A stretch of 64,000 bases of DNA from Prauserella cavernicola. Lineage in GTDB: Bacteria > Actinomycetota > Actinomycetes > Mycobacteriales > Pseudonocardiaceae. The translations under genes and the position numbers were made by a program. Below the pieces are notes generated by a model. That model had not been told where the DNA came from and did not search any database. It saw nothing but the letters and a program-made list of their open reading frames with translations. Position 1 is the first letter of the stretch, and each line of letters opens with the position of its first letter. Positions 1-64,000 of the stretch are shown piece after piece. The stretch covers positions 248,001 through 312,000 of the forward strand of contig NZ_JAENJH010000003.1 in assembly GCF_016595675.1 (NCBI RefSeq), in the 5' to 3' direction.

Positions 1-509
1 GGAAACGCCTGTTCGTTCCTGATCGTGAGCGCCAGCGCGTAGGACGCCGAGGCCAGCGCCGTCGAGGTCAGGCCCACGATCACGAGGCTCAGCACGATGC
101 CGCCGAACGGCGCATCGAGGTCGAACACGAGAAACGCCAGCACGATGATGAGGATCGCCTGCAGCACGGTCTGCAGTGCGTTGTTGAGCACCTTGCCCAG
201 CAGCAGCGCCACGCGGCTGGCCGGAGTCACCCGCAGCCGTTCCAGCACGCCGCTGCGGAACTCGGCGAGCAGCCCGAACCCGGAGAAGGACGAGCCGAAC
301 AGCGCGAGCTGGATGATGAGCGCCGGGGTGAGGATCGTCCAGCTGCTGCCGGGAGGAAAGCCCGGCGTGTTGCTGACGACCCGTTCCATGAGCGGCCCGA
401 ACAGCACCAGGTACAGCACCGGCTGCATGATGCCGATCATGATCCAGGCCGGGTTGCGCATCGACAGCGAGAGATCGCGCCGGAAGATCAGCCAGATGTC
501 ACGCGACAT
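1..509 (-). CDS. ABC-2 type transporter permease (3' end beyond window)
   Basis: Integral membrane subunit of a drug-type ABC exporter of the DrrB kind, cut off by the left edge so only the N-terminal 169 residues are present. Reading down from ATG at 509 gives a short basic N-terminus followed by hydrophobic segments and the family pattern of an early amphipathic helix before the first membrane span. The stretch ERLRVTPASRVALLLGK matches the loop typical of ABC-2 permeases. The start overlaps the stop of the ATPase gene by 11 bases, which implies translational coupling. Substrate unknown; antibiotic or lipid export is inferred from the DrrA-like partner. Confidence 0.88.
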   Translation of the reverse strand, partial: MSRDIWLIFRRDLSLSMRNPAWIMIGIMQPVLYLVLFGPLMERVVSNTPGFPPGSSWTILTPALIIQLALFGSSFSGFGLLAEFRSGVLERLRVTPASRVALLLGKVLNNALQTVLQAILIIVLAFLVFDLDAPFGGIVLSLVIVGLTSTALASASYALALTIRNEQAF

Positions 510-1482
510 GGGCGGCCTCCCCGGCCGGTGCGGCCTCGGCGTCGCGCAGCGAGCGGCCGGTCATGGTCAGGAACACGTCGTCGAGCGTCGGCCGCTGCAC
601 CTGCATCGAGAGCATCGGGATGCCGGCGGCGTCGAGCGCGCGCAGTAGTTCGGGCATCGCGGTGTCGCCCCTCGGGACCCGGAACCGCACGCCCTCGCCG
701 GTCACCGTCACCTCGTGCGCGCCCTCGAGCCTGCCCGCGGCCTCGGCCGCGGCCGAGGCCGAGTCCTCGGCGACGCCGACGACGACGCGGTCGCCGGAGA
801 CGCTCGCCTTGAGCGAGTCGGGGCTGCCCTCGGCCACGATCTCGCCGTTGTCGATCACGAGGATGCGGTCGCAGAGCGAGTCGGCCTCGTCGAGGTAGTG
901 GGTGGTGAGGAACAGCGTCACGCCGTGCTCGGCGCGGAGGTCGCGGATGTGCTCCCACAGGTTCGCCCTGCTCTGCGGGTCCAGTCCGGTGGTCGGCTCG
1001 TCGAAGAAGACGAGCCTCGGGGCGTGGATGAGCCCGAGCGCGATGTCGAGCCTGCGCCGCTGGCCTCCGGAGAGCGTCTTGGTGAGCCGCTGGTCGAGCC
1101 CGGCGAGGTCGAGCTGCTCGGTGAGTTCGGCGCCGCGTCGGATGGAGTCGGCTTTGGACAGTCCGTAGAGCCTGCCCTGGAGTTCGATCTCCTCGTGCAC
1201 CCGGCATTCGGGTGCGGTGCCGCCGCCCTGCGCGACGTAGCCGATGTGCCTGCGCACGCCGACCGGGTCCTGCAACAGGTCGCAGCCGCCCACGGTCGCC
1301 TCGCCCGAGGTGGGGCGCAGCAGCGTCGTGAGCATGCGCAGGGTCGTGGTCTTGCCCGCGCCGTTGGGGCCGAGGAAGCCGACGAGCTCCCCCTCGGCCA
1401 CGTCCAGGTCCACGCCCTTCACGGCGTCGACGGTGCGGCCGCGGGCGGTGAACCGCCTCGCCAGGCCGCGTGCGGTGATCAT
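499..1482 (-). CDS. DrrA-like ABC transporter ATP-binding protein
   Basis: Cytoplasmic ATPase that should energise the downstream permease. The 327 residues hold a full nucleotide-binding domain: Walker A GPNGAGKT at about 38-45, signature LSGGQ at 137-141, Walker B LVFFDEPTTGLD at 157-168 and the switch histidine at about 195. A C-terminal domain of about 90 residues follows, as in the DrrA/CcmA family. AGGAG precedes the ATG at 1482. The gene lies just downstream of a PadR regulator gene and an operator-like repeat pair, so it is probably induced by the exported compound. Family assignment is firm; substrate is not known. Confidence 0.93.
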   Translation of the reverse strand: MITARGLARRFTARGRTVDAVKGVDLDVAEGELVGFLGPNGAGKTTTLRMLTTLLRPTSGEATVGGCDLLQDPVGVRRHIGYVAQGGGTAPECRVHEEIELQGRLYGLSKADSIRRGAELTEQLDLAGLDQRLTKTLSGGQRRRLDIALGLIHAPRLVFFDEPTTGLDPQSRANLWEHIRDLRAEHGVTLFLTTHYLDEADSLCDRILVIDNGEIVAEGSPDSLKASVSGDRVVVGVAEDSASAAAEAAGRLEGAHEVTVTGEGVRFRVPRGDTAMPELLRALDAAGIPMLSMQVQRPTLDDVFLTMTGRSLRDAEAAPAGEAAHVA

Positions 1483-1491
1483 GAATTCTCC

Positions 1492-1559
1492 TATTCAAAT
1501 TTGACTACCGGGTCACGGGAACTCTGCAGGAGAGATCGCTCGCTAGTCAAATTTGATTA
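1492..1559. promoter_or_regulatory. Paired TCAAATTTGA operator boxes for the PadR regulator
   Basis: Two copies of a 16-base box, TATTCAAATTTGACTA at 1492-1507 and TAGTCAAATTTGATTA at 1544-1559, lie in inverted orientation. They share the palindromic core TCAAATTTGA. Box 1 sits directly upstream of the ribosome binding site of the ABC ATPase gene and box 2 overlaps the stop codon of the PadR gene. Symmetric AT-rich sites in GC-rich DNA, between a PadR gene and its likely target operon, are typical operators. That the neighbouring PadR protein binds here is inference. Confidence 0.7.
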
Positions 1560-2168
1560 CAGTCTTGCCGGGCTGTGCGGCCCCGGCTCACCGAACGACG
1601 GTCCCTCGTCGGCCATCACGTACTCGCCGGAACGCAGCCGCTCCACGAGGTCGGCCGTCCACTCCACGGCAGTGGCCAGCTGCGCCTGCCACAACCGGTA
1701 CAGGGCGTTGACGTGCTGCGGCTGCCCCCACTGCGTGCCGTGCTCCAGCAGTCCGGCCATGTTCGCCTCGTTGCCCTTGAGCTGCGTGAGCCGGTACTTG
1801 AGCAGGCCGATCGCGCGTTCGCGCTCGAGCGCGGGCAGGAACGCGACCGCGGCGAGGAAGCCGGGGTTGCCGTTGACGTCGTCCTTGACCTCGCTCAGCA
1901 ACTGGTGGAGCCGCCGGGTGAACTCCGCCTCGCCCTCGTCGGTCAGCCGGTACGCGACGCGGTCGGGGCCCGCGCCGGTCGCCTCGGTGCGCACCTGCTC
2001 CAGCAGTTGCTCGTCCGCCATCTTCTTGAGCGCGTGGTAGATCGAGCCGGGCGCCACGTTGGCCCACTTGTCGGCCGACCACGACAGCAGCTCACGTCGC
2101 ACCTGGTAGCCGTGTGCGCTGCCGTACATCCGCACGACACCGAGCACCAGCAACCGAGTCGCGGACAC
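1557..2168 (-). CDS. PadR family transcriptional regulator
   Basis: Winged-helix repressor of 203 residues. The N-terminal domain reads LLVLGVVRMYGSAHGYQVRR, then VAPGSIYHALKKMADEQLLE, the PadR recognition region. A C-terminal helical dimerisation part (Vir-like) ends near RLRSGEYVMADEG. I use GTG at 2168 because GGAGGCGGGG lies just upstream and the protein then begins at the conserved helix. A much longer open frame runs upstream but is only antisense to metG. The gene is codirectional with the ABC exporter and separated from it by the paired operator boxes, so it likely controls that exporter. Confidence 0.9.
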   Translation of the reverse strand: MSATRLLVLGVVRMYGSAHGYQVRRELLSWSADKWANVAPGSIYHALKKMADEQLLEQVRTEATGAGPDRVAYRLTDEGEAEFTRRLHQLLSEVKDDVNGNPGFLAAVAFLPALERERAIGLLKYRLTQLKGNEANMAGLLEHGTQWGQPQHVNALYRLWQAQLATAVEWTADLVERLRSGEYVMADEGPSFGEPGPHSPARL

Positions 2169-2228
2169 CGGCCCCGCCTCCACTCCCTGGCGAAAATCAC
2201 TGGGACGCCATCCGTAGGCTAATCGGGT

Positions 2229-4022
2229 ATGAGCACCCCTGTGTTGACCGCGGTGGCCTGGCCCTACGCCAACGGTCCCCGCCACATCGGCCACGTTTCC
2301 GGTTTCGGAGTCCCGTCGGACGTCTTCTCCCGTTACCAGCGAATGGCCGGCAACCGCGTGCTCATGGTGTCGGGGACCGACGAACACGGCACCCCGATCC
2401 TCGTGCAGGCCGACAAGGAAGGCCTGACGCCGCAGCAGACCGCCGACAAGTACACCCGCCAGATCGGCGAGGACCTGCGCGGGCTCGGGCTCAGCTACGA
2501 CCTGTTCACCAGGACCACCACCGGCAACCACGCGGCGGTGGTGCAGGAGATCTTCCTGGCGCTGCACCGCAACGGCTACGTCGTGCCGCGCACCACCACC
2601 GGCGCGGTGAGCCCGTCGACCGGTCGCACGCTGCCCGACCGCTACATCGAGGGCACGTGCCCGATCTGCGGCTACGACGGCGCGCGTGGCGACCAGTGCG
2701 ACAACTGCGGCAACCAGCTCGACGCAGCCGAGCTGATCAAGCCCCGCTCGCGGATCAACGGCGAGACGCCGAAGTTCGTCGAGACCGAGCACCTGTTCAT
2801 CGACCTGCCCGCGTTCACCGAGTCGCTGGGCAAGTGGCTGTCGACCAAGACCGACTGGCGGCCTAACGTCCTGAACTTCACCCGCAACCTCGTCGAGGAC
2901 ATGCGGCCGCGGCCCATCACGCGCGACCTCGACTGGGGCGTCAAGGTCCCGCTCGACCGCTGGCGCGACCAGCCGCTCAAACGGTTCTACGTGTGGTTCG
3001 ACGCCGTGATCGGCTACTTCTCCGCCAGCGTCGAGTGGGCGCGCCGCTCTGGCAACCCGGACGCGTGGCAGGAGTGGTGGACCAACCCCGACGCGCGGTC
3101 CTACTACTTCATGGGCAAGGACAACATCACGTTCCACGCACAGCTGTGGCCCACGTTCCTGCTCGGGCACAACGGCGAGGGCGACCACGGCGGCGAGGTG
3201 GGTCCCTACGGCAGGCTCTCGCTGCCCGGCGAGATCGTGTCCAGCGAGTTCCTCACGATGAGCGGCTCCAAGTTCTCCACCTCGCGCGGCACCGTCATCT
3301 ACGTCAACGACTTCCTGCGCGAGTTCGGTCCTGACACGCTGCGCTACTTCATCAGCGTCGCGGGCCCCGAGACCCAGGACACCGACTTCACGTGGGACGA
3401 GTTCGTGCGGCGCACCAACTTCGAGCTCGCCAACGAGTGGGGCAACCTGGTCAACCGCTCGATCTCCATGGCGCACAAGAACAACGGCGGGGTGCCGACG
3501 CCGAACACGCCGCAGCAGGCCGACGAGGACCTCAAGGCGCTGTCCAGGGCGGCGTTCGACACGGTCGGTGGGCACCTGGGCCGCTCGCGATTCAAGCAGG
3601 CGGCGGGAGAGGCCATGCGCGTGGTGTCGGCGGCCAACCGGTACCTGTCCGACCAGGAGCCGTGGAAGCTCAAGGACGACCCTGAGCGGCGCGACACCGT
3701 GCTGCACACGGCGCTGCAGGTCGTCTCCGACGCCAACACCATGCTGACGCCGTTCCTGCCGCACGCGGCGCAGAAGGTGCACGAGGCGCTCGGCGGGACG
3801 GGCGTGTGGGCGGCGCAGCCTGAGCTCAAGGACGTCGAGGACCTCGACATCGCGGGCCGGACCAACCCGATCCTCACCGGTGACTACGCGAGCGAGCAGG
3901 CGCGCTGGGAGTCGGTGCCGATCGAGGCGGGCCGTCCGCTGGCCAAGCCGACCCCGCTGTTCGCGAAGCTCGACGCGAAGCTCGGTGAGACGGGTCCGGA
4001 GTGGGCTCCCATTGAGTCGTGA
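2229..4022 (+). CDS. metG: Methionyl-tRNA synthetase
   Basis: Charges tRNA-Met with methionine in the cytoplasm; essential for translation. The 597-residue protein has the class I signature HIGH at 19-22, a zinc knuckle with cysteines near 144, 147, 157 and 160, and a KMSKS-type loop reading KFSTS at about 348-352. It stops after the anticodon-binding helical domain and lacks the C-terminal EMAP/Trbp-like dimerisation domain found in longer MetRS enzymes, as in mycobacterial MetS. The next gene, tatD, begins within its last codons, the same order as in Mycobacterium. Confidence 0.97.
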
Positions 4023-4839
4023 GGCCCCGCCGGTGCCGGAGCGTCTTCCGGCACCGGCGATCGACTCGCACACGCACCTGGACGCCTGCGGGGTCACCTC
4101 GCCCGCTGAGCTTTCCGTGGTCCTCGCGCGTGCCGAAGCGGCCGGGATCGAGCGCGTGGTGACCGTCGCCGACGACCTCGCCGCCGCGCGCTGGGCCGCC
4201 GAGGCGTCCACGTGGGACGAGCGCGTGTTCGCCGCCGTGGCCATCCATCCCACGCGCACCAAGGACTTCGGCGAGACCGAACGGTCCGAAGTGGAGCGCC
4301 TCGCGCGCGGGGAGCGCGTGGTGGCGGTCGGTGAGACCGGGCTCGACTACTACTGGGACTACTCGCCGCCCGCCGCGCAGCAGGAGGCGTTTCGCTGGCA
4401 CATCGACCTCGCCAAGCGGCTCGGCAAGCCGCTGATGATCCACGACCGCGAGGCCCACGACGACGTGCTGCGCGTGCTCGACGAGGAGGGCGCGCCGGAC
4501 ACCGTGGTGTTCCACTGCTTTTCCGGTGACGCCGACATGGCTCGCCGCTGTGTCGCGGCGGGCTACGTGCTCTCGTTCGCGGGCACCGTGACGTTCCGCA
4601 ACGCCCGCGCGCTGCACGAGGCGGCGCGACTGGTCCCCTCGGAGCAGTACCTCGTGGAGACCGACGCGCCGTTCCTCACGCCGCATCCGTTCCGGGGAAG
4701 GCCCAACGAACCGTACTGCGCCGCGTACACGGTTTCGGGCCTCGCTGACCTGCGCGGAGAAAGTGTCGAGGACGTCGCGAATGCCGTGCGCGCCAACGCA
4801 GAACGCGTTTTCCGACTGCCCTCTGTCACATCGAGTTGA
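4012..4839 (+). CDS. tatD: TatD family metal-dependent hydrolase (DNase)
   Basis: Predicted metal-dependent 3'-5' nuclease of the amidohydrolase TIM-barrel fold, 275 residues from TTG at 4012. Visible metal ligands are DSHTHLD at the N-terminus, [25 protein letters not shown] and ETDAPFL. I chose TTG 4012 because GGAG lies about 10 bases upstream and it gives the usual family length; a GTG at 4033 is the alternative. The first 11 bases overlap metG, so the two are cotranscribed. Upstream in-frame codons to 3880 are antisense-like arginine-rich filler and not used. Confidence 0.9.
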
Positions 4840-4913
4840 ACGGACTGCGACATTCGTGAACGGGCGTACGTCGACCGGCGGAGTGACGAACCTCACGACA
4901 CTCCAAGGGGTAT

Positions 4914-4942
4914 TTGCACAACCTCTCGGACTCCGTTACGGT
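4914..4942 (+). promoter_or_regulatory. Probable sigma-70 type promoter of rpfB
   Basis: TTGCAC (4914-4919) and TACGGT (4937-4942) are separated by 17 bases, a good match to a principal sigma factor promoter. It lies in the 249-base gap between tatD and rpfB. Transcription would begin near 4949, leaving an untranslated leader of about 140 nt before the GTG at 5089. Short hairpin-forming stretches such as CACGCC...GGGTGTG (about 5016-5036) occur in that leader, but I could not match it to a known riboswitch. Confidence 0.5.
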
Positions 4943-5088
4943 CCCGTGACCGTGCCGGATGGTTGTTTTCGAACTGCCACTCGGCATGCCCACAGTCACG
5001 TCGGTGTTCGTCGGGGACACGCCTCACCGGGTGTGAAAGGCGACGCTGACTGCGGGAGTCCTGGCCTTACGCGAAAGGGATCGACCCT

Positions 5089-6525
5089 GTGACTGGCAGC
5101 AATTCGGGTCTCGACGCCTCGCCGAGATCCGGCGGCGCCTCCACGGCCCTGCTCGAGCGGCCCGGTGACTTCGAGGACTTCGAGTTCTCCTCCGACCCTC
5201 GCGTCACTCACGACGACGTCATCGCAGCCCTCGGCCCCGACGCCGAAAGCCTCATGTCCGAGGCGAACGTCGACGTCGACGAGCTCATCCGGCTGATCAA
5301 CGCCGAGACCACGATGCTCCCGCCGATCGTCATCCCGGACGCGGCGAGCGCCGACCGCACAGCCGAGTCGCAGGACGAGCCCGAGGACGGGCTCGTGTCC
5401 GCGGTCAAGACCTGGAAGAAGCGCTTCCTCAAGGGCGCCGTCCTCGCGGTGATGATCACGCTCACCGGCGGAGGCGCGGCAGCGCTCGCCATGAACAAGA
5501 GCGTCACCCTCGACGTCGACGGCGAGCTCCAGACGGTCCGCAGCTTCGGCGGCACCGTCGGCGAGGTGCTCGAGGACGCCGGCATCTCGGTCGGCGCGCA
5601 CGACGCCCTCTCGCCCTCCCCGCAGGCCTCCGTCGGCGACGGCGGGGTCATCACGCTCGAGCGTGGCCGCCAGCTGAACATGATCGTCGACGGCGAGCAG
5701 ACCCAGTCCTGGGTTCGCGCCACCACGGTCACCGAGGCGCTGGAGCAGCTGGGTCTCCAGGACCTCAACAAGCAGGGAACCTGGTTCTCCGCCCCGGTCG
5801 GCGGCGAGGTTCCGCTCGACGGCATGACCCTCGAGGTCAAGACCCTCAAGAACATCACGCTCTTCGACGGCGGCAACGAGCCGCGCGAGGTCTCCACCAA
5901 CGCGGTCACCGCGGACGAGCTGCTCAAGGAGCTCAACCTCCAGCTCGGCGCCGACGACAAGGTCGAAGGCGGTCTCGAGTTCAAGATCCGTGACGGCGCC
6001 TCGGTGAACATCAGCCGTACCGGCGTCTCCGTGATCAACGAGACCGAGACGATCGACCCCGAGGTCCGGACCATCGAGGACTCCGAGCTCGAGCAGGGCA
6101 AGGAGATCGTCGAGGAAGAGGGCGTTCCCGGCGAGGAGATCGTCACCTACCGGATCACCAAGGAGAACGACAAGGAGATCGCTCGCGAGGAGCTCTCCAG
6201 CAAGGTGATCAAGGAGGCCGAGGAGCGCGTCGTTCGCGTCGGCACCAAGGCTCCGCCTCAGCCCGAGATCTCCGACGCCGGCGTGTGGGACTCGCTCGCG
6301 CAGTGCGAGTCCACCGGCAACTGGGCGATCAACACCGGGAACGGCTACTACGGCGGCCTGCAGTTCGACAAGCAGACCTGGGACGCCTACGGCGGCAGCC
6401 AGTACGCGGCCTACCCGAACGAAGCCAGCCGCGAGCAGCAGATCGCCATCGCCACGCAGGTTCGCGACGACCGCGGCGGCTACGGTGCCTGGCCACACTG
6501 CTCGGGCAAGCTGGGCCTGTCGTAG
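5089..6525 (+). CDS. rpfB: Resuscitation-promoting factor RpfB (cell-wall lytic transglycosylase)
   Basis: Cell-surface muralytic enzyme that cleaves peptidoglycan and stimulates growth of dormant actinobacteria. It has 478 residues from GTG 5089 (AAAGGGAT upstream). An acidic cytoplasmic N-terminus of about 110 residues precedes a membrane anchor at about 113-135. Three DUF348 repeats, a G5 domain (about 310-385) and the C-terminal Rpf lysozyme-like domain from about 398 follow. The Rpf domain shows [20 protein letters not shown] with the catalytic Glu, and a cysteine pair. The long cytoplasmic extension is larger than the short N-terminus of the mycobacterial protein as I recall it. rsmA follows after 19 bases, as in M. 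tuberculosis. Confidence 0.95.
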
Positions 6526-6544
6526 CCCGTTCTAGACTGACCCG

Positions 6545-7393
6545 GTGACGAAGACATCGGGCTTGCTCGGCCCTGCTGAAATCCGGGGCCTCGCGAGCGA
6601 GCTCGATGTCCGGCCGACGAAGAAGCTCGGCCAGAACTTCGTGCACGACCCCAACACGGTGCGCCGCATCGTGGAGCTCGCCGAGGTCGACGCCGACGAC
6701 GTGGTGCTGGAGGTCGGCCCGGGGCTCGGCTCGCTGACTCTGGGTCTGCTCGGCTCCGGCGCCCGCGTGGTGGCCGTGGAGATCGACCCCGTGCTCGCTG
6801 GCCGCCTGCCCGGCACCGTGCGTGAGCACGCGCCTGCCGCGGCGGATCGGCTTACCGTGCTCGACGCCGACGCGATGCGGGTGCGCGCCGACCAGCTTCC
6901 CGAAGCGCCGACCACGCTCGTGGCGAATCTGCCCTACAACGTCGCCGTTCCCGTGGTGCTGCACCTGCTCGCCGAGCTGCCGTCGTTGCGGCGCGGGCTC
7001 GTGATGGTGCAGACAGAGGTGGCCGACCGCATGGCCGCGGGCCCGGGCGGGCGCGTCTACGGCGTGCCGAGCGTGAAACTGGCCTGGTACGGCAGGGCCC
7101 GCAAGGTGGCCGCGGTACCGCGAACGGTGTTCTGGCCCGTGCCCAACGTCGACTCCTCGCTAGTGTCGTTCGAACGCGGTGAGCCGCGCTCCGACGCCGA
7201 CCGGGCGGCGGTCTTCGCGCTCGTCGACGCCGCGTTCTCCCAACGCCGCAAGACTCTGCGCGCCGCGCTCGCCTCATGGGCGGGCTCGGCCGAGCGTGCG
7301 GGCGAGCTGCTCACAGCGGCCGGTATCGACCCCCGCACGCGAGGCGAGCAGCTGGACGTCGACCAGTTCGCCGCTATTGCGGCAAAGGTGTGA
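6545..7393 (+). CDS. rsmA: 16S rRNA dimethyladenosine transferase RsmA/KsgA
   Basis: Dimethylates two adjacent adenosines near the 3' end of 16S rRNA during 30S assembly, using SAM. The 282-residue protein has [12 protein letters not shown] at the N-terminus, the SAM-binding motif [15 protein letters not shown], the catalytic NLPY (NLPYNVAVP) and the C-terminal helical domain with [15 protein letters not shown] at 6545 lies 19 bases after rpfB, so the genes probably form one operon. In mycobacteria ispE follows directly; here ispE is displaced to 11 kb by the metN-like and MFS/TetR genes. Confidence 0.96.
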
Positions 7394-7443
7394 TCTGCAC
7401 CCACCGGCTTGCGTTCACGCAACCTGTTCAGGTGTACTTCTAG

Positions 7444-7537
7444 GGCATCCATCCCGAGCGACCGAGAGACCTGGCTCGTCGAAGTCGCAGCAACCGCCCC
7501 TTGAGGGCAGGTGCTAACGCCAGGAGCGATGGAGGAT
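7444..7537 (+). promoter_or_regulatory. SAM riboswitch (SAM-I clan) upstream of a MetN-like gene
   Basis: The conserved S-box features appear in order: GAGCGACCGAGAGACCTGG, then GTCGAAGTCGCAGCAACC, a GCCC/GGGC P3 stem, and GGTGCTAA. P2 is formed by CGAC/GTCG. P1 pairs CCATC (about 7449-7453) with GATGG (7528-7532). The 3' strand of P1 contains GGAGG, the likely ribosome binding site of the leader peptide starting at 7540, so SAM-stabilised P1 would hide it. S-box RNAs sense S-adenosylmethionine and turn off methionine uptake or synthesis. Whether it is SAM-I or the SAM-I/IV variant needs a covariance search. Confidence 0.82.
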
Positions 7538-7539
7538 CT

Positions 7540-7632
7540 GTGTACCGCTCGCGAATGCTCACCCGGCGCCGAGTCGTCGATCAGGGCCGCCGCACCGTCA
7601 GCGCGTGTTGCCGCCACACCGTCGCCGCCTGA
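7540..7632 (+). CDS. Putative cysteine-containing leader peptide (30 aa)
   Basis: A 30-codon ORF, GTG 7540 to TGA 7632, preceded by GGAGG only 4 bases away. An inner ATG lies at 7555. The product ends LTRRRVVDQGRRTVSACCRHTVAA in two parts: LTRRRVVDQGRR then TVSACCRHTVAA. This resembles the small actinobacterial leader peptides (arginine-rich stretch, VD, then cysteines near the end) found before sulfur-metabolism genes and thought to mediate ribosome attenuation by cysteinyl-tRNA supply. A hairpin at 7673-7691 follows. Not found by standard gene finders; function is inferred. Confidence 0.6.
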   Translation: MYRSRMLTRRRVVDQGRRTVSACCRHTVAA

Positions 7633-7672
7633 TCGTCCTTCTTTCTCTTCTCTTTCTCGTCCGCACCAGCGC

Positions 7673-7691
7673 CCGTCCTCGACCAGGACGG
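7673..7691 (+). promoter_or_regulatory. Hairpin between leader peptide and MetN-like gene
   Basis: CCGTCCT (7673-7679) pairs with AGGACGG (7685-7691) over a 5-base loop, about 35 bases before the start of the MetN-like gene. No U-tract follows, so it is not a classical terminator. It could be an attenuation or RBS-control structure downstream of the leader peptide. Confidence 0.4.
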
Positions 7692-7726
7692 CTCGTCGCT
7701 GTGTCTCGAGTTGCCTTGGAGCCTTC

Positions 7727-8740
7727 GTGATCACCGTCGAAAACGTCAGCAAGTCGTTTCCCACCAACAGCAGTACCGGCGCGCCCGTGGTGGCGCTGCG
7801 CGACGTGAGCCTCGCCGTGGAGGCGGGTTCGCTCTACGGCGTCGTCGGCCCCGCGGGCGCGGGCAAGTCGACCCTGGCCCGGTGCGTCGCGCTGCAGGAG
7901 CGGCCCGACCGCGGAGTCGTGCGGTTCGACGGCCTCAACACCTCGACCCTCGACGGCCGCAAGCTGCGTGACGCGCGCCGCCAGCTCGGCGTGGTCGACA
8001 CCAGGCTGCAGTCCGAGCGCACGGTCGCGGGCAACGTGGCCGCACCGCTGGAGCGACTGGGTGTCGACGGCCCGCAACGGCGAGGCCGGGTCGGCACGCT
8101 GCTCGATCTGATCGGTCTCACCCGGCGGGCCTCGCAGCTGCCCGCCGACCTGACCGAGGGCCAGCGCCGGCGCGTCGCCGTCGCGAGGGCGCTCGCGGCC
8201 GGGCCGTCGGTGCTGCTGGCCGACGACCCGACCGGTGGCATCGACGCCGACGACGCCGGCGCCGTGCTGGCCACCCTCGACCGCGCGCGTGCGGAGCTCG
8301 GCGCCACAGTGCTGCTGACCACGCCCGACGCCGGTGTCGCTCGGCGCGTGTGCGACGACGTCGCCCTGCTCGACCGCGGCGCCGTGGTGGAGAGCGGCAA
8401 CGTGCTCGGCCTGCTCGGCAAGCACGGCAGCAAGCTCGCCAACGAGCTGCTGCCGTCGATCGAGACGCCGAGGGCGCAGATGACGCAGTACGACCTGGCC
8501 GTGGACGTGGTGCTGGTCGGCTTCGCGGCGGTCGGCGCGCTGCTGCCCGAGGCCGCGGGCCGCTTCGACGTGGAGCTCGCGACCATCGGCGGCGGTCTGA
8601 CCCGCTTCGGCGACACGCCGGTGGCGCGGTTCCGGCTCGGCGTCCGGGGCCAGCGGGCCGACGCGGCGCTGGCGTGGATCGCCGAGCGCGGCGCCCACGT
8701 CACCCACACCCTGTACGGCCTGCGCAACGTCGCCGCCTGA
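7727..8740 (+). CDS. metN: MetN-like methionine ABC transporter ATP-binding protein (orphan)
   Basis: ATPase resembling the methionine importer subunit MetN, 337 residues from GTG 7727 (GGAG 5 bases upstream). Walker A is GPAGAGKS. The signature reads LTEGQRRRVAVA rather than LSGGQ, and Walker B is VLLADDPTGGID, with Asp in place of the usual catalytic Glu. The last 90 or so residues resemble the NIL/ACT-like regulatory domain of MetN. The SAM riboswitch upstream supports a methionine role. No metI permease or metQ binding protein is adjacent: the next gene is convergent. The altered motifs mean it may be a slow or regulatory ATPase. Confidence 0.8.
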   Translation: MITVENVSKSFPTNSSTGAPVVALRDVSLAVEAGSLYGVVGPAGAGKSTLARCVALQERPDRGVVRFDGLNTSTLDGRKLRDARRQLGVVDTRLQSERTVAGNVAAPLERLGVDGPQRRGRVGTLLDLIGLTRRASQLPADLTEGQRRRVAVARALAAGPSVLLADDPTGGIDADDAGAVLATLDRARAELGATVLLTTPDAGVARRVCDDVALLDRGAVVESGNVLGLLGKHGSKLANELLPSIETPRAQMTQYDLAVDVVLVGFAAVGALLPEAAGRFDVELATIGGGLTRFGDTPVARFRLGVRGQRADAALAWIAERGAHVTHTLYGLRNVAA

Positions 8741-8753
8741 GCCATCAACTGCG

Positions 8754-8800
8754 GTGAAGGGCACCTTTACTGCGTTCAATGCGGTAAAGGTGCCCTTCAC
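8754..8800. repeat. 47-nt intergenic palindrome, copy 1
   Basis: Perfect 17-base arms GTGAAGGGCACCTTTAC and GTAAAGGTGCCCTTCAC flank a 13-base centre. It lies between the convergent metN-like gene and MFS gene, where a bidirectional terminator would be expected. Confidence 0.9.
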
Positions 8801-8815
8801 CGCGTTCGGGGTGAG

Positions 8816-10261
8816 CTAGCGGGCTTCCTGCGGGGTGGTCGGTTGGGGTGCTGGGCGGCGGTACAGGACGCCCGCCACCACGGCTCCCACCGCCAGCACT
8901 CCTGCAGCCCAGCCGCTCGCCGTCGCGTAGCCGTGCACCGTCGCCGCGGCTCCGCCCACGGCCACCGAGGCCGTCGCGCTGGCGGCGATCGTGTTCAGCG
9001 CCGCGGTGCCCAGCGAGGCACCGACCTGCTGCGAGGTCGTGATGAACGCCGAGGTCACGCCCGCGTCCTTGGGTCGCACGCCCTGGGTCGCCGTGTTGAT
9101 GACCGTCGGCATCACCAGACCCGCGCCCGCGCCGAGCAGGATCTCGGCAGGCAGCAGCAGGCCGACGAAGGAGCTCTCCGGGGTCAGCCTGGTCAGCAGC
9201 GCCATGCTCACCGCCAGCAACAGCAGCCCGCCCGCCAGCAGCGGCCTCGGTCCGGTTCGCGGTGCGAGCCTGCTCGTGAGCTGCGTCGAGGTCACCACGT
9301 TGCCCAGCACGAACGGCAGGAACGCCACTCCGGCCAGGAACGCGCCGTAGCCCATGATCACCTGCAGCTGGAACGTCAGGAACAGAAACATCCCGAACAT
9401 CCCGAACGCCGCGAACGCGACGCCGAGGAACGCCGCCGCGCGCGAGCGCTCCGTCACCACGCTCAGCGGCAGCAGCGGGCCGCGCACGCGCGCCTGCCTC
9501 GCCACGAAGGCGACCACCAGCACCAGCGAGGCTCCGAGCAGCCCGAGCACGAGACCCGAGCCAAAGCCCTGTTCGGCGGCTTCCGACAGCGCGTAGACCA
9601 GCGACACGATGGCCCCACCGCCGATCACCGCGCTGATCCAGTCGAGCGGGGTGTCGCGGTGTCCCTCGACCTTGGGCAGCACGATCGCGCCCAGCACCGC
9701 GGCCACGGTGGCGATCGGCAGGTTGACGTAGAGGCACCAGCGCCAGTCGAGGTATTCGGCCAGCGCTCCGCCCGCGACGAGCCCCAGCGCCGCGCCCGAC
9801 ATCATGATGGCGCTGAAGATCCCGAAGACCCTGGCACGCTCGCGTGGCTCGGTGAACGTGGTGGTGAGCAGCGAGATCGTCGACGGCGCGAGTATCGCCG
9901 CGAAGACGCCCTGTCCCGCCCTCGCCGCGATCAGCATCGTCGGGCTGGTCGCCGCGCCGCCGATGGCGGACGCGAGCGCGAAGCCGATGGCACCGACGAG
10001 CAGCGTGTTCTTGCGTCCCAGCCGGTCGGCCAGCCGCCCGCCGAGCAGCAGCAGACCACCGAAGGCCACCGTGTAGCCGGTGATCGCCCATTGGCGGGTG
10101 GCGTCGGACATGCCCAGCTCCCGCTGGGCCGAGGGGAGCGCGATCGTCATGATCGTCATGTCGATGATGACCAGCAGCTGGGCGAGCCCGATGGCGGCGA
10201 GTGCCCACCACCGGCGGCTGCTGGTGGAGTGCTCCGGAGGCGCGGGAGCGGTCGTGGTCAT
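8816..10261 (-). CDS. MFS drug transporter, DHA2 (EmrB/QacA) family
   Basis: Proton-driven multidrug exporter in the cytoplasmic membrane. It has 481 residues and about 14 hydrophobic segments, as in the DHA2 family. Motif A reads GGRLADRLGRKN in the loop after span 2, and the N-terminal span contains LLVIIDMTIMTIALPS, a family hallmark at motif D1. Divergent from a TetR regulator gene, with an inverted operator-like repeat between them, so expression is probably drug-inducible. Substrate unknown. Confidence 0.92.
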   Translation of the reverse strand: MTTTAPAPPEHSTSSRRWWALAAIGLAQLLVIIDMTIMTIALPSAQRELGMSDATRQWAITGYTVAFGGLLLLGGRLADRLGRKNTLLVGAIGFALASAIGGAATSPTMLIAARAGQGVFAAILAPSTISLLTTTFTEPRERARVFGIFSAIMMSGAALGLVAGGALAEYLDWRWCLYVNLPIATVAAVLGAIVLPKVEGHRDTPLDWISAVIGGGAIVSLVYALSEAAEQGFGSGLVLGLLGASLVLVVAFVARQARVRGPLLPLSVVTERSRAAAFLGVAFAAFGMFGMFLFLTFQLQVIMGYGAFLAGVAFLPFVLGNVVTSTQLTSRLAPRTGPRPLLAGGLLLLAVSMALLTRLTPESSFVGLLLPAEILLGAGAGLVMPTVINTATQGVRPKDAGVTSAFITTSQQVGASLGTAALNTIAASATASVAVGGAAATVHGYATASGWAAGVLAVGAVVAGVLYRRPAPQPTTPQEAR

Positions 10262-10336
10262 AGTGCCCCTTTGTGAGAACGTGTGGAGGCCGATCGGCCG
10301 GATGAGCGTCCGGCAGAAAGAATGCTTACCGGTCGG

Positions 10337-10375
10337 CTAGTTAGCTTGTACGATGAGAACGTAGGCGCTAACTAG
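10337..10375. promoter_or_regulatory. Inverted-repeat operator between MFS and TetR genes
   Basis: CTAGTTAGC (10337-10345) and GCTAACTAG (10367-10375) form an inverted pair. Flanking bases extend the match (TCGGCTAGTTAGC against CCGACTAGTTAGC in reverse). Centres are 30 bases apart. The pair lies in the 158-base divergent control region and is the likely binding site of the adjacent TetR protein. Confidence 0.65.
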
Positions 10376-10419
10376 TCGGTCGTCAAGTAAGTTTGTGAGT
10401 GGTCTCAGGAAGGGATGAC

Positions 10420-10974
10420 ATGGCAGGGCGGCGCAGCGACACCAGAGAGCGCATTCAGCAGGTCGCGCTCGAGCTGTTCGCCGAGCACGGCTACGAGAAG
10501 ACGTCGCTGCGCGAGATCGCCGAGCGCCTCGAGGTGACCAAGGCCGCCCTCTACTACCACTTCAAGACCAAAGAGGACATCGTCCACAGCCTCGTCGAGA
10601 AACTCGTCGGCGCTTTCGACGAGCTGCTGCACTGGGGCAGCGCACAGCCGCGCACGCACGAGACGACCGAGGAGGTACTGCGCCGGTTCTCCTCGCTCGT
10701 CAACGACGAGTACGGCTCCGAGATGCAGTTCATCCAGCAGAACGTGCCGACGCTCAAGAAGTTCGGCGTGATGATGCCGCTCGGCCAGAAGGTCAGGGAG
10801 CTCTTCCAGCTCGTCGGCGCCGAGGGCGACGACCCGGCCACCGAGCTGAAGGCGCGGCTGGCGCTGGTCGCACTCGTCCTCGGGATCAACCCGATGTTCG
10901 GTGGCCCGGAGGCGGCACCGCCGCCGGAGGTCGCGCTCAAGGTCGCGCTGGAGCTGGTCGCGCCACGTCCGTGA
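10420..10974 (+). CDS. TetR family transcriptional regulator
   Basis: 184-residue repressor with a TetR helix-turn-helix at about 10-55: FAEHGYEKTSLREIAERLEV then TKAALYYHFKTKEDI. The C-terminal ligand-binding part is divergent, as expected. ATG 10420 is preceded by AGGAAGGG at good spacing; an upstream GTG in frame at 10399 is less likely. It is divergent from the MFS exporter and presumably represses it and itself through the CTAGTTAGC repeats. Confidence 0.9.
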   Translation: MAGRRSDTRERIQQVALELFAEHGYEKTSLREIAERLEVTKAALYYHFKTKEDIVHSLVEKLVGAFDELLHWGSAQPRTHETTEEVLRRFSSLVNDEYGSEMQFIQQNVPTLKKFGVMMPLGQKVRELFQLVGAEGDDPATELKARLALVALVLGINPMFGGPEAAPPPEVALKVALELVAPRP

Positions 10975-10996
10975 ACCCGCCAAGTACCCTTGAGGC

Positions 10997-11965
10997 GTGT
11001 TAGCCGTCGTACCACCGCCCGTGACCGTGAGGGTTCCTTCGAAGGTCAACCTGCATCTCTCGGTCGGCGACGTGCGCGATGACGGCTTCCACGAGCTCAC
11101 CACGATCTTCCAGGCGTTGTCGCTGACCGACGAGGTCACGGTCGCCGCGTCCGAGGAGCCCGTGGTCGAGGTCTACGGCGAGGGTGCCAAGTCCGTCCCG
11201 ACCGATGGCGACAACCTCGCGATGCGCGCCGTGCGCGCGCTCGCCGCCCACGTCGGCAGGGAGGACGAGGCCGACAAGGTGCGGGTGGTGCTGCGCAAGG
11301 GCATTCCCGTCGCAGGTGGCATGGCGGGCGGCAGCGCCGACGCCGCGGCCACATTGGTCGGTCTGAGCGCGCTGTGGAAGCTGGAGATCGGCAGGGAAGA
11401 GCTCTCCCACGTCGCCGCCACACTCGGCAGTGACGTGCCTTTCGCGCTCTACGGTGGCACCGCGCTCGGCACCGGCCGCGGCGAGGAGCTGGTTCCCGTG
11501 CTGTCGCGCCACCAGTTCCACTGGGTGCTGGCCTTCGACCAGCGCGGGTTGTCCACACCGAAGGTCTACGGCGAGCTCGACCGGCTGCGCGCCGACGGTG
11601 ACCCGCCCCGGGTCGGCTCGCACGCGCCCGTGGTCGAGGCCCTGTCCTCCGGTGACCCGCGCCAGCTCGCCCTGCTGCTCGGCAACGACCTGCAGGCCGC
11701 GGCCGTCTCGCTGCGGCCAGGGCTGCGCCGGACACTGCGGGCGGGAGTCAACGCCGGTGCGCTCGCGGGCACGGTGTCCGGCTCCGGCCCCACGTGCGCG
11801 TTCGTCTGCGAGAGCGCGGAATCCGCACTCGAGGTGGCGGCCGAACTGGCTGGCGCGGGCGTCTGCCGCACGACGCGGGTCGCGCACGGGCCGGTTCCCG
11901 GCGCCAGGGTCGTCGGCGGCGAGGACGCTCCCCGGCCCACCACCCCTCCTCAAGTGCACGCCTAA
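10997..11965 (+). CDS. ispE: 4-diphosphocytidyl-2-C-methyl-D-erythritol kinase
   Basis: GHMP kinase of the MEP isoprenoid pathway. It phosphorylates CDP-methylerythritol at the 2-position. The 322-residue protein has [14 protein letters not shown] near the start, the ATP-binding motif [15 protein letters not shown], and the C-terminal [10 protein letters not shown] motif. A proline-rich tail of about 25 residues extends past the usual end. Starts at GTG 10997, 23 bases after the TetR gene, and lies 32 bases before the ABC-F gene, as in mycobacteria. Confidence 0.95.
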
Positions 11966-11997
11966 CCTCCCACCTCCGGCGAAGGGTTACCCCACGG

Positions 11998-13782
11998 ATG
12001 GCCAACTTGGTCAACGTCGAATCTGTCAGCAAGTCCTACGGCGAGCGCGCGCTGCTCGACGGCGTCTCACTGGGCGTCGGCGAGGGGGAGCGCATCGGCG
12101 TCGTCGGCCTCAACGGTGGTGGCAAGACCACGCTGCTCGAGGTGCTCGCGGGTCACGCGCAGCCCGATTCAGGGCGGGTGAGCCGGGTTCGGGACCTGCG
12201 CATGCGCGTGGTCACCCAGCGGACGGCGCTGCCCGAGGGCAGTCTCGTGCGCGACGTCGTGCTCGCGGAGTACGGCGCCGAGCACGAGTGGGCGGCCGAC
12301 GCCCGCGTGCGTTCCATTGTGGACGGACTCGGGATCTCGGCGATCGGCCTGGAGACGCCCACCGCGACGCTGTCCGGTGGTGAGCGGCGCCGGGTGGCGC
12401 TCGCGGCGGCGCTGGTCGCCGAACTGGATCTCGTGGTCCTCGACGAGCCGACCAACCACCTCGACATCGAGGGTGTGCGCTGGCTCGCCGAGCACCTGCT
12501 CGCCCGCCGGATCTCGCTCGTGGTCGTGACCCACGACCGGTGGTTCCTCGACACCGTGTGCGGGCGGACCTGGGAGGTCGTCGGCGGCAAGGTCGAGCAG
12601 TACGAGGGCGGCTACGCGGACTGGGTCTACGCCCGCGCCGAGCGTGCCCGCCTCGCGGCGACGGCCGAGGAGAAGCGGCAGAACCTGGCGCGCAAGGAGC
12701 TAGCGTGGCTCCAGCGCGGCGCCAAGGCCCGCACCTCGAAGCCGCGGTACCGCGTCGAGGCCGCCGAGTCGCTGATCTCGGACGTGCCCCCGCCGCGCGA
12801 CTCCGTCGAGTTGTTGAGCTTCGCCAAGCGCCGGCTCGGCAAGACCGTGCTGGAGCTGGAGGACACCACGCTCAGCGCGGGGGAGCGCACCCTGCTCGAC
12901 CACGTGACGTGGCGCATCGGTCCGGGTGACCGCATCGGGCTCGTCGGCGTGAACGGCTCCGGAAAGACCACGCTGCTGCGGCTGCTGGCAGGCGAGTCGG
13001 AGCCGGAGACGGGCAGGCGCATCGAGGGCAAGACCGTGCGGCTCGCGCACCTGCGCCAGGAGCTCGACGATCTGCCCGCCGATCTCCGGGTGCTGCAGGC
13101 AGTCGAGGCCGTCGCGGGCAGGGTCACGCTCGGCAAGCACGAACTGTCGGCCTCGCAGCTGGCCGAGAAGCTCGGGTTCCCGCCCGCGCGCCAGTGGACG
13201 CCGGTCGGCGACCTCTCCGGTGGCGAGCGGCGTCGCCTCCAGCTCGTGCGGCTGCTCATGGCCGAGCCGAACGTGCTGCTGCTCGACGAGCCGACGAACG
13301 ACCTCGACATCGACACCCTGCAGCAGCTGGAGGACCTGCTCGACTCGTGGCCGGGCACGCTCGTGGTGGTCTCGCACGACCGCTACCTCGTGGAGCGCGT
13401 GTGCGACACCGTGGTCGCGCTCTTCGGCGACGGCGGGATCACCCACCTGCCCGGCGGCATCGACGAGTACCTCGCTCGGCGTACCGACCTGCCCAAGGCC
13501 GCCTCGGCCGCCCGCTCGCAGGTGGACGCGGGCGAACAGGCGAACGCGGGCAACGGCAAGGTCTCCGCCGCGGAGTGGCGCGCGATCACCAAGGAGCTCT
13601 CGCGCCTGGAACGCAAGCTCGACGCGTTGCACAAGCGCGAGGTCACGTTGCACGACAAGCTGGCCGCCGCTGCGACCGAGCCCGAGCGCCTGATGGAGCT
13701 CAACAGTGAGCTGAAGACGGTGCTCGCCGAAAAGGACGAGGTGGAGCAGAAGTGGCTAGAGACCTCTGAGGCGGTGGAGTAG
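11998..13782 (+). CDS. ABC-F family ATP-binding protein (Uup/EttA-like)
   Basis: Soluble protein with two ABC ATPase domains and no membrane spans, 594 residues. First domain: Walker A GLNGGGKTT, signature LSGGERRRVALA, Walker B LVVLDEPTNHLD. Second domain: GVNGSGKTT, LSGGERRRLQLV, VLLLDEPTNDLD. A linker rich in basic residues (EEKRQNLARKELAWLQRGAK) joins them. A C-terminal coiled coil (about 520-594) resembles the Uup tail. ABC-F proteins act on the ribosome or, for Uup, in DNA and ribosome quality control. In M. tuberculosis this position holds a different gene; the pks16-like ligase follows. Confidence 0.93.
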   Translation: MANLVNVESVSKSYGERALLDGVSLGVGEGERIGVVGLNGGGKTTLLEVLAGHAQPDSGRVSRVRDLRMRVVTQRTALPEGSLVRDVVLAEYGAEHEWAADARVRSIVDGLGISAIGLETPTATLSGGERRRVALAAALVAELDLVVLDEPTNHLDIEGVRWLAEHLLARRISLVVVTHDRWFLDTVCGRTWEVVGGKVEQYEGGYADWVYARAERARLAATAEEKRQNLARKELAWLQRGAKARTSKPRYRVEAAESLISDVPPPRDSVELLSFAKRRLGKTVLELEDTTLSAGERTLLDHVTWRIGPGDRIGLVGVNGSGKTTLLRLLAGESEPETGRRIEGKTVRLAHLRQELDDLPADLRVLQAVEAVAGRVTLGKHELSASQLAEKLGFPPARQWTPVGDLSGGERRRLQLVRLLMAEPNVLLLDEPTNDLDIDTLQQLEDLLDSWPGTLVVVSHDRYLVERVCDTVVALFGDGGITHLPGGIDEYLARRTDLPKAASAARSQVDAGEQANAGNGKVSAAEWRAITKELSRLERKLDALHKREVTLHDKLAAAATEPERLMELNSELKTVLAEKDEVEQKWLETSEAVE

Positions 13783-13838
13783 GCGTCCTCCCGCCACCCG
13801 CTGTGGCGGCGCCACGCGCCGCTGTGTTCAATCAGACC

Positions 13839-15524
13839 ATGAGTCGGTTCGTGGAGACGATGGCCGCCACCGCGAACGCGGTTGGCCGGCAGCAGGGCAT
13901 GGTCACGGGGGAACCCAGTGAGCCTGTCCGCAGAACATGGTCCGAGGTGCACGAACGTGCCCGGCGGGTCGGAGGCGGCCTGGTCGCCGCGGGGCTGGAG
14001 CCGGGAAGCGCCGTCGCCGTGCTCGCCGCGGCTCCCGAGCTGATCGCGCCGACGGTGCAGGGCACGTGGCTGGCTGGCGGCAGCGTCACGATGCTGCACC
14101 AGCCCACCCCGCGCACGGATCTCGCCCAGTGGGCCGCCGACACGTTGCAGGTGCTGGACATGATCGGCTCGCGCCTGGTGGTGCTGGGTGAGCCGTTCGA
14201 CCAGCTGGCGCCGGTGCTCGCCGAGCACGGCATCGACTACCGCAAGATCGAGAACCTGCTGGAGTCCGAGCCGATCGCCGAGCCGGTGCCCACGGCGGAG
14301 GACGCGCTCGCGCTGTTGCAGCTCACCAGTGGTTCGACCGCGGAGCCCAAGGCCGTGCGGATCACCCACGGCAACCTGTACTCCAACATCCGCGCGATGG
14401 TCGACCGCGCCGAGCTGGACTTCACGCGCGACGTGATGGTGTCGTGGCTGCCGACCTTCCACGACATGGGCATGGTCGGCTTCCTGACCCTGCCGATGAC
14501 GTTCGGTGTCGAGCTCGTCAAGGTCACGCCCGTCGAGTTCCTCAGCGGACCGCTGCTGTGGCCCGAGCTGATCAGCCGCTACCACGGCACGGTCACGGCG
14601 GCTCCGAACTTCGCCTACGCCATCGTGGGCCGCAGGCTCGCGCGCGTGGACGACGACTCGGCCTACGACCTGTCGGACCTGCGCATCGCGCTCAACGGCG
14701 CCGAGCCGATCGACGCGTCGGCGGTCGCCACGTTCACCGACGCGGGCGCGCGGTTCAAGATGCCCGCCGAGTGCGTCTTCCCCGCCTACGGGCTCGCGGA
14801 GGCCACGCTCGCGGTGTCGTTCGCGCCGCTGTTCACCGGCCTGACCGTGGACGTGATCGAGGCGCGGCCGCTGGAGGCTGAGAACCGGGCGGTCCCGGTG
14901 CCCGACGGCGACTCGCGCCGCGGCACCGACGCCGTCCGCGGCTTCGCGGTGCTCGGCCCGCCACTGGACGGGCTCACGGCCGAGATCGTCGACGAGCACG
15001 GCACGGTGCTCGGCGAGCGCCAGGTGGGCGAGATCCGCCTGCGCGGCGAGGCGGTCTCGCCCGGCTACCTGACCGTGAACGGTCCCGTGGCGACGCAGAA
15101 CGCCGAGGGCTGGTTCGCCACGGGCGACCTCGGCTACCTGGTCGAGGGCGGGCAGATCGTCATCTGTGGCCGCAGCAAGGACGTCATCATCCTCGGCGGG
15201 CGCAACGTCTACCCGACCGACATCGAGCGCGCGGCGAGCTCCGTCGAGGGCGTGCGCGCTGGCAACGCCGTTGCCGTGCGGATCGACGCCGGCACCAGGC
15301 GGGAGCGCTTCGCCGTGGTGCTGGAGTCCAAACTGGCCGGTGACGACGCCGAGGAGCAGCGGCTGGCCAAGGAGGTCGCCGCACGCGTGCGCGACGCCGT
15401 CGACGCGCGGCCCTACGCCGTCGTGGTGCTGCCCTCGGGCAGCCTGCCGAAGACGCCGTCGGGCAAGGTCAAGCGCGCCGCGACGGCCGTCCAATTCCGC
15501 GAGCAGATCGACGCCCGCGCCTAG
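13839..15524 (+). CDS. AMP-dependent acyl-AMP/acyl-CoA ligase (FAAL-like, Pks16 position)
   Basis: Adenylates a fatty acid, for transfer to CoA or a carrier protein. 561 residues. Visible ANL motifs: LLQLTSGSTAEPKAV (A3), FPAYGLAEATLAVSF (A5), GWFATGDLGYL (A7), and PKTPSGKVKR with the catalytic lysine (A10). The SWLPTFHDMGMVGFLTLP stretch is characteristic of fatty acyl-AMP ligases. Located between ispE/ABC-F and pth, the place of Rv1013 (pks16) in M. tuberculosis. ATG 13839 lacks a clear ribosome binding site; translation could be leaderless. Confidence 0.88.
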   Translation: MSRFVETMAATANAVGRQQGMVTGEPSEPVRRTWSEVHERARRVGGGLVAAGLEPGSAVAVLAAAPELIAPTVQGTWLAGGSVTMLHQPTPRTDLAQWAADTLQVLDMIGSRLVVLGEPFDQLAPVLAEHGIDYRKIENLLESEPIAEPVPTAEDALALLQLTSGSTAEPKAVRITHGNLYSNIRAMVDRAELDFTRDVMVSWLPTFHDMGMVGFLTLPMTFGVELVKVTPVEFLSGPLLWPELISRYHGTVTAAPNFAYAIVGRRLARVDDDSAYDLSDLRIALNGAEPIDASAVATFTDAGARFKMPAECVFPAYGLAEATLAVSFAPLFTGLTVDVIEARPLEAENRAVPVPDGDSRRGTDAVRGFAVLGPPLDGLTAEIVDEHGTVLGERQVGEIRLRGEAVSPGYLTVNGPVATQNAEGWFATGDLGYLVEGGQIVICGRSKDVIILGGRNVYPTDIERAASSVEGVRAGNAVAVRIDAGTRRERFAVVLESKLAGDDAEEQRLAKEVAARVRDAVDARPYAVVVLPSGSLPKTPSGKVKRAATAVQFREQIDARA

Positions 15525-15543
15525 CACCCAGCCCCTAACCGTG

Positions 15544-15590
15544 GTGAAGGGCACCTTTACTGCATTGAACGCACGGAAGGTGCCCTTCAC
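15544..15590. repeat. 47-nt intergenic palindrome, copy 2
   Basis: Same family; the right arm reads CGGAAGGTGCCCTTCAC, with two changes against the perfect arm. It lies 20 bases after the acyl ligase stop. Confidence 0.85.
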
Positions 15591-15642
15591 TGCATTCGGA
15601 CAGGCCCGGGCGTGCCCGTCGCAGCTGTGCTCGGCACACGCG

Positions 15643-15689
15643 GTGAAGGGCACCTTTACTGCATCCAACGCAGTGAAGGTGCCCTTCAC
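15643..15689. repeat. 47-nt intergenic palindrome, copy 3
   Basis: Same family; right arm GTGAAGGTGCCCTTCAC has one change. Copies 2 and 3 are tandem in the gap between the convergent acyl ligase and DivIVA-domain genes, 99 bases apart start to start. Confidence 0.88.
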
Positions 15690-15703
15690 CTCAACCGGGG
15701 TCG

Positions 15704-16048
15704 TCAGCGGCGGGCGCGGCGCCAGAGCGGCTTGCGGGCGTGCGTGTGCTCCAGCGCCGGGGCGATGTACGGGCCGCTCGGCGCCGTACCCGCTCTGGCC
15801 GCCAGCGTGCTCTCCACGGCGCGCAGGAACGTGTCCACCGCCGCCTGGTCGTAGCCGCCCCGCTTGCCGAGCGGCGTCAGGTTGAACGCGACGTCGTGCA
15901 CCTCGGCCGCGGTCAGGTCGTCCTCACCGTCGAGTGTGGCGGCCACGCGGTCGAGGAAGTCGTCGACCTGTGCCTCGTTGTACCCGCGCGCACCGAACGA
16001 GGCCTCCGGAAACCGGATGTCGTTCGCGTCCGAGGACGACACCGCCAT
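15704..16048 (-). CDS. DivIVA-domain protein B
   Basis: 114 residues with two DivIVA-like motifs: FGARGYNEAQVDDFLDRVA and, after a 30-residue spacer, GKRGGYDQAAVDTFLRAVE. Such short motifs are the N-terminal membrane-binding pieces of DivIVA/Wag31-like proteins, but the long coiled coil is missing. The tail is basic (HARKPLWRRARR). It follows its paralogue with no intervening base and is clearly a duplicate. A role in polar growth or septation is only inferred. Confidence 0.8.
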   Translation of the reverse strand: MAVSSSDANDIRFPEASFGARGYNEAQVDDFLDRVAATLDGEDDLTAAEVHDVAFNLTPLGKRGGYDQAAVDTFLRAVESTLAARAGTAPSGPYIAPALEHTHARKPLWRRARR

Positions 16049-16381
16049 CTAGCACTCCCTGGCGGGTTCGATGGCGGGCGAGCTGCTCCGCGCGGCGGGC
16101 ACGTGGTGCGAACCCGGGGTGACGCCCGTGCGGGACACCAGCGTCTCCTCTGCCTCGTCGAGGAAGGTGTCCACCTGGCGCTCGTCGTAGCCGCGCTTGC
16201 CGATCAGCGGCCTGCCGAACTGCACGTGGTGCACCTCCGCGGCGGTGAGGTCGTCCTCGTTCGCGAGGGTCTTCGCGATGCGCTGGAGGAACTCGTCCAC
16301 TTCGTTCTTCGCGTAGCCACGGCGGCCGATGGGGGCGTTGCTGAACTCGACGTCGCGGACGTCGCTTGCCGTGAACGACAT
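16049..16381 (-). CDS. DivIVA-domain protein A
   Basis: 110 residues, paralogue of the next gene downstream. Two motifs are seen: IGRRGYAKNEVDEFLQRIA and IGKRGYDERQVDTFLDEAE, each around the conserved GY..xxVDxFL pattern. DDLTAAEVH is shared with the paralogue. Its TAG abuts the ATG of the downstream copy, so the pair is cotranscribed. Function unknown; the domain normally recognises negatively curved membrane and recruits growth machinery. Confidence 0.8.
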   Translation of the reverse strand: MSFTASDVRDVEFSNAPIGRRGYAKNEVDEFLQRIAKTLANEDDLTAAEVHHVQFGRPLIGKRGYDERQVDTFLDEAEETLVSRTGVTPGSHHVPAARSSSPAIEPAREC

Positions 16382-16542
16382 TGGGGCCTCTCCTGGATTC
16401 GGCTCGGTCGGAACTCACATCCCGTATTCCGTCCTAGCCGTCCGCGATCGCAGCGGGAAGATCCTGGGAGGTTTGTCGACTCGACCAGGGGCATGCGTCA
16501 ACGCCATCGAGTGACTGGTTCGTCACCGACGGCGACTGTCCG

Positions 16543-17136
16543 TCAGCCTGCGTGGAAGGCGTTCTGCGCCGCGTTCAGGCCCTTGCCGACGAGCTCCTCG
16601 ACGGCGTCGGCGCAGCTGTCGAGGTTCAGCGCGAGCTCGCGCCGCTCGATCGTGGAGAAGTCCTTGAGCACGTAGTCGGCGGGATCCATCCGGCCGGGCG
16701 GACGGCCGACGCCGAATCGCACCCGGTAGTACTCCTTGGTGCCCAGCGACTTGGTGATGGAGCGGAGTCCATTGTGGCCGTTGTCGCCGCCACCGAGCTT
16801 GAGCCGGAGAGCGCCGTAGGGGATGTCCAGCTCGTCGTGGATCACCACGACGCCGGTCGGCGCGATCTTGTAGAAGCGCGCGGTGCTCGCGACGGGGCCG
16901 CCGGAGAGGTTCATGAACGAGCGGGGCTTGGCCAGTACGACCCGGCGCCCCGCGAGGTGCCCTTCGAGCACCTCGGCCCCGCCCTTGTGCGCCTTGAACT
17001 TGCCGCCGATGCGGTCGGCGAGCTCGTCGAGCACCAGGAAACCCACGTTGTGCCGGTTGCCGACATAACGTGGTCCCGGATTGCCGAGGCCGACGAGCAG
17101 TACCTGCTCGCCGGCCCCTGGCAGATCTTGCTCCAC
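16543..17136 (-). CDS. pth: Peptidyl-tRNA hydrolase
   Basis: Releases peptides from peptidyl-tRNA that drops off stalled ribosomes; essential in most bacteria. 197 residues with LVGLGNPGPRYVGNRHNVGF, which carries the catalytic His and Asn, then KPRSFMNLSG, HDELDIPYGALRLKLGGG and GHNGLRSI. Lies 10 bases downstream of rplY on the same strand, a conserved actinobacterial pair. Confidence 0.96.
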   Translation of the reverse strand: MEQDLPGAGEQVLLVGLGNPGPRYVGNRHNVGFLVLDELADRIGGKFKAHKGGAEVLEGHLAGRRVVLAKPRSFMNLSGGPVASTARFYKIAPTGVVVIHDELDIPYGALRLKLGGGDNGHNGLRSITKSLGTKEYYRVRFGVGRPPGRMDPADYVLKDFSTIERRELALNLDSCADAVEELVGKGLNAAQNAFHAG

Positions 17137-17146
17137 AGGTGTGGCC

Positions 17147-17797
17147 TTACGCGCCGTTCTGGCTCTCGGCGTCCGGCTGGTCCTCGACCACGCCGGCGCC
17201 CTCGGTGTCGACCTCGGCCTCCATGGCGGCCTCGGTCGGCGCCTCGTTGACCGCGACCACGAGCGCCTCGGCGTCGGTCACGAGCTCCGCGCCCGCGGGC
17301 AGGGCGATCTGGCCTGCGAGGACCTGGGCGCCGGCTTCGGCGTCCTCGATCGAGACCTCGAACTGCTCGGGGATCTTCAGCGCATCGACCTCGACCTGGA
17401 TGGTGTCGACGTCCTGGTTCACCAGGGTGCCGGGGGCGGCGTCGCCGGTCAGGACGATCGGCACGTCCACGGTGACCTTCTCGCCGCGACGCACGACCAG
17501 CAGGTCGACGTGCTCGATGTAGTTCTTCAGCGGGTGGATCGTGACCGTCTTGGTCAGCGCCAGCTCGGTGGACTTCTCGGCCTTGTCGGCGGCACCCGAG
17601 ACGTTCAGCGTGAGTACGGCGTTCTGGCCGTTCTCGCGGATCACGCGGGCGAAGTCGATGGCGGGCAGCGCCAGGTGGCGCGGGTCCACGCCGTGGCCGT
17701 ACAGCACCGCAGGGATCTTGCCGGAACGGCGGGTTCGGCGGGCCGCGCCCTTGCCGAACTCGGTGCGGGGTTCGACCGTCAGACGTACCTCGGACAC
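17147..17797 (-). CDS. rplY: 50S ribosomal protein L25 (Ctc form)
   Basis: Binds 5S rRNA in the large ribosomal subunit. 216 residues, the long Ctc form with an N-terminal L25 domain ([29 protein letters not shown]) and a C-terminal beta domain (about 100-190), then an acidic tail. GTG 17797 is chosen: AAGGAG lies 9 bases upstream and the protein begins at the family N-terminus; the longer in-frame ORF to 17878 has no support. Cotranscribed with pth. Confidence 0.94.
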
Positions 17798-17995
17798 GGG
17801 GATGCACTCCTTGCGGTGGGGTCTCTTGCTGCGTGCTGGTGGCTGTCCGGCGGCGAGTTCCACGACGTGCGCGTACACGGGTGGCCGCTCAAGCCGCCGC
17901 GTCGATCACGTCGGACACCGGGTGCTCCGGAGCCCGCCTCGCCGAGACAACCTGCACAGTGTAGTCGAGCCTTTCCCCGGTTCTTTACGGGGCTG

Positions 17996-18868
17996 TCACT
18001 CCCCGGCCAGTGCGCGCAGGACGGGCGCGAAGGACTCCAGCGCGGGCTCGAACACGGTGACGTACGAGAAGCCGTAGCGCTCGCGCCGCTCGTGCAGCGT
18101 CGCGGCGATCTCGTCGGTGGTTCCGGCCAGCAGTTGGGGTGCCCGCAGCAACTCGTCCGCGTCCGGTTTCAGGCCGGGAACGGGTGCCGCCCAGGCCTCG
18201 ATCTCGGCCCTCGGTTCGTCCGAGGTGGCGACGTGCTGGATGAGCAGGTTGAACTCCGGATCGCGTCCGCGCGCGTGGGCTCGGACGAACTCGGTGCGCT
18301 CGAACAACTCGTCCGGGGTGACGAGCGTGAGCGTGCCCGACGGCTCGCCCCTGATCTGGCGCAGGCCGCCGAAGCCCACGGTGTCGGCCTCGGCTGCCGC
18401 GAGACCGAGCACTCCGTCGCTGTTGCCCGCGATCAGCAGCCGGGGCAGGTCGTCGCCGAGCCTGCGGCGCAGTCCGGTGACGGTCCGCGCGAGCTGCGCG
18501 ACGCGTTCGCGTGCGGGAAGCCACGGCAGGCCCGCGTCGTCGAACTCGGACTTCACGTGCCCGGCGCCGAGCCCGAGTTCGAGCCTGCCGTCGCCCGCGA
18601 GCTTCGCGACGGTAGCGACGTGCCTGGCGAGCAGAGCCTCGTTGTAGAAAGGGACATCGAGGACGAACGGTGCGACGTGCGGGCGTTCGGTGACGGCCGC
18701 CGCCACCGCGAGGGCGCCGAGCGGATCGGAGCGGCCGTCGCCGAGGTGGTCGGAAACGGAGAGGACGTCGTAGCCCAGTTCCTCGGCCCTGCGGCACTTG
18801 GCGATCCACTCGGCGCGATCGCCGACCAGTGGAAAGCTGACCCCGAACCGGAACCCCCGTGCGCTCAT
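17996..18868 (-). CDS. LLM-class F420-dependent oxidoreductase
   Basis: Luciferase-like TIM-barrel protein of 290 residues, probably using coenzyme F420. It begins FRFGVSFPLVGDRAEWIAKC, with DVLSVSDHLGDGRSDPLGAL, typical of the TIGR03621-type actinobacterial subfamily, and ends with the short YVTVFEPALESFAPVL segment. Substrate unknown. It is separated from prs by a copy of the 47-nt palindrome, so it is likely its own transcription unit. Confidence 0.88.
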   Translation of the reverse strand: MSARGFRFGVSFPLVGDRAEWIAKCRRAEELGYDVLSVSDHLGDGRSDPLGALAVAAAVTERPHVAPFVLDVPFYNEALLARHVATVAKLAGDGRLELGLGAGHVKSEFDDAGLPWLPARERVAQLARTVTGLRRRLGDDLPRLLIAGNSDGVLGLAAAEADTVGFGGLRQIRGEPSGTLTLVTPDELFERTEFVRAHARGRDPEFNLLIQHVATSDEPRAEIEAWAAPVPGLKPDADELLRAPQLLAGTTDEIAATLHERRERYGFSYVTVFEPALESFAPVLRALAGE

Positions 18869-18942
18869 CCTGCGCACGTTAGCGAGCCCGGCACCGCTGC
18901 CGCGCCCCCTTTCGCGCACAGCGCACGGCCGCCCGGACAGCA

Positions 18943-18989
18943 GTGAAGGGCACCTTTACCGCGTTGAACGCAGTAAAGGTGCCCTTCAC
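18943..18989. repeat. 47-nt intergenic palindrome, copy 4
   Basis: Perfect 17-base arms with centre CGCGTTGAACGCA. It lies 20 bases beyond the stop of prs, the last gene of the glmU-prs operon, and before the codirectional oxidoreductase gene. It is the only copy not between convergent genes, but it is still at a gene 3' end. Confidence 0.9.
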
Positions 18990-19008
18990 CGTGGGTGGCT
19001 CGTGGAGA

Positions 19009-19989
19009 TCAGGCGCTGCCGTCGAAGAGGCTCGTGACGGAGCCGTCCTCGAAGACCTCCTGGATCGCGCGGGCCAGCAGCGGCGCGATGGAGAGCACGG
19101 TCAGGTTCGGGAACCGCTTCTCGTCCGGGATCGGCAGCGTGTTGGTGACGATCACCTCGCGCGCCTTGCAGTTGGCCAGCCGCTCGGTGGCCGGGTCGGA
19201 GAGGATGCCGTGGGTCGAGGCGATGACCACGTCGGCCGCGCCCTCCTCCAGCAGCGCGTCGGCGGCCTTGGTGATGGTGCCACCGGTGTCGATCATGTCG
19301 TCGATCAGCACGCACAGCCTGCCGCGGACCTCACCGACGACGCGGTTGGCGACCGCCTGGTTGGGAGTGTCGGGGTCGCGGGTCTTGTGGATGAACGCGA
19401 TCGGCCGGTCGCCGAGCTGCTGCGCCCACTTCTCCGCCAGCCGCACGCGGCCCGAGTCCGGCGAGACCACCGTGATGTCGGCGTCGCCGTAGGTCTCGCG
19501 GATGTGGTCGGCGAGCACGGTCTGCGCCAGCAGATGGTCGACCGGGCCGTCGAAGAAGCCCTGGATCTGGGCGGTGTGCAGGTCGACGGTCATGATCCGG
19601 TCGGCGCCCGCGGTCTTGAACAGGTCGGCGATGAGCCGCGCCGAGATCGGCTCGCGGCCCTTGTGCTTCTTGTCCTGCCGCGAGTACGGGTAGAACGGCA
19701 TGATCACGGTGATGCGCTTGGCGCTCGCGCGCTTGAGCGCGTCCACCATGACGAGCTGCTCCATGATCCACTCGTTGATGGGGGGCGGGTAGCTCTGGAT
19801 GAGGAAGGCGTCCGTGCCGCGCACCGACTCCTGGAAGCGCACGTAGATCTCGCCGTTGGCGAACGTGTGCACCGTCTGCGGGGTGATCGTCACATTGAGG
19901 TGCTTGGCGACCTCTTCCGCCAGTTCGACGTGTGAACGACCGGAGAAGAGCATCAGGTTCTTCTTCGGTGTGCCGGACTTCGGGCTCAT
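19009..19989 (-). CDS. prs: Ribose-phosphate pyrophosphokinase
   Basis: Makes PRPP from ribose 5-phosphate and ATP for nucleotide, His and Trp synthesis and, in actinobacteria, decaprenyl-phosphoryl arabinose. 326 residues with FANGEIYVR, the flexible-loop [19 protein letters not shown], the metal site [12 protein letters not shown] and the PRPP loop [15 protein letters not shown] 19989 overlaps the glmU stop by four bases (ATGA), so the genes are translationally coupled. Confidence 0.97.
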
Positions 19990-21458
19990 TCTGACGACTC
20001 CCCGTCGGTATCGGTTTCCTGCTGTGCGGCGAGTGCTCTTTCCGCTGCCTCCGCCGCCGGAGTGCCAGGCCTGCGCCTCGGCACCCAGCCTTCGATATTC
20101 CGTTGTGGTGACCCGGAGACCGCCAGCGCCCCTGGGGGCACGTTGCGCCGGATCACCGTGCCTGCGCCACTGTACGCACCGTCTCCGACCTCGACCGGGG
20201 CGACGAACATCGTGTCCGATCCGGTTCGCACGTGGGAGCCGATCGTCGTGTGACTCTTCGTGACGCCGTCGTAGTTGACGAACACACTGGAGGCACCGAT
20301 GTTGCTGTACTCGCCAATGGTCGCATCCCCGACGTAGGTCAGGTGGGGGACCTTTGTGCCGGTGCCGATGTCGGCGTTCTTCGTCTCGACGAACGTGCCG
20401 ATCTTGCCCTTGACCCCGAGCCGGGTTCCCGGGCGCAGGTAGGCGAAGGGACCGACGGACGCGCCGTCGCCGATCTGCGAGTCGCTCCCATGTGTACGGA
20501 CGACGTTCGCTTCCGTACCGACAGTCACATTCGTGAGTGTCGAGTCGGGACCGATGTGGCTGCGAGGGCCGACGGTCGTGTCGCCGAGCAGCTGCACACC
20601 GGGCGCCAGCACGACGTCGCGGCCGAGCGTCACCCCCGCGTCGAGCCACGTGGTCGCCGGGTCGGTCACCGTGACGCCCTCGAGCTGCCAGCGGCGCACG
20701 ACGCGCCGGTTCAGCTCTGCCGCGAGCACGGAGAGCTGCGCGCGGTCGTTGACGCCCTCGGTGAGCCACGGGTCGTCGACCACGAGCGCGCCGACATGCT
20801 TGCCGTCGTCGCGAGCGATGCCGAGCACATCGGTGAGGTAGAGCTCACCCTGCGCGTTGTCGGTGGACAGGCGCGAGAGCCCGTCGGCGAGCACGGCCGC
20901 GTCGAAGGCGTAGACCCCGGAGTTGATCTCGCGGATGGCGCGCTGGGTCTCGTCGGCGTCCTTCTGCTCGACGATCGCGGCCACCTCGCCGTTCGCGTCG
21001 CGCAGGATCCGGCCGTAGCCGGCCGGGTCGGCGACCACCGACGTCAGCACGGTCACCGCGTTGGCGCCGCGCTCGTGCTCCGCGAGCAGAGCCCTCAGCG
21101 CGGCGGTGTCCAGCAGCGGCACATCGCCGTAGGTGACGAGCACGGTGCCGGAGAGGCCGGAGGGAAGGGAGTCCAGCGCGCACGACACCGCGTGTCCCGT
21201 GCCGTTCTGGCTCTCCTGCACGGCTGTGCCGACGGGCCTGCCGAGTTTCTCGCCGACCTCGGCGAGCCGGGCGGTCACCGCCTCGCGGCCGTGGCCGACG
21301 ACCACGACGAGCTGTTCGGGCTCGAGTCCGGCCGCCGCGCGCACCGCGTGCTCGACGAGCGGCCTGCCTGCGATGGGATGCAGCACCTTCGGAATGTCCG
21401 AGCGCATGCGGGTTCCCTCACCCGCGGCGAGGATCACGGTGCTCAGCGGGCCGGTCAC
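19986..21458 (-). CDS. glmU: Bifunctional UDP-N-acetylglucosamine pyrophosphorylase / glucosamine-1-phosphate acetyltransferase
   Basis: Carries out the last two steps to UDP-GlcNAc, the peptidoglycan precursor. 490 residues from GTG 21458 (GAGGAG upstream). N-terminal nucleotidyltransferase: [27 protein letters not shown]-terminal left-handed beta helix with hexapeptide repeats from about residue 250, including the acetyltransferase site [20 protein letters not shown]. The tail of about 30 residues is charged and variable. Coupled to prs, as in other actinobacteria. Confidence 0.96.
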
Positions 21459-21499
21459 GGCACTCCTCACGTTGGCCAGGTCTGTACCGGGCCAGAATC

Positions 21500-23218
21500 C
21501 TACGTGTGCCCGCCCGGGTCGAACGTGGGGTCGGGTACCGGTTCCTCGGCCGGCTCGCCCGCGACCTCGACGGTCGGCTGCGGGGACGTGGCGATCTGGT
21601 TTCCACCACCGCGTTTCGCCTGGTACATCGCCGCGTCCGCGCGCGAGAGCACCTCTTCGGCCCGTTCCTGCGGGCGCAGGGAGACGAGCCCGACCGAGAG
21701 CGTCACGCCGTGCGAGAGGTGGTGTGGCAGCGATGCGACCGCTTTCACAGAACGGTTGAGCGCCTGGGTCGCCGCCGACAGCGGGGCGCCGGGCAGCAGC
21801 ACGATGAACTCGTCCCCGCCGTAGCGAGCCACGATGTCGTCGCCGCGCAACGCGTCGCGCAGCGTGCTGGCGACCACGCGCAGGACATCGTCGCCCTCGG
21901 CGTGCGAGTGCTGGTCGTTGACATCCTTGAAGCCGTCGAGGTCGACGAGTGCGACGGCGAGCGGCTGCGCGAACGCCGACGCGGCGAGCGAGCGCAGCCG
22001 CTCGTCCAACGCGCGCCGGTTGGGCAGCCCGGTGAGCGGGTCCTGCAGCGCCTGCTGCGTGATCGCGCCGTGCTCGGCGGAGAGGCGCTCGTGTTCGCGG
22101 CGGGTGTTGAGGGTGGCGATCTGCGACTCGCGCAGCGACCACAGCTCTGCCTCGAGCGTGGCGGCGTAGTCGGAGAGCAGGCTCGTCGGCCTGGTGTCGG
22201 GCTCCTCGGTGGCCGGCTCGTCGGCCTCGGCGTCGAGTTCGCCGATGCGGGCCAGCTCGCGCACGAGGTTGAGCCGCATCGAGGGCTGGGAGTTGTCCTC
22301 GGCCTGTGTGTGCCGGGCCTCCATCAGCACGGTGAACGCGCCGGGGCGCTGGTCGTCGGACTCGAGGCACCGGGCCAGCGCGATCGTCACGAGGATGTTC
22401 TCGTGCGGGTAGCCCTGTGTGCCGTGCAGTCGTCGCAGCCGCTCGATGTGGGCCGCGTTGGGTGCGGCGAACGCCAGTGACGCGGCCAGCACGCCGACCT
22501 GGTCGACCGCGGGGACTCCCGACTCACGCGGGAACAGCGACTCCGCGAACGGCGCCTCCACCGCGATCGCCATCGAGGCGGCTGTGCGGAACTTGTCGCC
22601 CGCGTCCTCGTGCCGCCCCACGCGCTCCAGCCGCAGGCCCCAGCCGAGCAGCATCTTGACGCGGTTCATCAGCTGCAGGGTGATCTCGTGCGGGCCCGCG
22701 CTGTCGCGGATGGCCTGGTGCGCCCTGGAGATCACCTCCTCGGCGGCCTCGTAGACGCCAAGCTGGTTGAGCACGATCCAGCAGTCGTTGAGCGCCGAGG
22801 ACAGCAGCCGGTCCCACGCGCGCCTGCCCATCTGGACGTCGGTGCTGGGTGCGTCGTCGAGGATGGCGAGCGCCCTGGCGATCTCGGTGAGTGCGGCGTC
22901 CTCCTGGACCGCGAGGACGAGGCGCCTGCCCCGCAGCGCGTGCGCGTCGGCGCGCAGCAACGCGAGTCCGTGCCGCTTGGTGTGGGCGAGCATCTCGTCG
23001 AGCAGCTGCTCGGCCTCGCCGACCATGCCGCGCGTGACGAGCCTCGCGAGCGCACTCGCGCGCAGCATCTGCGCGACCAGCACCGGCTCACCCCTGCGCT
23101 GGGTCTCCTCGAGCAGTTCGTCGAGGGTTCCGATGACGCGGAGCTGCTCGGCGCGCTCGGTGCGCTGCACGGCGGCGATCAGTTCCCGGGCGCGGCCCAG
23201 CAGCCAGGCGTCGGACAT
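21500..23218 (-). CDS. GGDEF diguanylate cyclase with TPR-like sensor region
   Basis: Predicted soluble diguanylate cyclase, 572 residues, making the second messenger c-di-GMP. The N-terminal 370 residues are helical and TPR-like, with no membrane span. A linker helix leads to the GGDEF domain, starting at [17 protein letters not shown] and containing the intact active site [12 protein letters not shown], followed by [11 protein letters not shown] and [16 protein letters not shown]. No EAL domain follows. I start at ATG 23218 after GGGGGA; the frame stays open into the tRNA-Gln region but that cannot be coding. It lies 41 bases upstream of glmU. Confidence 0.9.
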
Positions 23219-23311
23219 GTCCCCCAACGCCGGGCTACGAGGATCGTCGGTGTCCACATCCTCGCTGTGCAGCCGCCACACACCCCCTAAGGGCCTTGCC
23301 GAAAGGCTCCG

Positions 23312-23383
23312 CTCCGCCGCCAGGGCTCGAACCTGGACTGTCAGAACCAAAATCTGAAGTGCTGCCGATTACACTACGGCGGA
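23312..23383 (-). tRNA. tRNA-Gln (anticodon UUG)
   Basis: Reverse-strand cloverleaf of 72 nt: acceptor TCCGCCG/CGGCGGA, anticodon arm CAGA-TTTTGGT-TCTG with TTG anticodon, and T arm CCAGG-TTCGAGC-CCTGG. Discriminator base G; no encoded CCA. Confidence 0.95.
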
Positions 23384-23478
23384 TCGCGCCTGGTCAGGAT
23401 AGCCAGTTCCAGATCGGCGCCCGGCAAGGGGTGAAGTCGTCCTTTTCTGCCTCTCCCAACGGCTCGAAACCTCCTGTA

Positions 23479-23491
23479 CCGTAACTTACGG
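23479..23491. promoter_or_regulatory. 13-bp perfect palindrome upstream of desaturase
   Basis: CCGTAACTTACGG is symmetric around a central C and lies about 56 bases before the desaturase start. A degenerate half (GTAGGTAAGG) follows within 15 bases. It is a good candidate operator for the TetR protein encoded just after the desaturase. Confidence 0.55.
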
Positions 23492-23546
23492 AAACGTAGG
23501 TAAGGCGACCCTTGCCCAGGTCCGTTAGTGGAAAGAAGTGACGCGC

Positions 23547-24497
23547 ATGACGGCGACGCTCGAAGGTCCCTCCGCACCCGCCAAAGGGCCCAAACCGATT
23601 CTCGACGGCAAACGCGGCCCAGGTCTGCAGTTCGCGGTGTACCTCGGTGTCCTTGCCCCGCTCGCCGCTCTGATCGTCGCCGTCCCCTTCGCGTGGGGCT
23701 GGGGCCTGACGTGGGTGGACGTCGCACTGTTCGTGTTCTTCTACGCGTTCTCCGGGCTCGGCATCACGGTGTCGTTCCACCGGTACTTCACCCACGGCTC
23801 GTTCAAGGCGAAGCCGTGGCTGCGGGTCCTGATGGCCATCGCGGGCAGCACAGCCGTGCAGGGTCCCGTGATCACCTGGGTCGCCGACCACCGCAGGCAC
23901 CACGCGTTCTCGGACCGCGAGGGTGACCCGCACTCGCCGTGGCTCTTCGGCACCTCGCCGCTGGCGATCGCCAAGGGCTTCTGGCACGCCCACATGGGCT
24001 GGCTGTTCGAGCGCGACCAGAGCAACGCCGAGCGGTTCGCGCCCGACCTGCTCAAGGACAAGGCGATCAAGAAGGTCGACGAGCTCTTCTGGCTGTGGAC
24101 CCTGCTCTCGCTGGTGCTGCCCGGCATCGTCGGCGGGCTCGTCACGTGGTCGCTGTGGGGCGGCGTGACCGCCTTCTTCTGGGCGGGCCTCGTGCGGGTC
24201 TGCGTGCTGCACCACGTGACGTGGTCGGTGAACTCGATCTGTCACATGATCGGCGAGCGGCCCTTCGCCGCCCGTGACCGGTCCGCCAACTTCTGGCCGC
24301 TGGCGATCCTGTCGTTCGGCGAGTCGTGGCACAACCTGCACCACGCCGACCCGACCTCGGCCCGCCACGGCGTCAAGCGGGGCCAGATCGACATCTCGGC
24401 ACGCCTCATCTGGATGTTCGAGAAGTTCGGCTGGGCGTACAACGTTCGCTGGCCGACGCCGACGCGGCTCGAGAAACTCTCCGTCGCCGCCAAGTAA
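23547..24497 (+). CDS. Acyl-CoA / fatty acid desaturase
   Basis: Membrane di-iron enzyme introducing a double bond (probably delta-9) into fatty acyl chains. 316 residues with the three histidine boxes HRYFTH, HRRHH and HNLHH and four hydrophobic segments in two pairs. ATG 23547 is used; a GTG nine bases upstream is possible, the spacing to GGAAAG being imperfect for both. A perfect palindrome precedes it and a TetR regulator follows after 78 bases, a pairing seen in other actinobacteria where regulators respond to acyl-CoA. Confidence 0.92.
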   Translation: MTATLEGPSAPAKGPKPILDGKRGPGLQFAVYLGVLAPLAALIVAVPFAWGWGLTWVDVALFVFFYAFSGLGITVSFHRYFTHGSFKAKPWLRVLMAIAGSTAVQGPVITWVADHRRHHAFSDREGDPHSPWLFGTSPLAIAKGFWHAHMGWLFERDQSNAERFAPDLLKDKAIKKVDELFWLWTLLSLVLPGIVGGLVTWSLWGGVTAFFWAGLVRVCVLHHVTWSVNSICHMIGERPFAARDRSANFWPLAILSFGESWHNLHHADPTSARHGVKRGQIDISARLIWMFEKFGWAYNVRWPTPTRLEKLSVAAK

Positions 24498-24575
24498 TGC
24501 CCGGTAGTCAACAACCCGTCCGTCTCCCGCCACCACCCGGATGGAGTCCCTGCGCGTCACGGCTACTCTTTCCCC

Positions 24576-25244
24576 GTGGCGGGTAGACGGCGGGCCAAGC
24601 GTGAGGCCGCCGGGGCGCGACCTGGCGCCCCGGTGACCAGGGTGCGGATGACCGGCACCGAACGCAGGCAGCAGTTGCTCAACGTCGCGCGCGAGCTCTT
24701 CGCCGAGAAGGGCTTCGACGGCGCGTCGATCGAGGAGATCGCGCACCGCGCGAACGTCTCCAAGCCGGTGGTCTACGAACACTTCGGCGGCAAGGAAGGC
24801 ATCTACGCCGTCGTCGTCGACCGCGAGACCCAGTTGCTGCTCGACCGGATGGTGTCCACTTTGCACGGTGGCCATCCGCGCGCGATGCTCGAGCAGGCGG
24901 CCGCGGCGCTGCTCGGCTACGTCGAGGAGTCCCACGACGGGTTCCGGATCCTCGTGCGGGACTCGCCGGTGGCCAGCTCCACCGGCACGTTCTCGACCGT
25001 GCTCAACGACATCGCCAGCCAGGTGGAGCACATCCTCGGCGAGGAGTTCTCCGCCCGCGGCTACGACGGCAAGCTGGCCGCGCTCTACGCGCAAGCGCTG
25101 GTGGGCATGGTCGCGCTGACCGGGCAGTGGTGGCTCGACGCCCGTAAGCCCAAGCGCGACGAGGTGGCCGCTCACCTGGTGAACCTCGCGTGGAACGGCC
25201 TCTCGCACCTGGAGCACAAACCGAAGCTGCGGCTCACGGACTGA
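24576..25244 (+). CDS. TetR family regulator, likely of the desaturase
   Basis: 222 residues. A basic N-terminal tail of about 25 residues precedes the DNA-binding domain (ARELFAEKGFDGASIEEIAH, ANVSKPVVYEHFGGKEGI). The C-terminal domain (about 85-215) resembles actinobacterial lipid-responsive TetR proteins. GTG 24576 is the start used; an internal ATG after the tail is possible. Its stop overlaps the start of the AAA ATPase gene by one base. Position next to the desaturase and the CCGTAACTTACGG site suggests control of lipid unsaturation; ligand not known. Confidence 0.87.
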   Translation: MAGRRRAKREAAGARPGAPVTRVRMTGTERRQQLLNVARELFAEKGFDGASIEEIAHRANVSKPVVYEHFGGKEGIYAVVVDRETQLLLDRMVSTLHGGHPRAMLEQAAAALLGYVEESHDGFRILVRDSPVASSTGTFSTVLNDIASQVEHILGEEFSARGYDGKLAALYAQALVGMVALTGQWWLDARKPKRDEVAAHLVNLAWNGLSHLEHKPKLRLTD

Positions 25245-26389
25245 TGTCAGCGCTGACGACGCTGGCGGTCGAGAACTACCGGTCGTTGCGCGATCTCGTG
25301 CTGCCGCTGCGGCGGCTGACCGTGGTCACCGGACCCAATGGATCCGGCAAGTCGAGTCTCTACCGCGCACTGCGCACGCTCGCCGACGCCGCGCGCAACG
25401 GCGCCGTCGCCGCGCTGGCGCGCGAGGGCGGGCTGCCCTCGACACTGTGGGCGGGGCCCGAGACCACCTCCCGCGCCGCCCGGGTAGGGCTGAGGCTCGG
25501 CTTCTCCGGGCCCGAGTACGGCTACGCGATCGACCTCGGCCTGCCCGTCCCGGAACCTCGAACGCTGTTCGTCCGCGATCCCGAGATCAAGCGCGAGGCG
25601 CTCTGGTCGGGGCCGGTCCTCAAGCCCTCGGCGCTGATCGCCGACCGGCACAACACCACGGTCCGGCTGCGCGACGAGAGCGGCGCGTGGGGCCCACACC
25701 CGCACGGCATCCGGATCACCGACAGCATGTTCAGCGAGTTCGCCGACCCCCGGCGCACGCCCGAGCTGATCGTGGTCAGGGAGCAGATCCGGTCGTGGCG
25801 GTTCTACGACCACTTCCGCACCGACCAGCACGCACCCGCCCGTGCTCCGCAGGTCGGCACATGGACACCCGTGCTCGGTCACGACGGCGCCGACGTCGCG
25901 GCCGCACTGCAGACCATCGCCGAGAACGACGGCGGCGACGACCTCGCCGAGGCCGTGGACCACGCGTTCCCCGGTTCGCGGTTGTCGGTCGAGGAGCGCG
26001 ACGGCCGGTTCGATCTGCGCCTGCGGCAGCACGGCCTGCTGCGCTCGCTGGCCGCGGCCGAGTTGTCCGACGGCACCCTGCGCTACCTGCTGTGGGTCGC
26101 CGCGCTGCTCACCCCGAGGCCGCCGGAACTGCTCGTGCTCAACGAGCCCGAGACGAGCCTGCACCCGGCCCTGCTGGCGCCGCTGGCGGAACTGATCGCC
26201 AAGGCCGCCTCGCGCGCCCAGGTCGTGGTGGTCACCCACTCCGCGCCGCTCGTGCGCGCACTGGAGTCCGTCGCCGACGAGCGCGGCGACGACCTCGGCA
26301 CGATCGCGCTGGCCAAGGAGTCCGGCGCCACGACGGTGGAGGGCCAGGGCCGACTCGACCAGCCGCCCTGGCACTGGCCCAAGCGCTGA
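25244..26389 (+). CDS. AAA family ATPase (RecF/SMC-like, single protein)
   Basis: 381-residue soluble ATPase with a split SMC/ABC-like domain: Walker A VTGPNGSGKSS near residue 31, then a middle insertion, then a signature-like LSDGTLRYL, Walker B LLVLNEPETSLHPAL and the switch VVTHSAP. It resembles the AAA_21-type ATPases (relatives of OLD proteins) but has no TOPRIM nuclease domain, and no partner gene is adjacent. Translationally coupled to the TetR gene upstream (TGATG). Function unknown; housekeeping or a solitary defence ATPase are both possible. Confidence 0.85.
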   Translation: MSALTTLAVENYRSLRDLVLPLRRLTVVTGPNGSGKSSLYRALRTLADAARNGAVAALAREGGLPSTLWAGPETTSRAARVGLRLGFSGPEYGYAIDLGLPVPEPRTLFVRDPEIKREALWSGPVLKPSALIADRHNTTVRLRDESGAWGPHPHGIRITDSMFSEFADPRRTPELIVVREQIRSWRFYDHFRTDQHAPARAPQVGTWTPVLGHDGADVAAALQTIAENDGGDDLAEAVDHAFPGSRLSVEERDGRFDLRLRQHGLLRSLAAAELSDGTLRYLLWVAALLTPRPPELLVLNEPETSLHPALLAPLAELIAKAASRAQVVVVTHSAPLVRALESVADERGDDLGTIALAKESGATTVEGQGRLDQPPWHWPKR

Positions 26390-26400
26390 CCCCGGTTGCG

Positions 26401-26447
26401 GTGAAGGGCACCTTTACTGCATTCAACGCAGTAAAGGTGCCCTTCAC
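26401..26447. repeat. 47-nt intergenic palindrome, copy 5
   Basis: Perfect 17-base arms, centre TGCATTCAACGCA. It lies 12 bases after the AAA ATPase stop and 41 before the convergent sugar dehydrogenase stop. Confidence 0.9.
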
Positions 26448-26487
26448 CGCGGTCGGGCCGCGGTCGCGGTCGGTGCCGCGGGGTGGG

Positions 26488-27696
26488 TCAGTTCGGGGTT
26501 ATCCGGAGGAGCTTGTCGTCGCTGCCTTCGGACGTGGTGATGTAGAGGGCGCCGTCCGGGGCCGTGCGCACGCCGCGCAGCCTGCCGTACGAGTCGTTGA
26601 GCTCAGTGGGCAGTGACAGGTCGGTGACCTCGGTGCCCTGCTCGTTGAGGTCGAAGAGCAGCACCTTCTGCCCGCGCAGCGCTACCACCGCGAGCCTGCC
26701 GTCCAGTTCGCCCCACTGCTCGCCGGAGAGGAACGCCGCGCCGGAGGGAGCCTCCGTCGACGTCTCACCCGAAGTCCACAGTGGAGAGACCGCGTCGGGG
26801 AAGCGCTCGAGGTCGGTCATCGGCACGTCCTCGTCGTAGAAGTCCACCGTGCCGCCCTGCGACGGGTCCCAGCCGTAGTTGGCGCCCGCCTCCGACCGGT
26901 TCATCTCGTCGAAGCCCGTGGGCCCGTGCTCGGACGTGAACACCTGCCCCGAGCCCGGCCGCACGGCCACACCCTGCACGTTGCGGTGCCCGTAGCTGTA
27001 GACGCGGCGCTCGTTGGCGTTGTCCGACGAGGCGAACGGGTTGTCGGGCAGGCCCTCGCCCGTCTCGAGGTCGACGCGCAGGACCTTGCCACCGAGGCTC
27101 GTCCGGTCCTGCGGGATGGTCGGGTCGTCGGCGATGTCGCCCGTGCCCACCAGCAGCGCGCCGTCTGCGGCGATCGTCGGCCTGCACCCGGAGTGGCGGC
27201 CGCTGTCGTTGATCGGCATCCCGGTGAGCAGGTCCTTGACCCGCGTCGCGCTGCCGCCGTCCTCCGACAGCGTCCACGTGACCAGCCGGACGTCGACGGC
27301 CTCACCGTCCTGCTGGTGCGTCTGGCACGTCGTGAACTGCCGGGACTGCTCGAAGTCCGGGTGCAGCACCAGGCCCATCAGCCCGCCCTCGCCCTCGACG
27401 TGCACGCTCGACAGATCGGCGCGGACCTCGCGCACCTCACCGTTGTCGATCAGCTTGAACCGGGCCGGCCGCTCGGTGACCAGGATTCGGCCGTCGGGCA
27501 GGAAACCCAGGTCCCAGCCGTGTTCGAGCCCGCTCGCGACCTCCTCGACCTGCAGTGCGGGCGCACCCGCGGTCGTGCCGTTCGACGGTGGGTTGGTCGC
27601 GGTGTTGCCCCCTGGTTCGGGCGCCTCAGCGGAGCACGCCGTGACGGCTCCGGTCAGCAGGGCAAAGGCGACAATGCCGATCTTTCGCACGCGCAT
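26488..27696 (-). CDS. PQQ-dependent sugar dehydrogenase-like lipoprotein
   Basis: Secreted, lipid-anchored six-bladed beta propeller of the soluble glucose dehydrogenase/YliI (Asd) family, 402 residues. The signal peptide ends in the lipobox VTAC (Cys at about 21), followed by a Gly/Thr/Pro linker. Propeller motifs include GLEHGWDLGFLPDGRILVTE, SGRHSGCRPTIAADG with the active-site His, YSYGHRNVQG and ANYGWD. Homologues oxidise aldoses with PQQ; no PQQ synthesis genes are in the window, so the cofactor is uncertain. Confidence 0.9.
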   Translation of the reverse strand: MRVRKIGIVAFALLTGAVTACSAEAPEPGGNTATNPPSNGTTAGAPALQVEEVASGLEHGWDLGFLPDGRILVTERPARFKLIDNGEVREVRADLSSVHVEGEGGLMGLVLHPDFEQSRQFTTCQTHQQDGEAVDVRLVTWTLSEDGGSATRVKDLLTGMPINDSGRHSGCRPTIAADGALLVGTGDIADDPTIPQDRTSLGGKVLRVDLETGEGLPDNPFASSDNANERRVYSYGHRNVQGVAVRPGSGQVFTSEHGPTGFDEMNRSEAGANYGWDPSQGGTVDFYDEDVPMTDLERFPDAVSPLWTSGETSTEAPSGAAFLSGEQWGELDGRLAVVALRGQKVLLFDLNEQGTEVTDLSLPTELNDSYGRLRGVRTAPDGALYITTSEGSDDKLLRITPN

Positions 27697-27828
27697 CAGC
27701 ACAGTGTGCCCCCGGACCCGGTCGTTTCGCTGTGAACCGCATACCCTGGAAGGTGAGAGCCCCGAGCCGCCTCGTCCCAGGCAGGGGTCTGTTCTCGCGT
27801 GGTCGTGCAACTCAGGTGAGGGGAATTC

Positions 27829-30800
27829 GTGGCCGAGTCGAAGGCGCCGTCGCTGTCCGGGCTGCTCTCCGCGGTTCTGCCCGATCCCGCGCTGCGCGGG
27901 GTCGTCGAGCGTGCGGGGGCGCCGCTGCTCGATCTCGACGGAGCCCCGGCGACTCGTCAGCTCGTGCTCGCCGCGCTCGCGGCAGAGCGAGGAGCGAACC
28001 GGCCCGTGCTGGCCGTGACCGCGACCGGCAGAGAGGCCGAGGAGCTCACCACCGCGCTCGGCAGCCTGCTCGGTGAGGACGTGATCGCCGACTTCCCGTC
28101 GTGGGAGACGTTGCCGCACGAGCGGCTCTCGCCGAGGGCGGACACGGTCGGCAGGCGCCTGCAGGTACTGCACCGGCTCGCGCAGCCCGGCCACGGCGGG
28201 CTGCGGGTCGTGGTGTCCACCGTGCGCAGCCTCATCCAGCCCATGGCTCCCGGGCTCGGCAGCCTCGCGCCGGTCGAGCTGACGGTCGGTGAGGAGAACG
28301 AGTTCGAGGGCGTGCTCGACCGGCTCGTCGAGCTGGCCTACGCGCGCGTCGACATGGTGGAGAAGCGCGGTGAGTTCGCCGTGCGCGGCGGCATCCTCGA
28401 CATCTTCGGCCCCACCGACGAGCACCCGCACCGCATCGAGTTCTGGGGCGACGAGGTGAGCGAGATCCGCGCGTTCGCGGTCTCCGACCAGCGCTCGCTG
28501 CCGGGCGAGATCAACGCCGTGAGCGCGCCGCCGTGCCGTGAACTGCTGCTCACCGGCGACGTCAAGGCGAGGGCGGCCAAGCTCGCCGAGGTGCACGCCG
28601 CCGACGCGCACCTGGCCGAGATGCTCACCAAGCTCTCCGACGGCATCCCGTGCGAGGGCATGGAGGCGCTGATCCCGGTGCTGTGCGAGGGCGAGCTCGA
28701 ACTGCTCACCGACGCCATGCCGCAGGGCACCCACGTGGTGCTCACCGACCCGGAGAAGATCCGCGCGAGGGCGGGCGATCTCGTGCGCACCGGCCAGGAG
28801 TTCCTCGAGGCGTCGTGGATGAGCGCGGCCGGGGGAGGCGCGGCGCCGATCGACCTCGGCGCGTCGGCCTACCGCGGCCTGTCCGAGGTGCGCTCGCACG
28901 CGAGCGACACTGGACGTGCCTGGTGGACGCTGTCGCAGCTGACCAGCGAGCAGGACGTCGTCCACGTCGCGATCGAGGGCGCGCCCGGCTACCGGGGCGA
29001 GCTGGAACGCGTGAGCACCGACCTGCGCGCCCACACGGCGGCGGGCGGCAGCGCGGTCGTGGTGGTGGCCGGTGCGGGCACCGCGCAGCGCGCCGTCGAG
29101 CAGCTCTCCGCGGCCGAGGTGCCCGCGACCCAGGTCGACGCGCTCACCGAGCCCCCGAAGACGGGCGTCGTTACCGTCACGTGCGGCGGGCTGACCGAGG
29201 GCTTCGTGGCGCCCGGGTCGGCGCTCGTCGTGCTCAGCGAAGCCGACATCACCGGCCGCGGCGCGACGACGAACCGCTCCACCCGCGACCTCAACACGAA
29301 GATGCCGTCGCGGCGGCGCAACGCCGTCGACCCGATCGCGCTCAAGGCCGGCGACTACGTGGTGCACGACCAGCACGGCATCGGCCGGTTCGTCGAGATG
29401 GTGCAGCGCACCATCGGCGGGGCCACCCGCGAATACCTGGTGCTGGAGTACGCGGCGTCCAAGCGCGGGCATCCCGGCGACCGCCTGTTCGTGCCCACCG
29501 ACCAGCTCGACGAGGTCTCGCGCTACGTCGGCGGCGAGCTGCCGACGCTGAACAAGCTGGGCGGCTCGGACTGGAAGAACACCAAGGCCAAGGCGCGCAA
29601 GGCGGTCAAGGAGATCGCGGCCGAGCTCGTGCAGCTCTACGCGGCCCGCCAGGCCGCGCCAGGCCACGCGTTCGGGCAGGACACCCCGTGGCAGCGGGAG
29701 CTGGAGGACGCGTTCCCGTTCGTCGAGACCGGCGACCAGCTCGGCGCGATCGACGAGGTGAAGGGCGACATGGAGCGCGGTGTCCCGATGGACCGCGTGA
29801 TCTGTGGCGACGTCGGCTACGGCAAGACCGAGATCGCCGTGCGCGCCGCGTTCAAGGCCGTGCAGGACGGCAAGCAGGTCGTGGTGCTCGTGCCGACGAC
29901 GCTGCTCGCGCAGCAGCACCTCAACACGTTCTCCGAGCGCATGCGCTCGTTCCCGGTGACGATCAAGGGCCTGTCGCGCTTCACCGACCCCGCCGAGTCG
30001 GAGAAGACGATGGAGGGCCTCGCCGCCGGTGAGGTCGACATCGTGATCGGCACACACCGACTCCTGCAGACCGGCGTCCGCTACAAGGACCTCGGCCTGG
30101 TGATCGTCGACGAGGAACAGCGGTTCGGCGTCGAGCACAAGGAGCACATCAAGGCGCTGCGCACCCACGTCGACGTGCTGACGATGTCGGCGACGCCCAT
30201 CCCGCGCACGCTGGAGATGAGCATGGCCGGCATCCGCGAGATGTCGACGATCCTGACGCCGCCGGAGGACCGGCACCCGATCCTGACCTACGTCGGCGCC
30301 TACGACGACAAGCAGGTCGGGGCCGCCATCCGGCGCGAGCTGCTGCGCGATGGCCAGGTCTTCTTCGTGCACAACCGCGTGTCCTCGATCGAGAAGGCGG
30401 CGCGGCGGCTGCGCGAGCTGGTGCCCGAGGCGCGGGTCGTCACCGCGCACGGCCAGATGAACGAGCACCGGCTCGAGCAGATCATCCAGGGGTTCTGGGA
30501 GCGCGAGTTCGACGTGCTGGTGTCCACCACGATCGTCGAGACGGGTCTGGACATCTCCAACGCCAACACGCTGATCGTGGAGCGGGGCGACATGCTCGGG
30601 CTGGCGCAGCTGCACCAGCTGCGCGGCCGCGTCGGCCGTGGCCGGGAGCGGGGCTACGCGTACTTCCTCTACCCGCCTGAGTCGCCGCTCACCGAGACGG
30701 CGCACGACCGGCTCGCCACGATCGCGCAGAACACCGAGCTGGGCGCGGGTATGGCCGTGGCCATGAAGGACCTGGAGATCCGCGGCGCGGGCAACATCCT

Positions 30801-31407
30801 CGGCGCCGAGCAGTCGGGACACATCGCGGGCGTCGGCTTTGATCTCTACGTACGACTGGTCGGCGAAGCGGTGGACGTCTTCCGCAAGCACGCGGGCGCG
30901 GGCTCCGTCGAGGAGGACGAGGCGCCCGCCGAGGTGCGGGTGGACCTGCCGATCGACGCGCACATCCCACACGACTACGTGCCCGGCGAGCGGCTGCGGC
31001 TGGAGGCCTACCGCAAGATCGCGGCGGCTCCGGACAAGGAGGGCCTCGACTCGGTTCTCGACGAGCTGGTCGACCGCTACGGCCAGCCACCGGAGCCGGT
31101 GCGCAGGTTGCTCGCGGTGGCGTCGTTCCGTCAGTCGTGCCGCGACGCCGGGGTCACCGAGGTGACCATGCAGGGCACCAACCTGCGGTTCACGCCGCTG
31201 GAGCTCGCCGACTCGCAGCTGGTGCGGCTCAAGCGCCTATACCCCAAGGCCGTCTACAAGGCGGTGACCCACACGGTGTCGGTGCCGCGGCCCACCGAGG
31301 GCGGTGCCGGTGGCCGCATCGGCGCGCCGCAGCTGCGCGACGAGGCACTGCTCGACTGGTGCCGTCAGCTGCTGACGTCGCTGACCAAGCAGCCCGCGGC
31401 CGTCTAG
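27829..31407 (+). CDS. mfd: Transcription-repair coupling factor
   Basis: DNA translocase that removes RNA polymerase stalled at lesions and recruits UvrA. 1192 residues. Domains in order: a UvrB-like N-terminal module; an RNA polymerase interaction domain (about 490-570, [17 protein letters not shown]); a RecG-type helicase with Walker [14 protein letters not shown] box, [13 protein letters not shown] and QLRGRVGRG; and a C-terminal TRCF domain. GTG 27829 follows GAGGGGAATTC. Its last codons overlap the convergent membrane-protein gene. Confidence 0.97.
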
Positions 31408-31637
31408 CGCCTCTTCACCTTCTCCAGCGCGCCGATGACCACGATCGCGACGGCGATCACCAGCAGCGGCGCGACGTAGCCCATCGGTCCGGTCTGCTCG
31501 CCGAACAGCCAGCGGAACGGTCCGTTGTGCGTGCCGGCGATGATCCAGCCGCCGAGCGGGATCAGGCCGAGCATGACGCCGGCGAACCCGACGACGCCCT
31601 GCACCCCGTCCAGCGCGCGCGTGCGTTCCTGTGCCAT
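31404..31637 (-). CDS. Small two-span membrane protein
   Basis: 77 residues with two hydrophobic helices (about 14-37 and 54-71) and a basic C-terminus. It resembles no named family I can identify. The stop overlaps the end of mfd by four bases. Upstream, two copies of CAATGCGATCGCAT(T/C)G lie between it and a divergent TetR gene, so it is probably the main target of that repressor. A role in membrane stress or efflux is conjecture. Confidence 0.72.
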
Positions 31638-31654
31638 CGCTCCCCCTTCGTTGG

Positions 31655-31709
31655 CAATGCGATCGCATCGTAAAAGCGCGGGTGCGACGTTGTCAATGCG
31701 ATCGCATTG
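31655..31709. promoter_or_regulatory. Two ATGCGATCGCAT operators in the TetR divergent region
   Basis: CAATGCGATCGCATCG ends at 31670 and the perfect 16-bp palindrome CAATGCGATCGCATTG spans 31694-31709. The 12-bp cores start 39 bases apart (31657 and 31696). They lie between the divergent small membrane protein gene and the TetR gene; the second is 14 bases before the TetR GTG. Strong candidate TetR operators. Confidence 0.78.
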
Positions 31710-31722
31710 CTACGCTGGTCCG

Positions 31723-32340
31723 GTGCCGAGAAAGGTCGACATCGACGCGCAGCGGGCTGACCTCGCGGGAGCGGTGCTGCGCCTGGCGGCGAGGTCCGGG
31801 CTCGAGGCAGTGAGCCTGCGCGAGGTCGCCGCCGAGGCCGGCGTGTCCATGGGCCGGGTGCAGCACTACTTCCGCACCAAGGAGGAGATGCTGCTGCACG
31901 GCGTGCGCCTGGCGATGCGGCGGATCGACGCGCGCATCGGGGAGCGGCTGCAGTGCCTGCCCGACGAGGCGTCGCCCGAGCAGATCCTGCGCGCCGCGAT
32001 CGACGAGTTGCTCGGCGATCACCCCGAGACGAACCAGGTGATCCGCGCGAGCGTCGCCTACTACGCGCGGGCGCAGGTCAATGCCGAGGTCTTCGAGGTC
32101 CTGTTCGGCGACGACGACGAGCTCCGCGGGCTGGCCGCGCTGGTGGTCAGGACCGCGCAGGCCGACGGCAGGGCCGACACCGGACTGGACCCCGCGCAGG
32201 AGGGCTACATCATCTGGTCACTCGCCGACAGCCTCGGCGTGAAGGTCGCGTTCGGACAGACCACGAGCGAACGGGCCAGGGCCACGATGCATTACCACCT
32301 GGACCGAGTGCTCGGTTGCGGAGCCCACCCGGGAGTGTGA
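31723..32340 (+). CDS. TetR/AcrR family transcriptional regulator
   Basis: 205 residues from GTG 31723. The helix-turn-helix is SGLEAVSLREVAAEAGVSMG followed by RVQHYFRTKEEMLLHGV. The C-terminal ligand domain is of the BetI-like type. Two palindromes in the promoter region imply autoregulation and control of the divergent small membrane protein. Located directly downstream of mfd's end and upstream of the SurA-like gene, 13 bases away. Confidence 0.9.
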   Translation: MPRKVDIDAQRADLAGAVLRLAARSGLEAVSLREVAAEAGVSMGRVQHYFRTKEEMLLHGVRLAMRRIDARIGERLQCLPDEASPEQILRAAIDELLGDHPETNQVIRASVAYYARAQVNAEVFEVLFGDDDELRGLAALVVRTAQADGRADTGLDPAQEGYIIWSLADSLGVKVAFGQTTSERARATMHYHLDRVLGCGAHPGV

Positions 32341-32353
32341 GAGGGTACGCGCT

Positions 32354-33304
32354 GTGATCCGGATCATTCGCCGCCCCGTCACGCTTCTCGCCACCGTCGC
32401 CGCCGGTCTGGTCCTCGCCGGTTGTGGGTCCGGACCGAGCCAGGTCGGCTCCGCCGCGATCATCGGCGACCGCACCATCCCGCTGGAGGAGGTCCAGCAG
32501 GAGGTCCGGTGGATGCTCGACAATGTCCCCGAGGCCGAGCAGGCCAAGGAGCAGGGCAAGTTCGACCTGCAGGCGCGCGAGATCGTCCGAAGCCGGGTCA
32601 TCCACGAGCTCACCAACATCGCCGCGGAGCGCGAGGGACTGCGCGCCGATCCCGCCGAGATCGACGCGCTCATCGAGGGCAGCGGCGGAGCGGACGCGGT
32701 CGCCAAGGGCGTCGGCGTCGCCCCGGAACGGGTCCGGCAGCTGGCGAGCGACCAGGTGGTGCTGCAGCAGCTCGCGCAGCGCTACGTCGACCGCGTGTCC
32801 GTGCGGCTGGTCGGCACCTCGATCATCACCGAGAGCCCCGGTTCGACCGCCAAGGACCAGGCGCTCGAGATCGGCCGCGACATCGCGGCCGACCCGGACA
32901 ACGTCGAGCAGATCGTGCAGGAGAGCGGCAACCAGCTGATCGACAGCGAGCTGCCGATGGCGCAGACCCTGCAGAACCAGCCCGAGATCGCGTCCAGCGC
33001 GGTGTTCGGCGCCTCCGAGGGCTCGGTGCTGGTGATCCAGCCCAGCCAGGAGCAGGCCGAGTGGCTGGTCGCGCTGGTCGAGGAGCGCAACGTCACCGCG
33101 GGCAACGGTCAGGCCTCCACGTCGCAGGCCGACCCGCAGTACCTCTACTTCGCGGGCCTGCGGCTGCTGCAGCCCATCGCCGACGAGCTCGGCGTGCGCC
33201 TCAACCCGCGTTACGGCGTGTGGGACGCGACCGCGCTCTCGCCCGCTGCCAGCGAGGACGAGCTCGCCGGATACCAGTTGCAGTCCCGTACCGTGCAACC
33301 ATGA
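32354..33304 (+). CDS. SurA N-terminal-domain lipoprotein (putative chaperone)
   Basis: 316-residue exported lipoprotein. The signal peptide ends in LAGC, so Cys at about 24 is lipidated. Residues 36-150 resemble the SurA chaperone N-domain (IIGDRTIPLEEVQQEV, RVIHELTNIAAEREGLR). No parvulin PPIase core is visible. It probably assists folding of exported proteins outside the membrane. Its stop overlaps the mazG start (ATGA), an arrangement common in Pseudonocardiaceae and relatives. Confidence 0.85.
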   Translation: MIRIIRRPVTLLATVAAGLVLAGCGSGPSQVGSAAIIGDRTIPLEEVQQEVRWMLDNVPEAEQAKEQGKFDLQAREIVRSRVIHELTNIAAEREGLRADPAEIDALIEGSGGADAVAKGVGVAPERVRQLASDQVVLQQLAQRYVDRVSVRLVGTSIITESPGSTAKDQALEIGRDIAADPDNVEQIVQESGNQLIDSELPMAQTLQNQPEIASSAVFGASEGSVLVIQPSQEQAEWLVALVEERNVTAGNGQASTSQADPQYLYFAGLRLLQPIADELGVRLNPRYGVWDATALSPAASEDELAGYQLQSRTVQP

Positions 33305-34266
33305 CCTCGCTTTTCCCGACGGTGGTGCTCGTCTCGCGAGCACTGCCGGCGGTGCTCCCTGCCGAGGCGCTGACCGCGCTGCGGCAGGCTGAGCACGTCT
33401 TCGCAGCAGCCGACCTGCCCGAGGCGACGCGGACCGCGCTCGACGCGAAACCCGCGCCCGGCCCGGCCGAGCTGCTGGGCTTGTCGGGAGTGGTGCTGAT
33501 CGCGGGCAGTGCCGAGGAGCCCGGCGCCTCGGCCCTCGCGGGCGCCGGTGCGATCGTGGTCGAGACACCGGTCCCGCCGCTGGCCGAAGCGGCCGGGGTG
33601 ATGGACCGGCTCCGCTCGCCAGGGGGCTGCCCGTGGGACGCTGTGCAGACCCACGACTCGCTGCGGCAGTACCTCGTGGAGGAGACCTACGAGCTGCTCG
33701 ACGCGATCGAGGAGCGTGACCGCCCCGCGATGCGGGAGGAACTGGGCGACGTGTTGCTGCAGGTCCTCTTCCACGCGAGGGTGGCCGCGGAGCACGAGAG
33801 TGAGCCCTTCGGCATCGACGAGGTCGCGGGCGAGCTCGTCGCCAAGCTCGTCAGCAGGCACCCGAACGTCTTCTCCGGCTCTGACACCGTGCACACCGCC
33901 GAGCGGCAGCAGGTGCGCTGGGAGGAGCTCAAGCAGGCCGAGAAGCGCCGCGAGTCCATTGTGGATGGCGTGGCGATGGGGCAGCCCGCCGCCGCGCTCG
34001 CGGGCAAGCTCGGGCACCGCACGGCCCGCACTGGCGTGCCATTCGATCTCTTCCCCGCCGGCAACGACGAGGGCTCCAGGCTGTTCCGCATCGCGGCGGG
34101 CGCGCGCAGGGGCGGCATCGACCCCGAGGACGCGCTGCGCGTGGTGGCCAAAATGTTCGCCACCCACGTCCGGGAGGCCGAACGCGCTGCCCGAGAGGCC
34201 GGGATCGACCCGGCGACACTGGACGCCGACGGGTGGCGCCGGTTCTGGCCGGTTCAGTCCACGTAA
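33301..34266 (+). CDS. mazG: Nucleoside triphosphate pyrophosphohydrolase MazG
   Basis: Hydrolyses non-canonical or surplus NTPs to NMP and PPi. 321 residues: a divergent N-terminal domain of about 95 residues, as in mycobacterial MazG, then one MazG core beginning at VMDRLRSPGGCPWDAVQTHD. The metal-binding helices read EETYELLDAIEE and EELGDVLLQVLFHA. HPNVF and the WEELKQAEK motif follow. Start overlaps the upstream gene by four bases. Position between mfd and the transglycosylase matches Rv1021. Confidence 0.95.
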   Translation: MTSLFPTVVLVSRALPAVLPAEALTALRQAEHVFAAADLPEATRTALDAKPAPGPAELLGLSGVVLIAGSAEEPGASALAGAGAIVVETPVPPLAEAAGVMDRLRSPGGCPWDAVQTHDSLRQYLVEETYELLDAIEERDRPAMREELGDVLLQVLFHARVAAEHESEPFGIDEVAGELVAKLVSRHPNVFSGSDTVHTAERQQVRWEELKQAEKRRESIVDGVAMGQPAAALAGKLGHRTARTGVPFDLFPAGNDEGSRLFRIAAGARRGGIDPEDALRVVAKMFATHVREAERAAREAGIDPATLDADGWRRFWPVQST

Positions 34267-34275
34267 CCTGATCGG

Positions 34276-35112
34276 GTGGTCGATCCCACTCCGCGCGAGC
34301 GGTCCCGAGCGCCGCAACGACCTCGCCCGCCGCTGCCCAGACCTGCCCTCGCCCGGCTGGCGCTGACCGCCGCGCTGGTGGCGACCGGCCTGGCGCTGGT
34401 GTTCACCATCGGGGTGCACCGTGAGGGCGGCGACGAGCGCGAGACCGCCGTCGCGGTGCCCGACCAGCGGCCCCAGCCGCGCCAGAGCGTGCCCGGCGCG
34501 GCGCTCGAGGCGCCCGTGGACCGGCCGAGGCAGTCCGACCAGGACGAACTCGACGCGTGGGCCGACGAGGTCGCCGGGGCCACCGGCGTGCCCGTCAGGG
34601 TCGCCGCCGCGTACGGCAGGGCGGAGATGTGGCTGCGCGGCGAGCAGCCCGAGTGCAGGCTCTCGTGGTCGACGCTGGCCGGGATCGGCCGGGTCGAGTC
34701 GCACCACGGCACTCTCGACGGGAACCGGATCGGCGAGGACGGCAGGGCCGAGCGGCCGATCATCGGCATCCCGCTCGACGGTTCGCCCGGCGTACGGGAG
34801 ATCCGCGACACCGACGACGGCAGGCTCGACGCCGACATCTCGTGGGACCGCGCGGTGGGCCCGATGCAGTTCCTGCCCACCACCTGGGAGCGCTGGGGAG
34901 CGCGGGCGACCAGCGACGGCAACGAGCCCGACCCACAGGACATCGACGACGCGGCTCTCGCGGCGGCGCGGTACCTGTGCTCGCACGGCGGCGACCTGGC
35001 CACGGCGCAGGGCTGGTGGGACTCGGTGCTCGCCTACAACAACTCCGTCGAGTACGGCCAGGACGTCTTCAGCGGCGCCGACGCCTACGCGAAGGCCACC
35101 CCGCGCCAGTGA
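34276..35112 (+). CDS. Membrane-anchored lytic murein transglycosylase (LpqU-like)
   Basis: Cleaves the peptidoglycan glycan chain. 278 residues: cytoplasmic Arg/Pro-rich start, a single hydrophobic segment at about 27-46, a disordered linker, then an MltB/SLT-like domain with LSWSTLAGIGRVESHHG (catalytic Glu in RVES), AVGPMQFLPTTWERWG, and DIDDAALAAARYLC. It occupies the place of lpqU (Rv1022) beside mazG and eno, but has a membrane helix rather than a lipobox. Confidence 0.88.
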   Translation: MVDPTPRERSRAPQRPRPPLPRPALARLALTAALVATGLALVFTIGVHREGGDERETAVAVPDQRPQPRQSVPGAALEAPVDRPRQSDQDELDAWADEVAGATGVPVRVAAAYGRAEMWLRGEQPECRLSWSTLAGIGRVESHHGTLDGNRIGEDGRAERPIIGIPLDGSPGVREIRDTDDGRLDADISWDRAVGPMQFLPTTWERWGARATSDGNEPDPQDIDDAALAAARYLCSHGGDLATAQGWWDSVLAYNNSVEYGQDVFSGADAYAKATPRQ

Positions 35113-35129
35113 GCCGTGGCTCGGCTGCG

Positions 35130-35176
35130 GTGAAGGGCACCTTTACTGCGTTCAATGCAGTAAAGGTGCCCTTCAC
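35130..35176. repeat. 47-nt intergenic palindrome, copy 6
   Basis: Perfect 17-base arms, centre TGCGTTCAATGCA. Lies between the convergent transglycosylase and TPR genes, starting 18 bases after the first stop. Confidence 0.9.
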
Positions 35177-35212
35177 CGCAGTGAACGGCGAGTGCGGCGA
35201 GGGCTGAGGGGG

Positions 35213-35617
35213 TCAGTTGCGGCCCAGGGCCAGGCGGGCCGTGACCTCGCCGATCGCGTCCTGGTACTCCGGCACCTGCTTCATCGCCGAGGCCATCCGC
35301 AACTGCCCGAGCGCCTCGACGAACCGGCCGAGGCGCTGCAGGGTCTTGCCGAGCACGAAACGGGCGTAGTGGTCGGCGGGGTCCATCTCCACCACCCTCG
35401 TCAGCGCCCGTTCGGCGCGGTTGAGCTGGGCCGAGTGGAAGTAGGCACGGCCTGCGAGCAGTTGCACACTCGGCTTGTCCGGTTCCGCGTCGAGCACCGG
35501 CTCGAGCGCCTTCAGCGCGTCGAGCGGGCGGCGGCGCTGCACCAGCAACTCGGCCTGCCGGAAGGCGCGGAACCGTTCTTCGCCCGAGGGCTCCGGTACT
35601 GGCTCCTGATCAACCAT
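35213..35617 (-). CDS. TPR-repeat protein
   Basis: 134 residues. Helical pairs with TPR consensus residues are visible: QAELLVQRRRPLDALKALEP, VQLLAGRAYFHSAQLNRAER, ADHYARFVLGKTLQRLGRFV and EALGQLRMASAM. No signal peptide. ATG 35617 is used; an in-frame ATG 16 codons upstream is less likely. Probably a protein-protein interaction module; no partner identifiable. Confidence 0.82.
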   Translation of the reverse strand: MVDQEPVPEPSGEERFRAFRQAELLVQRRRPLDALKALEPVLDAEPDKPSVQLLAGRAYFHSAQLNRAERALTRVVEMDPADHYARFVLGKTLQRLGRFVEALGQLRMASAMKQVPEYQDAIGEVTARLALGRN

Positions 35618-35762
35618 GATTCTGTCGAAGGTACCTCCGGAAATCTTGTTTCTCGACCCCGCCAAGGTTTCGAAATGGTCTTGCTCCAGGCGTTTTCGCT
35701 AACGAGACGGGCTGTGTCGTCGATCAATGAGCGATTCCCACATCACTCAGATGGAGGCACCG

Positions 35763-36770
35763 GTGGAGCCGGATCCGTTCGACCATCCCGATCTTCGAGA
35801 TTCCGACTGGGTTCGGCAGGCGGAGCGCAGTGCGCGCAGGGGCGCCAGGAAGGGCCGCCGCGAGGACAAGCGCATCCGGCGCAGGCAGGTCGAGATCTGG
35901 GGCGGAGCGCCGAAAAGGCGCCGCCGCTTCGCTCGTCCGATCGTGATCGTCGCGGCCGTGCTCGCGCTCGCGGGCGGCGGCATCTACTACCTCCAGCAGG
36001 CGCGCGACGAGCAGCAGCCGGCCGGTGCCAACGCGGACCTGCCGACGCCTGGCCTGGTCGACCTGGATCGCCCGTTCGCGGCCACTCCCGCGCACGACTG
36101 GGCCGATGGCGCCGCCGGGATCACCGTGCCGGAGGCAGTCGCCGTCGGCGGGTTCAGCGCGGAGCAGGTCGGTGAGGCCTACGCCACGGTCAAGGAGCTG
36201 GTCGTCGCGTCCAGGCTGGATACCCGGATGCTCGAACGCGGTGACGTCGAGCCGTTCCTCGGCCTGCTCGCCGAAGGGCAACGCGAGGAGCTTCGCGAGC
36301 AGTTCGCCGCCGAGGAATGGCCCTCGGGCTTCGCGACCAGAATCGCGCCCGGTTTCCGGCTGCTCGACGTCGAGCCCAAGGTCGAGGGGACGATGACCGC
36401 CGAACCGGGCGACCAGCCCGGTTCACTGCGGGTCCGCACCAACCACGTGTTCGCCTACGCCTTCGACGTGGCCGACCCCCGTCAGGTGCGGGCCCCGCTC
36501 GACATCGTCGCCGTGCTCCGCGCCGACGTCTCCTACGTGCTGCTGACCGGCGGCGGGTGGTACCCCGAAGACCTCGGCTACCGGCTCGAGTACGGCGACT
36601 CCTTCGGCTACTCCATCGCGTGCGGGCCCATGCTGGAAGGCCTGCTCGCCCCGAGCTACCACGAGGAACCAGAGCTGGGCCTGCCGTCGGGCAAGCGTCC
36701 ACCGGAGTACTTCGACCACAGCCTGCCGATGCCGAACGAGAACACCTGCGGGACGCCTCAGGCGGGGTGA
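35763..36770 (+). CDS. Hypothetical single-span membrane protein
   Basis: 335 residues. A very basic cytoplasmic region (SARRGARKGRREDKRIRRR) precedes one membrane helix at about 60-80 (PIVIVAAVLALAGGGIYYL), then an extracytoplasmic domain of about 250 residues without a recognised family. Two cysteines near the C-terminus (SIACGP, ENTCGTP) could form a disulfide. GTG 35763 is preferred because GGAGG lies 5-9 bases upstream; ATG 35727 upstream has no ribosome binding site. Position between lpqU-like and eno genes is typical of this family of genomes. Confidence 0.75.
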   Translation: MEPDPFDHPDLRDSDWVRQAERSARRGARKGRREDKRIRRRQVEIWGGAPKRRRRFARPIVIVAAVLALAGGGIYYLQQARDEQQPAGANADLPTPGLVDLDRPFAATPAHDWADGAAGITVPEAVAVGGFSAEQVGEAYATVKELVVASRLDTRMLERGDVEPFLGLLAEGQREELREQFAAEEWPSGFATRIAPGFRLLDVEPKVEGTMTAEPGDQPGSLRVRTNHVFAYAFDVADPRQVRAPLDIVAVLRADVSYVLLTGGGWYPEDLGYRLEYGDSFGYSIACGPMLEGLLAPSYHEEPELGLPSGKRPPEYFDHSLPMPNENTCGTPQAG

Positions 36771-36810
36771 GTGACACGCCCGGGCGGCCCATGTGGTGGA
36801 CTAGCCCGCC

Positions 36811-37269
36811 ATGAGCGACGAAGACCCGAGATATCTCGGCCTCGCGCCGTACCTGTACTACGCGGACGCGACCGAGGCACTCGAGTGGTTGACCCGAGTC
36901 TTCGGGTTCGAGGAGAAGGTCCGCTACGTCGACGCCTCCGGCGAGGTCTTCCAGGCCACCGTCGTCGCCGGTGCCGTGGACATCCAGCTCAACGGCGTCG
37001 GTGAGGGCTACTGGGAGGGCAAGGGCGTCGACGGTCCGGTCGGCCAGCTCAACGTGGTCTACGTCGACGACGTGGACAGCCAGTACGAGCGGGTGTGCGA
37101 GGCGGTCGGCGAGCAGGTCGAGGTCACCAGGCCGCAGAACCAGCCCTACGGCGCCAGGCTGTTCACCGTGCAGGACGTCGGCGGCAACAGCTGGGCGTTC
37201 TGGCAGTGGGTGTCCGACACGGTCGAGCTGCCCGCGGGCTGGCAGGAGATCCGTCCCGAAGATCAATGA
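36811..37269 (+). CDS. VOC (glyoxalase/bleomycin-resistance fold) protein
   Basis: 152 residues of two babbab units: LAPYLYYADATEALEWLTRV then FGFEEKVRYVDASGEV in the first half, and LNVVYVDDVDSQYERV with QPYGARLFTVQDVGGNSWAFW in the second. The family includes glyoxalases, dioxygenases and antibiotic-binding proteins. The metal site is not evident, so activity is uncertain. Stands alone between two longer genes. Confidence 0.85.
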   Translation: MSDEDPRYLGLAPYLYYADATEALEWLTRVFGFEEKVRYVDASGEVFQATVVAGAVDIQLNGVGEGYWEGKGVDGPVGQLNVVYVDDVDSQYERVCEAVGEQVEVTRPQNQPYGARLFTVQDVGGNSWAFWQWVSDTVELPAGWQEIRPEDQ

Positions 37270-37310
37270 CGGTCCGTGAGCCGCGCTCCGTGCGTGCCTC
37301 CAACGGGTGA

Positions 37311-38657
<1,347 letters not shown>

Positions 38658-38665
38658 GCGGATCC

Positions 38666-39193
38666 GTGGCCGAGCGGGGCAGGACGCGCGGCAGGCGTGG
38701 CGGGGGGCGGGCGCAGAGCTCGTCGCCCCGCCGGCCTCAGCGTGCGCGCAGGGACGATCGCAAGTCGAGTCTGCGCCGCGGGCTGACCGCCAAACGCACG
38801 TCCGGCGCCGCGAAGGTGCTCGGCATGTCCACGACGCGGCGAGCGGCCGTCGTCGCGATCGTGGTGTGCGCGCTGGCGTTCACGCTCGCCGTGCCGCTGC
38901 GCACGTACCTGTCCCAGCGGGCCGAGGTCGCCGCGGAGGAGACCCGGCAGGCCGAGCTGAAGCAGCAGGTCGCCGAGCTTGAGGACCGCAAGGCCGAGCT
39001 GAGCGATCCCGCTCAGGTCGAGGCGGAGGCGCGCAAGCGGCTGCGCTACGTGATGCCGGGCGAGACGCCGTACATGGTGCAACTGCCCGAGGACAAGGCC
39101 GCCGCACAGCGGCCCGACGAGGACGAGAAGGCGCCGGCACAGGCCGGGGCCTGGTACGAGATGCTCTGGGATAGCGTGACCAAGGGTGAATGA
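38666..39193 (+). CDS. FtsB/DivIC-like septum formation initiator
   Basis: Bitopic cell-division protein that bridges FtsQ and FtsL. 175 residues: a 55-residue Arg/Ser-rich cytoplasmic segment, one membrane span at about 60-76, then a short coiled coil (AEVAAEETRQAELKQQVAEL) and the conserved RKRLRYVMPGETPYMV motif. The acidic tail is variable. It lies 8 bases after eno and overlaps the DUF501 gene by 8 bases. Confidence 0.9.
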   Translation: MAERGRTRGRRGGGRAQSSSPRRPQRARRDDRKSSLRRGLTAKRTSGAAKVLGMSTTRRAAVVAIVVCALAFTLAVPLRTYLSQRAEVAAEETRQAELKQQVAELEDRKAELSDPAQVEAEARKRLRYVMPGETPYMVQLPEDKAAAQRPDEDEKAPAQAGAWYEMLWDSVTKGE

Positions 39194-39707
39194 CACCGAC
39201 TTCGAGCCAGTGACCGAGGCCGACCGCGAGACCATTGCCCGGCAGCTGGGCAGGCCCCCGCGCGCGCTGCGCGGCGTCGTGGCGAGGTGCCCCAGCGGGC
39301 ATCCCAGCGTGGTGCAGACCAGCCCCCGGCTCGAGGACGGCACACCGTTTCCCACGCTCTACTACCTGACGTGCCCGAACCTGGCCTCGATCATCGGCAA
39401 GCTCGAGGCCTCGGGCGTGATGAAGGAGATGACCGACCGGCTCGGCGAGGACCCGGAGCTGGCGGCGGCCTACCTCCGCACGCACCAGGCCTACCTCGCG
39501 GAGCGGGACGCGATCGACCCGCTCGGACACGAGGTGAGCGCGGGCGGCATGCCCGGCCGCGTCAAGTGCCTGCACGTCCACCTCGCCCACACCCTCGCGA
39601 AGGGACCGGGCGTGAACCCCTTCGGCGACGAGACCCTCGAGCTGGTGCGCGCGGAAGGCTGGCCTGCCGGGGACTGCGCGCCGGTCTCGACCGAGCAGCC
39701 CGGCTGA
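39186..39707 (+). CDS. DUF501 protein
   Basis: 173-residue conserved actinobacterial protein of unknown function. Recognisable by RQLGRPPRALRGVVARCPSG, followed by PTLYYLTCPNLASIIGKLEA and the C-terminal GGMPGRVKCLHVHLAHTLAK. Conserved Cys and His residues suggest metal binding. GTG 39186 overlaps the preceding gene. Always found with eno, ftsB-like and ppx genes in actinobacteria, which suggests a housekeeping role. Confidence 0.9.
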   Translation: MNDTDFEPVTEADRETIARQLGRPPRALRGVVARCPSGHPSVVQTSPRLEDGTPFPTLYYLTCPNLASIIGKLEASGVMKEMTDRLGEDPELAAAYLRTHQAYLAERDAIDPLGHEVSAGGMPGRVKCLHVHLAHTLAKGPGVNPFGDETLELVRAEGWPAGDCAPVSTEQPG

Positions 39708-39748
39708 GCACTCGGCTTCGGCGGCGTCGGCCGGGCTAGGGTGAGCGC

Positions 39749-40702
39749 ATGCCTCGCGTAGCCGCCATCGACTGTGGAACGAACTCCATCCGCCTGCTCG
39801 TCGCCGAGCTGACGCACCGCCACGACGGCACCGTCGACCTGCGTGACCTTCACCGCGAGATGCGGATCGTGCGGCTCGGCCAGGGTGTCGACGCCACCGG
39901 CAGGCTCGCGCCCGAGGCGCTGGAGCGCACGCGCGAGGCGCTGGCCGCCTACACCGTCGCCGCCCGGCGCAAGGGCGTCGAGAAGGTGCGCATGGTGGCC
40001 ACGTCGGCCACGCGCGACGCGAGCAACCGCGACGACTTCTTCGCCATGACCCGCGAGGTGCTCGGCGTCGAGGCCGAGGTGATCACCGGCGACGAGGAGG
40101 CCAGGCTCTCGTTCACCGGCGCGGTCGGCGAGCAGGAGCCCGAGGACGGTCCGTTCCTCGTCGTCGACATCGGCGGCGGCTCCACCGAGCTGGTGCTCGG
40201 CACCTGGGACGGCCTGCGCGCCGACGTGCTCGCGGCCCGGTCGGTGGACATCGGCTGTGTGCGGATCACCGAGCGCACGCTGCGCAGCGACCCGCCGACC
40301 GCCGAGGAGATCGCGGCTGGCCGGGAGCTCGCGGCCGAGGTGCTGGCCGACGCGTTCGCCGCCGTGGACGTGTCGAAGGCGCGCACCTGGATCGGCGTCG
40401 CGGGCACCGTCACCACGCTGTCGGCCGTCGCGCAGGAGCTGGCCGAGTACGACTCCGAGCGCACGCACCTGTCCCGGCTGCCCAGGGCGGATCTCGACCG
40501 GATCGCGGGCCAACTGCTCGCGGCCGACCACGCGGCCCGCGCGGCCAACCCGGTGATCCACCCAGGCCGGGTCGACGTGATCGGCGGCGGCGCGCTCATC
40601 GTGGGCGTGCTCGCCGAGCAGCTCGCGGCTCGTGGCGGCCCCGCCGACCTCGTGGTCAGCGAGCACGACATCCTCGACGGGATCGCGCTCTCACTCGCCT
40701 GA
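39749..40702 (+). CDS. ppx: Exopolyphosphatase / guanosine pentaphosphate phosphatase (Ppx/GppA)
   Basis: Hydrolyses terminal phosphates from polyphosphate or pppGpp. 317 residues of the ASKHA fold: phosphate-1 motif AAIDCGTNSIRLLVAEL, RMVATSATRDASNRDDF, and phosphate-2 motif FLVVDIGGGSTELVLG. The short form lacks the C-terminal HD-like domain of E. coli Ppx, as in mycobacterial Ppx1 (Rv0496) and Ppx2 (Rv1026). Position after DUF501 matches Rv1026. Confidence 0.94.
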   Translation: MPRVAAIDCGTNSIRLLVAELTHRHDGTVDLRDLHREMRIVRLGQGVDATGRLAPEALERTREALAAYTVAARRKGVEKVRMVATSATRDASNRDDFFAMTREVLGVEAEVITGDEEARLSFTGAVGEQEPEDGPFLVVDIGGGSTELVLGTWDGLRADVLAARSVDIGCVRITERTLRSDPPTAEEIAAGRELAAEVLADAFAAVDVSKARTWIGVAGTVTTLSAVAQELAEYDSERTHLSRLPRADLDRIAGQLLAADHAARAANPVIHPGRVDVIGGGALIVGVLAEQLAARGGPADLVVSEHDILDGIALSLA

Positions 40703-40786
40703 GCACAACTTTCGTCTGTATTTCGCACACCCGCGCGCGAGCCGGGAATAAGTTCTTCTCACTGTCTTTCCCGAGGAGGAAACCGA

Positions 40787-42517
40787 GTGAGAAGGCCAAG
40801 ACTCCTTGCCGCCGCGTTCGCGGTGCCGCTGATCGGCGGCCTCGTGGGCGTGGCCGCGCCCGCGACAGCGCAGCCGCGGCTCTCCGGGCCGTCGACCGAG
40901 TTCACCGTGCTCGCCGAGCCCGGTAGTGGTCTCGCCGACGCGGCGCAGGCCGTGCGCGATGCCGGTGGCACCGTGGTGCGCACCAACGACGCCGTCGGCC
41001 TGCTGACGGCGACCGCGCCCGCCAACGGCTTCACCGAGCTGGTCTCGGCCGACGCCGCCGTTCTCGGCGCCGCCGAGGCCAGGCCGATCGGCGAGGCGCC
41101 GGAGCAGCGCAGTGCCGCGGCGCGAGAGGACCTGGTGGAGAAGGAGAACCGCTATGTCCCTGGCGCGCCGTCGGGGGTCAAGCGGCCGGGGTCGGAGCCC
41201 GTCGGCATGGACCCGCTCGACGACCAGCTCTGGGGCCTGAAGTCCACTCGCTCCGACATGGCAAGGACCGTCCAGCCCGGCGACGAGCGGGTCAAGGTCG
41301 GCGTGATCGACACCGGTGTCGACGGCAGCCACCCGGACATCGCGCCGAACTTCGACCACGCCACCTCGCGCAACTTCGTGCGCGACATCCCCACCGACCC
41401 GGCCGGCAACGAGGTGGACGGGCCGTGTGAGTTCCGCGGCTGCGTCGACCCGGTCGACCACGACGACAACGGGCACGGCACCCACGTCGCGGGCACCATC
41501 GCCGCCGCGGCGAACGGAACCGGCATCTCGGGCGTCGCCCCCAACGTCTCTCTCGTGAACCTGCGAGCCGGTCACGACGCGGGGTACTTCTTCCTGCAGT
41601 CGGTGGTCGACGCGATCACCTACGCCGGCGACGCGGGCATCGACGTGGTCAACATGTCGTTCTACGTCGACCCGTGGCTCTACAACTGCGCGGACAACGC
41701 GGCCGACTCGCCCGAGCAGCGGGCCGCGCAGCAGCTGACGATCGAGGCCGTGAGCCGGGCACTGAACTACGCGCACCGCAAGGGCGTGACGCAGGTGGCC
41801 GCGCTCGGTAACCAGCACACCGACCTCGGTGCGCCGCAGCCCGACGCCAGCAGCCCGAACTACCCGGCGGACAACGCTCACGAGCGCGACATCGACAACG
41901 AGTCGTGCCTGTCGATGCCCACCGAGGGCCCGCACACGATCAGCGTCTCGGCGTTCGGTCCCTCGCAGGCGAAGGCCGACTACTCCAACTACGGCGAGGA
42001 GCAGATCTCGGTGTCGGCTCCCGGCGGCTACTTCCGCGACTACTTCGGCTCCGACTGGTACCAGGCCAACGAGAACCTGATCCTGTCCGCCTACCCGCGC
42101 AACGTCGCGGTGGCCGAGGGCAACGTGGACGCCGAGGGCAACATCACGCCGCAGGGCGAGGAGCTGGGCGTGCAGCAGGCGACCGCCGCCGACGGCACGG
42201 TCGGCTACTACCAGTTCCTGCAGGGAACGTCGATGGCCGCGCTGCACGCGGCCGGTGTCGCCGCGCTGATCGTGTCCGAGTACGGCACGCCGAGACTCGG
42301 CGGATTCGGGATGAACCCGAAGCGGGTGGAGCGCGTGCTGCTCGGGAGCGCGGCGCCGATCCCGTGCCCGGTGCCCAACACCGTCGACTACCTCGACGAG
42401 GGCCGCGACGAGTCGTTCACCGCGACCTGTACGGGCACACCGGAGTTCAACGGCTTCTACGGCCACGGCGCCGTCGACGCCTACTCCGCGGTCAAGGGCG
42501 GCGCCCGCCACCTCTGA
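40787..42517 (+). CDS. Secreted S8 (subtilisin-like) serine protease
   Basis: 576-residue exported protease. Signal peptide RRPRLLAAAFAVPLIGGLVG ending near ATAQP, then a propeptide-like region to about 155. Catalytic triad: Asp in VGVIDTGVDGSHPDI, His in NGHGTHVAGTIAA, Ser in QGTSMAALHAAGVAAL. No sorting signal or membrane tail. GTG 40787 is preceded by GAGGAGGAAA. Stands alone, followed by a 47-nt palindrome and then an insertion sequence. Confidence 0.93.
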   Translation: MRRPRLLAAAFAVPLIGGLVGVAAPATAQPRLSGPSTEFTVLAEPGSGLADAAQAVRDAGGTVVRTNDAVGLLTATAPANGFTELVSADAAVLGAAEARPIGEAPEQRSAAAREDLVEKENRYVPGAPSGVKRPGSEPVGMDPLDDQLWGLKSTRSDMARTVQPGDERVKVGVIDTGVDGSHPDIAPNFDHATSRNFVRDIPTDPAGNEVDGPCEFRGCVDPVDHDDNGHGTHVAGTIAAAANGTGISGVAPNVSLVNLRAGHDAGYFFLQSVVDAITYAGDAGIDVVNMSFYVDPWLYNCADNAADSPEQRAAQQLTIEAVSRALNYAHRKGVTQVAALGNQHTDLGAPQPDASSPNYPADNAHERDIDNESCLSMPTEGPHTISVSAFGPSQAKADYSNYGEEQISVSAPGGYFRDYFGSDWYQANENLILSAYPRNVAVAEGNVDAEGNITPQGEELGVQQATAADGTVGYYQFLQGTSMAALHAAGVAALIVSEYGTPRLGGFGMNPKRVERVLLGSAAPIPCPVPNTVDYLDEGRDESFTATCTGTPEFNGFYGHGAVDAYSAVKGGARHL

Positions 42518-42527
42518 CCCGACTGAA

Positions 42528-42574
42528 GTGAAGGGCACCTTTACTGCGTTCAGTGCAGTAAAGGTGCCCTTCAC
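42528..42574. repeat. 47-nt intergenic palindrome, copy 7
   Basis: Perfect 17-base arms, centre TGCGTTCAGTGCA. It lies 10 bases after the protease stop and 4 bases before the target-site duplication of the insertion sequence. Without the insertion it would sit between convergent protease and S10 peptidase genes. Confidence 0.9.
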
Positions 42575-42584
42575 CGCAGCTAGC

Positions 42585-43670
42585 TGTACCTGGCCATGAG
42601 GTTGGTAGCGGTGGGTCGTTGTTGACGTAGGGGGAGCCCCCGGGTGGCGTGTGGCTTGTCGAAGGCTGCACCTACCACCTGGAGGCTCCGTGTCTCACCG
42701 TAATGCCCGTACGACGTTTAAGGGCCGGCTGCTGATCGTTCAGCGTCACCGTGCTGGCTGGGCTCACGCACATATCGCCCAGGGGATGGGGATTTCCCGT
42801 AAGTGCGTCAACAAGTGGATCGACCGGTATCGCGAGGAGGGTGAGCGGGGTCTGCACGACCGCTCGTCCCGCCCGCACCGCTGCCCACGAAGGACCAACC
42901 GTGACGTCGAAGAGCGGATCGTTGCCGTGCGGCAGCGCGAGCGCCGTGGCCCCGACTGGATCGGTGCTGAGCTCGGGGTCCCGGCGCGCACGGTGTCCCG
43001 GGTCCTGGCGCGTCACCAGGTGCCACGGCTCTGCGCACTCGATCCGATGACCGGCGAGGTGCTGCGCAACTCGCCGGTGACGACCCACCGCTACGAGCGG
43101 GACCGGCCCGGCGAGCTGGTCCACATGGACGTCAAGAAGCTCGGCCGCATCCCCGACGGCGGTGGATGGCGAGCCGAAGGGCAGAGGACAATCAATCACC
43201 GCTCGCGCGCCACTAAAACACGGCTCGGATACGACTACGTCCACTCGCTCGTCGATGACCACTCCCGACTGGCCTATAGCGAGATCCTGGCGGACGAGAA
43301 GGGCCCCACCTGCGCAGCATTCCTCGAGCGCGCGATCGCCTACTTCGCCGCGCACGGCATCGCCCGGATCGAACGCTTGCTGACCGACAACGCCTGGTCC
43401 TACCGCTGGTCACTACGCCAGGTATGCGCCGAGCACGACATCACACAGAAGTTCATCAAGCCACACTGCCCCCGGCAGAACGGCAAAGTGGAGCGACTCA
43501 ACCGCACCCTGCAAACCGAGTGGGCCTACCGCCAGATCTTCACCAGCAACGACCAACGAGCAACCGCCCTTGCACCTTGGCTCGAGCACTACAACACTCG
43601 ACGCCGCCACAGCGCACTTGGAGGCCACCCACCAACCAGCCGCCTGTAACCAACCTGTCGGCCAGGTACA
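42585..43670 (+). mobile_element. IS481-family insertion sequence, 1086 bp
   Basis: Ends TGTACCTGGCC (left, 42585) and GGCCAGGTACA (right, to 43670) are inverted; similarity continues inwards through AGGTTGGT. Flanking GCTAGC at 42579-42584 and 43671-43676 is a 6-bp target duplication. The TGT...ACA ends and single transposase fit IS481. The right-hand duplication supplies the TAG stop of the S10 peptidase gene. Confidence 0.9.
42690..43649 (+). CDS. IS481-family DDE transposase
   Basis: 319 residues from GTG 42690, with GGAGG 4 bases upstream. An N-terminal helix-turn-helix (HIAQGMGISRKCVNKWIDRY, then DRSSRPHRCP) binds the ends. The integrase core carries the catalytic Asp in VHMDVKKLG, the second Asp in LLTDNAWSYRW, and Glu in RQNGKVERLNRTLQTEW. 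The frame is intact and both ends are present, so the element looks functional. Confidence 0.93.
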   Translation: MSHRNARTTFKGRLLIVQRHRAGWAHAHIAQGMGISRKCVNKWIDRYREEGERGLHDRSSRPHRCPRRTNRDVEERIVAVRQRERRGPDWIGAELGVPARTVSRVLARHQVPRLCALDPMTGEVLRNSPVTTHRYERDRPGELVHMDVKKLGRIPDGGGWRAEGQRTINHRSRATKTRLGYDYVHSLVDDHSRLAYSEILADEKGPTCAAFLERAIAYFAAHGIARIERLLTDNAWSYRWSLRQVCAEHDITQKFIKPHCPRQNGKVERLNRTLQTEWAYRQIFTSNDQRATALAPWLEHYNTRRRHSALGGHPPTSRL

Positions 43671-43671
43671 G

Positions 43672-45165
43672 CTAGCGGTTGGAGGTCGCCTTCACGAAGG
43701 CACCGAGGTCCTTCGACTGGCTCACCCGCGACGGCTCGTGGACGTACATCATGTGGCCCGCCGGGTAGTACGCGGTCTCGATGTTGTCGCGCAGCTCGTC
43801 GGGGATCTGCAGGCGCGCGAGCACGTGCTCGGCCGCGTAGTACGGCGTCGCGCCGTCGTAGTGCCCGAGCGCCACGTGCACCTTCAGATGCGGGTTCGCA
43901 CGCATCGCCGCGCCGAGACTGTCCACAACGGACACCGAGCGGCCCTCGAAGTCGGAGTAGGACCACGCGCGGTTGACGTCCAGCGACAGGATCTCGTATG
44001 GCAGGTCGTTGGCGTAGCCGAGCTCAGCGCGCACGTAGTGGTTGAACCCGGCCGAGTAGGCGCCGATGATGCGCGAGATCGAGGCGTCGTCGCTCATGTG
44101 CTCGCGCCCGCCGTCGGGCTCCCACGTGGTGAACCGGCCGTCCATCCGGCCCGTGGTGAGTCCCTCCTCGCGCAGCAGCTCGGTGAAGAACCGCACGTGT
44201 TCGATGCGCAGGTTCACGCGGTCCACATAGGACTCGGAGAGTCCGGTGAGCGTCGCCAGCCGCTCCACCGCGTCGGCGCGCTCCTGTCCGGTCAGCCGGG
44301 CGCCGCGCTGCAGCGCCCACGGCAGGTCGCGGGAGGCGAACTCCTCGGCGTCGGCCAGCACGTCCTCGAGCGGCCGGTCGCCGTGCTTGCCGTGGTAGTG
44401 GGCGATCGCGGCGTAGGTGGGCAGATACAGCGAGTACGGCAGGTCGTTGCCCTCGGTGAAGCGGATGGTGCCCATGTCGAGCACCGACGAGATCAGCAGC
44501 AGGCCGTTGAGGTAAAGGCCGTGCCGGTCCTGCAGGTGCGCTGCCAGCGCGGCCGCGCGCAGCGTGCCGTAGGACTCGCCTGCGACGTACTTCGGCGACA
44601 GCCAGCGTTCGTTGCGCGAGGTCCACAGGCGGATCACCTCGCCGACGGACTCCACGTCCGGCGTGAAGCCGTGGTGGTCCTTGGGCTGCTCACCCTCGCT
44701 CGCCCGCGAGAAACCCGTGGACACCGGGTCGATGAACACGAGGTCGCTGTGGGCCAGCAGCGTCTCGGGGTTGTCGGCGAGCCGGTACGGCGGCGGCTCG
44801 GGGTCGTTGACGTCGCCGGACACGATCCGGCGCGGGCCGAGCACACCGAGGTGCAGCCAGATGCTGGACGAGCCCGGGCCGCCGTTGAACGCGAACGTCA
44901 CAGGACGGGTCGCCGGGTCGGCACCGTCGAGCGTGTAGGCGGTGACGAAGACCTCGGCCTTGGGTTTGTGGCCCTCGAACTTGCCGTCGGAGAGGGTCTC
45001 CTTGCGCAGCACGATGCGTCCGGTCTGCGCGGTGTAGGCGAGCTTGCGGCGTTTGACGGTCAGGCTGTGGCTGGTGGTCACCAGGTCGTCGACGGGCTCG
45101 GCGGGTTTCGCCTTCTCTTCGTCGCCGGTCACGGGGGTCTCGGTCTCACCGGTCTTGTCGGGCAT
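43672..45165 (-). CDS. S10 family serine carboxypeptidase-like protein
   Basis: 497-residue alpha/beta hydrolase peptidase. Oxyanion region FAFNGGPGSSSIWLHLG, nucleophile in KYVAGESYGTLRAAAL, and a C-terminal HIS in YYPAGHMMYVHEPS. No signal peptide is evident, which is unusual for S10 enzymes but common in bacterial members. The IS481 element inserted right at its stop codon: the TAG is part of the GCTAGC duplication, so the protein is unchanged. Confidence 0.9.
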   Translation of the reverse strand: MPDKTGETETPVTGDEEKAKPAEPVDDLVTTSHSLTVKRRKLAYTAQTGRIVLRKETLSDGKFEGHKPKAEVFVTAYTLDGADPATRPVTFAFNGGPGSSSIWLHLGVLGPRRIVSGDVNDPEPPPYRLADNPETLLAHSDLVFIDPVSTGFSRASEGEQPKDHHGFTPDVESVGEVIRLWTSRNERWLSPKYVAGESYGTLRAAALAAHLQDRHGLYLNGLLLISSVLDMGTIRFTEGNDLPYSLYLPTYAAIAHYHGKHGDRPLEDVLADAEEFASRDLPWALQRGARLTGQERADAVERLATLTGLSESYVDRVNLRIEHVRFFTELLREEGLTTGRMDGRFTTWEPDGGREHMSDDASISRIIGAYSAGFNHYVRAELGYANDLPYEILSLDVNRAWSYSDFEGRSVSVVDSLGAAMRANPHLKVHVALGHYDGATPYYAAEHVLARLQIPDELRDNIETAYYPAGHMMYVHEPSRVSQSKDLGAFVKATSNR

Positions 45166-45198
45166 GTGTCCAACCTAGATCAAGGTCACAATTAAGGA

Positions 45199-45906
45199 GT
45201 GGTGATCGCGGCGAGGACGGTGGCCGAACTCGACCGTCAGGTGAGCGAGTGCCGCGCCTGCCCCCGGCTGGTGGAGTGGCGTGAGCACATCGCCGAAGTG
45301 AAACGCGCCTCTTACGCCCACGAGACGTACTGGGGCAGGCCCGTTCCCGGCTTCGGCCCCGCGGACGCGGCGCTGGGTGTGGTGGGTCTCGCGCCCGCCG
45401 CGCACGGCGGCAACCGGACCGGGCGCATGTTCACCGGTGACCGCTCCGGCGACGTGCTGTTCCAGGCGCTCTACGACGTGGGCCTTGCCTCGCAGCCGAC
45501 CTCGGTCCATCGTGACGACGGCCTGACCCTGCGCGGCACCCGGATCACCGCGCCGGTCCACTGCGCCCCGCCCGCCAACAAACCGACACCCGCCGAGCGC
45601 GACACCTGCGGCGCATGGCTGACCAGGGAGCTCGACCTGCTCAAGCCGACGCTGCGCGCCGTGGTGGTGCTCGGCGGATTCGGCTGGCAGGCGCTGCTGC
45701 CCGTGCTCGCCGGGGCGGGCTGGGTGATTCCCCGACCCCGGCCGCGGTTCGGCCACGGTGCCCACTACGTCCTCGAAGGCCCCGCTGAGCTGCACCTTCT
45801 CGGTTGCTACCACGTCTCCCAGCAGAACACTTTCACCGGAAGACTGACTCCGGCGATGCTGCGCGATATCTTCACGAAAGCGGCATCACTGGCGGGTCTC
45901 AACTGA
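45199..45906 (+). CDS. Family 5 uracil-DNA glycosylase (UdgB type)
   Basis: Removes uracil, and in family 5 also hypoxanthine and other bases, from DNA. 235 residues with an iron-sulfur cysteine start CRACPRLVEWREH, motif A GLAPAAHGGNRTGRMFTGD (Ala in the place of the activating Asp/Asn, a UdgB trait), further cysteines in APVHCAPP and DTCGAW, and motif B CYHVSQQNTFTG. GTG 45199 or 45202 starts directly after AAGGAG, so spacing is tight. Confidence 0.93.
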   Translation: MVIAARTVAELDRQVSECRACPRLVEWREHIAEVKRASYAHETYWGRPVPGFGPADAALGVVGLAPAAHGGNRTGRMFTGDRSGDVLFQALYDVGLASQPTSVHRDDGLTLRGTRITAPVHCAPPANKPTPAERDTCGAWLTRELDLLKPTLRAVVVLGGFGWQALLPVLAGAGWVIPRPRPRFGHGAHYVLEGPAELHLLGCYHVSQQNTFTGRLTPAMLRDIFTKAASLAGLN

Positions 45907-45989
45907 ATCGTTTGCGTAACGTGGCGACGCTGGTCACAGCCAGGTAGGGTCCGCGAGCGATTTACCAGACGCGGTGCGACCATAGAGTC

Positions 45990-47312
45990 ATGGCAGTCAA
46001 GTCGGAACCGACGAGGATCCTCGTTCTCGGTGGCGGGTACGTCGGCCTGTACACGGCTCTGGGACTTCAGAAGCAGCTTCGTGCCAATGAGGCCTCCGTG
46101 ACCGTGGTCGACCCTCAGCCGCACATGACCTACCAGCCGTTCCTCCCCGAGGCGGCCGCCGGCTCCATCGAGCCGCGGCACGTGGTCGTGCCGCTGCGCA
46201 GGGCGCTCCGACGCTGCCACGTCCTCACCGCTCGCGTCACCAAGATCGAGCACGAGCGCAAGGCCGTGACGGTCGAGGCCGCCGACGGCCACATCGAGCA
46301 GCTGAACTACGACGTTCTCGTGGTGGCGCTCGGATCGGTCGCGCGGCTGCTGCCCATCCCCGGCCTCGCCGAGGAGGGCATCGCCTTCAAGACCATCGGT
46401 GAGGCGATCTACCTCCGCAACCACGTGCTCACCAAGCTGGATGAAGCGGCCAGCACGCTCGACCCCGAGCTGCGCAAGCGACTGCTTACGTTCACGGTGG
46501 TCGGCGGCGGGTTCGCGGGGATCGAAGCCCTCGCCGAGCTCGAGGACATGACCCGCTTCGCCACCCGCTACTACGAGAACATCCAGCCCGAGGACATCCG
46601 CTGGGTGCTCGTCGAGGCGGCGGGCCGGATCCTGCCCGAGGTCCGCGAGACCCTCGGCGTGTGGACCGTGGAGCAGCTCGAGAAGCGTGGCATCGAGGTC
46701 TACCTGTCGACGGCGGCGAAGTCGTTCGAGAACGGCCACGTGGTGCTCTCCGACGGCACCGAGTTCGACAGCGAGACGATCATCTGGACGGCCGGCGTCA
46801 AGGCCAACCCGGTGCTCGCCAACTCGGACCTCCCGCTGGACAAGCGCGGCAGGCTCCAGGCGACCGCGGGCCTGCAGGTCGTCGGCCACCCGGACGCCTG
46901 GACGGCGGGCGACATCGCCGCGGTGCCGGACCTCTCGCGCACCGAGGAGGACCCGACGGCCACCTGCCCGCCCAACGCGCAGCACGCCGTGCGCCAGGCG
47001 AGGCACCTGTCGAAGAACATCATCAAGGTGATCCGCGGCAACCAGGCAGAGGACTACTACCACAAGAACGTCGGCTCGGTCGCCAGCCTCGGCCTGCACA
47101 AGGGCGTTGCGGACACCTTCAACGTCAAGGTCAAGGGCTTCATCGCGTGGCTGATGCACCGCGCCTACCACGTCAAGGCCATGCCGACGTTCAACCGCAA
47201 GGTCCGCATCATGCTGGACTGGATCATGGGTGGTGTGCTCCGCCGCGAGGTCGTCTCGCTGGGGCAGATCAACAACCCCAAGGAAGAGTTCACGCGGGCA
47301 TCCAAGTCGTAG
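45990..47312 (+). CDS. ndh: Type II NADH:quinone oxidoreductase
   Basis: Single-subunit membrane-associated flavoprotein that passes electrons from NADH to menaquinone without pumping protons. 440 residues with the FAD Rossmann motif LVLGGGYVGLYTALGL, the NADH motif VVGGGFAGIEALAEL, and TAGDIAAVPD. The C-terminal amphipathic region (about 355-440) should bind the membrane. The ATG at 45990 lacks a ribosome binding site and lies 7 bases after a TAGAGT-like box, so the mRNA may be leaderless. The next gene is the tRNA that hosts the AICE. Confidence 0.95.
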   Translation: MAVKSEPTRILVLGGGYVGLYTALGLQKQLRANEASVTVVDPQPHMTYQPFLPEAAAGSIEPRHVVVPLRRALRRCHVLTARVTKIEHERKAVTVEAADGHIEQLNYDVLVVALGSVARLLPIPGLAEEGIAFKTIGEAIYLRNHVLTKLDEAASTLDPELRKRLLTFTVVGGGFAGIEALAELEDMTRFATRYYENIQPEDIRWVLVEAAGRILPEVRETLGVWTVEQLEKRGIEVYLSTAAKSFENGHVVLSDGTEFDSETIIWTAGVKANPVLANSDLPLDKRGRLQATAGLQVVGHPDAWTAGDIAAVPDLSRTEEDPTATCPPNAQHAVRQARHLSKNIIKVIRGNQAEDYYHKNVGSVASLGLHKGVADTFNVKVKGFIAWLMHRAYHVKAMPTFNRKVRIMLDWIMGGVLRREVVSLGQINNPKEEFTRASKS

Positions 47313-47338
47313 CAGCTCCGGGGGCTTAAGCTGCACAT

Positions 47339-47412
47339 GCCCCCGTAGCCCAATCGGCAGAGGCAGTCGACTTAAAATCGATTCAGTGCGGGTTCGAGTC
47401 CCGTCGGGGGCA
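47339..47412 (+). tRNA. tRNA with UAA anticodon (tRNA-Leu by code; short variable arm)
   Basis: 74 nt: acceptor GCCCCCG/CGGGGGC, anticodon arm GTCGA-CTTAAAA-TCGAT giving anticodon TAA, variable loop of only 5 nt (TCAGT), T arm GCGGG-TTCGAGT-CCCGT, discriminator A, no CCA. UAA would read UUA (Leu), but tRNA-Leu normally has a long variable arm. Its 3' half from 47375 is supplied by the integrated element and is identical to the attR copy. Confidence 0.85.
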
Positions 47413-47426
47413 CTACCTGCACTGGT
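47375..47426. repeat. attL (tRNA 3' end direct repeat)
   Basis: Begins AAATCGATTCAGTGCGGG and ends ACCTGCACTGGT. It differs from attR at one base just after the tRNA (T at 47414, C in attR). Confidence 0.92.
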
Positions 47427-47440
47427 CAGAGGCTTGGAGG

Positions 47441-47469
47441 AATGGGGCACCAAGATCAGGTGCCCCATT
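47441..47469 (+). terminator. Element-borne tRNA terminator-like hairpin
   Basis: AATGGGGCACC and GGTGCCCCATT form an 11-bp stem with a 7-base loop just after attL, followed by a weak T run. It mimics the chromosomal hairpin after attR, so the reconstituted tRNA still has a 3' terminator. Confidence 0.65.
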
Positions 47470-47493
47470 TACGCCCCACAAACTCTCGAACCC

Positions 47494-48648
47494 TCACAGG
47501 ATGTCTTCCAGCGCGGCAGCGGCAGCGGACGACACCGCACCACGGCCCATGTAGGCATCCTGCGTGATCGACGGCCGAGAGTGCCCGAGCTGGTCGGCGA
47601 TCAGCCGGGCGGACAATCCCGCCTCATCCATGATCGTCGCCGCAGTCTTGCGGAACACGTGCGACGTCACCCACGCGAATCCCTCGCTTCCTCGCGCCTC
47701 ACGCAGCGCCCGACGGGTGTTGGACGGGTCACGCAACCCTCCGAGGGTGTCCGGAAACACCGGGCTATCGGCCGGCCGATTCTCCGCCACAGCCGTCTTC
47801 CGACGTTGCCGCAGCATCTCCACCGCCCAAGACGGAAGCGGCAGCGCCCGTTCACTGGTCGCTGTCTTCGGATCGGTCCGCTTGAGCCCCTGACCCCGCA
47901 CCCGCACCACAGTCCAGTTGATCAAGACCGTCGCTTTGTCGAGGTCGACGTCCTCCCAGTAGAGCGCGAGCGCTTCCCCGATCCGCACGCCGGTCGCCAG
48001 CATGAACCGCGTGAGGTCCGGCAGGTCCTTCCGGCTGGCCTGAGGATCTAGTTCGAGCTGAGCCAGCCACGCGCGCCGTTCCTCGGCCGTCAGGGAGCGA
48101 ACCCGTTTCCTGCCGCTGCCCTCAATCGGTTCGATCTCGCGGATGGGATTCGCCGTGATCGCACCGTGTCGAGCGGCGTAGCGAAGAATCCCACTGACGA
48201 CGGCTCGTGCTGTGCGAGCATGCGCAGCGCTGGACTTGGCCTGCAGCGCGGGAAAGAACCTGTCGAGTCTCGGCACGGTCATCTCGTGCATACGCAACTC
48301 GCCGAACGCGGGAAGCACGTGGTTCGCCAGCATGCTCCGGTAGTTGTCCAACGTGCCCGGGGCTCGCTCCCCGTCGGCTACCCGTCGTTCCTGCCAGGCC
48401 AACCACCGATCGGCGACCTCGACGAAGCGCGACCGAGCGGTGATGTCGCCGCCACTCGGAGTCTGCAACGCCTGGGCGATCGCCAGCTTCAACACTCGTT
48501 CAGCCTTGGCCTTGCTCGGACCCGTCCGGCTCAGATCACGAGTCACACCGTCATATCCCCGATAGCGGGCCTTCGCCCGGTAGCCGGATGCGAGCTTCAC
48601 GAACCGGATCGCACCATGAGTGCCGACGTCCAACGGTGGTCTTGCCAT
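47494..48648 (-). CDS. int: Tyrosine site-specific integrase
   Basis: Phage-type recombinase that integrates and excises the element at the tRNA gene. 384 residues from ATG 48648. An N-terminal arm-binding part, a SAM-like core-binding domain (RSMLANHVLPAFGELRM), then the catalytic domain with Arg in TGVRIGEALALYWEDVD, HVFRKTAATIMDEAG (H-x-x-R), LGHSRPSITQDAYMG carrying the last His and the Tyr nucleophile. The start overlaps the xis stop by one base. Adjacent to attL, as in pSAM2. Confidence 0.96.
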   Translation of the reverse strand: MARPPLDVGTHGAIRFVKLASGYRAKARYRGYDGVTRDLSRTGPSKAKAERVLKLAIAQALQTPSGGDITARSRFVEVADRWLAWQERRVADGERAPGTLDNYRSMLANHVLPAFGELRMHEMTVPRLDRFFPALQAKSSAAHARTARAVVSGILRYAARHGAITANPIREIEPIEGSGRKRVRSLTAEERRAWLAQLELDPQASRKDLPDLTRFMLATGVRIGEALALYWEDVDLDKATVLINWTVVRVRGQGLKRTDPKTATSERALPLPSWAVEMLRQRRKTAVAENRPADSPVFPDTLGGLRDPSNTRRALREARGSEGFAWVTSHVFRKTAATIMDEAGLSARLIADQLGHSRPSITQDAYMGRGAVSSAAAAALEDIL

Positions 48649-48824
48649 CAGACGGCCCCTTGCTGGTCGATCCAGGTGTCGACGTCGGTGGCGCGGTAGC
48701 GGACGTACTTGCCGACACGCACGCCGTTCGGGCCGTAGCCCTTGGTGCGCCATTGGTAGAGGGTGTTCTTGGGGACGCCGAGGTAGGCGGCGAGGTCATC
48801 GATGGTCAGGAGTTTGCTGTTCAC
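48648..48824 (-). CDS. xis: Excisionase (MerR-type helix-turn-helix)
   Basis: 58 residues from GTG 48824. The fold is the small winged helix of AICE excisionases: LLTIDDLAAYLGVPKNTLYQ, then WRTKGYGPNGVRVGKYVRYR and TDVDTWIDQQ. It should bend attL/attR DNA for excision. The gene starts within the last 29 bases of rep and its TGA overlaps the int ATG, so rep, xis and int are translationally linked, as in pSAM2. Confidence 0.9.
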   Translation of the reverse strand: MNSKLLTIDDLAAYLGVPKNTLYQWRTKGYGPNGVRVGKYVRYRATDVDTWIDQQGAV

Positions 48825-50166
48825 GCTGGTATTCCTTGTCGTATTTGGACTTACGGTTATCTCGGATGCGGGCGGCGATGCTGGCGGCGAGTTCGCGTTC
48901 GGCGTCGTCGCGGTAGCCGGAGCCGGTGAAGCTCCAGTGGTTGACCACGGCCACGGTCTCGGCGCGGTCGGCCAGGCCGAGGCGGTCGAGGGTTTCGGCG
49001 AGCCGGTAGGCGCGACGGTCGCCCCGGATGGTTTTGAAGGTGGTGGAGTAGGCGCGGGATTTGGTGAGGAAGTGGCCGCGGAAGGCGAGCATGTGTGCCC
49101 AGCGCCGCAGGTTCAGCTCGTCGTAGGCGGGTAGGTCGCCGAGGTCCCAGGCGGTTTGGATCATCCGCCGGTGATGGTCGGAGACGGTGAGGTGGTCGAT
49201 GTCGAGTTGGGAGCGGACGGGGCGGTCGGCGGCTTCGGTTTTGCCGGTGCCCTTGGTGGCGTACTTGGCGATATAGGCGGCGAGGCGGGCCTCGGAGATC
49301 TCGCCCTGCTGGTCTTCGAAGTCGTCGGCCCCGGACGGCTGGATCGCGCGGACGTCGACCTGTGAGCCCCAGACGAGGGTGTCGCGGGTGCCGTCCGGGC
49401 GGATCACCGGGAGCGCTACGGCCCCAGCAGCGGCCAACACCGCGTCGTCGAGGAGGTCGGGGTGCGCCCAGGACGGGGCGGGTGTGGTGGCTCCGTCGGG
49501 GCCGTCGAGGCGGATCACGGCGTGGAAGTGCACGAGGCCGCGCCGTTGGTATTCGGCGACTTTGCCGTAGGACAGGCGCGCGTGCTCGGGGAAGTCGCGG
49601 GCGCGGATTCCGGCGCGCTTGGCGATCTCTCGGCGTAGCCGCATGGTGAAGCGCTGCCAGAGTGCTCCGGCGTGGGCTTGCCAGAGCACGGCCCCGGTGT
49701 AGTCGTAGGTGTCGCGCTCGAGCGGGGTGCCGATGCGCGGGTCGTCGTCGTGATGGAACTCCCCGCACCGGCACGGAATCCGCTTACCGCGGGCACTGGT
49801 GCGCGCGTGGTGGACGGGGCCGAAGGAGGGGGCGGTGAGGGTGATGAAGGCGCGGGGCCGCTCGGTGACCGTCTGCGGGATGCCTTTGGTGCCGCCGATG
49901 AGTCCGGCGCGGATGAGGTGGAAGGCGTCGGCGGCGTAGCGGTCGGAGCAGGCGGGGCAGACGGCGGAGCGGCGGTTGCCGCAGGGGACGAAGATGTCGC
50001 CGCCGTGGTGGTGCAGGACGCGGCCGGTGTGGGTGTCTTGGAGTTGGTGGGCTCCGGCGAGGCGGATGGGGCGGGCGCAGCCGTTGACGGCGTGGACCTT
50101 GGCGCGCCAGTCGGCGTAGTCGGCGGAGCGGAGCCGGTGGATCAGGCGTTGTTCGAGGGTGCGCAT
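48796..50166 (-). CDS. RepSA-like rolling-circle replication initiator
   Basis: 456 residues from ATG 50166 (AGGAAGGG 10 bases upstream). It begins with a region rich in Cys (GNRRSAVCPACSDRYAADAF), then a second Cys/His cluster (PCRCGEFHHDDD). The HUH motif is LVHFHAVIRL and a candidate catalytic Tyr lies in LAAYIAKYATKG. Nicks the double-stranded origin to replicate the excised circle before transfer. A terminator-like hairpin separates it from the upstream transfer genes, so it can be controlled apart. Confidence 0.92.
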   Translation of the reverse strand: MRTLEQRLIHRLRSADYADWRAKVHAVNGCARPIRLAGAHQLQDTHTGRVLHHHGGDIFVPCGNRRSAVCPACSDRYAADAFHLIRAGLIGGTKGIPQTVTERPRAFITLTAPSFGPVHHARTSARGKRIPCRCGEFHHDDDPRIGTPLERDTYDYTGAVLWQAHAGALWQRFTMRLRREIAKRAGIRARDFPEHARLSYGKVAEYQRRGLVHFHAVIRLDGPDGATTPAPSWAHPDLLDDAVLAAAGAVALPVIRPDGTRDTLVWGSQVDVRAIQPSGADDFEDQQGEISEARLAAYIAKYATKGTGKTEAADRPVRSQLDIDHLTVSDHHRRMIQTAWDLGDLPAYDELNLRRWAHMLAFRGHFLTKSRAYSTTFKTIRGDRRAYRLAETLDRLGLADRAETVAVVNHWSFTGSGYRDDAERELAASIAARIRDNRKSKYDKEYQREQQTPDHR

Positions 50167-50200
50167 GAACGCGGGGCCCTTCCTGTGTGGTGCAACAAAA

Positions 50201-50243
50201 CGAGGGCGGGACACCAGCCGGTGATGGCCGTGTCCCGCCCTCG
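50201..50243 (-). terminator. Rho-independent terminator between spd-like gene and rep
   Basis: CGAGGGCGGGACAC and GTGTCCCGCCCTCG form a 14-bp stem with a 15-base loop. On the minus strand it is followed by TTTTGTT. It would end or attenuate transcription from the transfer operon before rep. Confidence 0.75.
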
Positions 50244-50272
50244 GTTCGGCGGGGGATCGTGCAGGGGTCGTG

Positions 50273-51004
50273 CTAACCGCCGGTGACGGTGTGGCCGTTG
50301 CGGGGGGTGAGGTCGGCGAGGATGCGCAGCGCCATGTCCTCGGGGACCTTGACCGCCTGGCGGATGTCGGCGGCGGTGAGTTGGCGACCGTCGCGGCGGG
50401 CCTGCTCGGCGAGGTCGTCGAGACGCGCGGTCAGCGGCGCGGGGAGCCGAAGCCGCGGGGACTTCACCGGTTCCGGTGCGGTGATCTGCTCGGAAGGTTC
50501 GGCGGTCGTGTCCGGCGCGGTAGGTGTGGTCGGCTTGGATTCTCCCGGCATGGCGGGCACCGGTGCGGGTGCCGGGGCGGGCTCCGGGGTTGAGGTGGCT
50601 GGTGAGGTGGGGGTGCGGCGCATGAGGAGTTTGACGACGACGAGGAAGCCGAGGGCGGGCATGGCGGCGACGAGCCATCCGGCGGGGCTGGGTTCGGCGA
50701 GGGCGACTTGGGCGGCCATTTGGACGCCGAATCCGGCGACGAGCACGGTCATGGGGAAGGTGATGCGGCCGGTGTGGCCGTGGCGGTGGTCGCGCTGGAC
50801 TTCGAATCCGGCGACCACGACCATGCCTTCGATCACGACGGCGGTGGCCCAGGCCAGCCACCCTGTTTGTCCGTGGTGGCTGGCCCACTCGTGGGTGTGG
50901 GTGAACCCGGCGGCCGCACCGATCCCGCCCAGGATCACCGCGACGGTGATGCGGAGGAAGTCCACCAGGCGGCCGGTCCGGGGCGGGGTGTCCGTGGCAG
51001 ACAT
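50273..51004 (-). CDS. DUF2637 membrane protein (Spd-like)
   Basis: 243 residues with four hydrophobic helices in the first 125: ITVAVILGGIGAAAGFTHTH, WLAWATAVVIEGMVVVAGF, FPMTVLVAGFGVQMAAQVAL and GWLVAAMPALGFLVVVKLLM. A Pro/Ala/Glu linker of about 50 residues leads to a helix-turn-helix-like end (GRQLTAADIRQAVKVPEDMA). DUF2637 proteins are common in AICEs and actinomycete plasmids, near tra, and resemble spread (pock-formation) proteins. Function in spread within mycelium is inferred. Confidence 0.85.
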   Translation of the reverse strand: MSATDTPPRTGRLVDFLRITVAVILGGIGAAAGFTHTHEWASHHGQTGWLAWATAVVIEGMVVVAGFEVQRDHRHGHTGRITFPMTVLVAGFGVQMAAQVALAEPSPAGWLVAAMPALGFLVVVKLLMRRTPTSPATSTPEPAPAPAPVPAMPGESKPTTPTAPDTTAEPSEQITAPEPVKSPRLRLPAPLTARLDDLAEQARRDGRQLTAADIRQAVKVPEDMALRILADLTPRNGHTVTGG

Positions 51005-51022
51005 GGCATCTGTCCTTTCTGT

Positions 51023-51235
51023 CTAGTGTTCGCGCCGCCAGAGTCCAGACAGGCGTCGCCGGTCCTCGGCCTCGTCTTCGTGAAGGCGGGCGAGCTGATC
51101 GCAGTACTCGGCCAGGCGTTCGCGCACCGGCCGGTTCACCACCGAGTCGCAGTGGTGCGTGAAGTGGTCGAGGAGTTCGCCGTACTCAGCGTGAAGCGCC
51201 ACGATCTGTTCGAGGGGCAGGAGATCCTCGTTCAT
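51023..51235 (-). CDS. Small hypothetical AICE protein (70 aa)
   Basis: 70 residues, helical and acidic (LHAEYGELLDHFTHHCDSVV, ARLHEDEAEDRRRLSGLWR). No family recognised. ATG 51235 overlaps the preceding gene's stop in an ATGA, so it is part of the transfer operon. Confidence 0.68.
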   Translation of the reverse strand: MNEDLLPLEQIVALHAEYGELLDHFTHHCDSVVNRPVRERLAEYCDQLARLHEDEAEDRRRLSGLWRREH

Positions 51236-51657
51236 CGCGCACTGCCGGGTGGGTGCAGGTTCGACCAGCGGGTGAGCATCGCCCGGCCCTGTCTGGTCAG
51301 GCGAAGCGGGATGAGGGGTTTGCGGACTGCGCCGTGCAGGCAGGTGAGGGTGTCGCGGATGGTGCCGCGTTCGAGGTAGCCCTGCGCGAGGAGGTGGTGG
51401 ACGAGGTCTTCGTCCAGGGCGGCGCGGACGTGTTCGTCGTCCTCGAGGACCATCACGCGGTCGGTGTCGTCGAGCAGCCCGAACCGGCCCAGCTGCACCT
51501 CCGCCAGCACGTCCTTCGCGACCAGCGGGTTCGCCGGAGGTGTGCGGGTGGTGCGTCCGCGTGGGGGAGGGCACTGCCGGGCCGGTGCCGGAACTGGGGC
51601 ATCCGCAGCGGTGGTGGTGCCGAACAGGTCCAGTTGGGGCTGCTCGTGGCCGGTCAT
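51232..51657 (-). CDS. Hypothetical AICE protein with winged-helix-like part (141 aa)
   Basis: 141 residues. A Pro/Ala-rich N-terminus (DAPVPAPARQCPPPRGRT) precedes a region of about 85 residues resembling a small winged helix: AALDEDLVHHLLAQGYLERG, TIRDTLTCLHGAVRKP, LRLTRQGRAMLTRW. No named family. Overlaps both neighbours by four bases. Confidence 0.68.
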   Translation of the reverse strand: MTGHEQPQLDLFGTTTAADAPVPAPARQCPPPRGRTTRTPPANPLVAKDVLAEVQLGRFGLLDDTDRVMVLEDDEHVRAALDEDLVHHLLAQGYLERGTIRDTLTCLHGAVRKPLIPLRLTRQGRAMLTRWSNLHPPGSAR

Positions 51658-51884
51658 CGGGTGTGTTCCCGGCGGATGCTGGTCATCTGGTGGTGGTATC
51701 CGGCGGCGTGGGAGCGCCATTCGCGGAACAGGCCCGCGCAGATCACCAGGTAGATGAGCACGGTGATGGTGGCGATGGTGGTGAAGGCCCAGGGGCTGGG
51801 GATCATGGCGCGTTCGATGACCACGGCCAGCAGCGCGACCACGCTGACCTTGGCCCAGGTCCACAGGAATGCGAGCGTCAACAT
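51654..51884 (-). CDS. Small two-span membrane protein of the AICE (76 aa)
   Basis: 76 residues with helices at about 5-24 (AFLWTWAKVSVVALLAVVIE) and 33-51 (AFTTIATITVLIYLVICAGL), and a basic His-rich tail. Small membrane proteins of this kind in AICEs may aid transfer or spread. Start overlaps the upstream stop (TGATG). Confidence 0.7.
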   Translation of the reverse strand: MLTLAFLWTWAKVSVVALLAVVIERAMIPSPWAFTTIATITVLIYLVICAGLFREWRSHAAGYHHQMTSIRREHTR

Positions 51885-52234
51885 CAGTCCTCCTTGTCGG
51901 GTCGGTGGTGCTGGCAGAGCACTTCTTGTTCGCTGGTGGCGGCCCAGCCGGGGTAGGCGCGGACGTGGTCGGCCAGGGCGTCCCAGCTGCCGAACTCCAG
52001 CGAGGGGGTGGTGACTTCCTGCCCGCACACGACGCAGTGGGGCAGGAACACCGGGTTGCAGGCCACGAGTTCGACGTCGGACCCGTGACGGCGCAGGAGC
52101 CGTGCCCGGGTGCGGGCGGCGTGGAGATCGGTGGTGCACAGGTCGAGCAGCTTGTCGAGATCACCGAGCATGTTCACCGACCAGATCAGCAGGAAGTAGT
52201 GCGTTTCGTGGACGATGCACGGGTATGCGGGCAT
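51884..52234 (-). CDS. AICE zinc-ribbon-like protein, copy 2 (116 aa)
   Basis: 116 residues. Cys pair CVVCGQEV and a second cluster CQHH near the end suggest zinc binding. It is related to the next gene upstream: both have CVVCG, a spacer of about 20 residues with a W-D/G-E-L/A helix, then PGWxATxExxxxCxxH. The N-terminal half differs. Seven bases separate the two genes. Unknown function. Confidence 0.7.
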   Translation of the reverse strand: MPAYPCIVHETHYFLLIWSVNMLGDLDKLLDLCTTDLHAARTRARLLRRHGSDVELVACNPVFLPHCVVCGQEVTTPSLEFGSWDALADHVRAYPGWAATSEQEVLCQHHRPDKED

Positions 52235-52240
52235 GAGGGT

Positions 52241-52600
52241 TCACCAACCTCGCCAGTCTTGGTGGGGTGCGTGGTGGGGGCAGAACACGTGGTGTTCGTT
52301 GGTGGCTTGCCAGCCGGGTTCGTCCCAGAGGAAGTCTTCGAGTTCGCCCCAGCTCAGAAACACCCAGTAGTCCGGGTCGCACACCTCCCCGCACACGACG
52401 CAGCGGGCGTAGAAGGAGCCGTCGTAGTACAGGATCGTCAAGTCCCGACCGGGTGCGGCCAGGGAGCGCAGCGCGTCTTCGGCGTAGGCGCGGGTGTAGT
52501 AGAGGGTTTCGTCGGTGGGATAGAAGCGGCCGCCGTCGCGGATGACCACCATGTAGAGGTCTCGTGCCTGCCAGGCGGGATAGTTGATGGTGACCATCAC
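52241..52600 (-). CDS. AICE zinc-ribbon-like protein, copy 1 (119 aa)
   Basis: 119 residues, rich in aromatic residues: INYPAWQARDLYMVVIRDGG, DETLYYTRAYAEDALRSLA. The C-terminal half holds CVVCGEVC, DYWVFLSWGELEDFLWDEPG and CPHHAPHQD, the same pattern as its paralogue. Overlaps the transfer ATPase gene's stop by four bases. Probable tandem duplication inside the transfer operon. Confidence 0.7.
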   Translation of the reverse strand: MMVTINYPAWQARDLYMVVIRDGGRFYPTDETLYYTRAYAEDALRSLAAPGRDLTILYYDGSFYARCVVCGEVCDPDYWVFLSWGELEDFLWDEPGWQATNEHHVFCPHHAPHQDWRGW

Positions 52601-53961
52601 GCCACCACCGCGAGCCGGTTGCCGCTGCGTCCGGTGTGGACGAACGCGACGAGTTGGTCGATCTCGGTGTCGTCGACGTAGGCGGCCCGCACCCGTTGGG
52701 GGACGCGGGTGCGTTCGCGGATGACGTAGCCGATTCCCGCGGTGCCCTCGTGATTGGCGATCTCGTCGGCGATCGCACCCCGCAGGCGGGCGTTCTCGCC
52801 GAGGACCATGTCCACATGGGCGGCCGAGGTGACCCGCAGGCAGATGCGGGTGGTGAACAGCTCCCTGATCGGCACTGTGTCCTTGGTGGGTTCCTGCACC
52901 AGCGCGGTCATGGCGTGTCCGGTCGCCCGCCCCTGCGACCCCACGATGGCCAACTGCTTGCGCAGGTTGCGCGAGACCGTGCCGTCGCCGTAGGCCAGCA
53001 ACGCGCCGATCTCGTCGATCACCAGCACGTTCAGCGGCGTCTCCGGGGAGACGGTGATCTTGCGCTTGCCGTTCTCGGCGAACCCACGCTGCACGGCGCG
53101 GAGGTCGTTGACGAACTCGTCGACCAGCGCCGAGCAGTCGTGCTCATCGGCGGCGTAGCGGTGGGCGATGGAGGCGAGTTTGGTGAACTCCATCTGCTTG
53201 GGGTCGCACAGCCAGAGCCGGACGAGCCCGTCGCGGATGAGGGGTGCGATGGCGCGGAGCTGGGACATGACGATCGAGTTCTTGCCCGCCCCGGTCGCCC
53301 CGGCGACGAAGGTGTGCTGCCCCAGTACCGGCAGTCGCCAGTCGTGGCCGTACTCGGTCTCGCCCACGTAGACCGATTTGAGGTTGACCGCGTCGGTCTC
53401 CTGCGGCATCTCGGGGGCGTCGATCGTTTCGGTGAAGGCTTCGGAGCGTTCGATGATCAGCCCGATCACGCCGGGCTTGACGCGTTCCACCGCGATCCGC
53501 TCCGCCCGCAGCGCCTCGGTCAGCTCGGGCAGGCGGGCTTCGTACTGGCGGGCGTGCTGGCCCTGGGGGATCTTGAGCCACAGGGTGTCCACCGTCGGCG
53601 AGTAGGACCGCACCCGCACGATGCGGGGGAAGCGTTCCTCCCCGGTCTTGCGGTGAATGGTGTAGAGGTCACAGGCCCGCAGCGCGGCGTGCCAGCGGGG
53701 TCCGAGGTAGGCAGACCAGCGGCGCCGCCAGGCGCGCATGCGGGGTGCGGCGACGGCGTCGAAGGTGTCGGGGTGTGCCCGGTACCAGCCGCACAGGGCA
53801 GCCGCGGTTCCCCCGACGATCCCGCCGGTGGCGATCCAGCCCAGTTCGAGGCCGGAGGCGGTGAGCGTGCCCGGAGCAACCAGCGCGCCGGGGTGGCGGG
53901 CGGTCCACACGGCTGCTTTGACTTCGCGGCCCATCGTGCGCTTCGACTGTGGCGTGTCCAT
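52597..53961 (-). CDS. FtsK/SpoIIIE-type transfer protein (TraSA-like)
   Basis: Main conjugative transfer protein; a hexameric translocase moving double-stranded DNA between mycelial cells. 454 residues. Hydrophobic segment near 30-60 (GWIATGGIVGGTAAALCGWY), then an FtsK-type ATPase with Walker A TFVAGATGAGKNSIVMSQL, Walker B NVLVIDEIGALLAYG, and QGRATGHAMTALVQEP. Preceded by a hairpin that separates it from the small upstream ORFs. Clt/TRS target repeats were not identified. Confidence 0.93.
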   Translation of the reverse strand: MDTPQSKRTMGREVKAAVWTARHPGALVAPGTLTASGLELGWIATGGIVGGTAAALCGWYRAHPDTFDAVAAPRMRAWRRRWSAYLGPRWHAALRACDLYTIHRKTGEERFPRIVRVRSYSPTVDTLWLKIPQGQHARQYEARLPELTEALRAERIAVERVKPGVIGLIIERSEAFTETIDAPEMPQETDAVNLKSVYVGETEYGHDWRLPVLGQHTFVAGATGAGKNSIVMSQLRAIAPLIRDGLVRLWLCDPKQMEFTKLASIAHRYAADEHDCSALVDEFVNDLRAVQRGFAENGKRKITVSPETPLNVLVIDEIGALLAYGDGTVSRNLRKQLAIVGSQGRATGHAMTALVQEPTKDTVPIRELFTTRICLRVTSAAHVDMVLGENARLRGAIADEIANHEGTAGIGYVIRERTRVPQRVRAAYVDDTEIDQLVAFVHTGRSGNRLAVVA

Positions 53962-53991
53962 CAGAACAGGAATCCCTTCGGATAGAACGAG

Positions 53992-54032
53992 ACCGGCCCC
54001 ACCACCCAGATCAAGCGGGTGCGGGGCCGGCC
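53992..54032 (-). terminator. Strong hairpin before tra
   Basis: ACCGGCCCCACCACCC and GGGTGCGGGGCCGG form a long GC-rich stem with a 9-base loop. On the minus strand it is followed by TCTCGTTCT. Could act as a terminator or as an attenuator of tra. Confidence 0.55.
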
Positions 54033-54083
54033 TCGCGTGAGTTCGTACGTGCGTGTGTGGTTGTCGTGCGTGCCGAGCAGGGG

Positions 54084-54266
54084 CTAGTCGTCGATGGCTG
54101 TGCTGGCGTCTTGGAGTTCGGCGGACATGCGGCCGACGGCGCGGGCGGCGCGGTCGTGGTGGGTTTTGAAGCCCTCCTTGCGTACCGGGATGCCGCGCAT
54201 GGCGCGTTTGAGCTGGGTCATCGCCGCGTCGAGGTCGCCGAGGACCCGGTCTACCTGGTGTGCCAT
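54084..54266 (-). CDS. Small helical AICE protein (60 aa)
   Basis: 60 residues, helical throughout (VDRVLGDLDAAMTQLKRAMR, AARAVGRMSAELQDASTAID). One base from the upstream gene. Unknown function; small coiled-coil proteins are frequent in AICE transfer operons. Confidence 0.65.
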   Translation of the reverse strand: MAHQVDRVLGDLDAAMTQLKRAMRGIPVRKEGFKTHHDRAARAVGRMSAELQDASTAIDD

Positions 54267-54267
54267 G

Positions 54268-54531
54268 TCAGAGCCTCCACTCGCGGGAGATCAGGTCTCC
54301 CTCGTACTTGCGGGCCACCACCCGCATCCGGTCCAGCTCGTCGAACGCCTTACCCCGGAAGCCGCGGATCTCGTCCGGGGTGGCGACGGTGAAGCCGCCG
54401 GGGACGGCGCGGTCGTCGAGGGCGTCGATGAGCTTGTCGACCTCGTCGAACTGCTCCGCGACCAAGTCCATCGCGGCGACGAAGGCGGCGTAGTTCTGCT
54501 GCGCCCGCCGGTTCAGTGCCGAAATCTGCAT
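54268..54531 (-). CDS. Small helical AICE protein (87 aa)
   Basis: 87 residues: QQNYAAFVAAMDLVAEQFDE then VDKLIDALDDRAV and a C-terminal helix FDELDRMRVVARKYEGDL. No family recognised. Its ATG is 3 bases after the upstream gene's stop. Codirectional member of the operon. Confidence 0.68.
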   Translation of the reverse strand: MQISALNRRAQQNYAAFVAAMDLVAEQFDEVDKLIDALDDRAVPGGFTVATPDEIRGFRGKAFDELDRMRVVARKYEGDLISREWRL

Positions 54532-54534
54532 CCC

Positions 54535-54705
54535 TCAGGTGCCTTTCTGTGTGGTGGCCACCAGGGCGGCGGCCGAGCGGAGATCAGCGGTCAGGAACTT
54601 CACCGCGTTACTCACCGCATCCCGGGTCTCCCGATCCGGCCTGGTGGCGATGAATCGCTGGTATTCGGTGTTCGCGGCGGTGATGATCGCCTGAATCTCG
54701 TGCAT
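54535..54705 (-). CDS. Small AICE protein (56 aa)
   Basis: 56 residues from ATG 54705 to TGA 54535: starts MHEIQAIITAANTEYQRFIA, then TRPDRETRDAVSNAVKFLTA and a short Ala-rich end. Start overlaps the stop of the upstream gene by one base (TGATG). Coupling to both neighbours and normal codon use support it despite its length. Confidence 0.6.
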   Translation of the reverse strand: MHEIQAIITAANTEYQRFIATRPDRETRDAVSNAVKFLTADLRSAAALVATTQKGT

Positions 54706-54875
54706 CACTGGCCTCCGTTGCGGATCACGTGCTGGGCGTGGCGCAGGCCCTCACAGAAACCCGCCTGCCACGCGAGATCACTCGCCGGTTCGGTCAGGGC
54801 GTCCTGGCGGTCCCGCTCGATCAGCGACGCCAACCGGCGCACCAGCCGCGATACCTGGATCGCTCGCCCGCTCAC
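54705..54875 (-). CDS. Small AICE protein (56 aa)
   Basis: 56 residues from GTG 54875, preceded by GAGGTGGGCGGC. Sequence SGRAIQVSRLVRRLASLIER, then DRQDALTEPASDLAWQAGF and CEGLRHAQHVIRNG. Overlaps the membrane-peptide gene upstream by four bases (GTGA). No family known. Confidence 0.62.
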   Translation of the reverse strand: MSGRAIQVSRLVRRLASLIERDRQDALTEPASDLAWQAGFCEGLRHAQHVIRNGGQ

Positions 54876-54997
54876 GCCGCCCACCTCTTCCTGCTCCAGG
54901 CGATCCCGCCCAGACCCAGCGCCACGGCGAGGGCACCGGCCACGGGCATCGCGACCGTCAAACACCCCACCAACACCACCAGAAATAGCCAGCTCAT
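54872..54997 (-). CDS. 41-aa single-span membrane peptide
   Basis: ATG 54997 with GGAGG upstream. One hydrophobic helix over nearly the whole length (LFLVVLVGCLTVAMPVAGAL), ending in SRKRWAA. Similar single-span peptides occur in AICE transfer operons. Coupled downstream by a four-base overlap. Confidence 0.62.
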   Translation of the reverse strand: MSWLFLVVLVGCLTVAMPVAGALAVALGLGGIAWSRKRWAA

Positions 54998-55010
54998 TTG
55001 TTTTCGCCTC

Positions 55011-55100
55011 CTACAGTGGCCATTGCGCGCCGCACACCGTGCACGTCGCAATTCGACTCGGGGACAACCAGAAATTCGCCGAACACACATGGCCACCCAT
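55011..55100 (-). CDS. Possible 29-aa zinc-binding peptide
   Basis: ATG 55100 to TAG 55011. Product contains GGHVCSANFWLSPSRIATC and TVCGAQWPL, an H-x-C ... C-x-x-C pattern that could bind zinc. It begins in a TGATG overlap with a 23-codon ORF and ends just before the RBS of the 41-aa peptide. An alternative frame through the same DNA (ending at 54994) also overlaps the next start, so the frame choice is uncertain. Confidence 0.38.
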   Translation of the reverse strand: MGGHVCSANFWLSPSRIATCTVCGAQWPL

Positions 55101-55171
55101 CAGGCGGCCCGCGTCGGTCCGGACGGGTCATACGAGGACAACCCGCCCCACGCCACCATCTCGCCCACCAT
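55100..55171 (-). CDS. Possible 23-aa leader ORF of the AICE operon
   Basis: ATG 55171 with GGAAGGAG at proper spacing; product MVGEMVAWGGLSSYDPSG plus five residues. Its TGA overlaps the next ATG. The good ribosome binding site is the main support; no similarity known. Confidence 0.35.
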   Translation of the reverse strand: MVGEMVAWGGLSSYDPSGPTRAA

Positions 55172-55248
55172 CTGCCACTCCTTCCACTCGATCCTGCTTG
55201 TGGTAAAACCCCAAGACCCCCGCACAAAAACGAGTCCGGGAATCAAGG

Positions 55249-55275
55249 CGCGTCACCACAAATTGACGCGTTTTT
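55249..55275 (+). terminator. Plus-strand rho-independent terminator in the AICE gap
   Basis: CGCGTCA and TGACGCG pair over an 8-base loop and are followed by TTTTT on the plus strand. No plus-strand gene precedes it, so it may end an unannotated transcript opposite the transfer operon. The rest of the 55172-55439 gap shows no convincing gene; it has several A-rich stretches and could hold cis-acting sites. Confidence 0.55.
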
Positions 55276-55439
55276 GGCATGGATCGGCCCACTCTGGAAT
55301 TGTCAATCAACAAGAAAGCGCGCTGGCCCGACTCGAAAACGGGCCGCCTGCCAAGAATTCAGGGCAGCGCTCCACGGTGTTGGGATGCGGGCCAGGGAGA
55401 CACCCGCGACCGGTCACCCACCGGTCATCGCGACCGGGC

Positions 55440-55820
55440 CTATGCGGCCGACGACAAACCGCCCTGCCCGGCAGGCTTCAACCCCGCCGCACGAAACGAC
55501 ATCCCGAAGTTGACGTTGCCCTGCTTGTCCTTCATCGCCCACGACGACGCCGTCGCCTCCACCAGCTCCACATAGGTGCCCTCGTCGAACCCCTCACCCG
55601 GATCCGCCGCCAGCGTCACCTTGATCTCCTCGCCCTTACCCGCCGGGCGACCATCCGACCGCGGGCGACGCTTCGCGAACACCGACACCACGAACTGCTG
55701 CACACCCTGAAAGTCCGTCGCCGCAACCAGCTCGCCGTTGTCGTCCTCACGCATCTTCATCGCCGGGGCCTCCGACACCATCAACTTGAAGCCGCCCAAG
55801 TTCACCGGGATGTTCCTCAT
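55440..55820 (-). CDS. SCO3933-family AICE regulatory protein
   Basis: 126 residues from ATG 55820 after GGAGGAC. Begins RNIPVNLGGFKLMVSEAPA; middle QQFVVSVFAKRRPRSDGRPA; ends with QGNVNFGMSFRAAGL. The family is found in many AICEs at the head of the transfer operon and is called regulatory in databases without firm evidence; the fold looks OB-like and a single-strand DNA-binding role is conceivable. Its promoter region shares three palindromes with the XRE gene. Confidence 0.82.
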   Translation of the reverse strand: MRNIPVNLGGFKLMVSEAPAMKMREDDNGELVAATDFQGVQQFVVSVFAKRRPRSDGRPAGKGEEIKVTLAADPGEGFDEGTYVELVEATASSWAMKDKQGNVNFGMSFRAAGLKPAGQGGLSSAA

Positions 55821-55835
55821 GCCGTCCTCCTTGTG

Positions 55836-55953
55836 TGCAAATTTGCATCGTCTATGAACGAGGTTATGCCAGGTGGGCAACTGATGACAACCCCGACGAT
55901 GCAAATTTGCATTCATCACTCGAATGGACCAGCGTGCTGGATGCAAATTTGCA
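55836..55953. promoter_or_regulatory. Three TGCAAATTTGCA operators of the AICE switch region
   Basis: The perfect 12-bp palindrome TGCAAATTTGCA occurs at 55836-55847, 55900-55911 and 55942-55953. The first is 15 bases before the SCO3933-type ATG, the last 23 bases before the XRE ATG. Start-to-start spacing is 64 and 42 bases; 42 is four helical turns. This is the likely binding array of the divergent XRE repressor, controlling transfer versus quiescence. Confidence 0.8.
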
Positions 55954-55976
55954 GGTCAGGGGTCTACGCTGGACGC

Positions 55977-56801
55977 ATGACAGCAGTGAGAGAGGAACGC
56001 ATCGCGCGGGAGCTCCGCAGACTGCGCGGGACTTATACGAGTACTGACGTCCAGCGAGCCCTCGGCATCACGCCGTCGAAGCTCTCGCGAATCGAGAGCT
56101 GCAAGGTGCGTCCGAGTCCTGAAGATGTCAGGCGACTCGCTGTGTTCTATGAAGCCGACACCAAGACAGTCGAACGACTCGCGAAGGCCGCCGAGGAACT
56201 CAAGCGGCCAGTCTGGTGGACCGAGTTCGTCGGCCCTGACTGGAGCTCGGCTCTTGGCTACCACCTCGAACTCGAGACCGAGGCCACACGGATCGAGTCC
56301 TGGACCGTCGACCTCGTCCCTGGCCTGATGCAGACCCCTGACTACGCCTCAGCTCTCATCACTGCACGCGTCGACGTCCCAGCGGACCAGCTCGAACGCC
56401 GATTGGAACTCCGGGTTCGTCGACAGCAGCGGGTGCGGGACGGCTCCCTGGAACTCTGGGTGATCGTCAGCGAAGCGGTCCTGCATAACCTGATCGGGGG
56501 AGCAGGGGTACTCCGGGACCAACTTCTGCACCTGGCAGACGCTCCCAGCAACGTAACTGTGCAGGTCCTGCCCTTCTCGGCGGGTGCTCACAGTGGTCTG
56601 GGAGTCAGTTTTCACCTGCTAGAATTCGCCGACTGGCCTACGGTCGGGTATCAGGACACAATCACCCAGGGTCTCTACTACGACGATCCTGACGTGGTTC
56701 AGGGCCTAGCGAGAACAGTTAATGATGTGCGTGCCACGGCACTGAGTCCTAGCGCGTCGCGCGCGGCTCTCAGTCAGCGGGCTACGGAATTGGAAGGGTG
56801 A
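55977..56801 (+). CDS. XRE-family regulator with DUF5753 domain
   Basis: 274 residues. N-terminal Cro/C1-type helix-turn-helix (RRLRGTYTSTDVQRALGITP, SKLSRIESCKVRPSPEDVRR) and a C-terminal DUF5753 region of about 180 residues (SWTVDLVPGLMQTPDYASAL, GGAGVLRDQLLHLADAPSNV). ATG 55977 follows a TCTACGCT box by only a few bases, so the mRNA is probably leaderless. It is divergent from the transfer operon and pairs with a DUF397 gene, the standard actinobacterial duo. Here it is likely the element's repressor or activator. Confidence 0.93.
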   Translation: MTAVREERIARELRRLRGTYTSTDVQRALGITPSKLSRIESCKVRPSPEDVRRLAVFYEADTKTVERLAKAAEELKRPVWWTEFVGPDWSSALGYHLELETEATRIESWTVDLVPGLMQTPDYASALITARVDVPADQLERRLELRVRRQQRVRDGSLELWVIVSEAVLHNLIGGAGVLRDQLLHLADAPSNVTVQVLPFSAGAHSGLGVSFHLLEFADWPTVGYQDTITQGLYYDDPDVVQGLARTVNDVRATALSPSASRAALSQRATELEG

Positions 56802-56805
56802 CCGG

Positions 56806-57015
56806 ATGCTCAGCCGCGAGTGGAAGAAGAGTTCCTACTCTGGTGGGTCAAACGACTGCGTCGAGGCGCGACTCGGTGCCGACGGTGGGGTCGAAGTCCG
56901 CGACAGCAAGGCTCCTGAACTTGGATCGCTCAAGTTCACCCCGAGTGAGTGGGACGCCTTCACTGCTGGAGTCAAGGCCGGTCAGTTCCGCATCCCGGGA
57001 CCGGAACAGAGCTAA
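56806..57015 (+). CDS. DUF397 protein
   Basis: 69 residues: WKKSSYSGGSNDCVEARLG, VRDSKAPELGSLKFTPSEW and DAFTAGVKAGQF, the full DUF397 pattern. Begins 5 bases after the XRE gene, so cotranscribed. Such pairs act as regulator and small modulator; BldB-related systems suggest antagonistic roles, but not proved for this family. Confidence 0.92.
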   Translation: MLSREWKKSSYSGGSNDCVEARLGADGGVEVRDSKAPELGSLKFTPSEWDAFTAGVKAGQFRIPGPEQS

Positions 57016-57030
57016 CGCCAGCACGACCCG

Positions 57031-57063
57031 AGAGGGCCCCGAGCCGCGATGGTTCGGGGCTCT
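57031..57063 (+). terminator. Terminator after the XRE/DUF397 pair
   Basis: AGAGGGCCCCGA pairs with TTCGGGGCTCTCT across a 10-base loop and is followed by TTG. It separates the control pair from the structured region and cargo. Confidence 0.7.
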
Positions 57064-57125
57064 CTTGCTGTCCGGGTCATCCTCATCGTCCCTGCCTGCT
57101 CCAGGCGTGGAGTGTGTGTTCAGAG

Positions 57126-57285
57126 TTTCTTCTCTTGTTCAAGGCGGCCCCTGCGGGGCCGCTGGCCTGCTGCTCTTCTGCTCCGGCCGAGCCTGCGCGG
57201 GGCGTGCGGCTGGCGCCGGTCCCCGCGCATCGGCCGGAGCCGAGGCAGGCCAAGGGGAGCAGGGGAGCGTTGAACAGAAGAAAGA
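57126..57285. repeat. Large imperfect hairpin 1 of the AICE gap
   Basis: The left strand TTTCTTCT...GTTCAAGGC...CCCCTGC...TGGCCTGC...CTCCGGCCGA...GCGCGGGG is matched in reverse by CCCCGCGC, TCGGCCGGAG, GCAGGCCA, GCAGGGGA, GCGTTGAAC and AGAAGAAAG. The arms span about 75 bases each with small bulges; the loop is near 57205-57220. There is no convincing gene in it. It could be a folded RNA, an origin or a decayed inverted element. Confidence 0.65.
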
Positions 57286-57357
57286 ACATGTCCTCGCCGG
57301 ACGGGCTGGCTCCGGGATGGCCGGGGAACGTAGCCGCGGTGCGGTTGGCAGGGTGGG

Positions 57358-57510
57358 CGCTTGGTGGTCATCCCGTCGCCTGACTGATGGCTATCACACC
57401 GAGTCGGAACCGCGAGCCTGGCACATTCGGCCGGCAGTGGGCGAGCAGAGGTCGCGGCTCCGACACGGCGTGATCGAGACGCCATCAGGCGACGGGATGA
57501 CCACCAAGCG
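57358..57510. repeat. Large hairpin 2 with 26-bp perfect terminal inverted repeats
   Basis: The first 26 bases (CGCTTGGTGGTCATC then CCGTCGCCTGA) are exactly repeated in reverse at the right end (TCAGGCGACGG then GATGACCACCAAGCG). Inside, TCACACCGAGTCGGAACC matches, in reverse, GGCTCCGACACGGCGTGA with three changes. About 35 bases form the loop. No target duplication is visible at its ends. It ends 54 bases before the cargo membrane-protein start, so it may be in its leader. Confidence 0.75.
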
Positions 57511-57564
57511 TTAGAGTCTAGACTTTGAGGAGCGCGGCGTTCCGAATTCATTGGAGTGGCTAAG

Positions 57565-58212
57565 GTGGACGTGGCTGCATTAGTAATATCTATTTTCGCC
57601 TTCGGCCTAGCATTGGCTGGATTCATCTATGCAAGAATTGAATTCCGGAGGACTGGCCCACTGATTGATGTCCGCTTGATGAAAGGTGGCGTCAAGAATT
57701 CTGAAGGATCGGGCTTCTTGGTCGATGAGCGCGCAGAAGCTTGGATCGACCTTCCTGTCTCGAATAAAAATCACAATGCACTGGCCGCTTGGACGGAGTA
57801 TTCGGTCTACGGTGTGCATGTGATAAATAAGGGACGCAGTCGAATTCTAGTGCGAAAAGTCTATCTAGAGCAAGACCTTACGCCCAGTAAAAAATGGGCC
57901 GAACTGACGGCTGACGCAAAAGGAAAGAAGAATCATCACGTCGTTATGAAGATGGATCACTCGGTCGAGCATGGGGGGTTTAGTCATGGTTCGGAGTTGC
58001 CCTGCTCAATCGAGGGAAATTCCGATGCCTACTGGGCCGTTTCCGCCCTTCGCCTCCTAGAATGCAATTTTGATCATCTGGTGAACTATGCCATTCAGTT
58101 GGGAGACGGAACGGTAGTACGCACCAAGAAGTTCCAAATTGAGTCATTCTCTGATGAGGAACGAGAAAAAGTCTTTGGCAACTTTACGTCGGCAAGCGAT
58201 GAAGAGGTTTAG
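57565..58212 (+). CDS. AICE cargo: membrane-anchored hypothetical protein
   Basis: 215 residues. One N-terminal membrane helix (ALVISIFAFGLALAGFIYAR, about 5-24), then a globular domain with no family I recognise (YSVYGVHVINKGRSRILVRK, YLEQDLTPSKKWAELTADA, YAIQLGDGTVVRTKKFQIES). GTG 57565 follows GGAG by 8 bases; another GTG nine bases earlier is possible. The DNA is visibly more AT-rich than the rest of the element, which points to separate acquisition. It is convergent with the two-gene cargo unit. Could be a membrane effector of a defence unit; this is conjecture. Confidence 0.8.
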   Translation: MDVAALVISIFAFGLALAGFIYARIEFRRTGPLIDVRLMKGGVKNSEGSGFLVDERAEAWIDLPVSNKNHNALAAWTEYSVYGVHVINKGRSRILVRKVYLEQDLTPSKKWAELTADAKGKKNHHVVMKMDHSVEHGGFSHGSELPCSIEGNSDAYWAVSALRLLECNFDHLVNYAIQLGDGTVVRTKKFQIESFSDEEREKVFGNFTSASDEEV

Positions 58213-58283
58213 TTCGGCGCCTGAGCTTACCCCGTGAAGGAGGGGCCACCAGGTCGCCAGCGACTTGACTGGGCAGTCGTTGG

Positions 58284-59714
58284 CTACTCTCGCTCACTCT
58301 GCTCGCCGAATATCTTCACCCGCTCGCCTTCCGAGATCGGGTACCGGTATCCGAGTATATCGAATGACGATCGCGCCAGATCGACAAGCGCTGCGTCGTT
58401 CCCTTCGGCCGTGTTGTGTTTGAAATCAACGTCGACGTCTGACGCTCCCGCGACTGTGCCTCGAACGCTTAGGCGCCTCAATTTGAAGTCGTCATCCATT
58501 GTTTCGAATATTGAGTCGACATCTCGGAGGACATCTGAGCTTTCGTCATTTGTGCTAACGCTAATCCTACGAACAACGCCTTGAAGCTCCGCAGACGAGA
58601 CCGCCGAACCGGACAGGGCGGGTCGGAGGTCTTCCCACCGTGCTAGCGGCGAGTCGTCCCTACCGGACGCTTGTCGTTTGTCGGTAGTGAAGTGTACCGT
58701 CCACGGGCCCGCCGAGGCGGTGAGCATCTTTGCGTGAATGTACCAGCGAGGTTCTGGATGTTCTTCCTCGTCGAACCACTCGGAATTCAAGCTGACAGCG
58801 GAACGATTCGCGCGCCAGTAGTGGAGATTGGCTCGAACCAATGAGCCGATATCGACCTCTTCCAATTCGGCGGATATCTTCTGAATCTCTTTTAGTCCCA
58901 CCATGCTTCCGATGTACTCCCAGAAAGTTGACTCGTCTTCCTCCTGGGCGCGTCGGAGCAAATATGGAAGCAGGATTCTTATCTCATCGGTTTCAAGTTT
59001 TCCTCGGACGAGATTTTCGCCACCATCCTCGTCGGCGTGGAGCATTTCTATGTCACCCGTTCGGGCCATCCTTACAATGGATGCCGCCCGGCGGAGTCGC
59101 AATGATGCGTCTTCGCGAAAAAGTCGCGATACAGTCGATTCGAATCGGTCAATGTAATCGATGTCTTGCCCGAGGTTATCACTTCCCCTGTAGCGGGGAA
59201 GGTCGGCGGCCGTCTGGCTTATGATCAACCCCTTGCCGCCTCGAACTACATTCCTTCGGAAGAGATCGAATAGTGGTGCTGCTACAGATTCCCGCACCAA
59301 TTTTAAGTTATCAAATTCAGCAAACTCGTCGATCGACGGTGCATTTGTGACTAGCGCATTGGGTGACCTCTCGATTTCCCCTTCGAGCTCGTCGGCCACC
59401 TCGCTATCGTCATGAGACGAATCCAGGGAGAAAAACACCGGGTTGGAGCCGCCCAACAAGTCAACGTCTCGCGCCGCTTGAGTCGATCTAAAGTTGTAGC
59501 GCAAGTAAACTTCGCGGTCCTGCCTCGCGCCCCAGCTTAGAACTAGGTCCGGTGCGAAGCTGTGATTGAAGTAGTCGGTCTTTTTGATTTCAGCCGAGGG
59601 GTCCAACTTTTCAAGTTCCGCAATCACGGCGCCCTTAATCCCCTCGATGACGTCGTCCGGGTTGTCCGAGATGAGGGCAGAAGCAACCGCGTTCTGCAGC
59701 GAGGTCTCCGGCAT
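58284..59714 (-). CDS. AICE cargo: large protein of nuclease-associated pair (476 aa)
   Basis: 476 residues from ATG 59714, after the strong SD GGAGGGGG that lies in the end of the upstream gene. N-terminal region: HSFAPDLVLSWGARQDREVY then LRYNFRS, recalling a PD-(D/E)XK core with Asp56 and Glu69 but Tyr in the Lys place, so degenerate if real. Near 327-329 HAKMLTASAGPW looks like an H-x-K motif of phospholipase D proteins, but the following Asp is absent. Acidic, AT-rich codon usage. No family recognised. The pair is a candidate defence system. Confidence 0.8.
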   Translation of the reverse strand: MPETSLQNAVASALISDNPDDVIEGIKGAVIAELEKLDPSAEIKKTDYFNHSFAPDLVLSWGARQDREVYLRYNFRSTQAARDVDLLGGSNPVFFSLDSSHDDSEVADELEGEIERSPNALVTNAPSIDEFAEFDNLKLVRESVAAPLFDLFRRNVVRGGKGLIISQTAADLPRYRGSDNLGQDIDYIDRFESTVSRLFREDASLRLRRAASIVRMARTGDIEMLHADEDGGENLVRGKLETDEIRILLPYLLRRAQEEDESTFWEYIGSMVGLKEIQKISAELEEVDIGSLVRANLHYWRANRSAVSLNSEWFDEEEHPEPRWYIHAKMLTASAGPWTVHFTTDKRQASGRDDSPLARWEDLRPALSGSAVSSAELQGVVRRISVSTNDESSDVLRDVDSIFETMDDDFKLRRLSVRGTVAGASDVDVDFKHNTAEGNDAALVDLARSSFDILGYRYPISEGERVKIFGEQSERE

Positions 59715-59716
59715 TT

Positions 59717-60316
59717 TTATGCCCCCTCCCGCTTCAAGTGCATCATCGCCAACTTCAGCTCTTCGGCCGTCAAGGTCAGCTCCTCCTGCTGGCGGTCGGT
59801 CAGCACCACAAGCCAGAGCCTGTCGGCGACCGTCCGGCACAGTTCCTTGTCGGGCTCCGCCGACTCGGCGTTACCGTCACCGCCGCCCAACTGGAGGCTG
59901 TCTACATGCTTCTCCACTGCCTCGTACACGTACTCATGTGACAGTAGGCGCGGCCAAGCACCCTGACTGAAGGGATGCCAGGTGATCCACATGAACTCCG
60001 CGCCGTCGTCCATTTCCTCACGCTGGGCACGCGCTGTGATGCTGTACACGTCCGCTATGTACTCCAGGTACAGAGTCCCCTGGGCTCCCGCGGTGGTGTA
60101 CTTCTTGGCTTCAACGAACAGCGGACGGCGTCTCTCGCCCAGGAAGTGGCCTGCGAGATCGTAGGTCTTCTTGGAGCCGTCCAAACGCTGGCGTTTGCAC
60201 AAGTTAACGTGATCGTAAGCTGTCCAAGGAAGCCGGAGGTGGGTTGTGCCCTCCAGATACTGCTTCACGCGAAAGACTCCGTCGCGTCCCAGTTCGTGCG
60301 CCTCCTCAGCGGACAT
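59717..60316 (-). CDS. AICE cargo: PD-(D/E)XK nuclease-like protein (199 aa)
   Basis: 199 residues. The core reads DGSKKTYDLAGHFLGERRR then PLFVEAKKYTTAG: Asp53, then Glu69-x-Lys71, the classical nuclease catalytic pattern between two beta strands, preceded by an amphipathic helix (GRDGVFRVKQYLE). The C-terminal half is helical (YEAVEKHVDSLQLGGGDG, DRQQEELTLTAEELKLAMMH). Two bases separate it from the large partner, whose ribosome binding site it contains. Nuclease activity is inferred; restriction or anti-phage function is plausible. Confidence 0.8.
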   Translation of the reverse strand: MSAEEAHELGRDGVFRVKQYLEGTTHLRLPWTAYDHVNLCKRQRLDGSKKTYDLAGHFLGERRRPLFVEAKKYTTAGAQGTLYLEYIADVYSITARAQREEMDDGAEFMWITWHPFSQGAWPRLLSHEYVYEAVEKHVDSLQLGGGDGNAESAEPDKELCRTVADRLWLVVLTDRQQEELTLTAEELKLAMMHLKREGA

Positions 60317-60611
60317 GGTCTCGGAGAGTAGTCGACCGGGCGTCAGCGCGTAAGAGAATGATCATATTCCACTCAGAACGCCCAGGCTCACGTGTCTGAC
60401 AGCGAGGTGGTAGCCGGTGGTTGAGGCTGGCGCGCCGTCTCATGGCGCGGTCGGTGGTTAGCCTGGGCAAGATCGAGTGGCCGACTTACGCCCCGCAATG
60501 ACCAGTAGACGACCACAGACGGCGAGGCATGACGAGTCGACTGCTCGTCTGTTTGCCCAGGTCACGACACGCGACGGTCGAGATCGCTGAGGAACGACAA
60601 GGATCGATCGG

Positions 60612-60663
60612 AAATCGATTCAGTGCGGGTTCGAGTCCCGTCGGGGGCACCACCTGCACTGGT
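60612..60663. repeat. attR (tRNA 3' end direct repeat)
   Basis: Same 52 bases as attL apart from one change. It holds the original chromosomal 3' end of the tRNA gene. The 60317-60611 interval between the cargo and attR has no convincing gene, only a small GACGAG...CTCGTC inverted repeat near 60532-60550. Confidence 0.92.
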
Positions 60664-60673
60664 ACCGGTTTCG

Positions 60674-60705
60674 AAATGGGGCACCGAACGCGGTGCCCCA
60701 TTTTT
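60674..60705 (+). terminator. Original tRNA terminator
   Basis: AAATGGGGCACCG pairs with CGGTGCCCCATTT over a 4-base loop and ends in TTTTT. It is a classical terminator, 18 bases after the tRNA sequence in attR, and would have served the tRNA before insertion. Confidence 0.88.
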
Positions 60706-60791
60706 CGTGTCCGGGTTCGGATCAGTAGCTGTAACGGGGTCGAGTGGCCAGCGATTTTGATGGAAGTATCAACATCGCTGCGAGAGGCTCC

Positions 60792-61209
60792 ATGAAGCGC
60801 AGCCTTGCGGCCGCGCTGTTCGCGCTGGCCCTTTTGACCGTCGGCTGCACCGCCGAGAGCGACCACGGCACACCCACGACGAAACAGCGGCCGACGCCCG
60901 TCGCCTCGTCGACCGCCGAGAGCCCGTCGACCACCTCGCAGCCGTCGGCTACTTGGCGCGAACCCGCCGCCGTGGGCCGAGTTGCTCCGGGTCGCGCTGA
61001 CGGCGCCCTCGTCCGATTACTGGCCCGAGCGCGCGCTCTCGTGGCTCGAAGATGGCTACCCGGTGGGGCCGTTGTTCGATGTGCTCGCGTGGTTGAAGGA
61101 TGCGCCTGGGCGATCGCAGGCCGTGCGCCACCGGGCCTTGCGGCTGTGGAAGGCCGAGCGGGCAACAAGATCAAGTGTCGGCAGCATCTCTCCTGGCAAT
61201 GGCCGGTAA
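60792..61209 (+). pseudogene. Lipoprotein gene, probably frameshifted
   Basis: ATG 60792 begins MKRSLAAALFALALLTVGC, a clear lipoprotein signal with lipobox TVGC, followed by a Thr/Ser-rich linker. After about 50 residues the frame becomes Arg-rich and unlike a protein. In the +1 frame, from about 60950, a credible continuation appears (NPPPWAELLRVALTAPSSDY, WPERALSWLEDGYPVGPLF, VLAWLKDAPGRSQAV) ending at 61209. A single indel near 60940 would join them. Adjacent to attR, so may be a relic. Sequencing error is the alternative. Confidence 0.5.
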
Positions 61210-61341
61210 GGGACTCCGCGTCCTGGCTGCGAGATTCAGCTCAATCGGCTGATGCGCACGTAGTCTGTTCTCGCGGGACGGAACGTGGTGGCAGTGGGGC
61301 CAGGCCGTTCCGGTAGCGGCTCGAGCGAGCAGGAGATTCGC

Positions 61342-62124
61342 ATGGTCACTCCCGTGGAGTCCGTCGGGCAGCCGGATCGGCGGCACAATCCCTTGATCGC
61401 CCAGGCGAGCTTCGGCTGGTTGCCCGAGGTGATCACGGGGGTCGAGTACGGCGTCGGCCGACATGGCGACAACGTGGTGGCGGTGGGACGGGGCCAGTTT
61501 CCCCCGATGATCTGCCTCACCGTGTACGACGAGGAGCCGCCGCTCGACCGGCTCGGCAACATGGGCGGCAAACCGGTGGCGATACCCACCAAGGTCGGCG
61601 AGCACGACGGTTACTGGATCTCCATCGATCCCGGTGATCCGCTGAACGGTGGCAGTGTCCTGTTGCGCTGGCCGGCCGGTGGAGACAGGTGGGCCGAGAT
61701 CTATGCCTACTACCTCGATGTTCGCGAGCCCGCGCAGATGCTGCTCAGGGTGGCCGCCGATGTACGGACTGTGGCCCATGCCGTCCCGTTGCCGTTGCAC
61801 ATCAGCAGCGTGCCGGACAACTTCCGGATCGGTGACGTGGTGACCACGCGCCGACCGGACTGTTCTGACACGGAGTGGAGCGTCGAGTTCTTCTACACCG
61901 TCAACGGGTCCAATGTGTACATCTCCGTCAAGCCGGAGGGTGGGGAGCCGCCGCGCCAGGCCGGCGCTGTCTGCAAGACCGAGAACGGGCTCACCGCCTG
62001 TGTCGCCGTCGAGCGCCCGATAGCAGCGGATCTGGATTACCTCGGCGGAGTGCAGGGGCTGCTCGATCGCATCACCCTGCTCGGTCCCGACGAGGACAGC
62101 TGGACCGTCCAGGTGATCGGATGA
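61342..62124 (+). CDS. Hypothetical protein (260 aa)
   Basis: 260 residues from ATG 61342, with AGGAG 6 bases upstream; the frame is open to GTG 61285. No signal peptide or membrane span. Visible features: NPLIAQASFGWLPEVITGV, AEIYAYYLDVREPAQMLLRV, two cysteines (RRPDCSDTE, GAVCKTENG) and DYLGGVQGLLDRITLLG. Proteins like this in related genomes often have an N-terminal helical anchor, so this copy could be truncated, but I cannot show that. Function unknown. Confidence 0.7.
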   Translation: MVTPVESVGQPDRRHNPLIAQASFGWLPEVITGVEYGVGRHGDNVVAVGRGQFPPMICLTVYDEEPPLDRLGNMGGKPVAIPTKVGEHDGYWISIDPGDPLNGGSVLLRWPAGGDRWAEIYAYYLDVREPAQMLLRVAADVRTVAHAVPLPLHISSVPDNFRIGDVVTTRRPDCSDTEWSVEFFYTVNGSNVYISVKPEGGEPPRQAGAVCKTENGLTACVAVERPIAADLDYLGGVQGLLDRITLLGPDEDSWTVQVIG

Positions 62125-62126
62125 TT

Positions 62127-62142
62127 GTATAAGCGCTGTTAC
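62127..62142. promoter_or_regulatory. MarR operator-like palindrome with -10 box
   Basis: GTATAAGCGCTGTTAC matches its own reverse complement at 12 of 16 positions. It lies 9 bases before the MarR ATG and includes a TATAAG-like -10 region. Fits autoregulation of the MarR-MFS pair. Confidence 0.5.
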
Positions 62143-62151
62143 GATGGCGCC

Positions 62152-62649
62152 ATGACGACTGCCGGGTCGACGGGGGAGGACCCCACCGAGCGCAGCCAGT
62201 GGGGTCCGCTACGCAGGCTGCTCACCGCGATGGACGACGACATCGCCGCGCTCTACGCCGAGCGCGGCGTCGTCGGTGTTCGGCCCCGGTTCGCGGCGCC
62301 GCTCATTCGGCTGTCCCGCGCCGGCTCGATGACCATCCGGCAGTTGGCGGAGTCGCTGGGCGTCACGCATTCGGCCATGAGCCAGACGGTCGGGGCGATG
62401 CGCCGCGAGGGGCTCGTCACCAGCAGTCCCGGCGCCGACGCGCGCACGCGCGAGGTGACGCTCACCGAACGGGCCGTGGCGCTCGTGCCCTTCCTCGAGG
62501 CCGAGTGGCGGGCCACCGAGGACGCCGTCGCCGAGTTGGAGGCGGAGCTGCCCTACGCGATGAGCGACGTGGTGCGTGACATCGAGGCGGCCCTGTCCCG
62601 GCGTTCGTTCCACGACCGGATCGTGCGCAGGCTCGCGCGCGACTCGTGA
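62152..62649 (+). CDS. MarR family transcriptional regulator
   Basis: 165 residues. Winged helix with RLSRAGSMTIRQLAESLGVT, then HSAMSQTVGAMRREGLVTSS and the wing DARTREVTLTERA. ATG 62152 is used; the longer frame begins in the promoter. Its stop overlaps the MFS gene start (GTGA), so it is cotranscribed with the transporter it probably regulates. Confidence 0.9.
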   Translation: MTTAGSTGEDPTERSQWGPLRRLLTAMDDDIAALYAERGVVGVRPRFAAPLIRLSRAGSMTIRQLAESLGVTHSAMSQTVGAMRREGLVTSSPGADARTREVTLTERAVALVPFLEAEWRATEDAVAELEAELPYAMSDVVRDIEAALSRRSFHDRIVRRLARDS

Positions 62650-63881
62650 GGTTCGTCGACCTGCGGCCGTTGCGGTCGAGTCCGGACTTCCGCCGGCTGT
62701 GGACCGGCACGACCACGTCCACAGTGGGCGGACAGATCGCGCTCGTCGCGGTGCTCGCCCAGGTGTGGGACCTCACTGGCAGTTCGGTCGCGGTGGGCGC
62801 GATCGGGCTCACCAACGCGGTTCCGATGATCCTTTTCGGGCTGCTCGGGGGAGTGCTCGCCGACTCCGTCGATCGGCGCAAGCTCGTGCTGGGCACCACC
62901 CTGGCCCAGTTCGCGACCGCGGCGATGCTCGCCGCGCAGGCGCTCGTGGGGCTCGGCTCGCTGGCGGTCGTGCTGACACTGGTCGCGGTCCAGGGCACGT
63001 GCATGGGACTCGGCGCGCCGGCCCGGCGCACGTTCGTCGCCCGGCTGCTGCCCGAGCACCAGGTGAGCGCGGGCGTGGCACTGAACCACCTGAGCTTCCA
63101 GGCGGCCATGCTCGCGGGGCCCGCGATCGCGGGTGTCGTGATCGCGGGATGGGGCGTCGGCGCCTGCTATGTCGTCGACGCGCTCGCGTTCACCGTGGCC
63201 TGCTACGGCGTGTTCCGGCTGCCCGCGATGCGCCCGTCCGGCGAGCCGACCCGACCGGGGCCGCGCGCGATCTGGGAGGGCTGGCGTTTCATCGGCCGCA
63301 GGCCGGTGCTGCGCGGCGCCTTCCTCAGCGACGTGCTGGCCACCGTGCTCGCGATGCCGATCGCGCTGTTTCCCGCCATCAACGCCGAGCGCTTCGGAGG
63401 CGATCCCGAGACGCTCGGGTTGTTCCTGTCCGCGATCGCCGTGGGCGGCATCGCGGCGGGCCTGGCGTCCGGCACGATCACCGGGGCACAGCGGCCCGGT
63501 CTGGTCATGCTCGTCTCCGCAGGTGTGTGGGGCGCCGCGCTCGTCGGGTTCGGGCTCGCGGACTCCCTGTGGCTCACCCTGTGCTGCCTGGCCGTCGCCG
63601 GTGCCGCGGACACGTTCTCGGTGGTCTCGCGCGGATCGCTCGTGCAGCTCGCGACCCCGGACTCGCACCGAGGCCGGGTCACCTCCGTCGAGTACGTCGT
63701 CGGCGCAGCGGGACCGGACGTCGGCAACTTCCGGGCCGGGCTGGTGGCCGGCGCGACCTCGCCCGTGTTCGCCGCGGTGGCGGGCGGTGCGCTGTGCGTT
63801 GCCGGCGTCGCGGTGCTCGGGCTGACGAGCACTCCGTTGCGGCGCTTCAGGATCGGCCGTCCAACGGAGTCACCGGCGTGA
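62646..63881 (+). CDS. MFS transporter (EntS-like 12-TM exporter)
   Basis: 411 residues with about 12 spans. Begins FVDLRPLRSSPDFRRLWTGT, typical of the enterobactin-exporter (EntS/DHA3) branch; motif A-like GGVLADSVDRRKLVL after span 2. ASSIGNMENT to export of a siderophore or drug is inferred from family. Translationally coupled to the MarR gene. Its 3' end overlaps the convergent partial gene by 35 bases. Confidence 0.9.
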   Translation: MRFVDLRPLRSSPDFRRLWTGTTTSTVGGQIALVAVLAQVWDLTGSSVAVGAIGLTNAVPMILFGLLGGVLADSVDRRKLVLGTTLAQFATAAMLAAQALVGLGSLAVVLTLVAVQGTCMGLGAPARRTFVARLLPEHQVSAGVALNHLSFQAAMLAGPAIAGVVIAGWGVGACYVVDALAFTVACYGVFRLPAMRPSGEPTRPGPRAIWEGWRFIGRRPVLRGAFLSDVLATVLAMPIALFPAINAERFGGDPETLGLFLSAIAVGGIAAGLASGTITGAQRPGLVMLVSAGVWGAALVGFGLADSLWLTLCCLAVAGAADTFSVVSRGSLVQLATPDSHRGRVTSVEYVVGAAGPDVGNFRAGLVAGATSPVFAAVAGGALCVAGVAVLGLTSTPLRRFRIGRPTESPA

Positions 63882-64000
63882 CCCGCGGGACGTGCACGAG
63901 CAGGTCGATCGCCTCCCGTACCGGGCCGCCGTCGAGTCGGAACTCGTGGTCGCGATCGGGGTCGTAGACGGGGCCGATCATGCGGGTGCGCACCGGTGCA
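63847..64000 (-). CDS. Unrecognised protein, C-terminal end only
   Basis: Open frame entering from the right edge and ending at TGA 63847-63849. Visible residues include MIGPVYDPDRDHEFRLDGG, PVREAIDLLVHVPRVTPVTP and LDGRS. Codon usage is like the neighbours. No family identified from the 50 or so residues; the overlap with the MFS gene makes the exact end uncertain. Confidence 0.5.
   Translation of the reverse strand, partial: APVRTRMIGPVYDPDRDHEFRLDGGPVREAIDLLVHVPRVTPVTPLDGRS

Follow-up and report, generated by a model that had tools for sequence, protein, structure and literature searches.

Type IV restriction enzymes pair a nuclease subunit with a large partner and have no obligatory methylase. 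In DUF4297-HerA, a two-component anti-phage nuclease, the partner is the HerA ATPase. Actinobacteria have been poorly sampled for defence: in one survey, only three of 131 detectable systems come from or were tested in them, and further actinobacterial defence systems are expected on mobile elements (PMC10482375). The locus described here, in a window comprising the whole analysed stretch of 64,000 nucleotides of the Prauserella cavernicola genome, contains a predicted nuclease gene (A) followed by a larger partner gene (B) and a convergent gene (C), carried as cargo by an AICE (Table 1).

Table 1. Features of the AICE and of its cargo block in the window.
Feature	Position	Strand	Remarks
AICE carrying the A-B pair	~13 kb		integrated in tRNA-Leu, 39-bp att repeats
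attL	47375..47413	+	inside tRNA-Leu(taa) 47339-47413
Tyrosine integrase	47494..48753	-	PF00589, E 1.3e-20
RepSA replication initiator (pSAM2 type)	48796..50214	-	PF20199, E 1.1e-152
FtsK/SpoIIIE-type DNA transfer protein (Tra)	52597..53961	-	PF01580, E 1.1e-11
Helix-turn-helix regulator with DUF5753	55980..56801	+	PF19054, PF13560; start assumed
DUF397 protein	56806..57015	+	PF04149, E 1e-20
26-bp perfect inverted repeat	57358..57510		arms 57358-57383 and 57485-57510; directly adjoins cargo
AT-rich cargo block (genes C, B, A)	57511..60611		GC 55.5%; missing in L099 and L101
Gene C, 218 aa, one N-terminal hydrophobic span	57556..58212	+	passenger, outside the A-B module
Gene B, 476-aa partner, no known family	58284..59714	-	ATG at 59714
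Gene A, 199-aa predicted PD-(D/E)XK nuclease (E4, D53, E69, K71)	59717..60316	-	from motif, AlphaFold model and nearest structures
attR	60612..60650	+	39-bp copy of tRNA-Leu 3' end

The carrier has the hallmarks of an AICE, namely a tyrosine integrase, a Rep protein, an FtsK-like Tra and att repeats in a tRNA gene, the repeat common to attL and attR being exact and derived from tRNA-Leu. Two sister AICEs inserted in this tRNA lack the cargo block, L099 being similar to the window as far as 57510 and L101 as far as about 57327, which bears out the description of the segment as AICE cargo in the earlier note; the inverted-repeat region is kept in L099. The DNA on the cargo side (57016-57560) had no match in plasmids, and promoter and terminator scans gave results no better than chance. 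The GC content of the block compares with 67.1% at 47415-57510 and 70.1% in the remaining window. The three cargo genes had been considered visibly unlike the rest of the element, which is right for C and B (GC3 0.52 and 0.62) and not for A, whose GC3 of 0.775 falls inside the range of the other element genes (integrase 0.75, RepSA 0.87, Tra 0.91, regulator 0.68, DUF397 0.70).

Gene C, proposed earlier as a convergent gene for a single-span membrane protein belonging to the system, has the orientation and the hydrophobic span ascribed to it, and its translation probably starts at GTG 57565, judging from the GGAG ahead of it. Its membership of the system had to be abandoned: no relative of C adjoined any other A-B pair among the loci examined or was found in plasmids, so that C was rejected as a third component. 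Among 150 genomes this near-orphan was detected in its own only, and the same held among 296 except for a single match at E 0.0097. A weak single match to PADLOC PDC-S57 (E 0.0066) was also recorded.

A and B form a real two-gene module. The A stop and the B ATG are two bases apart, and the GGGAGGGG run within the last codons of A can act as the ribosome-binding site of B; both the short gap and the embedded Shine-Dalgarno run had been pointed out earlier and were confirmed on reading the sequence. Of 55 A-bearing loci, 51 have B on the A strand with its start -7 to +6 bp from the A stop, taking the B start codon nearest to that stop, and the remaining four are truncated or broken copies. In a class-wide sample of 394 genomes, A was present in eight (own genome included) and B in the same eight, with B additionally found as two partial copies with stops elsewhere. 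The distance matrices of A and B correlated with r 0.94 over 49 pairs, a value not equalled in any of 1000 permutations, indicating co-inheritance; linkage in dozens of other loci likewise shows that the pair is not due to chance, and the view of A and B as a unit stands.

By its conserved motif and modelled fold, A is a predicted PD-(D/E)XK nuclease. The pattern Asp53 ... Glu69-x-Lys71 reads exactly as the earlier note gave it, and D53, E69 and K71 are kept in all 56 rows of an alignment in which three rows duplicate the genome of another and some are fragments. The AlphaFold model (pLDDT 90.3, pTM 0.86) has an alpha-beta-beta-beta-alpha-beta core (H3-24, E27-32, E49-51, E54-58, E65-71, H79-99, E107-112, E167-171), which agrees with the PD-(D/E)XK common core and places the catalytic residues on the second and third strands. 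In the structure search, which together with the model recovered the nuclease fold proposed earlier, the best VIA Z scores were tied within 1 between HerA-DUF (9c1m; Z 9.9, rmsd 5.3, 166 aligned), LmuA (Z 9.9, rmsd 5.1, 155 aligned, and Z 9.7, rmsd 4.8, 165 aligned), AF1548 (Z 9.8, rmsd 2.6, 115 aligned) and XisH (Z 9.1, rmsd 2.7, 114 aligned). Avs3 and Cap4 scored 7.5 and 6.9, middling values of 7-8 being frequent among unmatched models. Membership of the Cap4/DUF4297 nuclease family (DUF4297-HerA, CBASS Cap4) was rejected at sequence level, as Cap4_nuclease (PF14130) matched neither the A protein of the window (E<=1), nor 36 A proteins (E<=0.1), nor the six-frame translation of its own genome, and hhalign against Cap4_nuclease proteins, a weak comparison with five sequences only, found nothing. 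A PADLOC match to JetA (E 0.0017, residues 129-187) was taken as chance, being seen in one of the 36 A proteins only.

The partner has the length of 476 residues given for it earlier, and its family, then described as unknown, is found in none of the libraries searched: B from the window had no significant match in Pfam, PADLOC, NCBIfam, PHROGs or PDB sequences, and 36 B members shared no family in Pfam or PADLOC (NCBIfam and PHROGs were queried with the window proteins only). Profiles built from whole B or from its first 150 residues (29 sequences) reached best E-values of 1.5 and 0.36, respectively, against PDB sequences. Pfam and PADLOC revealed no domain recognisable as a sensor, an ATPase or a DNA-binding unit in the 36 members, and no ATPase family matched the window protein (E<=1) or these members (E<=0.1). 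The idea that B repeats the A fold was rejected, since hhalign (A3 vs A4) and the PDB-sequence profile searches were blank, and A alone was nuclease-like by any test, so that the earlier phrase "nuclease-like pair" fits A and not B. An NCBIfam match to a dehydrogenase (E 0.14; 11 bits, the cut-off being 427) was attributed to chance. A NikA-like match occurred in three of 36 B proteins (best E 0.00057) and in no other member, TPR matches stem from a single member, and the B protein of L055 has a long C-terminal extension. The absence of B matches in 50,697 phage records decides nothing. Within its first 75 residues B carries the signature T-x2-FNH-x3-PD-x4-W ... R-x2-(Y/F)-x-R, and Trp265 and Trp324 complete the set.

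The pair is scattered over many actinobacterial genera, in AICEs, other tRNA-integrated elements, plasmids and beside Tn7-like modules. In three tRNA-integrated carriers, that of the window, an AICE in tRNA-Thr (L105, 43-bp repeats) and an element in tRNA-Arg (L106, 44-bp repeats), A sits 188-351 bp from the distal att site and points inward. Such a position for every pair was rejected, as a tRNA T-arm was found in the 1.5 kb preceding A in no more than four of 49 loci. The pair of L019 is flanked by 41-bp repeats, and a TnsB-like gene lies at most 2.5 kb upstream of A in six Streptomyces loci. In the B tree, Streptomyces copies are spread over several clades and the closest relatives of the window protein belong to its own host family. 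All 43 loci over 10 kb that were tested showed a lower GC content in the pair than in its flanks, the mean difference being 7 points.

Proteins flanking the pair (n = 150) matched 262 PADLOC models and 150 control genes matched 51, although the models are redundant, the control is chromosomal and part of the excess may reflect the mobile context. No single model hit more than three of these neighbours, the corresponding maximum in the control being four of 150, from which we conclude that no defence family recurs near the pair. Among ten long direct neighbours tested, six had no PADLOC match and one (L021) was LmuB-like. A type ISP/IIG enzyme lies directly downstream of the pair in L010, and a type I R subunit (L055) and a methylase-like gene (L015) adjoin it elsewhere. 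The contexts examined are mostly mobile elements, in some cases with genes for restriction, and not the scattered housekeeping settings that the earlier note had set as the alternative.

We propose, with a probability of roughly 0.55, that A-B is a mobile immunity module in which A is the nuclease and B its gating partner or sensor. A self-contained pair of this kind would act in actinobacteria against incoming DNA, whether from phages or from competing elements and plasmids. A would be the effector, a metal-dependent DNA nuclease, and B its obligate partner, the two probably being translated in a coupled manner from one transcript. Within a complex, B would most likely keep A inactive until it had sensed either the invader itself or invader DNA, whereupon it would license or direct cleavage. 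The case for a defence role is circumstantial, and AICE cargo, described in one study as generally varied and often decayed (PMC9513070), counts against it, as do the lack of a recurring defence family among the neighbours, the six long neighbours without a PADLOC match, the lack of a recognisable sensor, ATPase or DNA-binding domain in B, and the position of the nearest B relatives in the window's own host family. More tentatively, B may represent the first member of a new family of sensors, whose conserved face, formed by the signature and possibly a degenerate PD-(D/E)XK-like domain that binds DNA and does not cut, would recognise invader DNA and free A, in an undescribed type of immunity operating without ATPase, nucleotide messenger or methylase.

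A less probable reading is a restriction-type enzyme, B being the specificity or target-recognition subunit and A cutting either modified DNA, as type IV enzymes do, or unmodified DNA, protection then coming from another source. When 49 loci were clustered by BLAST, A and B alone recurred, but methylases diverge, and the PADLOC view of the neighbours covers 25 of the 262 models matched; the lack of a third recurring family speaks against a classical unit that includes a methylase, and not against type IV. No methylase was found among nine element proteins scanned. Less probable still is a toxin-antitoxin module that stabilises the mobile element, with A as nuclease toxin and B as antitoxin: adjoining genes on mobile elements, at the element end in three cases, and degraded B remnants without A would suit it, but the putative antitoxin is more than twice the size of the toxin and encoded second, and no toxin-antitoxin family was matched. 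That A is a XisH-like nuclease controlling excision or integration is improbable, since the sister AICEs do without the pair although their integrases are related and their tRNA site is the same, plasmids and Tn7-like surroundings also carry it, a tRNA end precedes A in a minority of loci, and neither XisH, the fdxN element excision factor, nor XisI appears among the Pfam matches (E<=0.1) of 36 A and 36 B proteins, respectively.

The immunity module proposed here differs from each of the systems closest to it. It departs from DUF4297-HerA in lacking both the PF14130 family and an ATPase partner, and A has 199 residues as against 430 in the matched chain. It is distinguished from Lamassu by the fact that no SMC-like LmuB partner recurs with A over 49 loci, the LmuB-like neighbour noted above being the only one among the ten long neighbours tested. 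No title among the papers listed by the literature searches describes the pair, and six accessions of related proteins led to no paper, bioRxiv preprints being outside the scope of the search. In the libraries searched the system is undescribed, as had been suggested. Type IV and heterodimeric restriction enzymes share the layout of A-B, a nuclease subunit and a large partner without obligatory methylase, with no sequence relation found. Compared with these, A-B is a compact (2 kb) pair with a conserved active site that occurs in many actinobacterial genera, and, if our reading is correct, it would represent a nuclease system with a wholly new partner family and reveal AICEs as its carriers.

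The predicted PD-(D/E)XK nuclease A (199 aa) and its 476-residue partner B form one unit. A was present at 55 of the 57 loci gathered, and in 51 of these 55 B began on the same strand between -7 and +6 bp from the A stop, taking as B start the start codon nearest to that stop; the junction was mostly a 4-bp overlap (27/48, three duplicates removed). The four unlinked loci are broken copies, with B split in L013, A truncated and B missing in L014, both genes out of frame in L044 and an A fragment in L054; L006 and L008 hold B remnants alone. Stops, split frames and fragments in L006, L008, L013 and L044 show that the pair has been lost repeatedly. A class sample of 394 genomes contained A in eight, own genome counted, and B in the same eight, besides two partial B copies with stops, confirming the pair of an earlier note as a real unit. 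Pairwise distances of A and B were correlated (r 0.94, 49 pairs; 0/1000 permutations as high), which indicates co-inheritance and not contact. Across 49 loci the widest gene families were B (46) and A (45), the next reaching only 9.

The same note had included the putative membrane protein C (218 aa), which, as we read it, would have one N-terminal hydrophobic span. No relative of C adjoins any other A-B pair among the loci gathered; among 150 genomes it was found in its own only, and 296 genomes gave a single match beyond the own (E 0.0097). C was therefore ruled out as a component and is a neighbour.

B was found in 8/297 host-family genomes, counting the own genome, one stop-bearing copy and one fragment, and among plasmid records, from Arthrobacter and hosts of Streptomyces type, five contained B and eight A. 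A pattern scan of genomes from 84,980 species hit 72 stretches, and A was confirmed at 40 loci, all from actinobacterial genera as judged by genome names, although the patterns were built from actinobacterial proteins and may thus miss distant relatives elsewhere. Three additional loci were found in viral contigs; B, searched alone, had no match in 50,697 phage records.

In the window the pair is carried by an actinomycete integrative and conjugative element (AICE) of about 13 kb between tRNA-derived repeats, with a usual gene set by Pfam (integrase, RepSA, FtsK-like transfer protein, HTH-DUF5753 regulator, DUF397 protein); the DUF397 gene is followed by C (+), then by B and A on the opposite strand.

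Features of the window, its genome and compared loci (window positions unless a locus or genome is named)
Feature	Position	Description
att repeats, 39 bp	47375-47413 and 60612-60650	exact copies of tRNA-Leu(taa) 3' end
168-aa protein	55440-55946	no Pfam match
Inverted repeat, 26 bp	57358-57383 and 57485-57510	perfect; 101 nt between arms
C	57556-58212 (+)	putative membrane protein
B	58284-59714 (-)	partner of A
A	59717-60316 (-)	predicted PD-(D/E)XK nuclease
RepSA genes, own genome	G000:C33:704771-706126 and G000:C22:1263752-1265221	two more
B protein, L055	L055:8594-10519	long C-terminal extension
L010 neighbour		type IIG/ISP restriction enzyme (PADLOC)
L015 neighbour		methylase-like (PADLOC)
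L021 neighbour		LmuB-like ATPase (PADLOC)
L055 neighbour		type I restriction subunit (PADLOC)

Sister elements were sought by integrase, and three of the closest were compared with the window. L099 and L101 lie at tRNA-Leu(taa), each with its own att repeats (integrase identity 80% and 64%, respectively); similarity to the window stops at 57510 in L099 and at ~57327 in L101, with the distal att at most 0.8 and 0.3 kb further, and neither contains A, B or C. The absence is read from these two, L100 stopping at a contig edge before the cargo position. The C-B-A segment is thus AICE cargo, as had been proposed. Its GC content is 55.5%, vs 67.1% for 47415-57510 and 70.1% for the remaining window; the odd base and codon use claimed for all three genes holds for C (GC3 0.52) and B (0.62) but not for A (0.775). 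The inverted repeat, possibly a site for transfer or replication of the AICE, is conserved with its surroundings in L099, being the last feature common to it, and ends exactly where the cargo starts. The 168-aa protein is kept in all three fetched sisters (40-82% identity). Given the two further RepSA genes, the own genome probably harbors more AICEs.

The A-B pair is mobile. L105 carries it on a tRNA-Thr AICE with RepSA, integrase and 43-bp repeats, L106 on an integrase element at tRNA-Arg with 44-bp repeats, and in L019 it is found between 41-bp tRNA-Arg repeats. A is oriented inward, 188-351 bp from the distal att, in the window, L105 and L106; only 4/49 loci have a tRNA T-arm in the 1.5 kb preceding A, so this position is not general. 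The closest relatives of the window's B come from its own host family, Streptomyces copies fall in several clades of the B tree, and one Arthrobacter plasmid copy is far from the other. The GC content of the pair was below that of its flanks in 43/43 loci over 10 kb (mean 59.9 vs 66.9%; five shorter loci omitted). An actinobacterial survey ties a low relative GC content of defence genes, at a ratio below 0.8, to rare, exchanged systems (PMC10482375); the mean ratio of ~0.9 for the pair agrees in trend but does not reach that threshold. A TnsB-like gene lies upstream of A, at most 2.5 kb away, in six Streptomyces loci, and five of these also have a TnsC-like gene; a Tn7-like transposition module adjoins the pair in the closely related copies L011, L033, L034, L036, L039 and L051, L011 being annotated with Mu transposase C-terminal and ATP-binding proteins adjoining a TnsA-like protein.

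The nearest 150 of 311 de-duplicated flanking proteins matched 262 PADLOC models (E<=1e-5), vs 51 for 150 of 287 control genes taken from six genomes of the same family (20 stretches). This excess supports, without proving, a defence neighbourhood, since no model matched more than 3/150 neighbours (vs 4 in the control), there is redundancy among the models and the control genes are chromosomal. Ten long neighbours were scanned singly; four matched PADLOC (see table) and six did not. In L009 a gene for a type I S subunit lies ~4 kb upstream. By Pfam, GntR, integrase core and HTH domains were commonest among the same 150 proteins, with three members each.

Searches of Pfam, PADLOC, NCBIfam, PHROGs and PDB sequences gave nothing significant for the window's B, and 36 B members shared no Pfam family in more than three and no PADLOC family; B is, as far as tested, a new family. 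TPR matches occurred in 1/36, probably the extended L055 copy. Among 20-residue blocks, conservation is highest at 41-60. W265 and W324 are invariant across the 53 aligned rows, and K27, T46, F49, N50, H51, P55, D56, W61, R67 and R72 each persist in 50 or more of them. As we read the alignment, the succession in B of helix, strand, FNH loop, PD strand and basic strand is reminiscent of how a PD-(D/E)XK fold begins, Y/F-x-R standing where E-x-K is expected; profile comparison of B with A was negative.

A and B make up a conserved, mobile, obligate nuclease-plus-partner module outside the libraries searched. The earlier note had observed correctly, and its guess at defence is reasonable; that the module defends its carrier, with B sensing or gating, is what we infer. 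Although the sequence tests do not place A-B in DUF4297-HerA, that system has the mechanism most like the one proposed here: its components singly have very low activity, and it is the complex that acts (PMC11291478).
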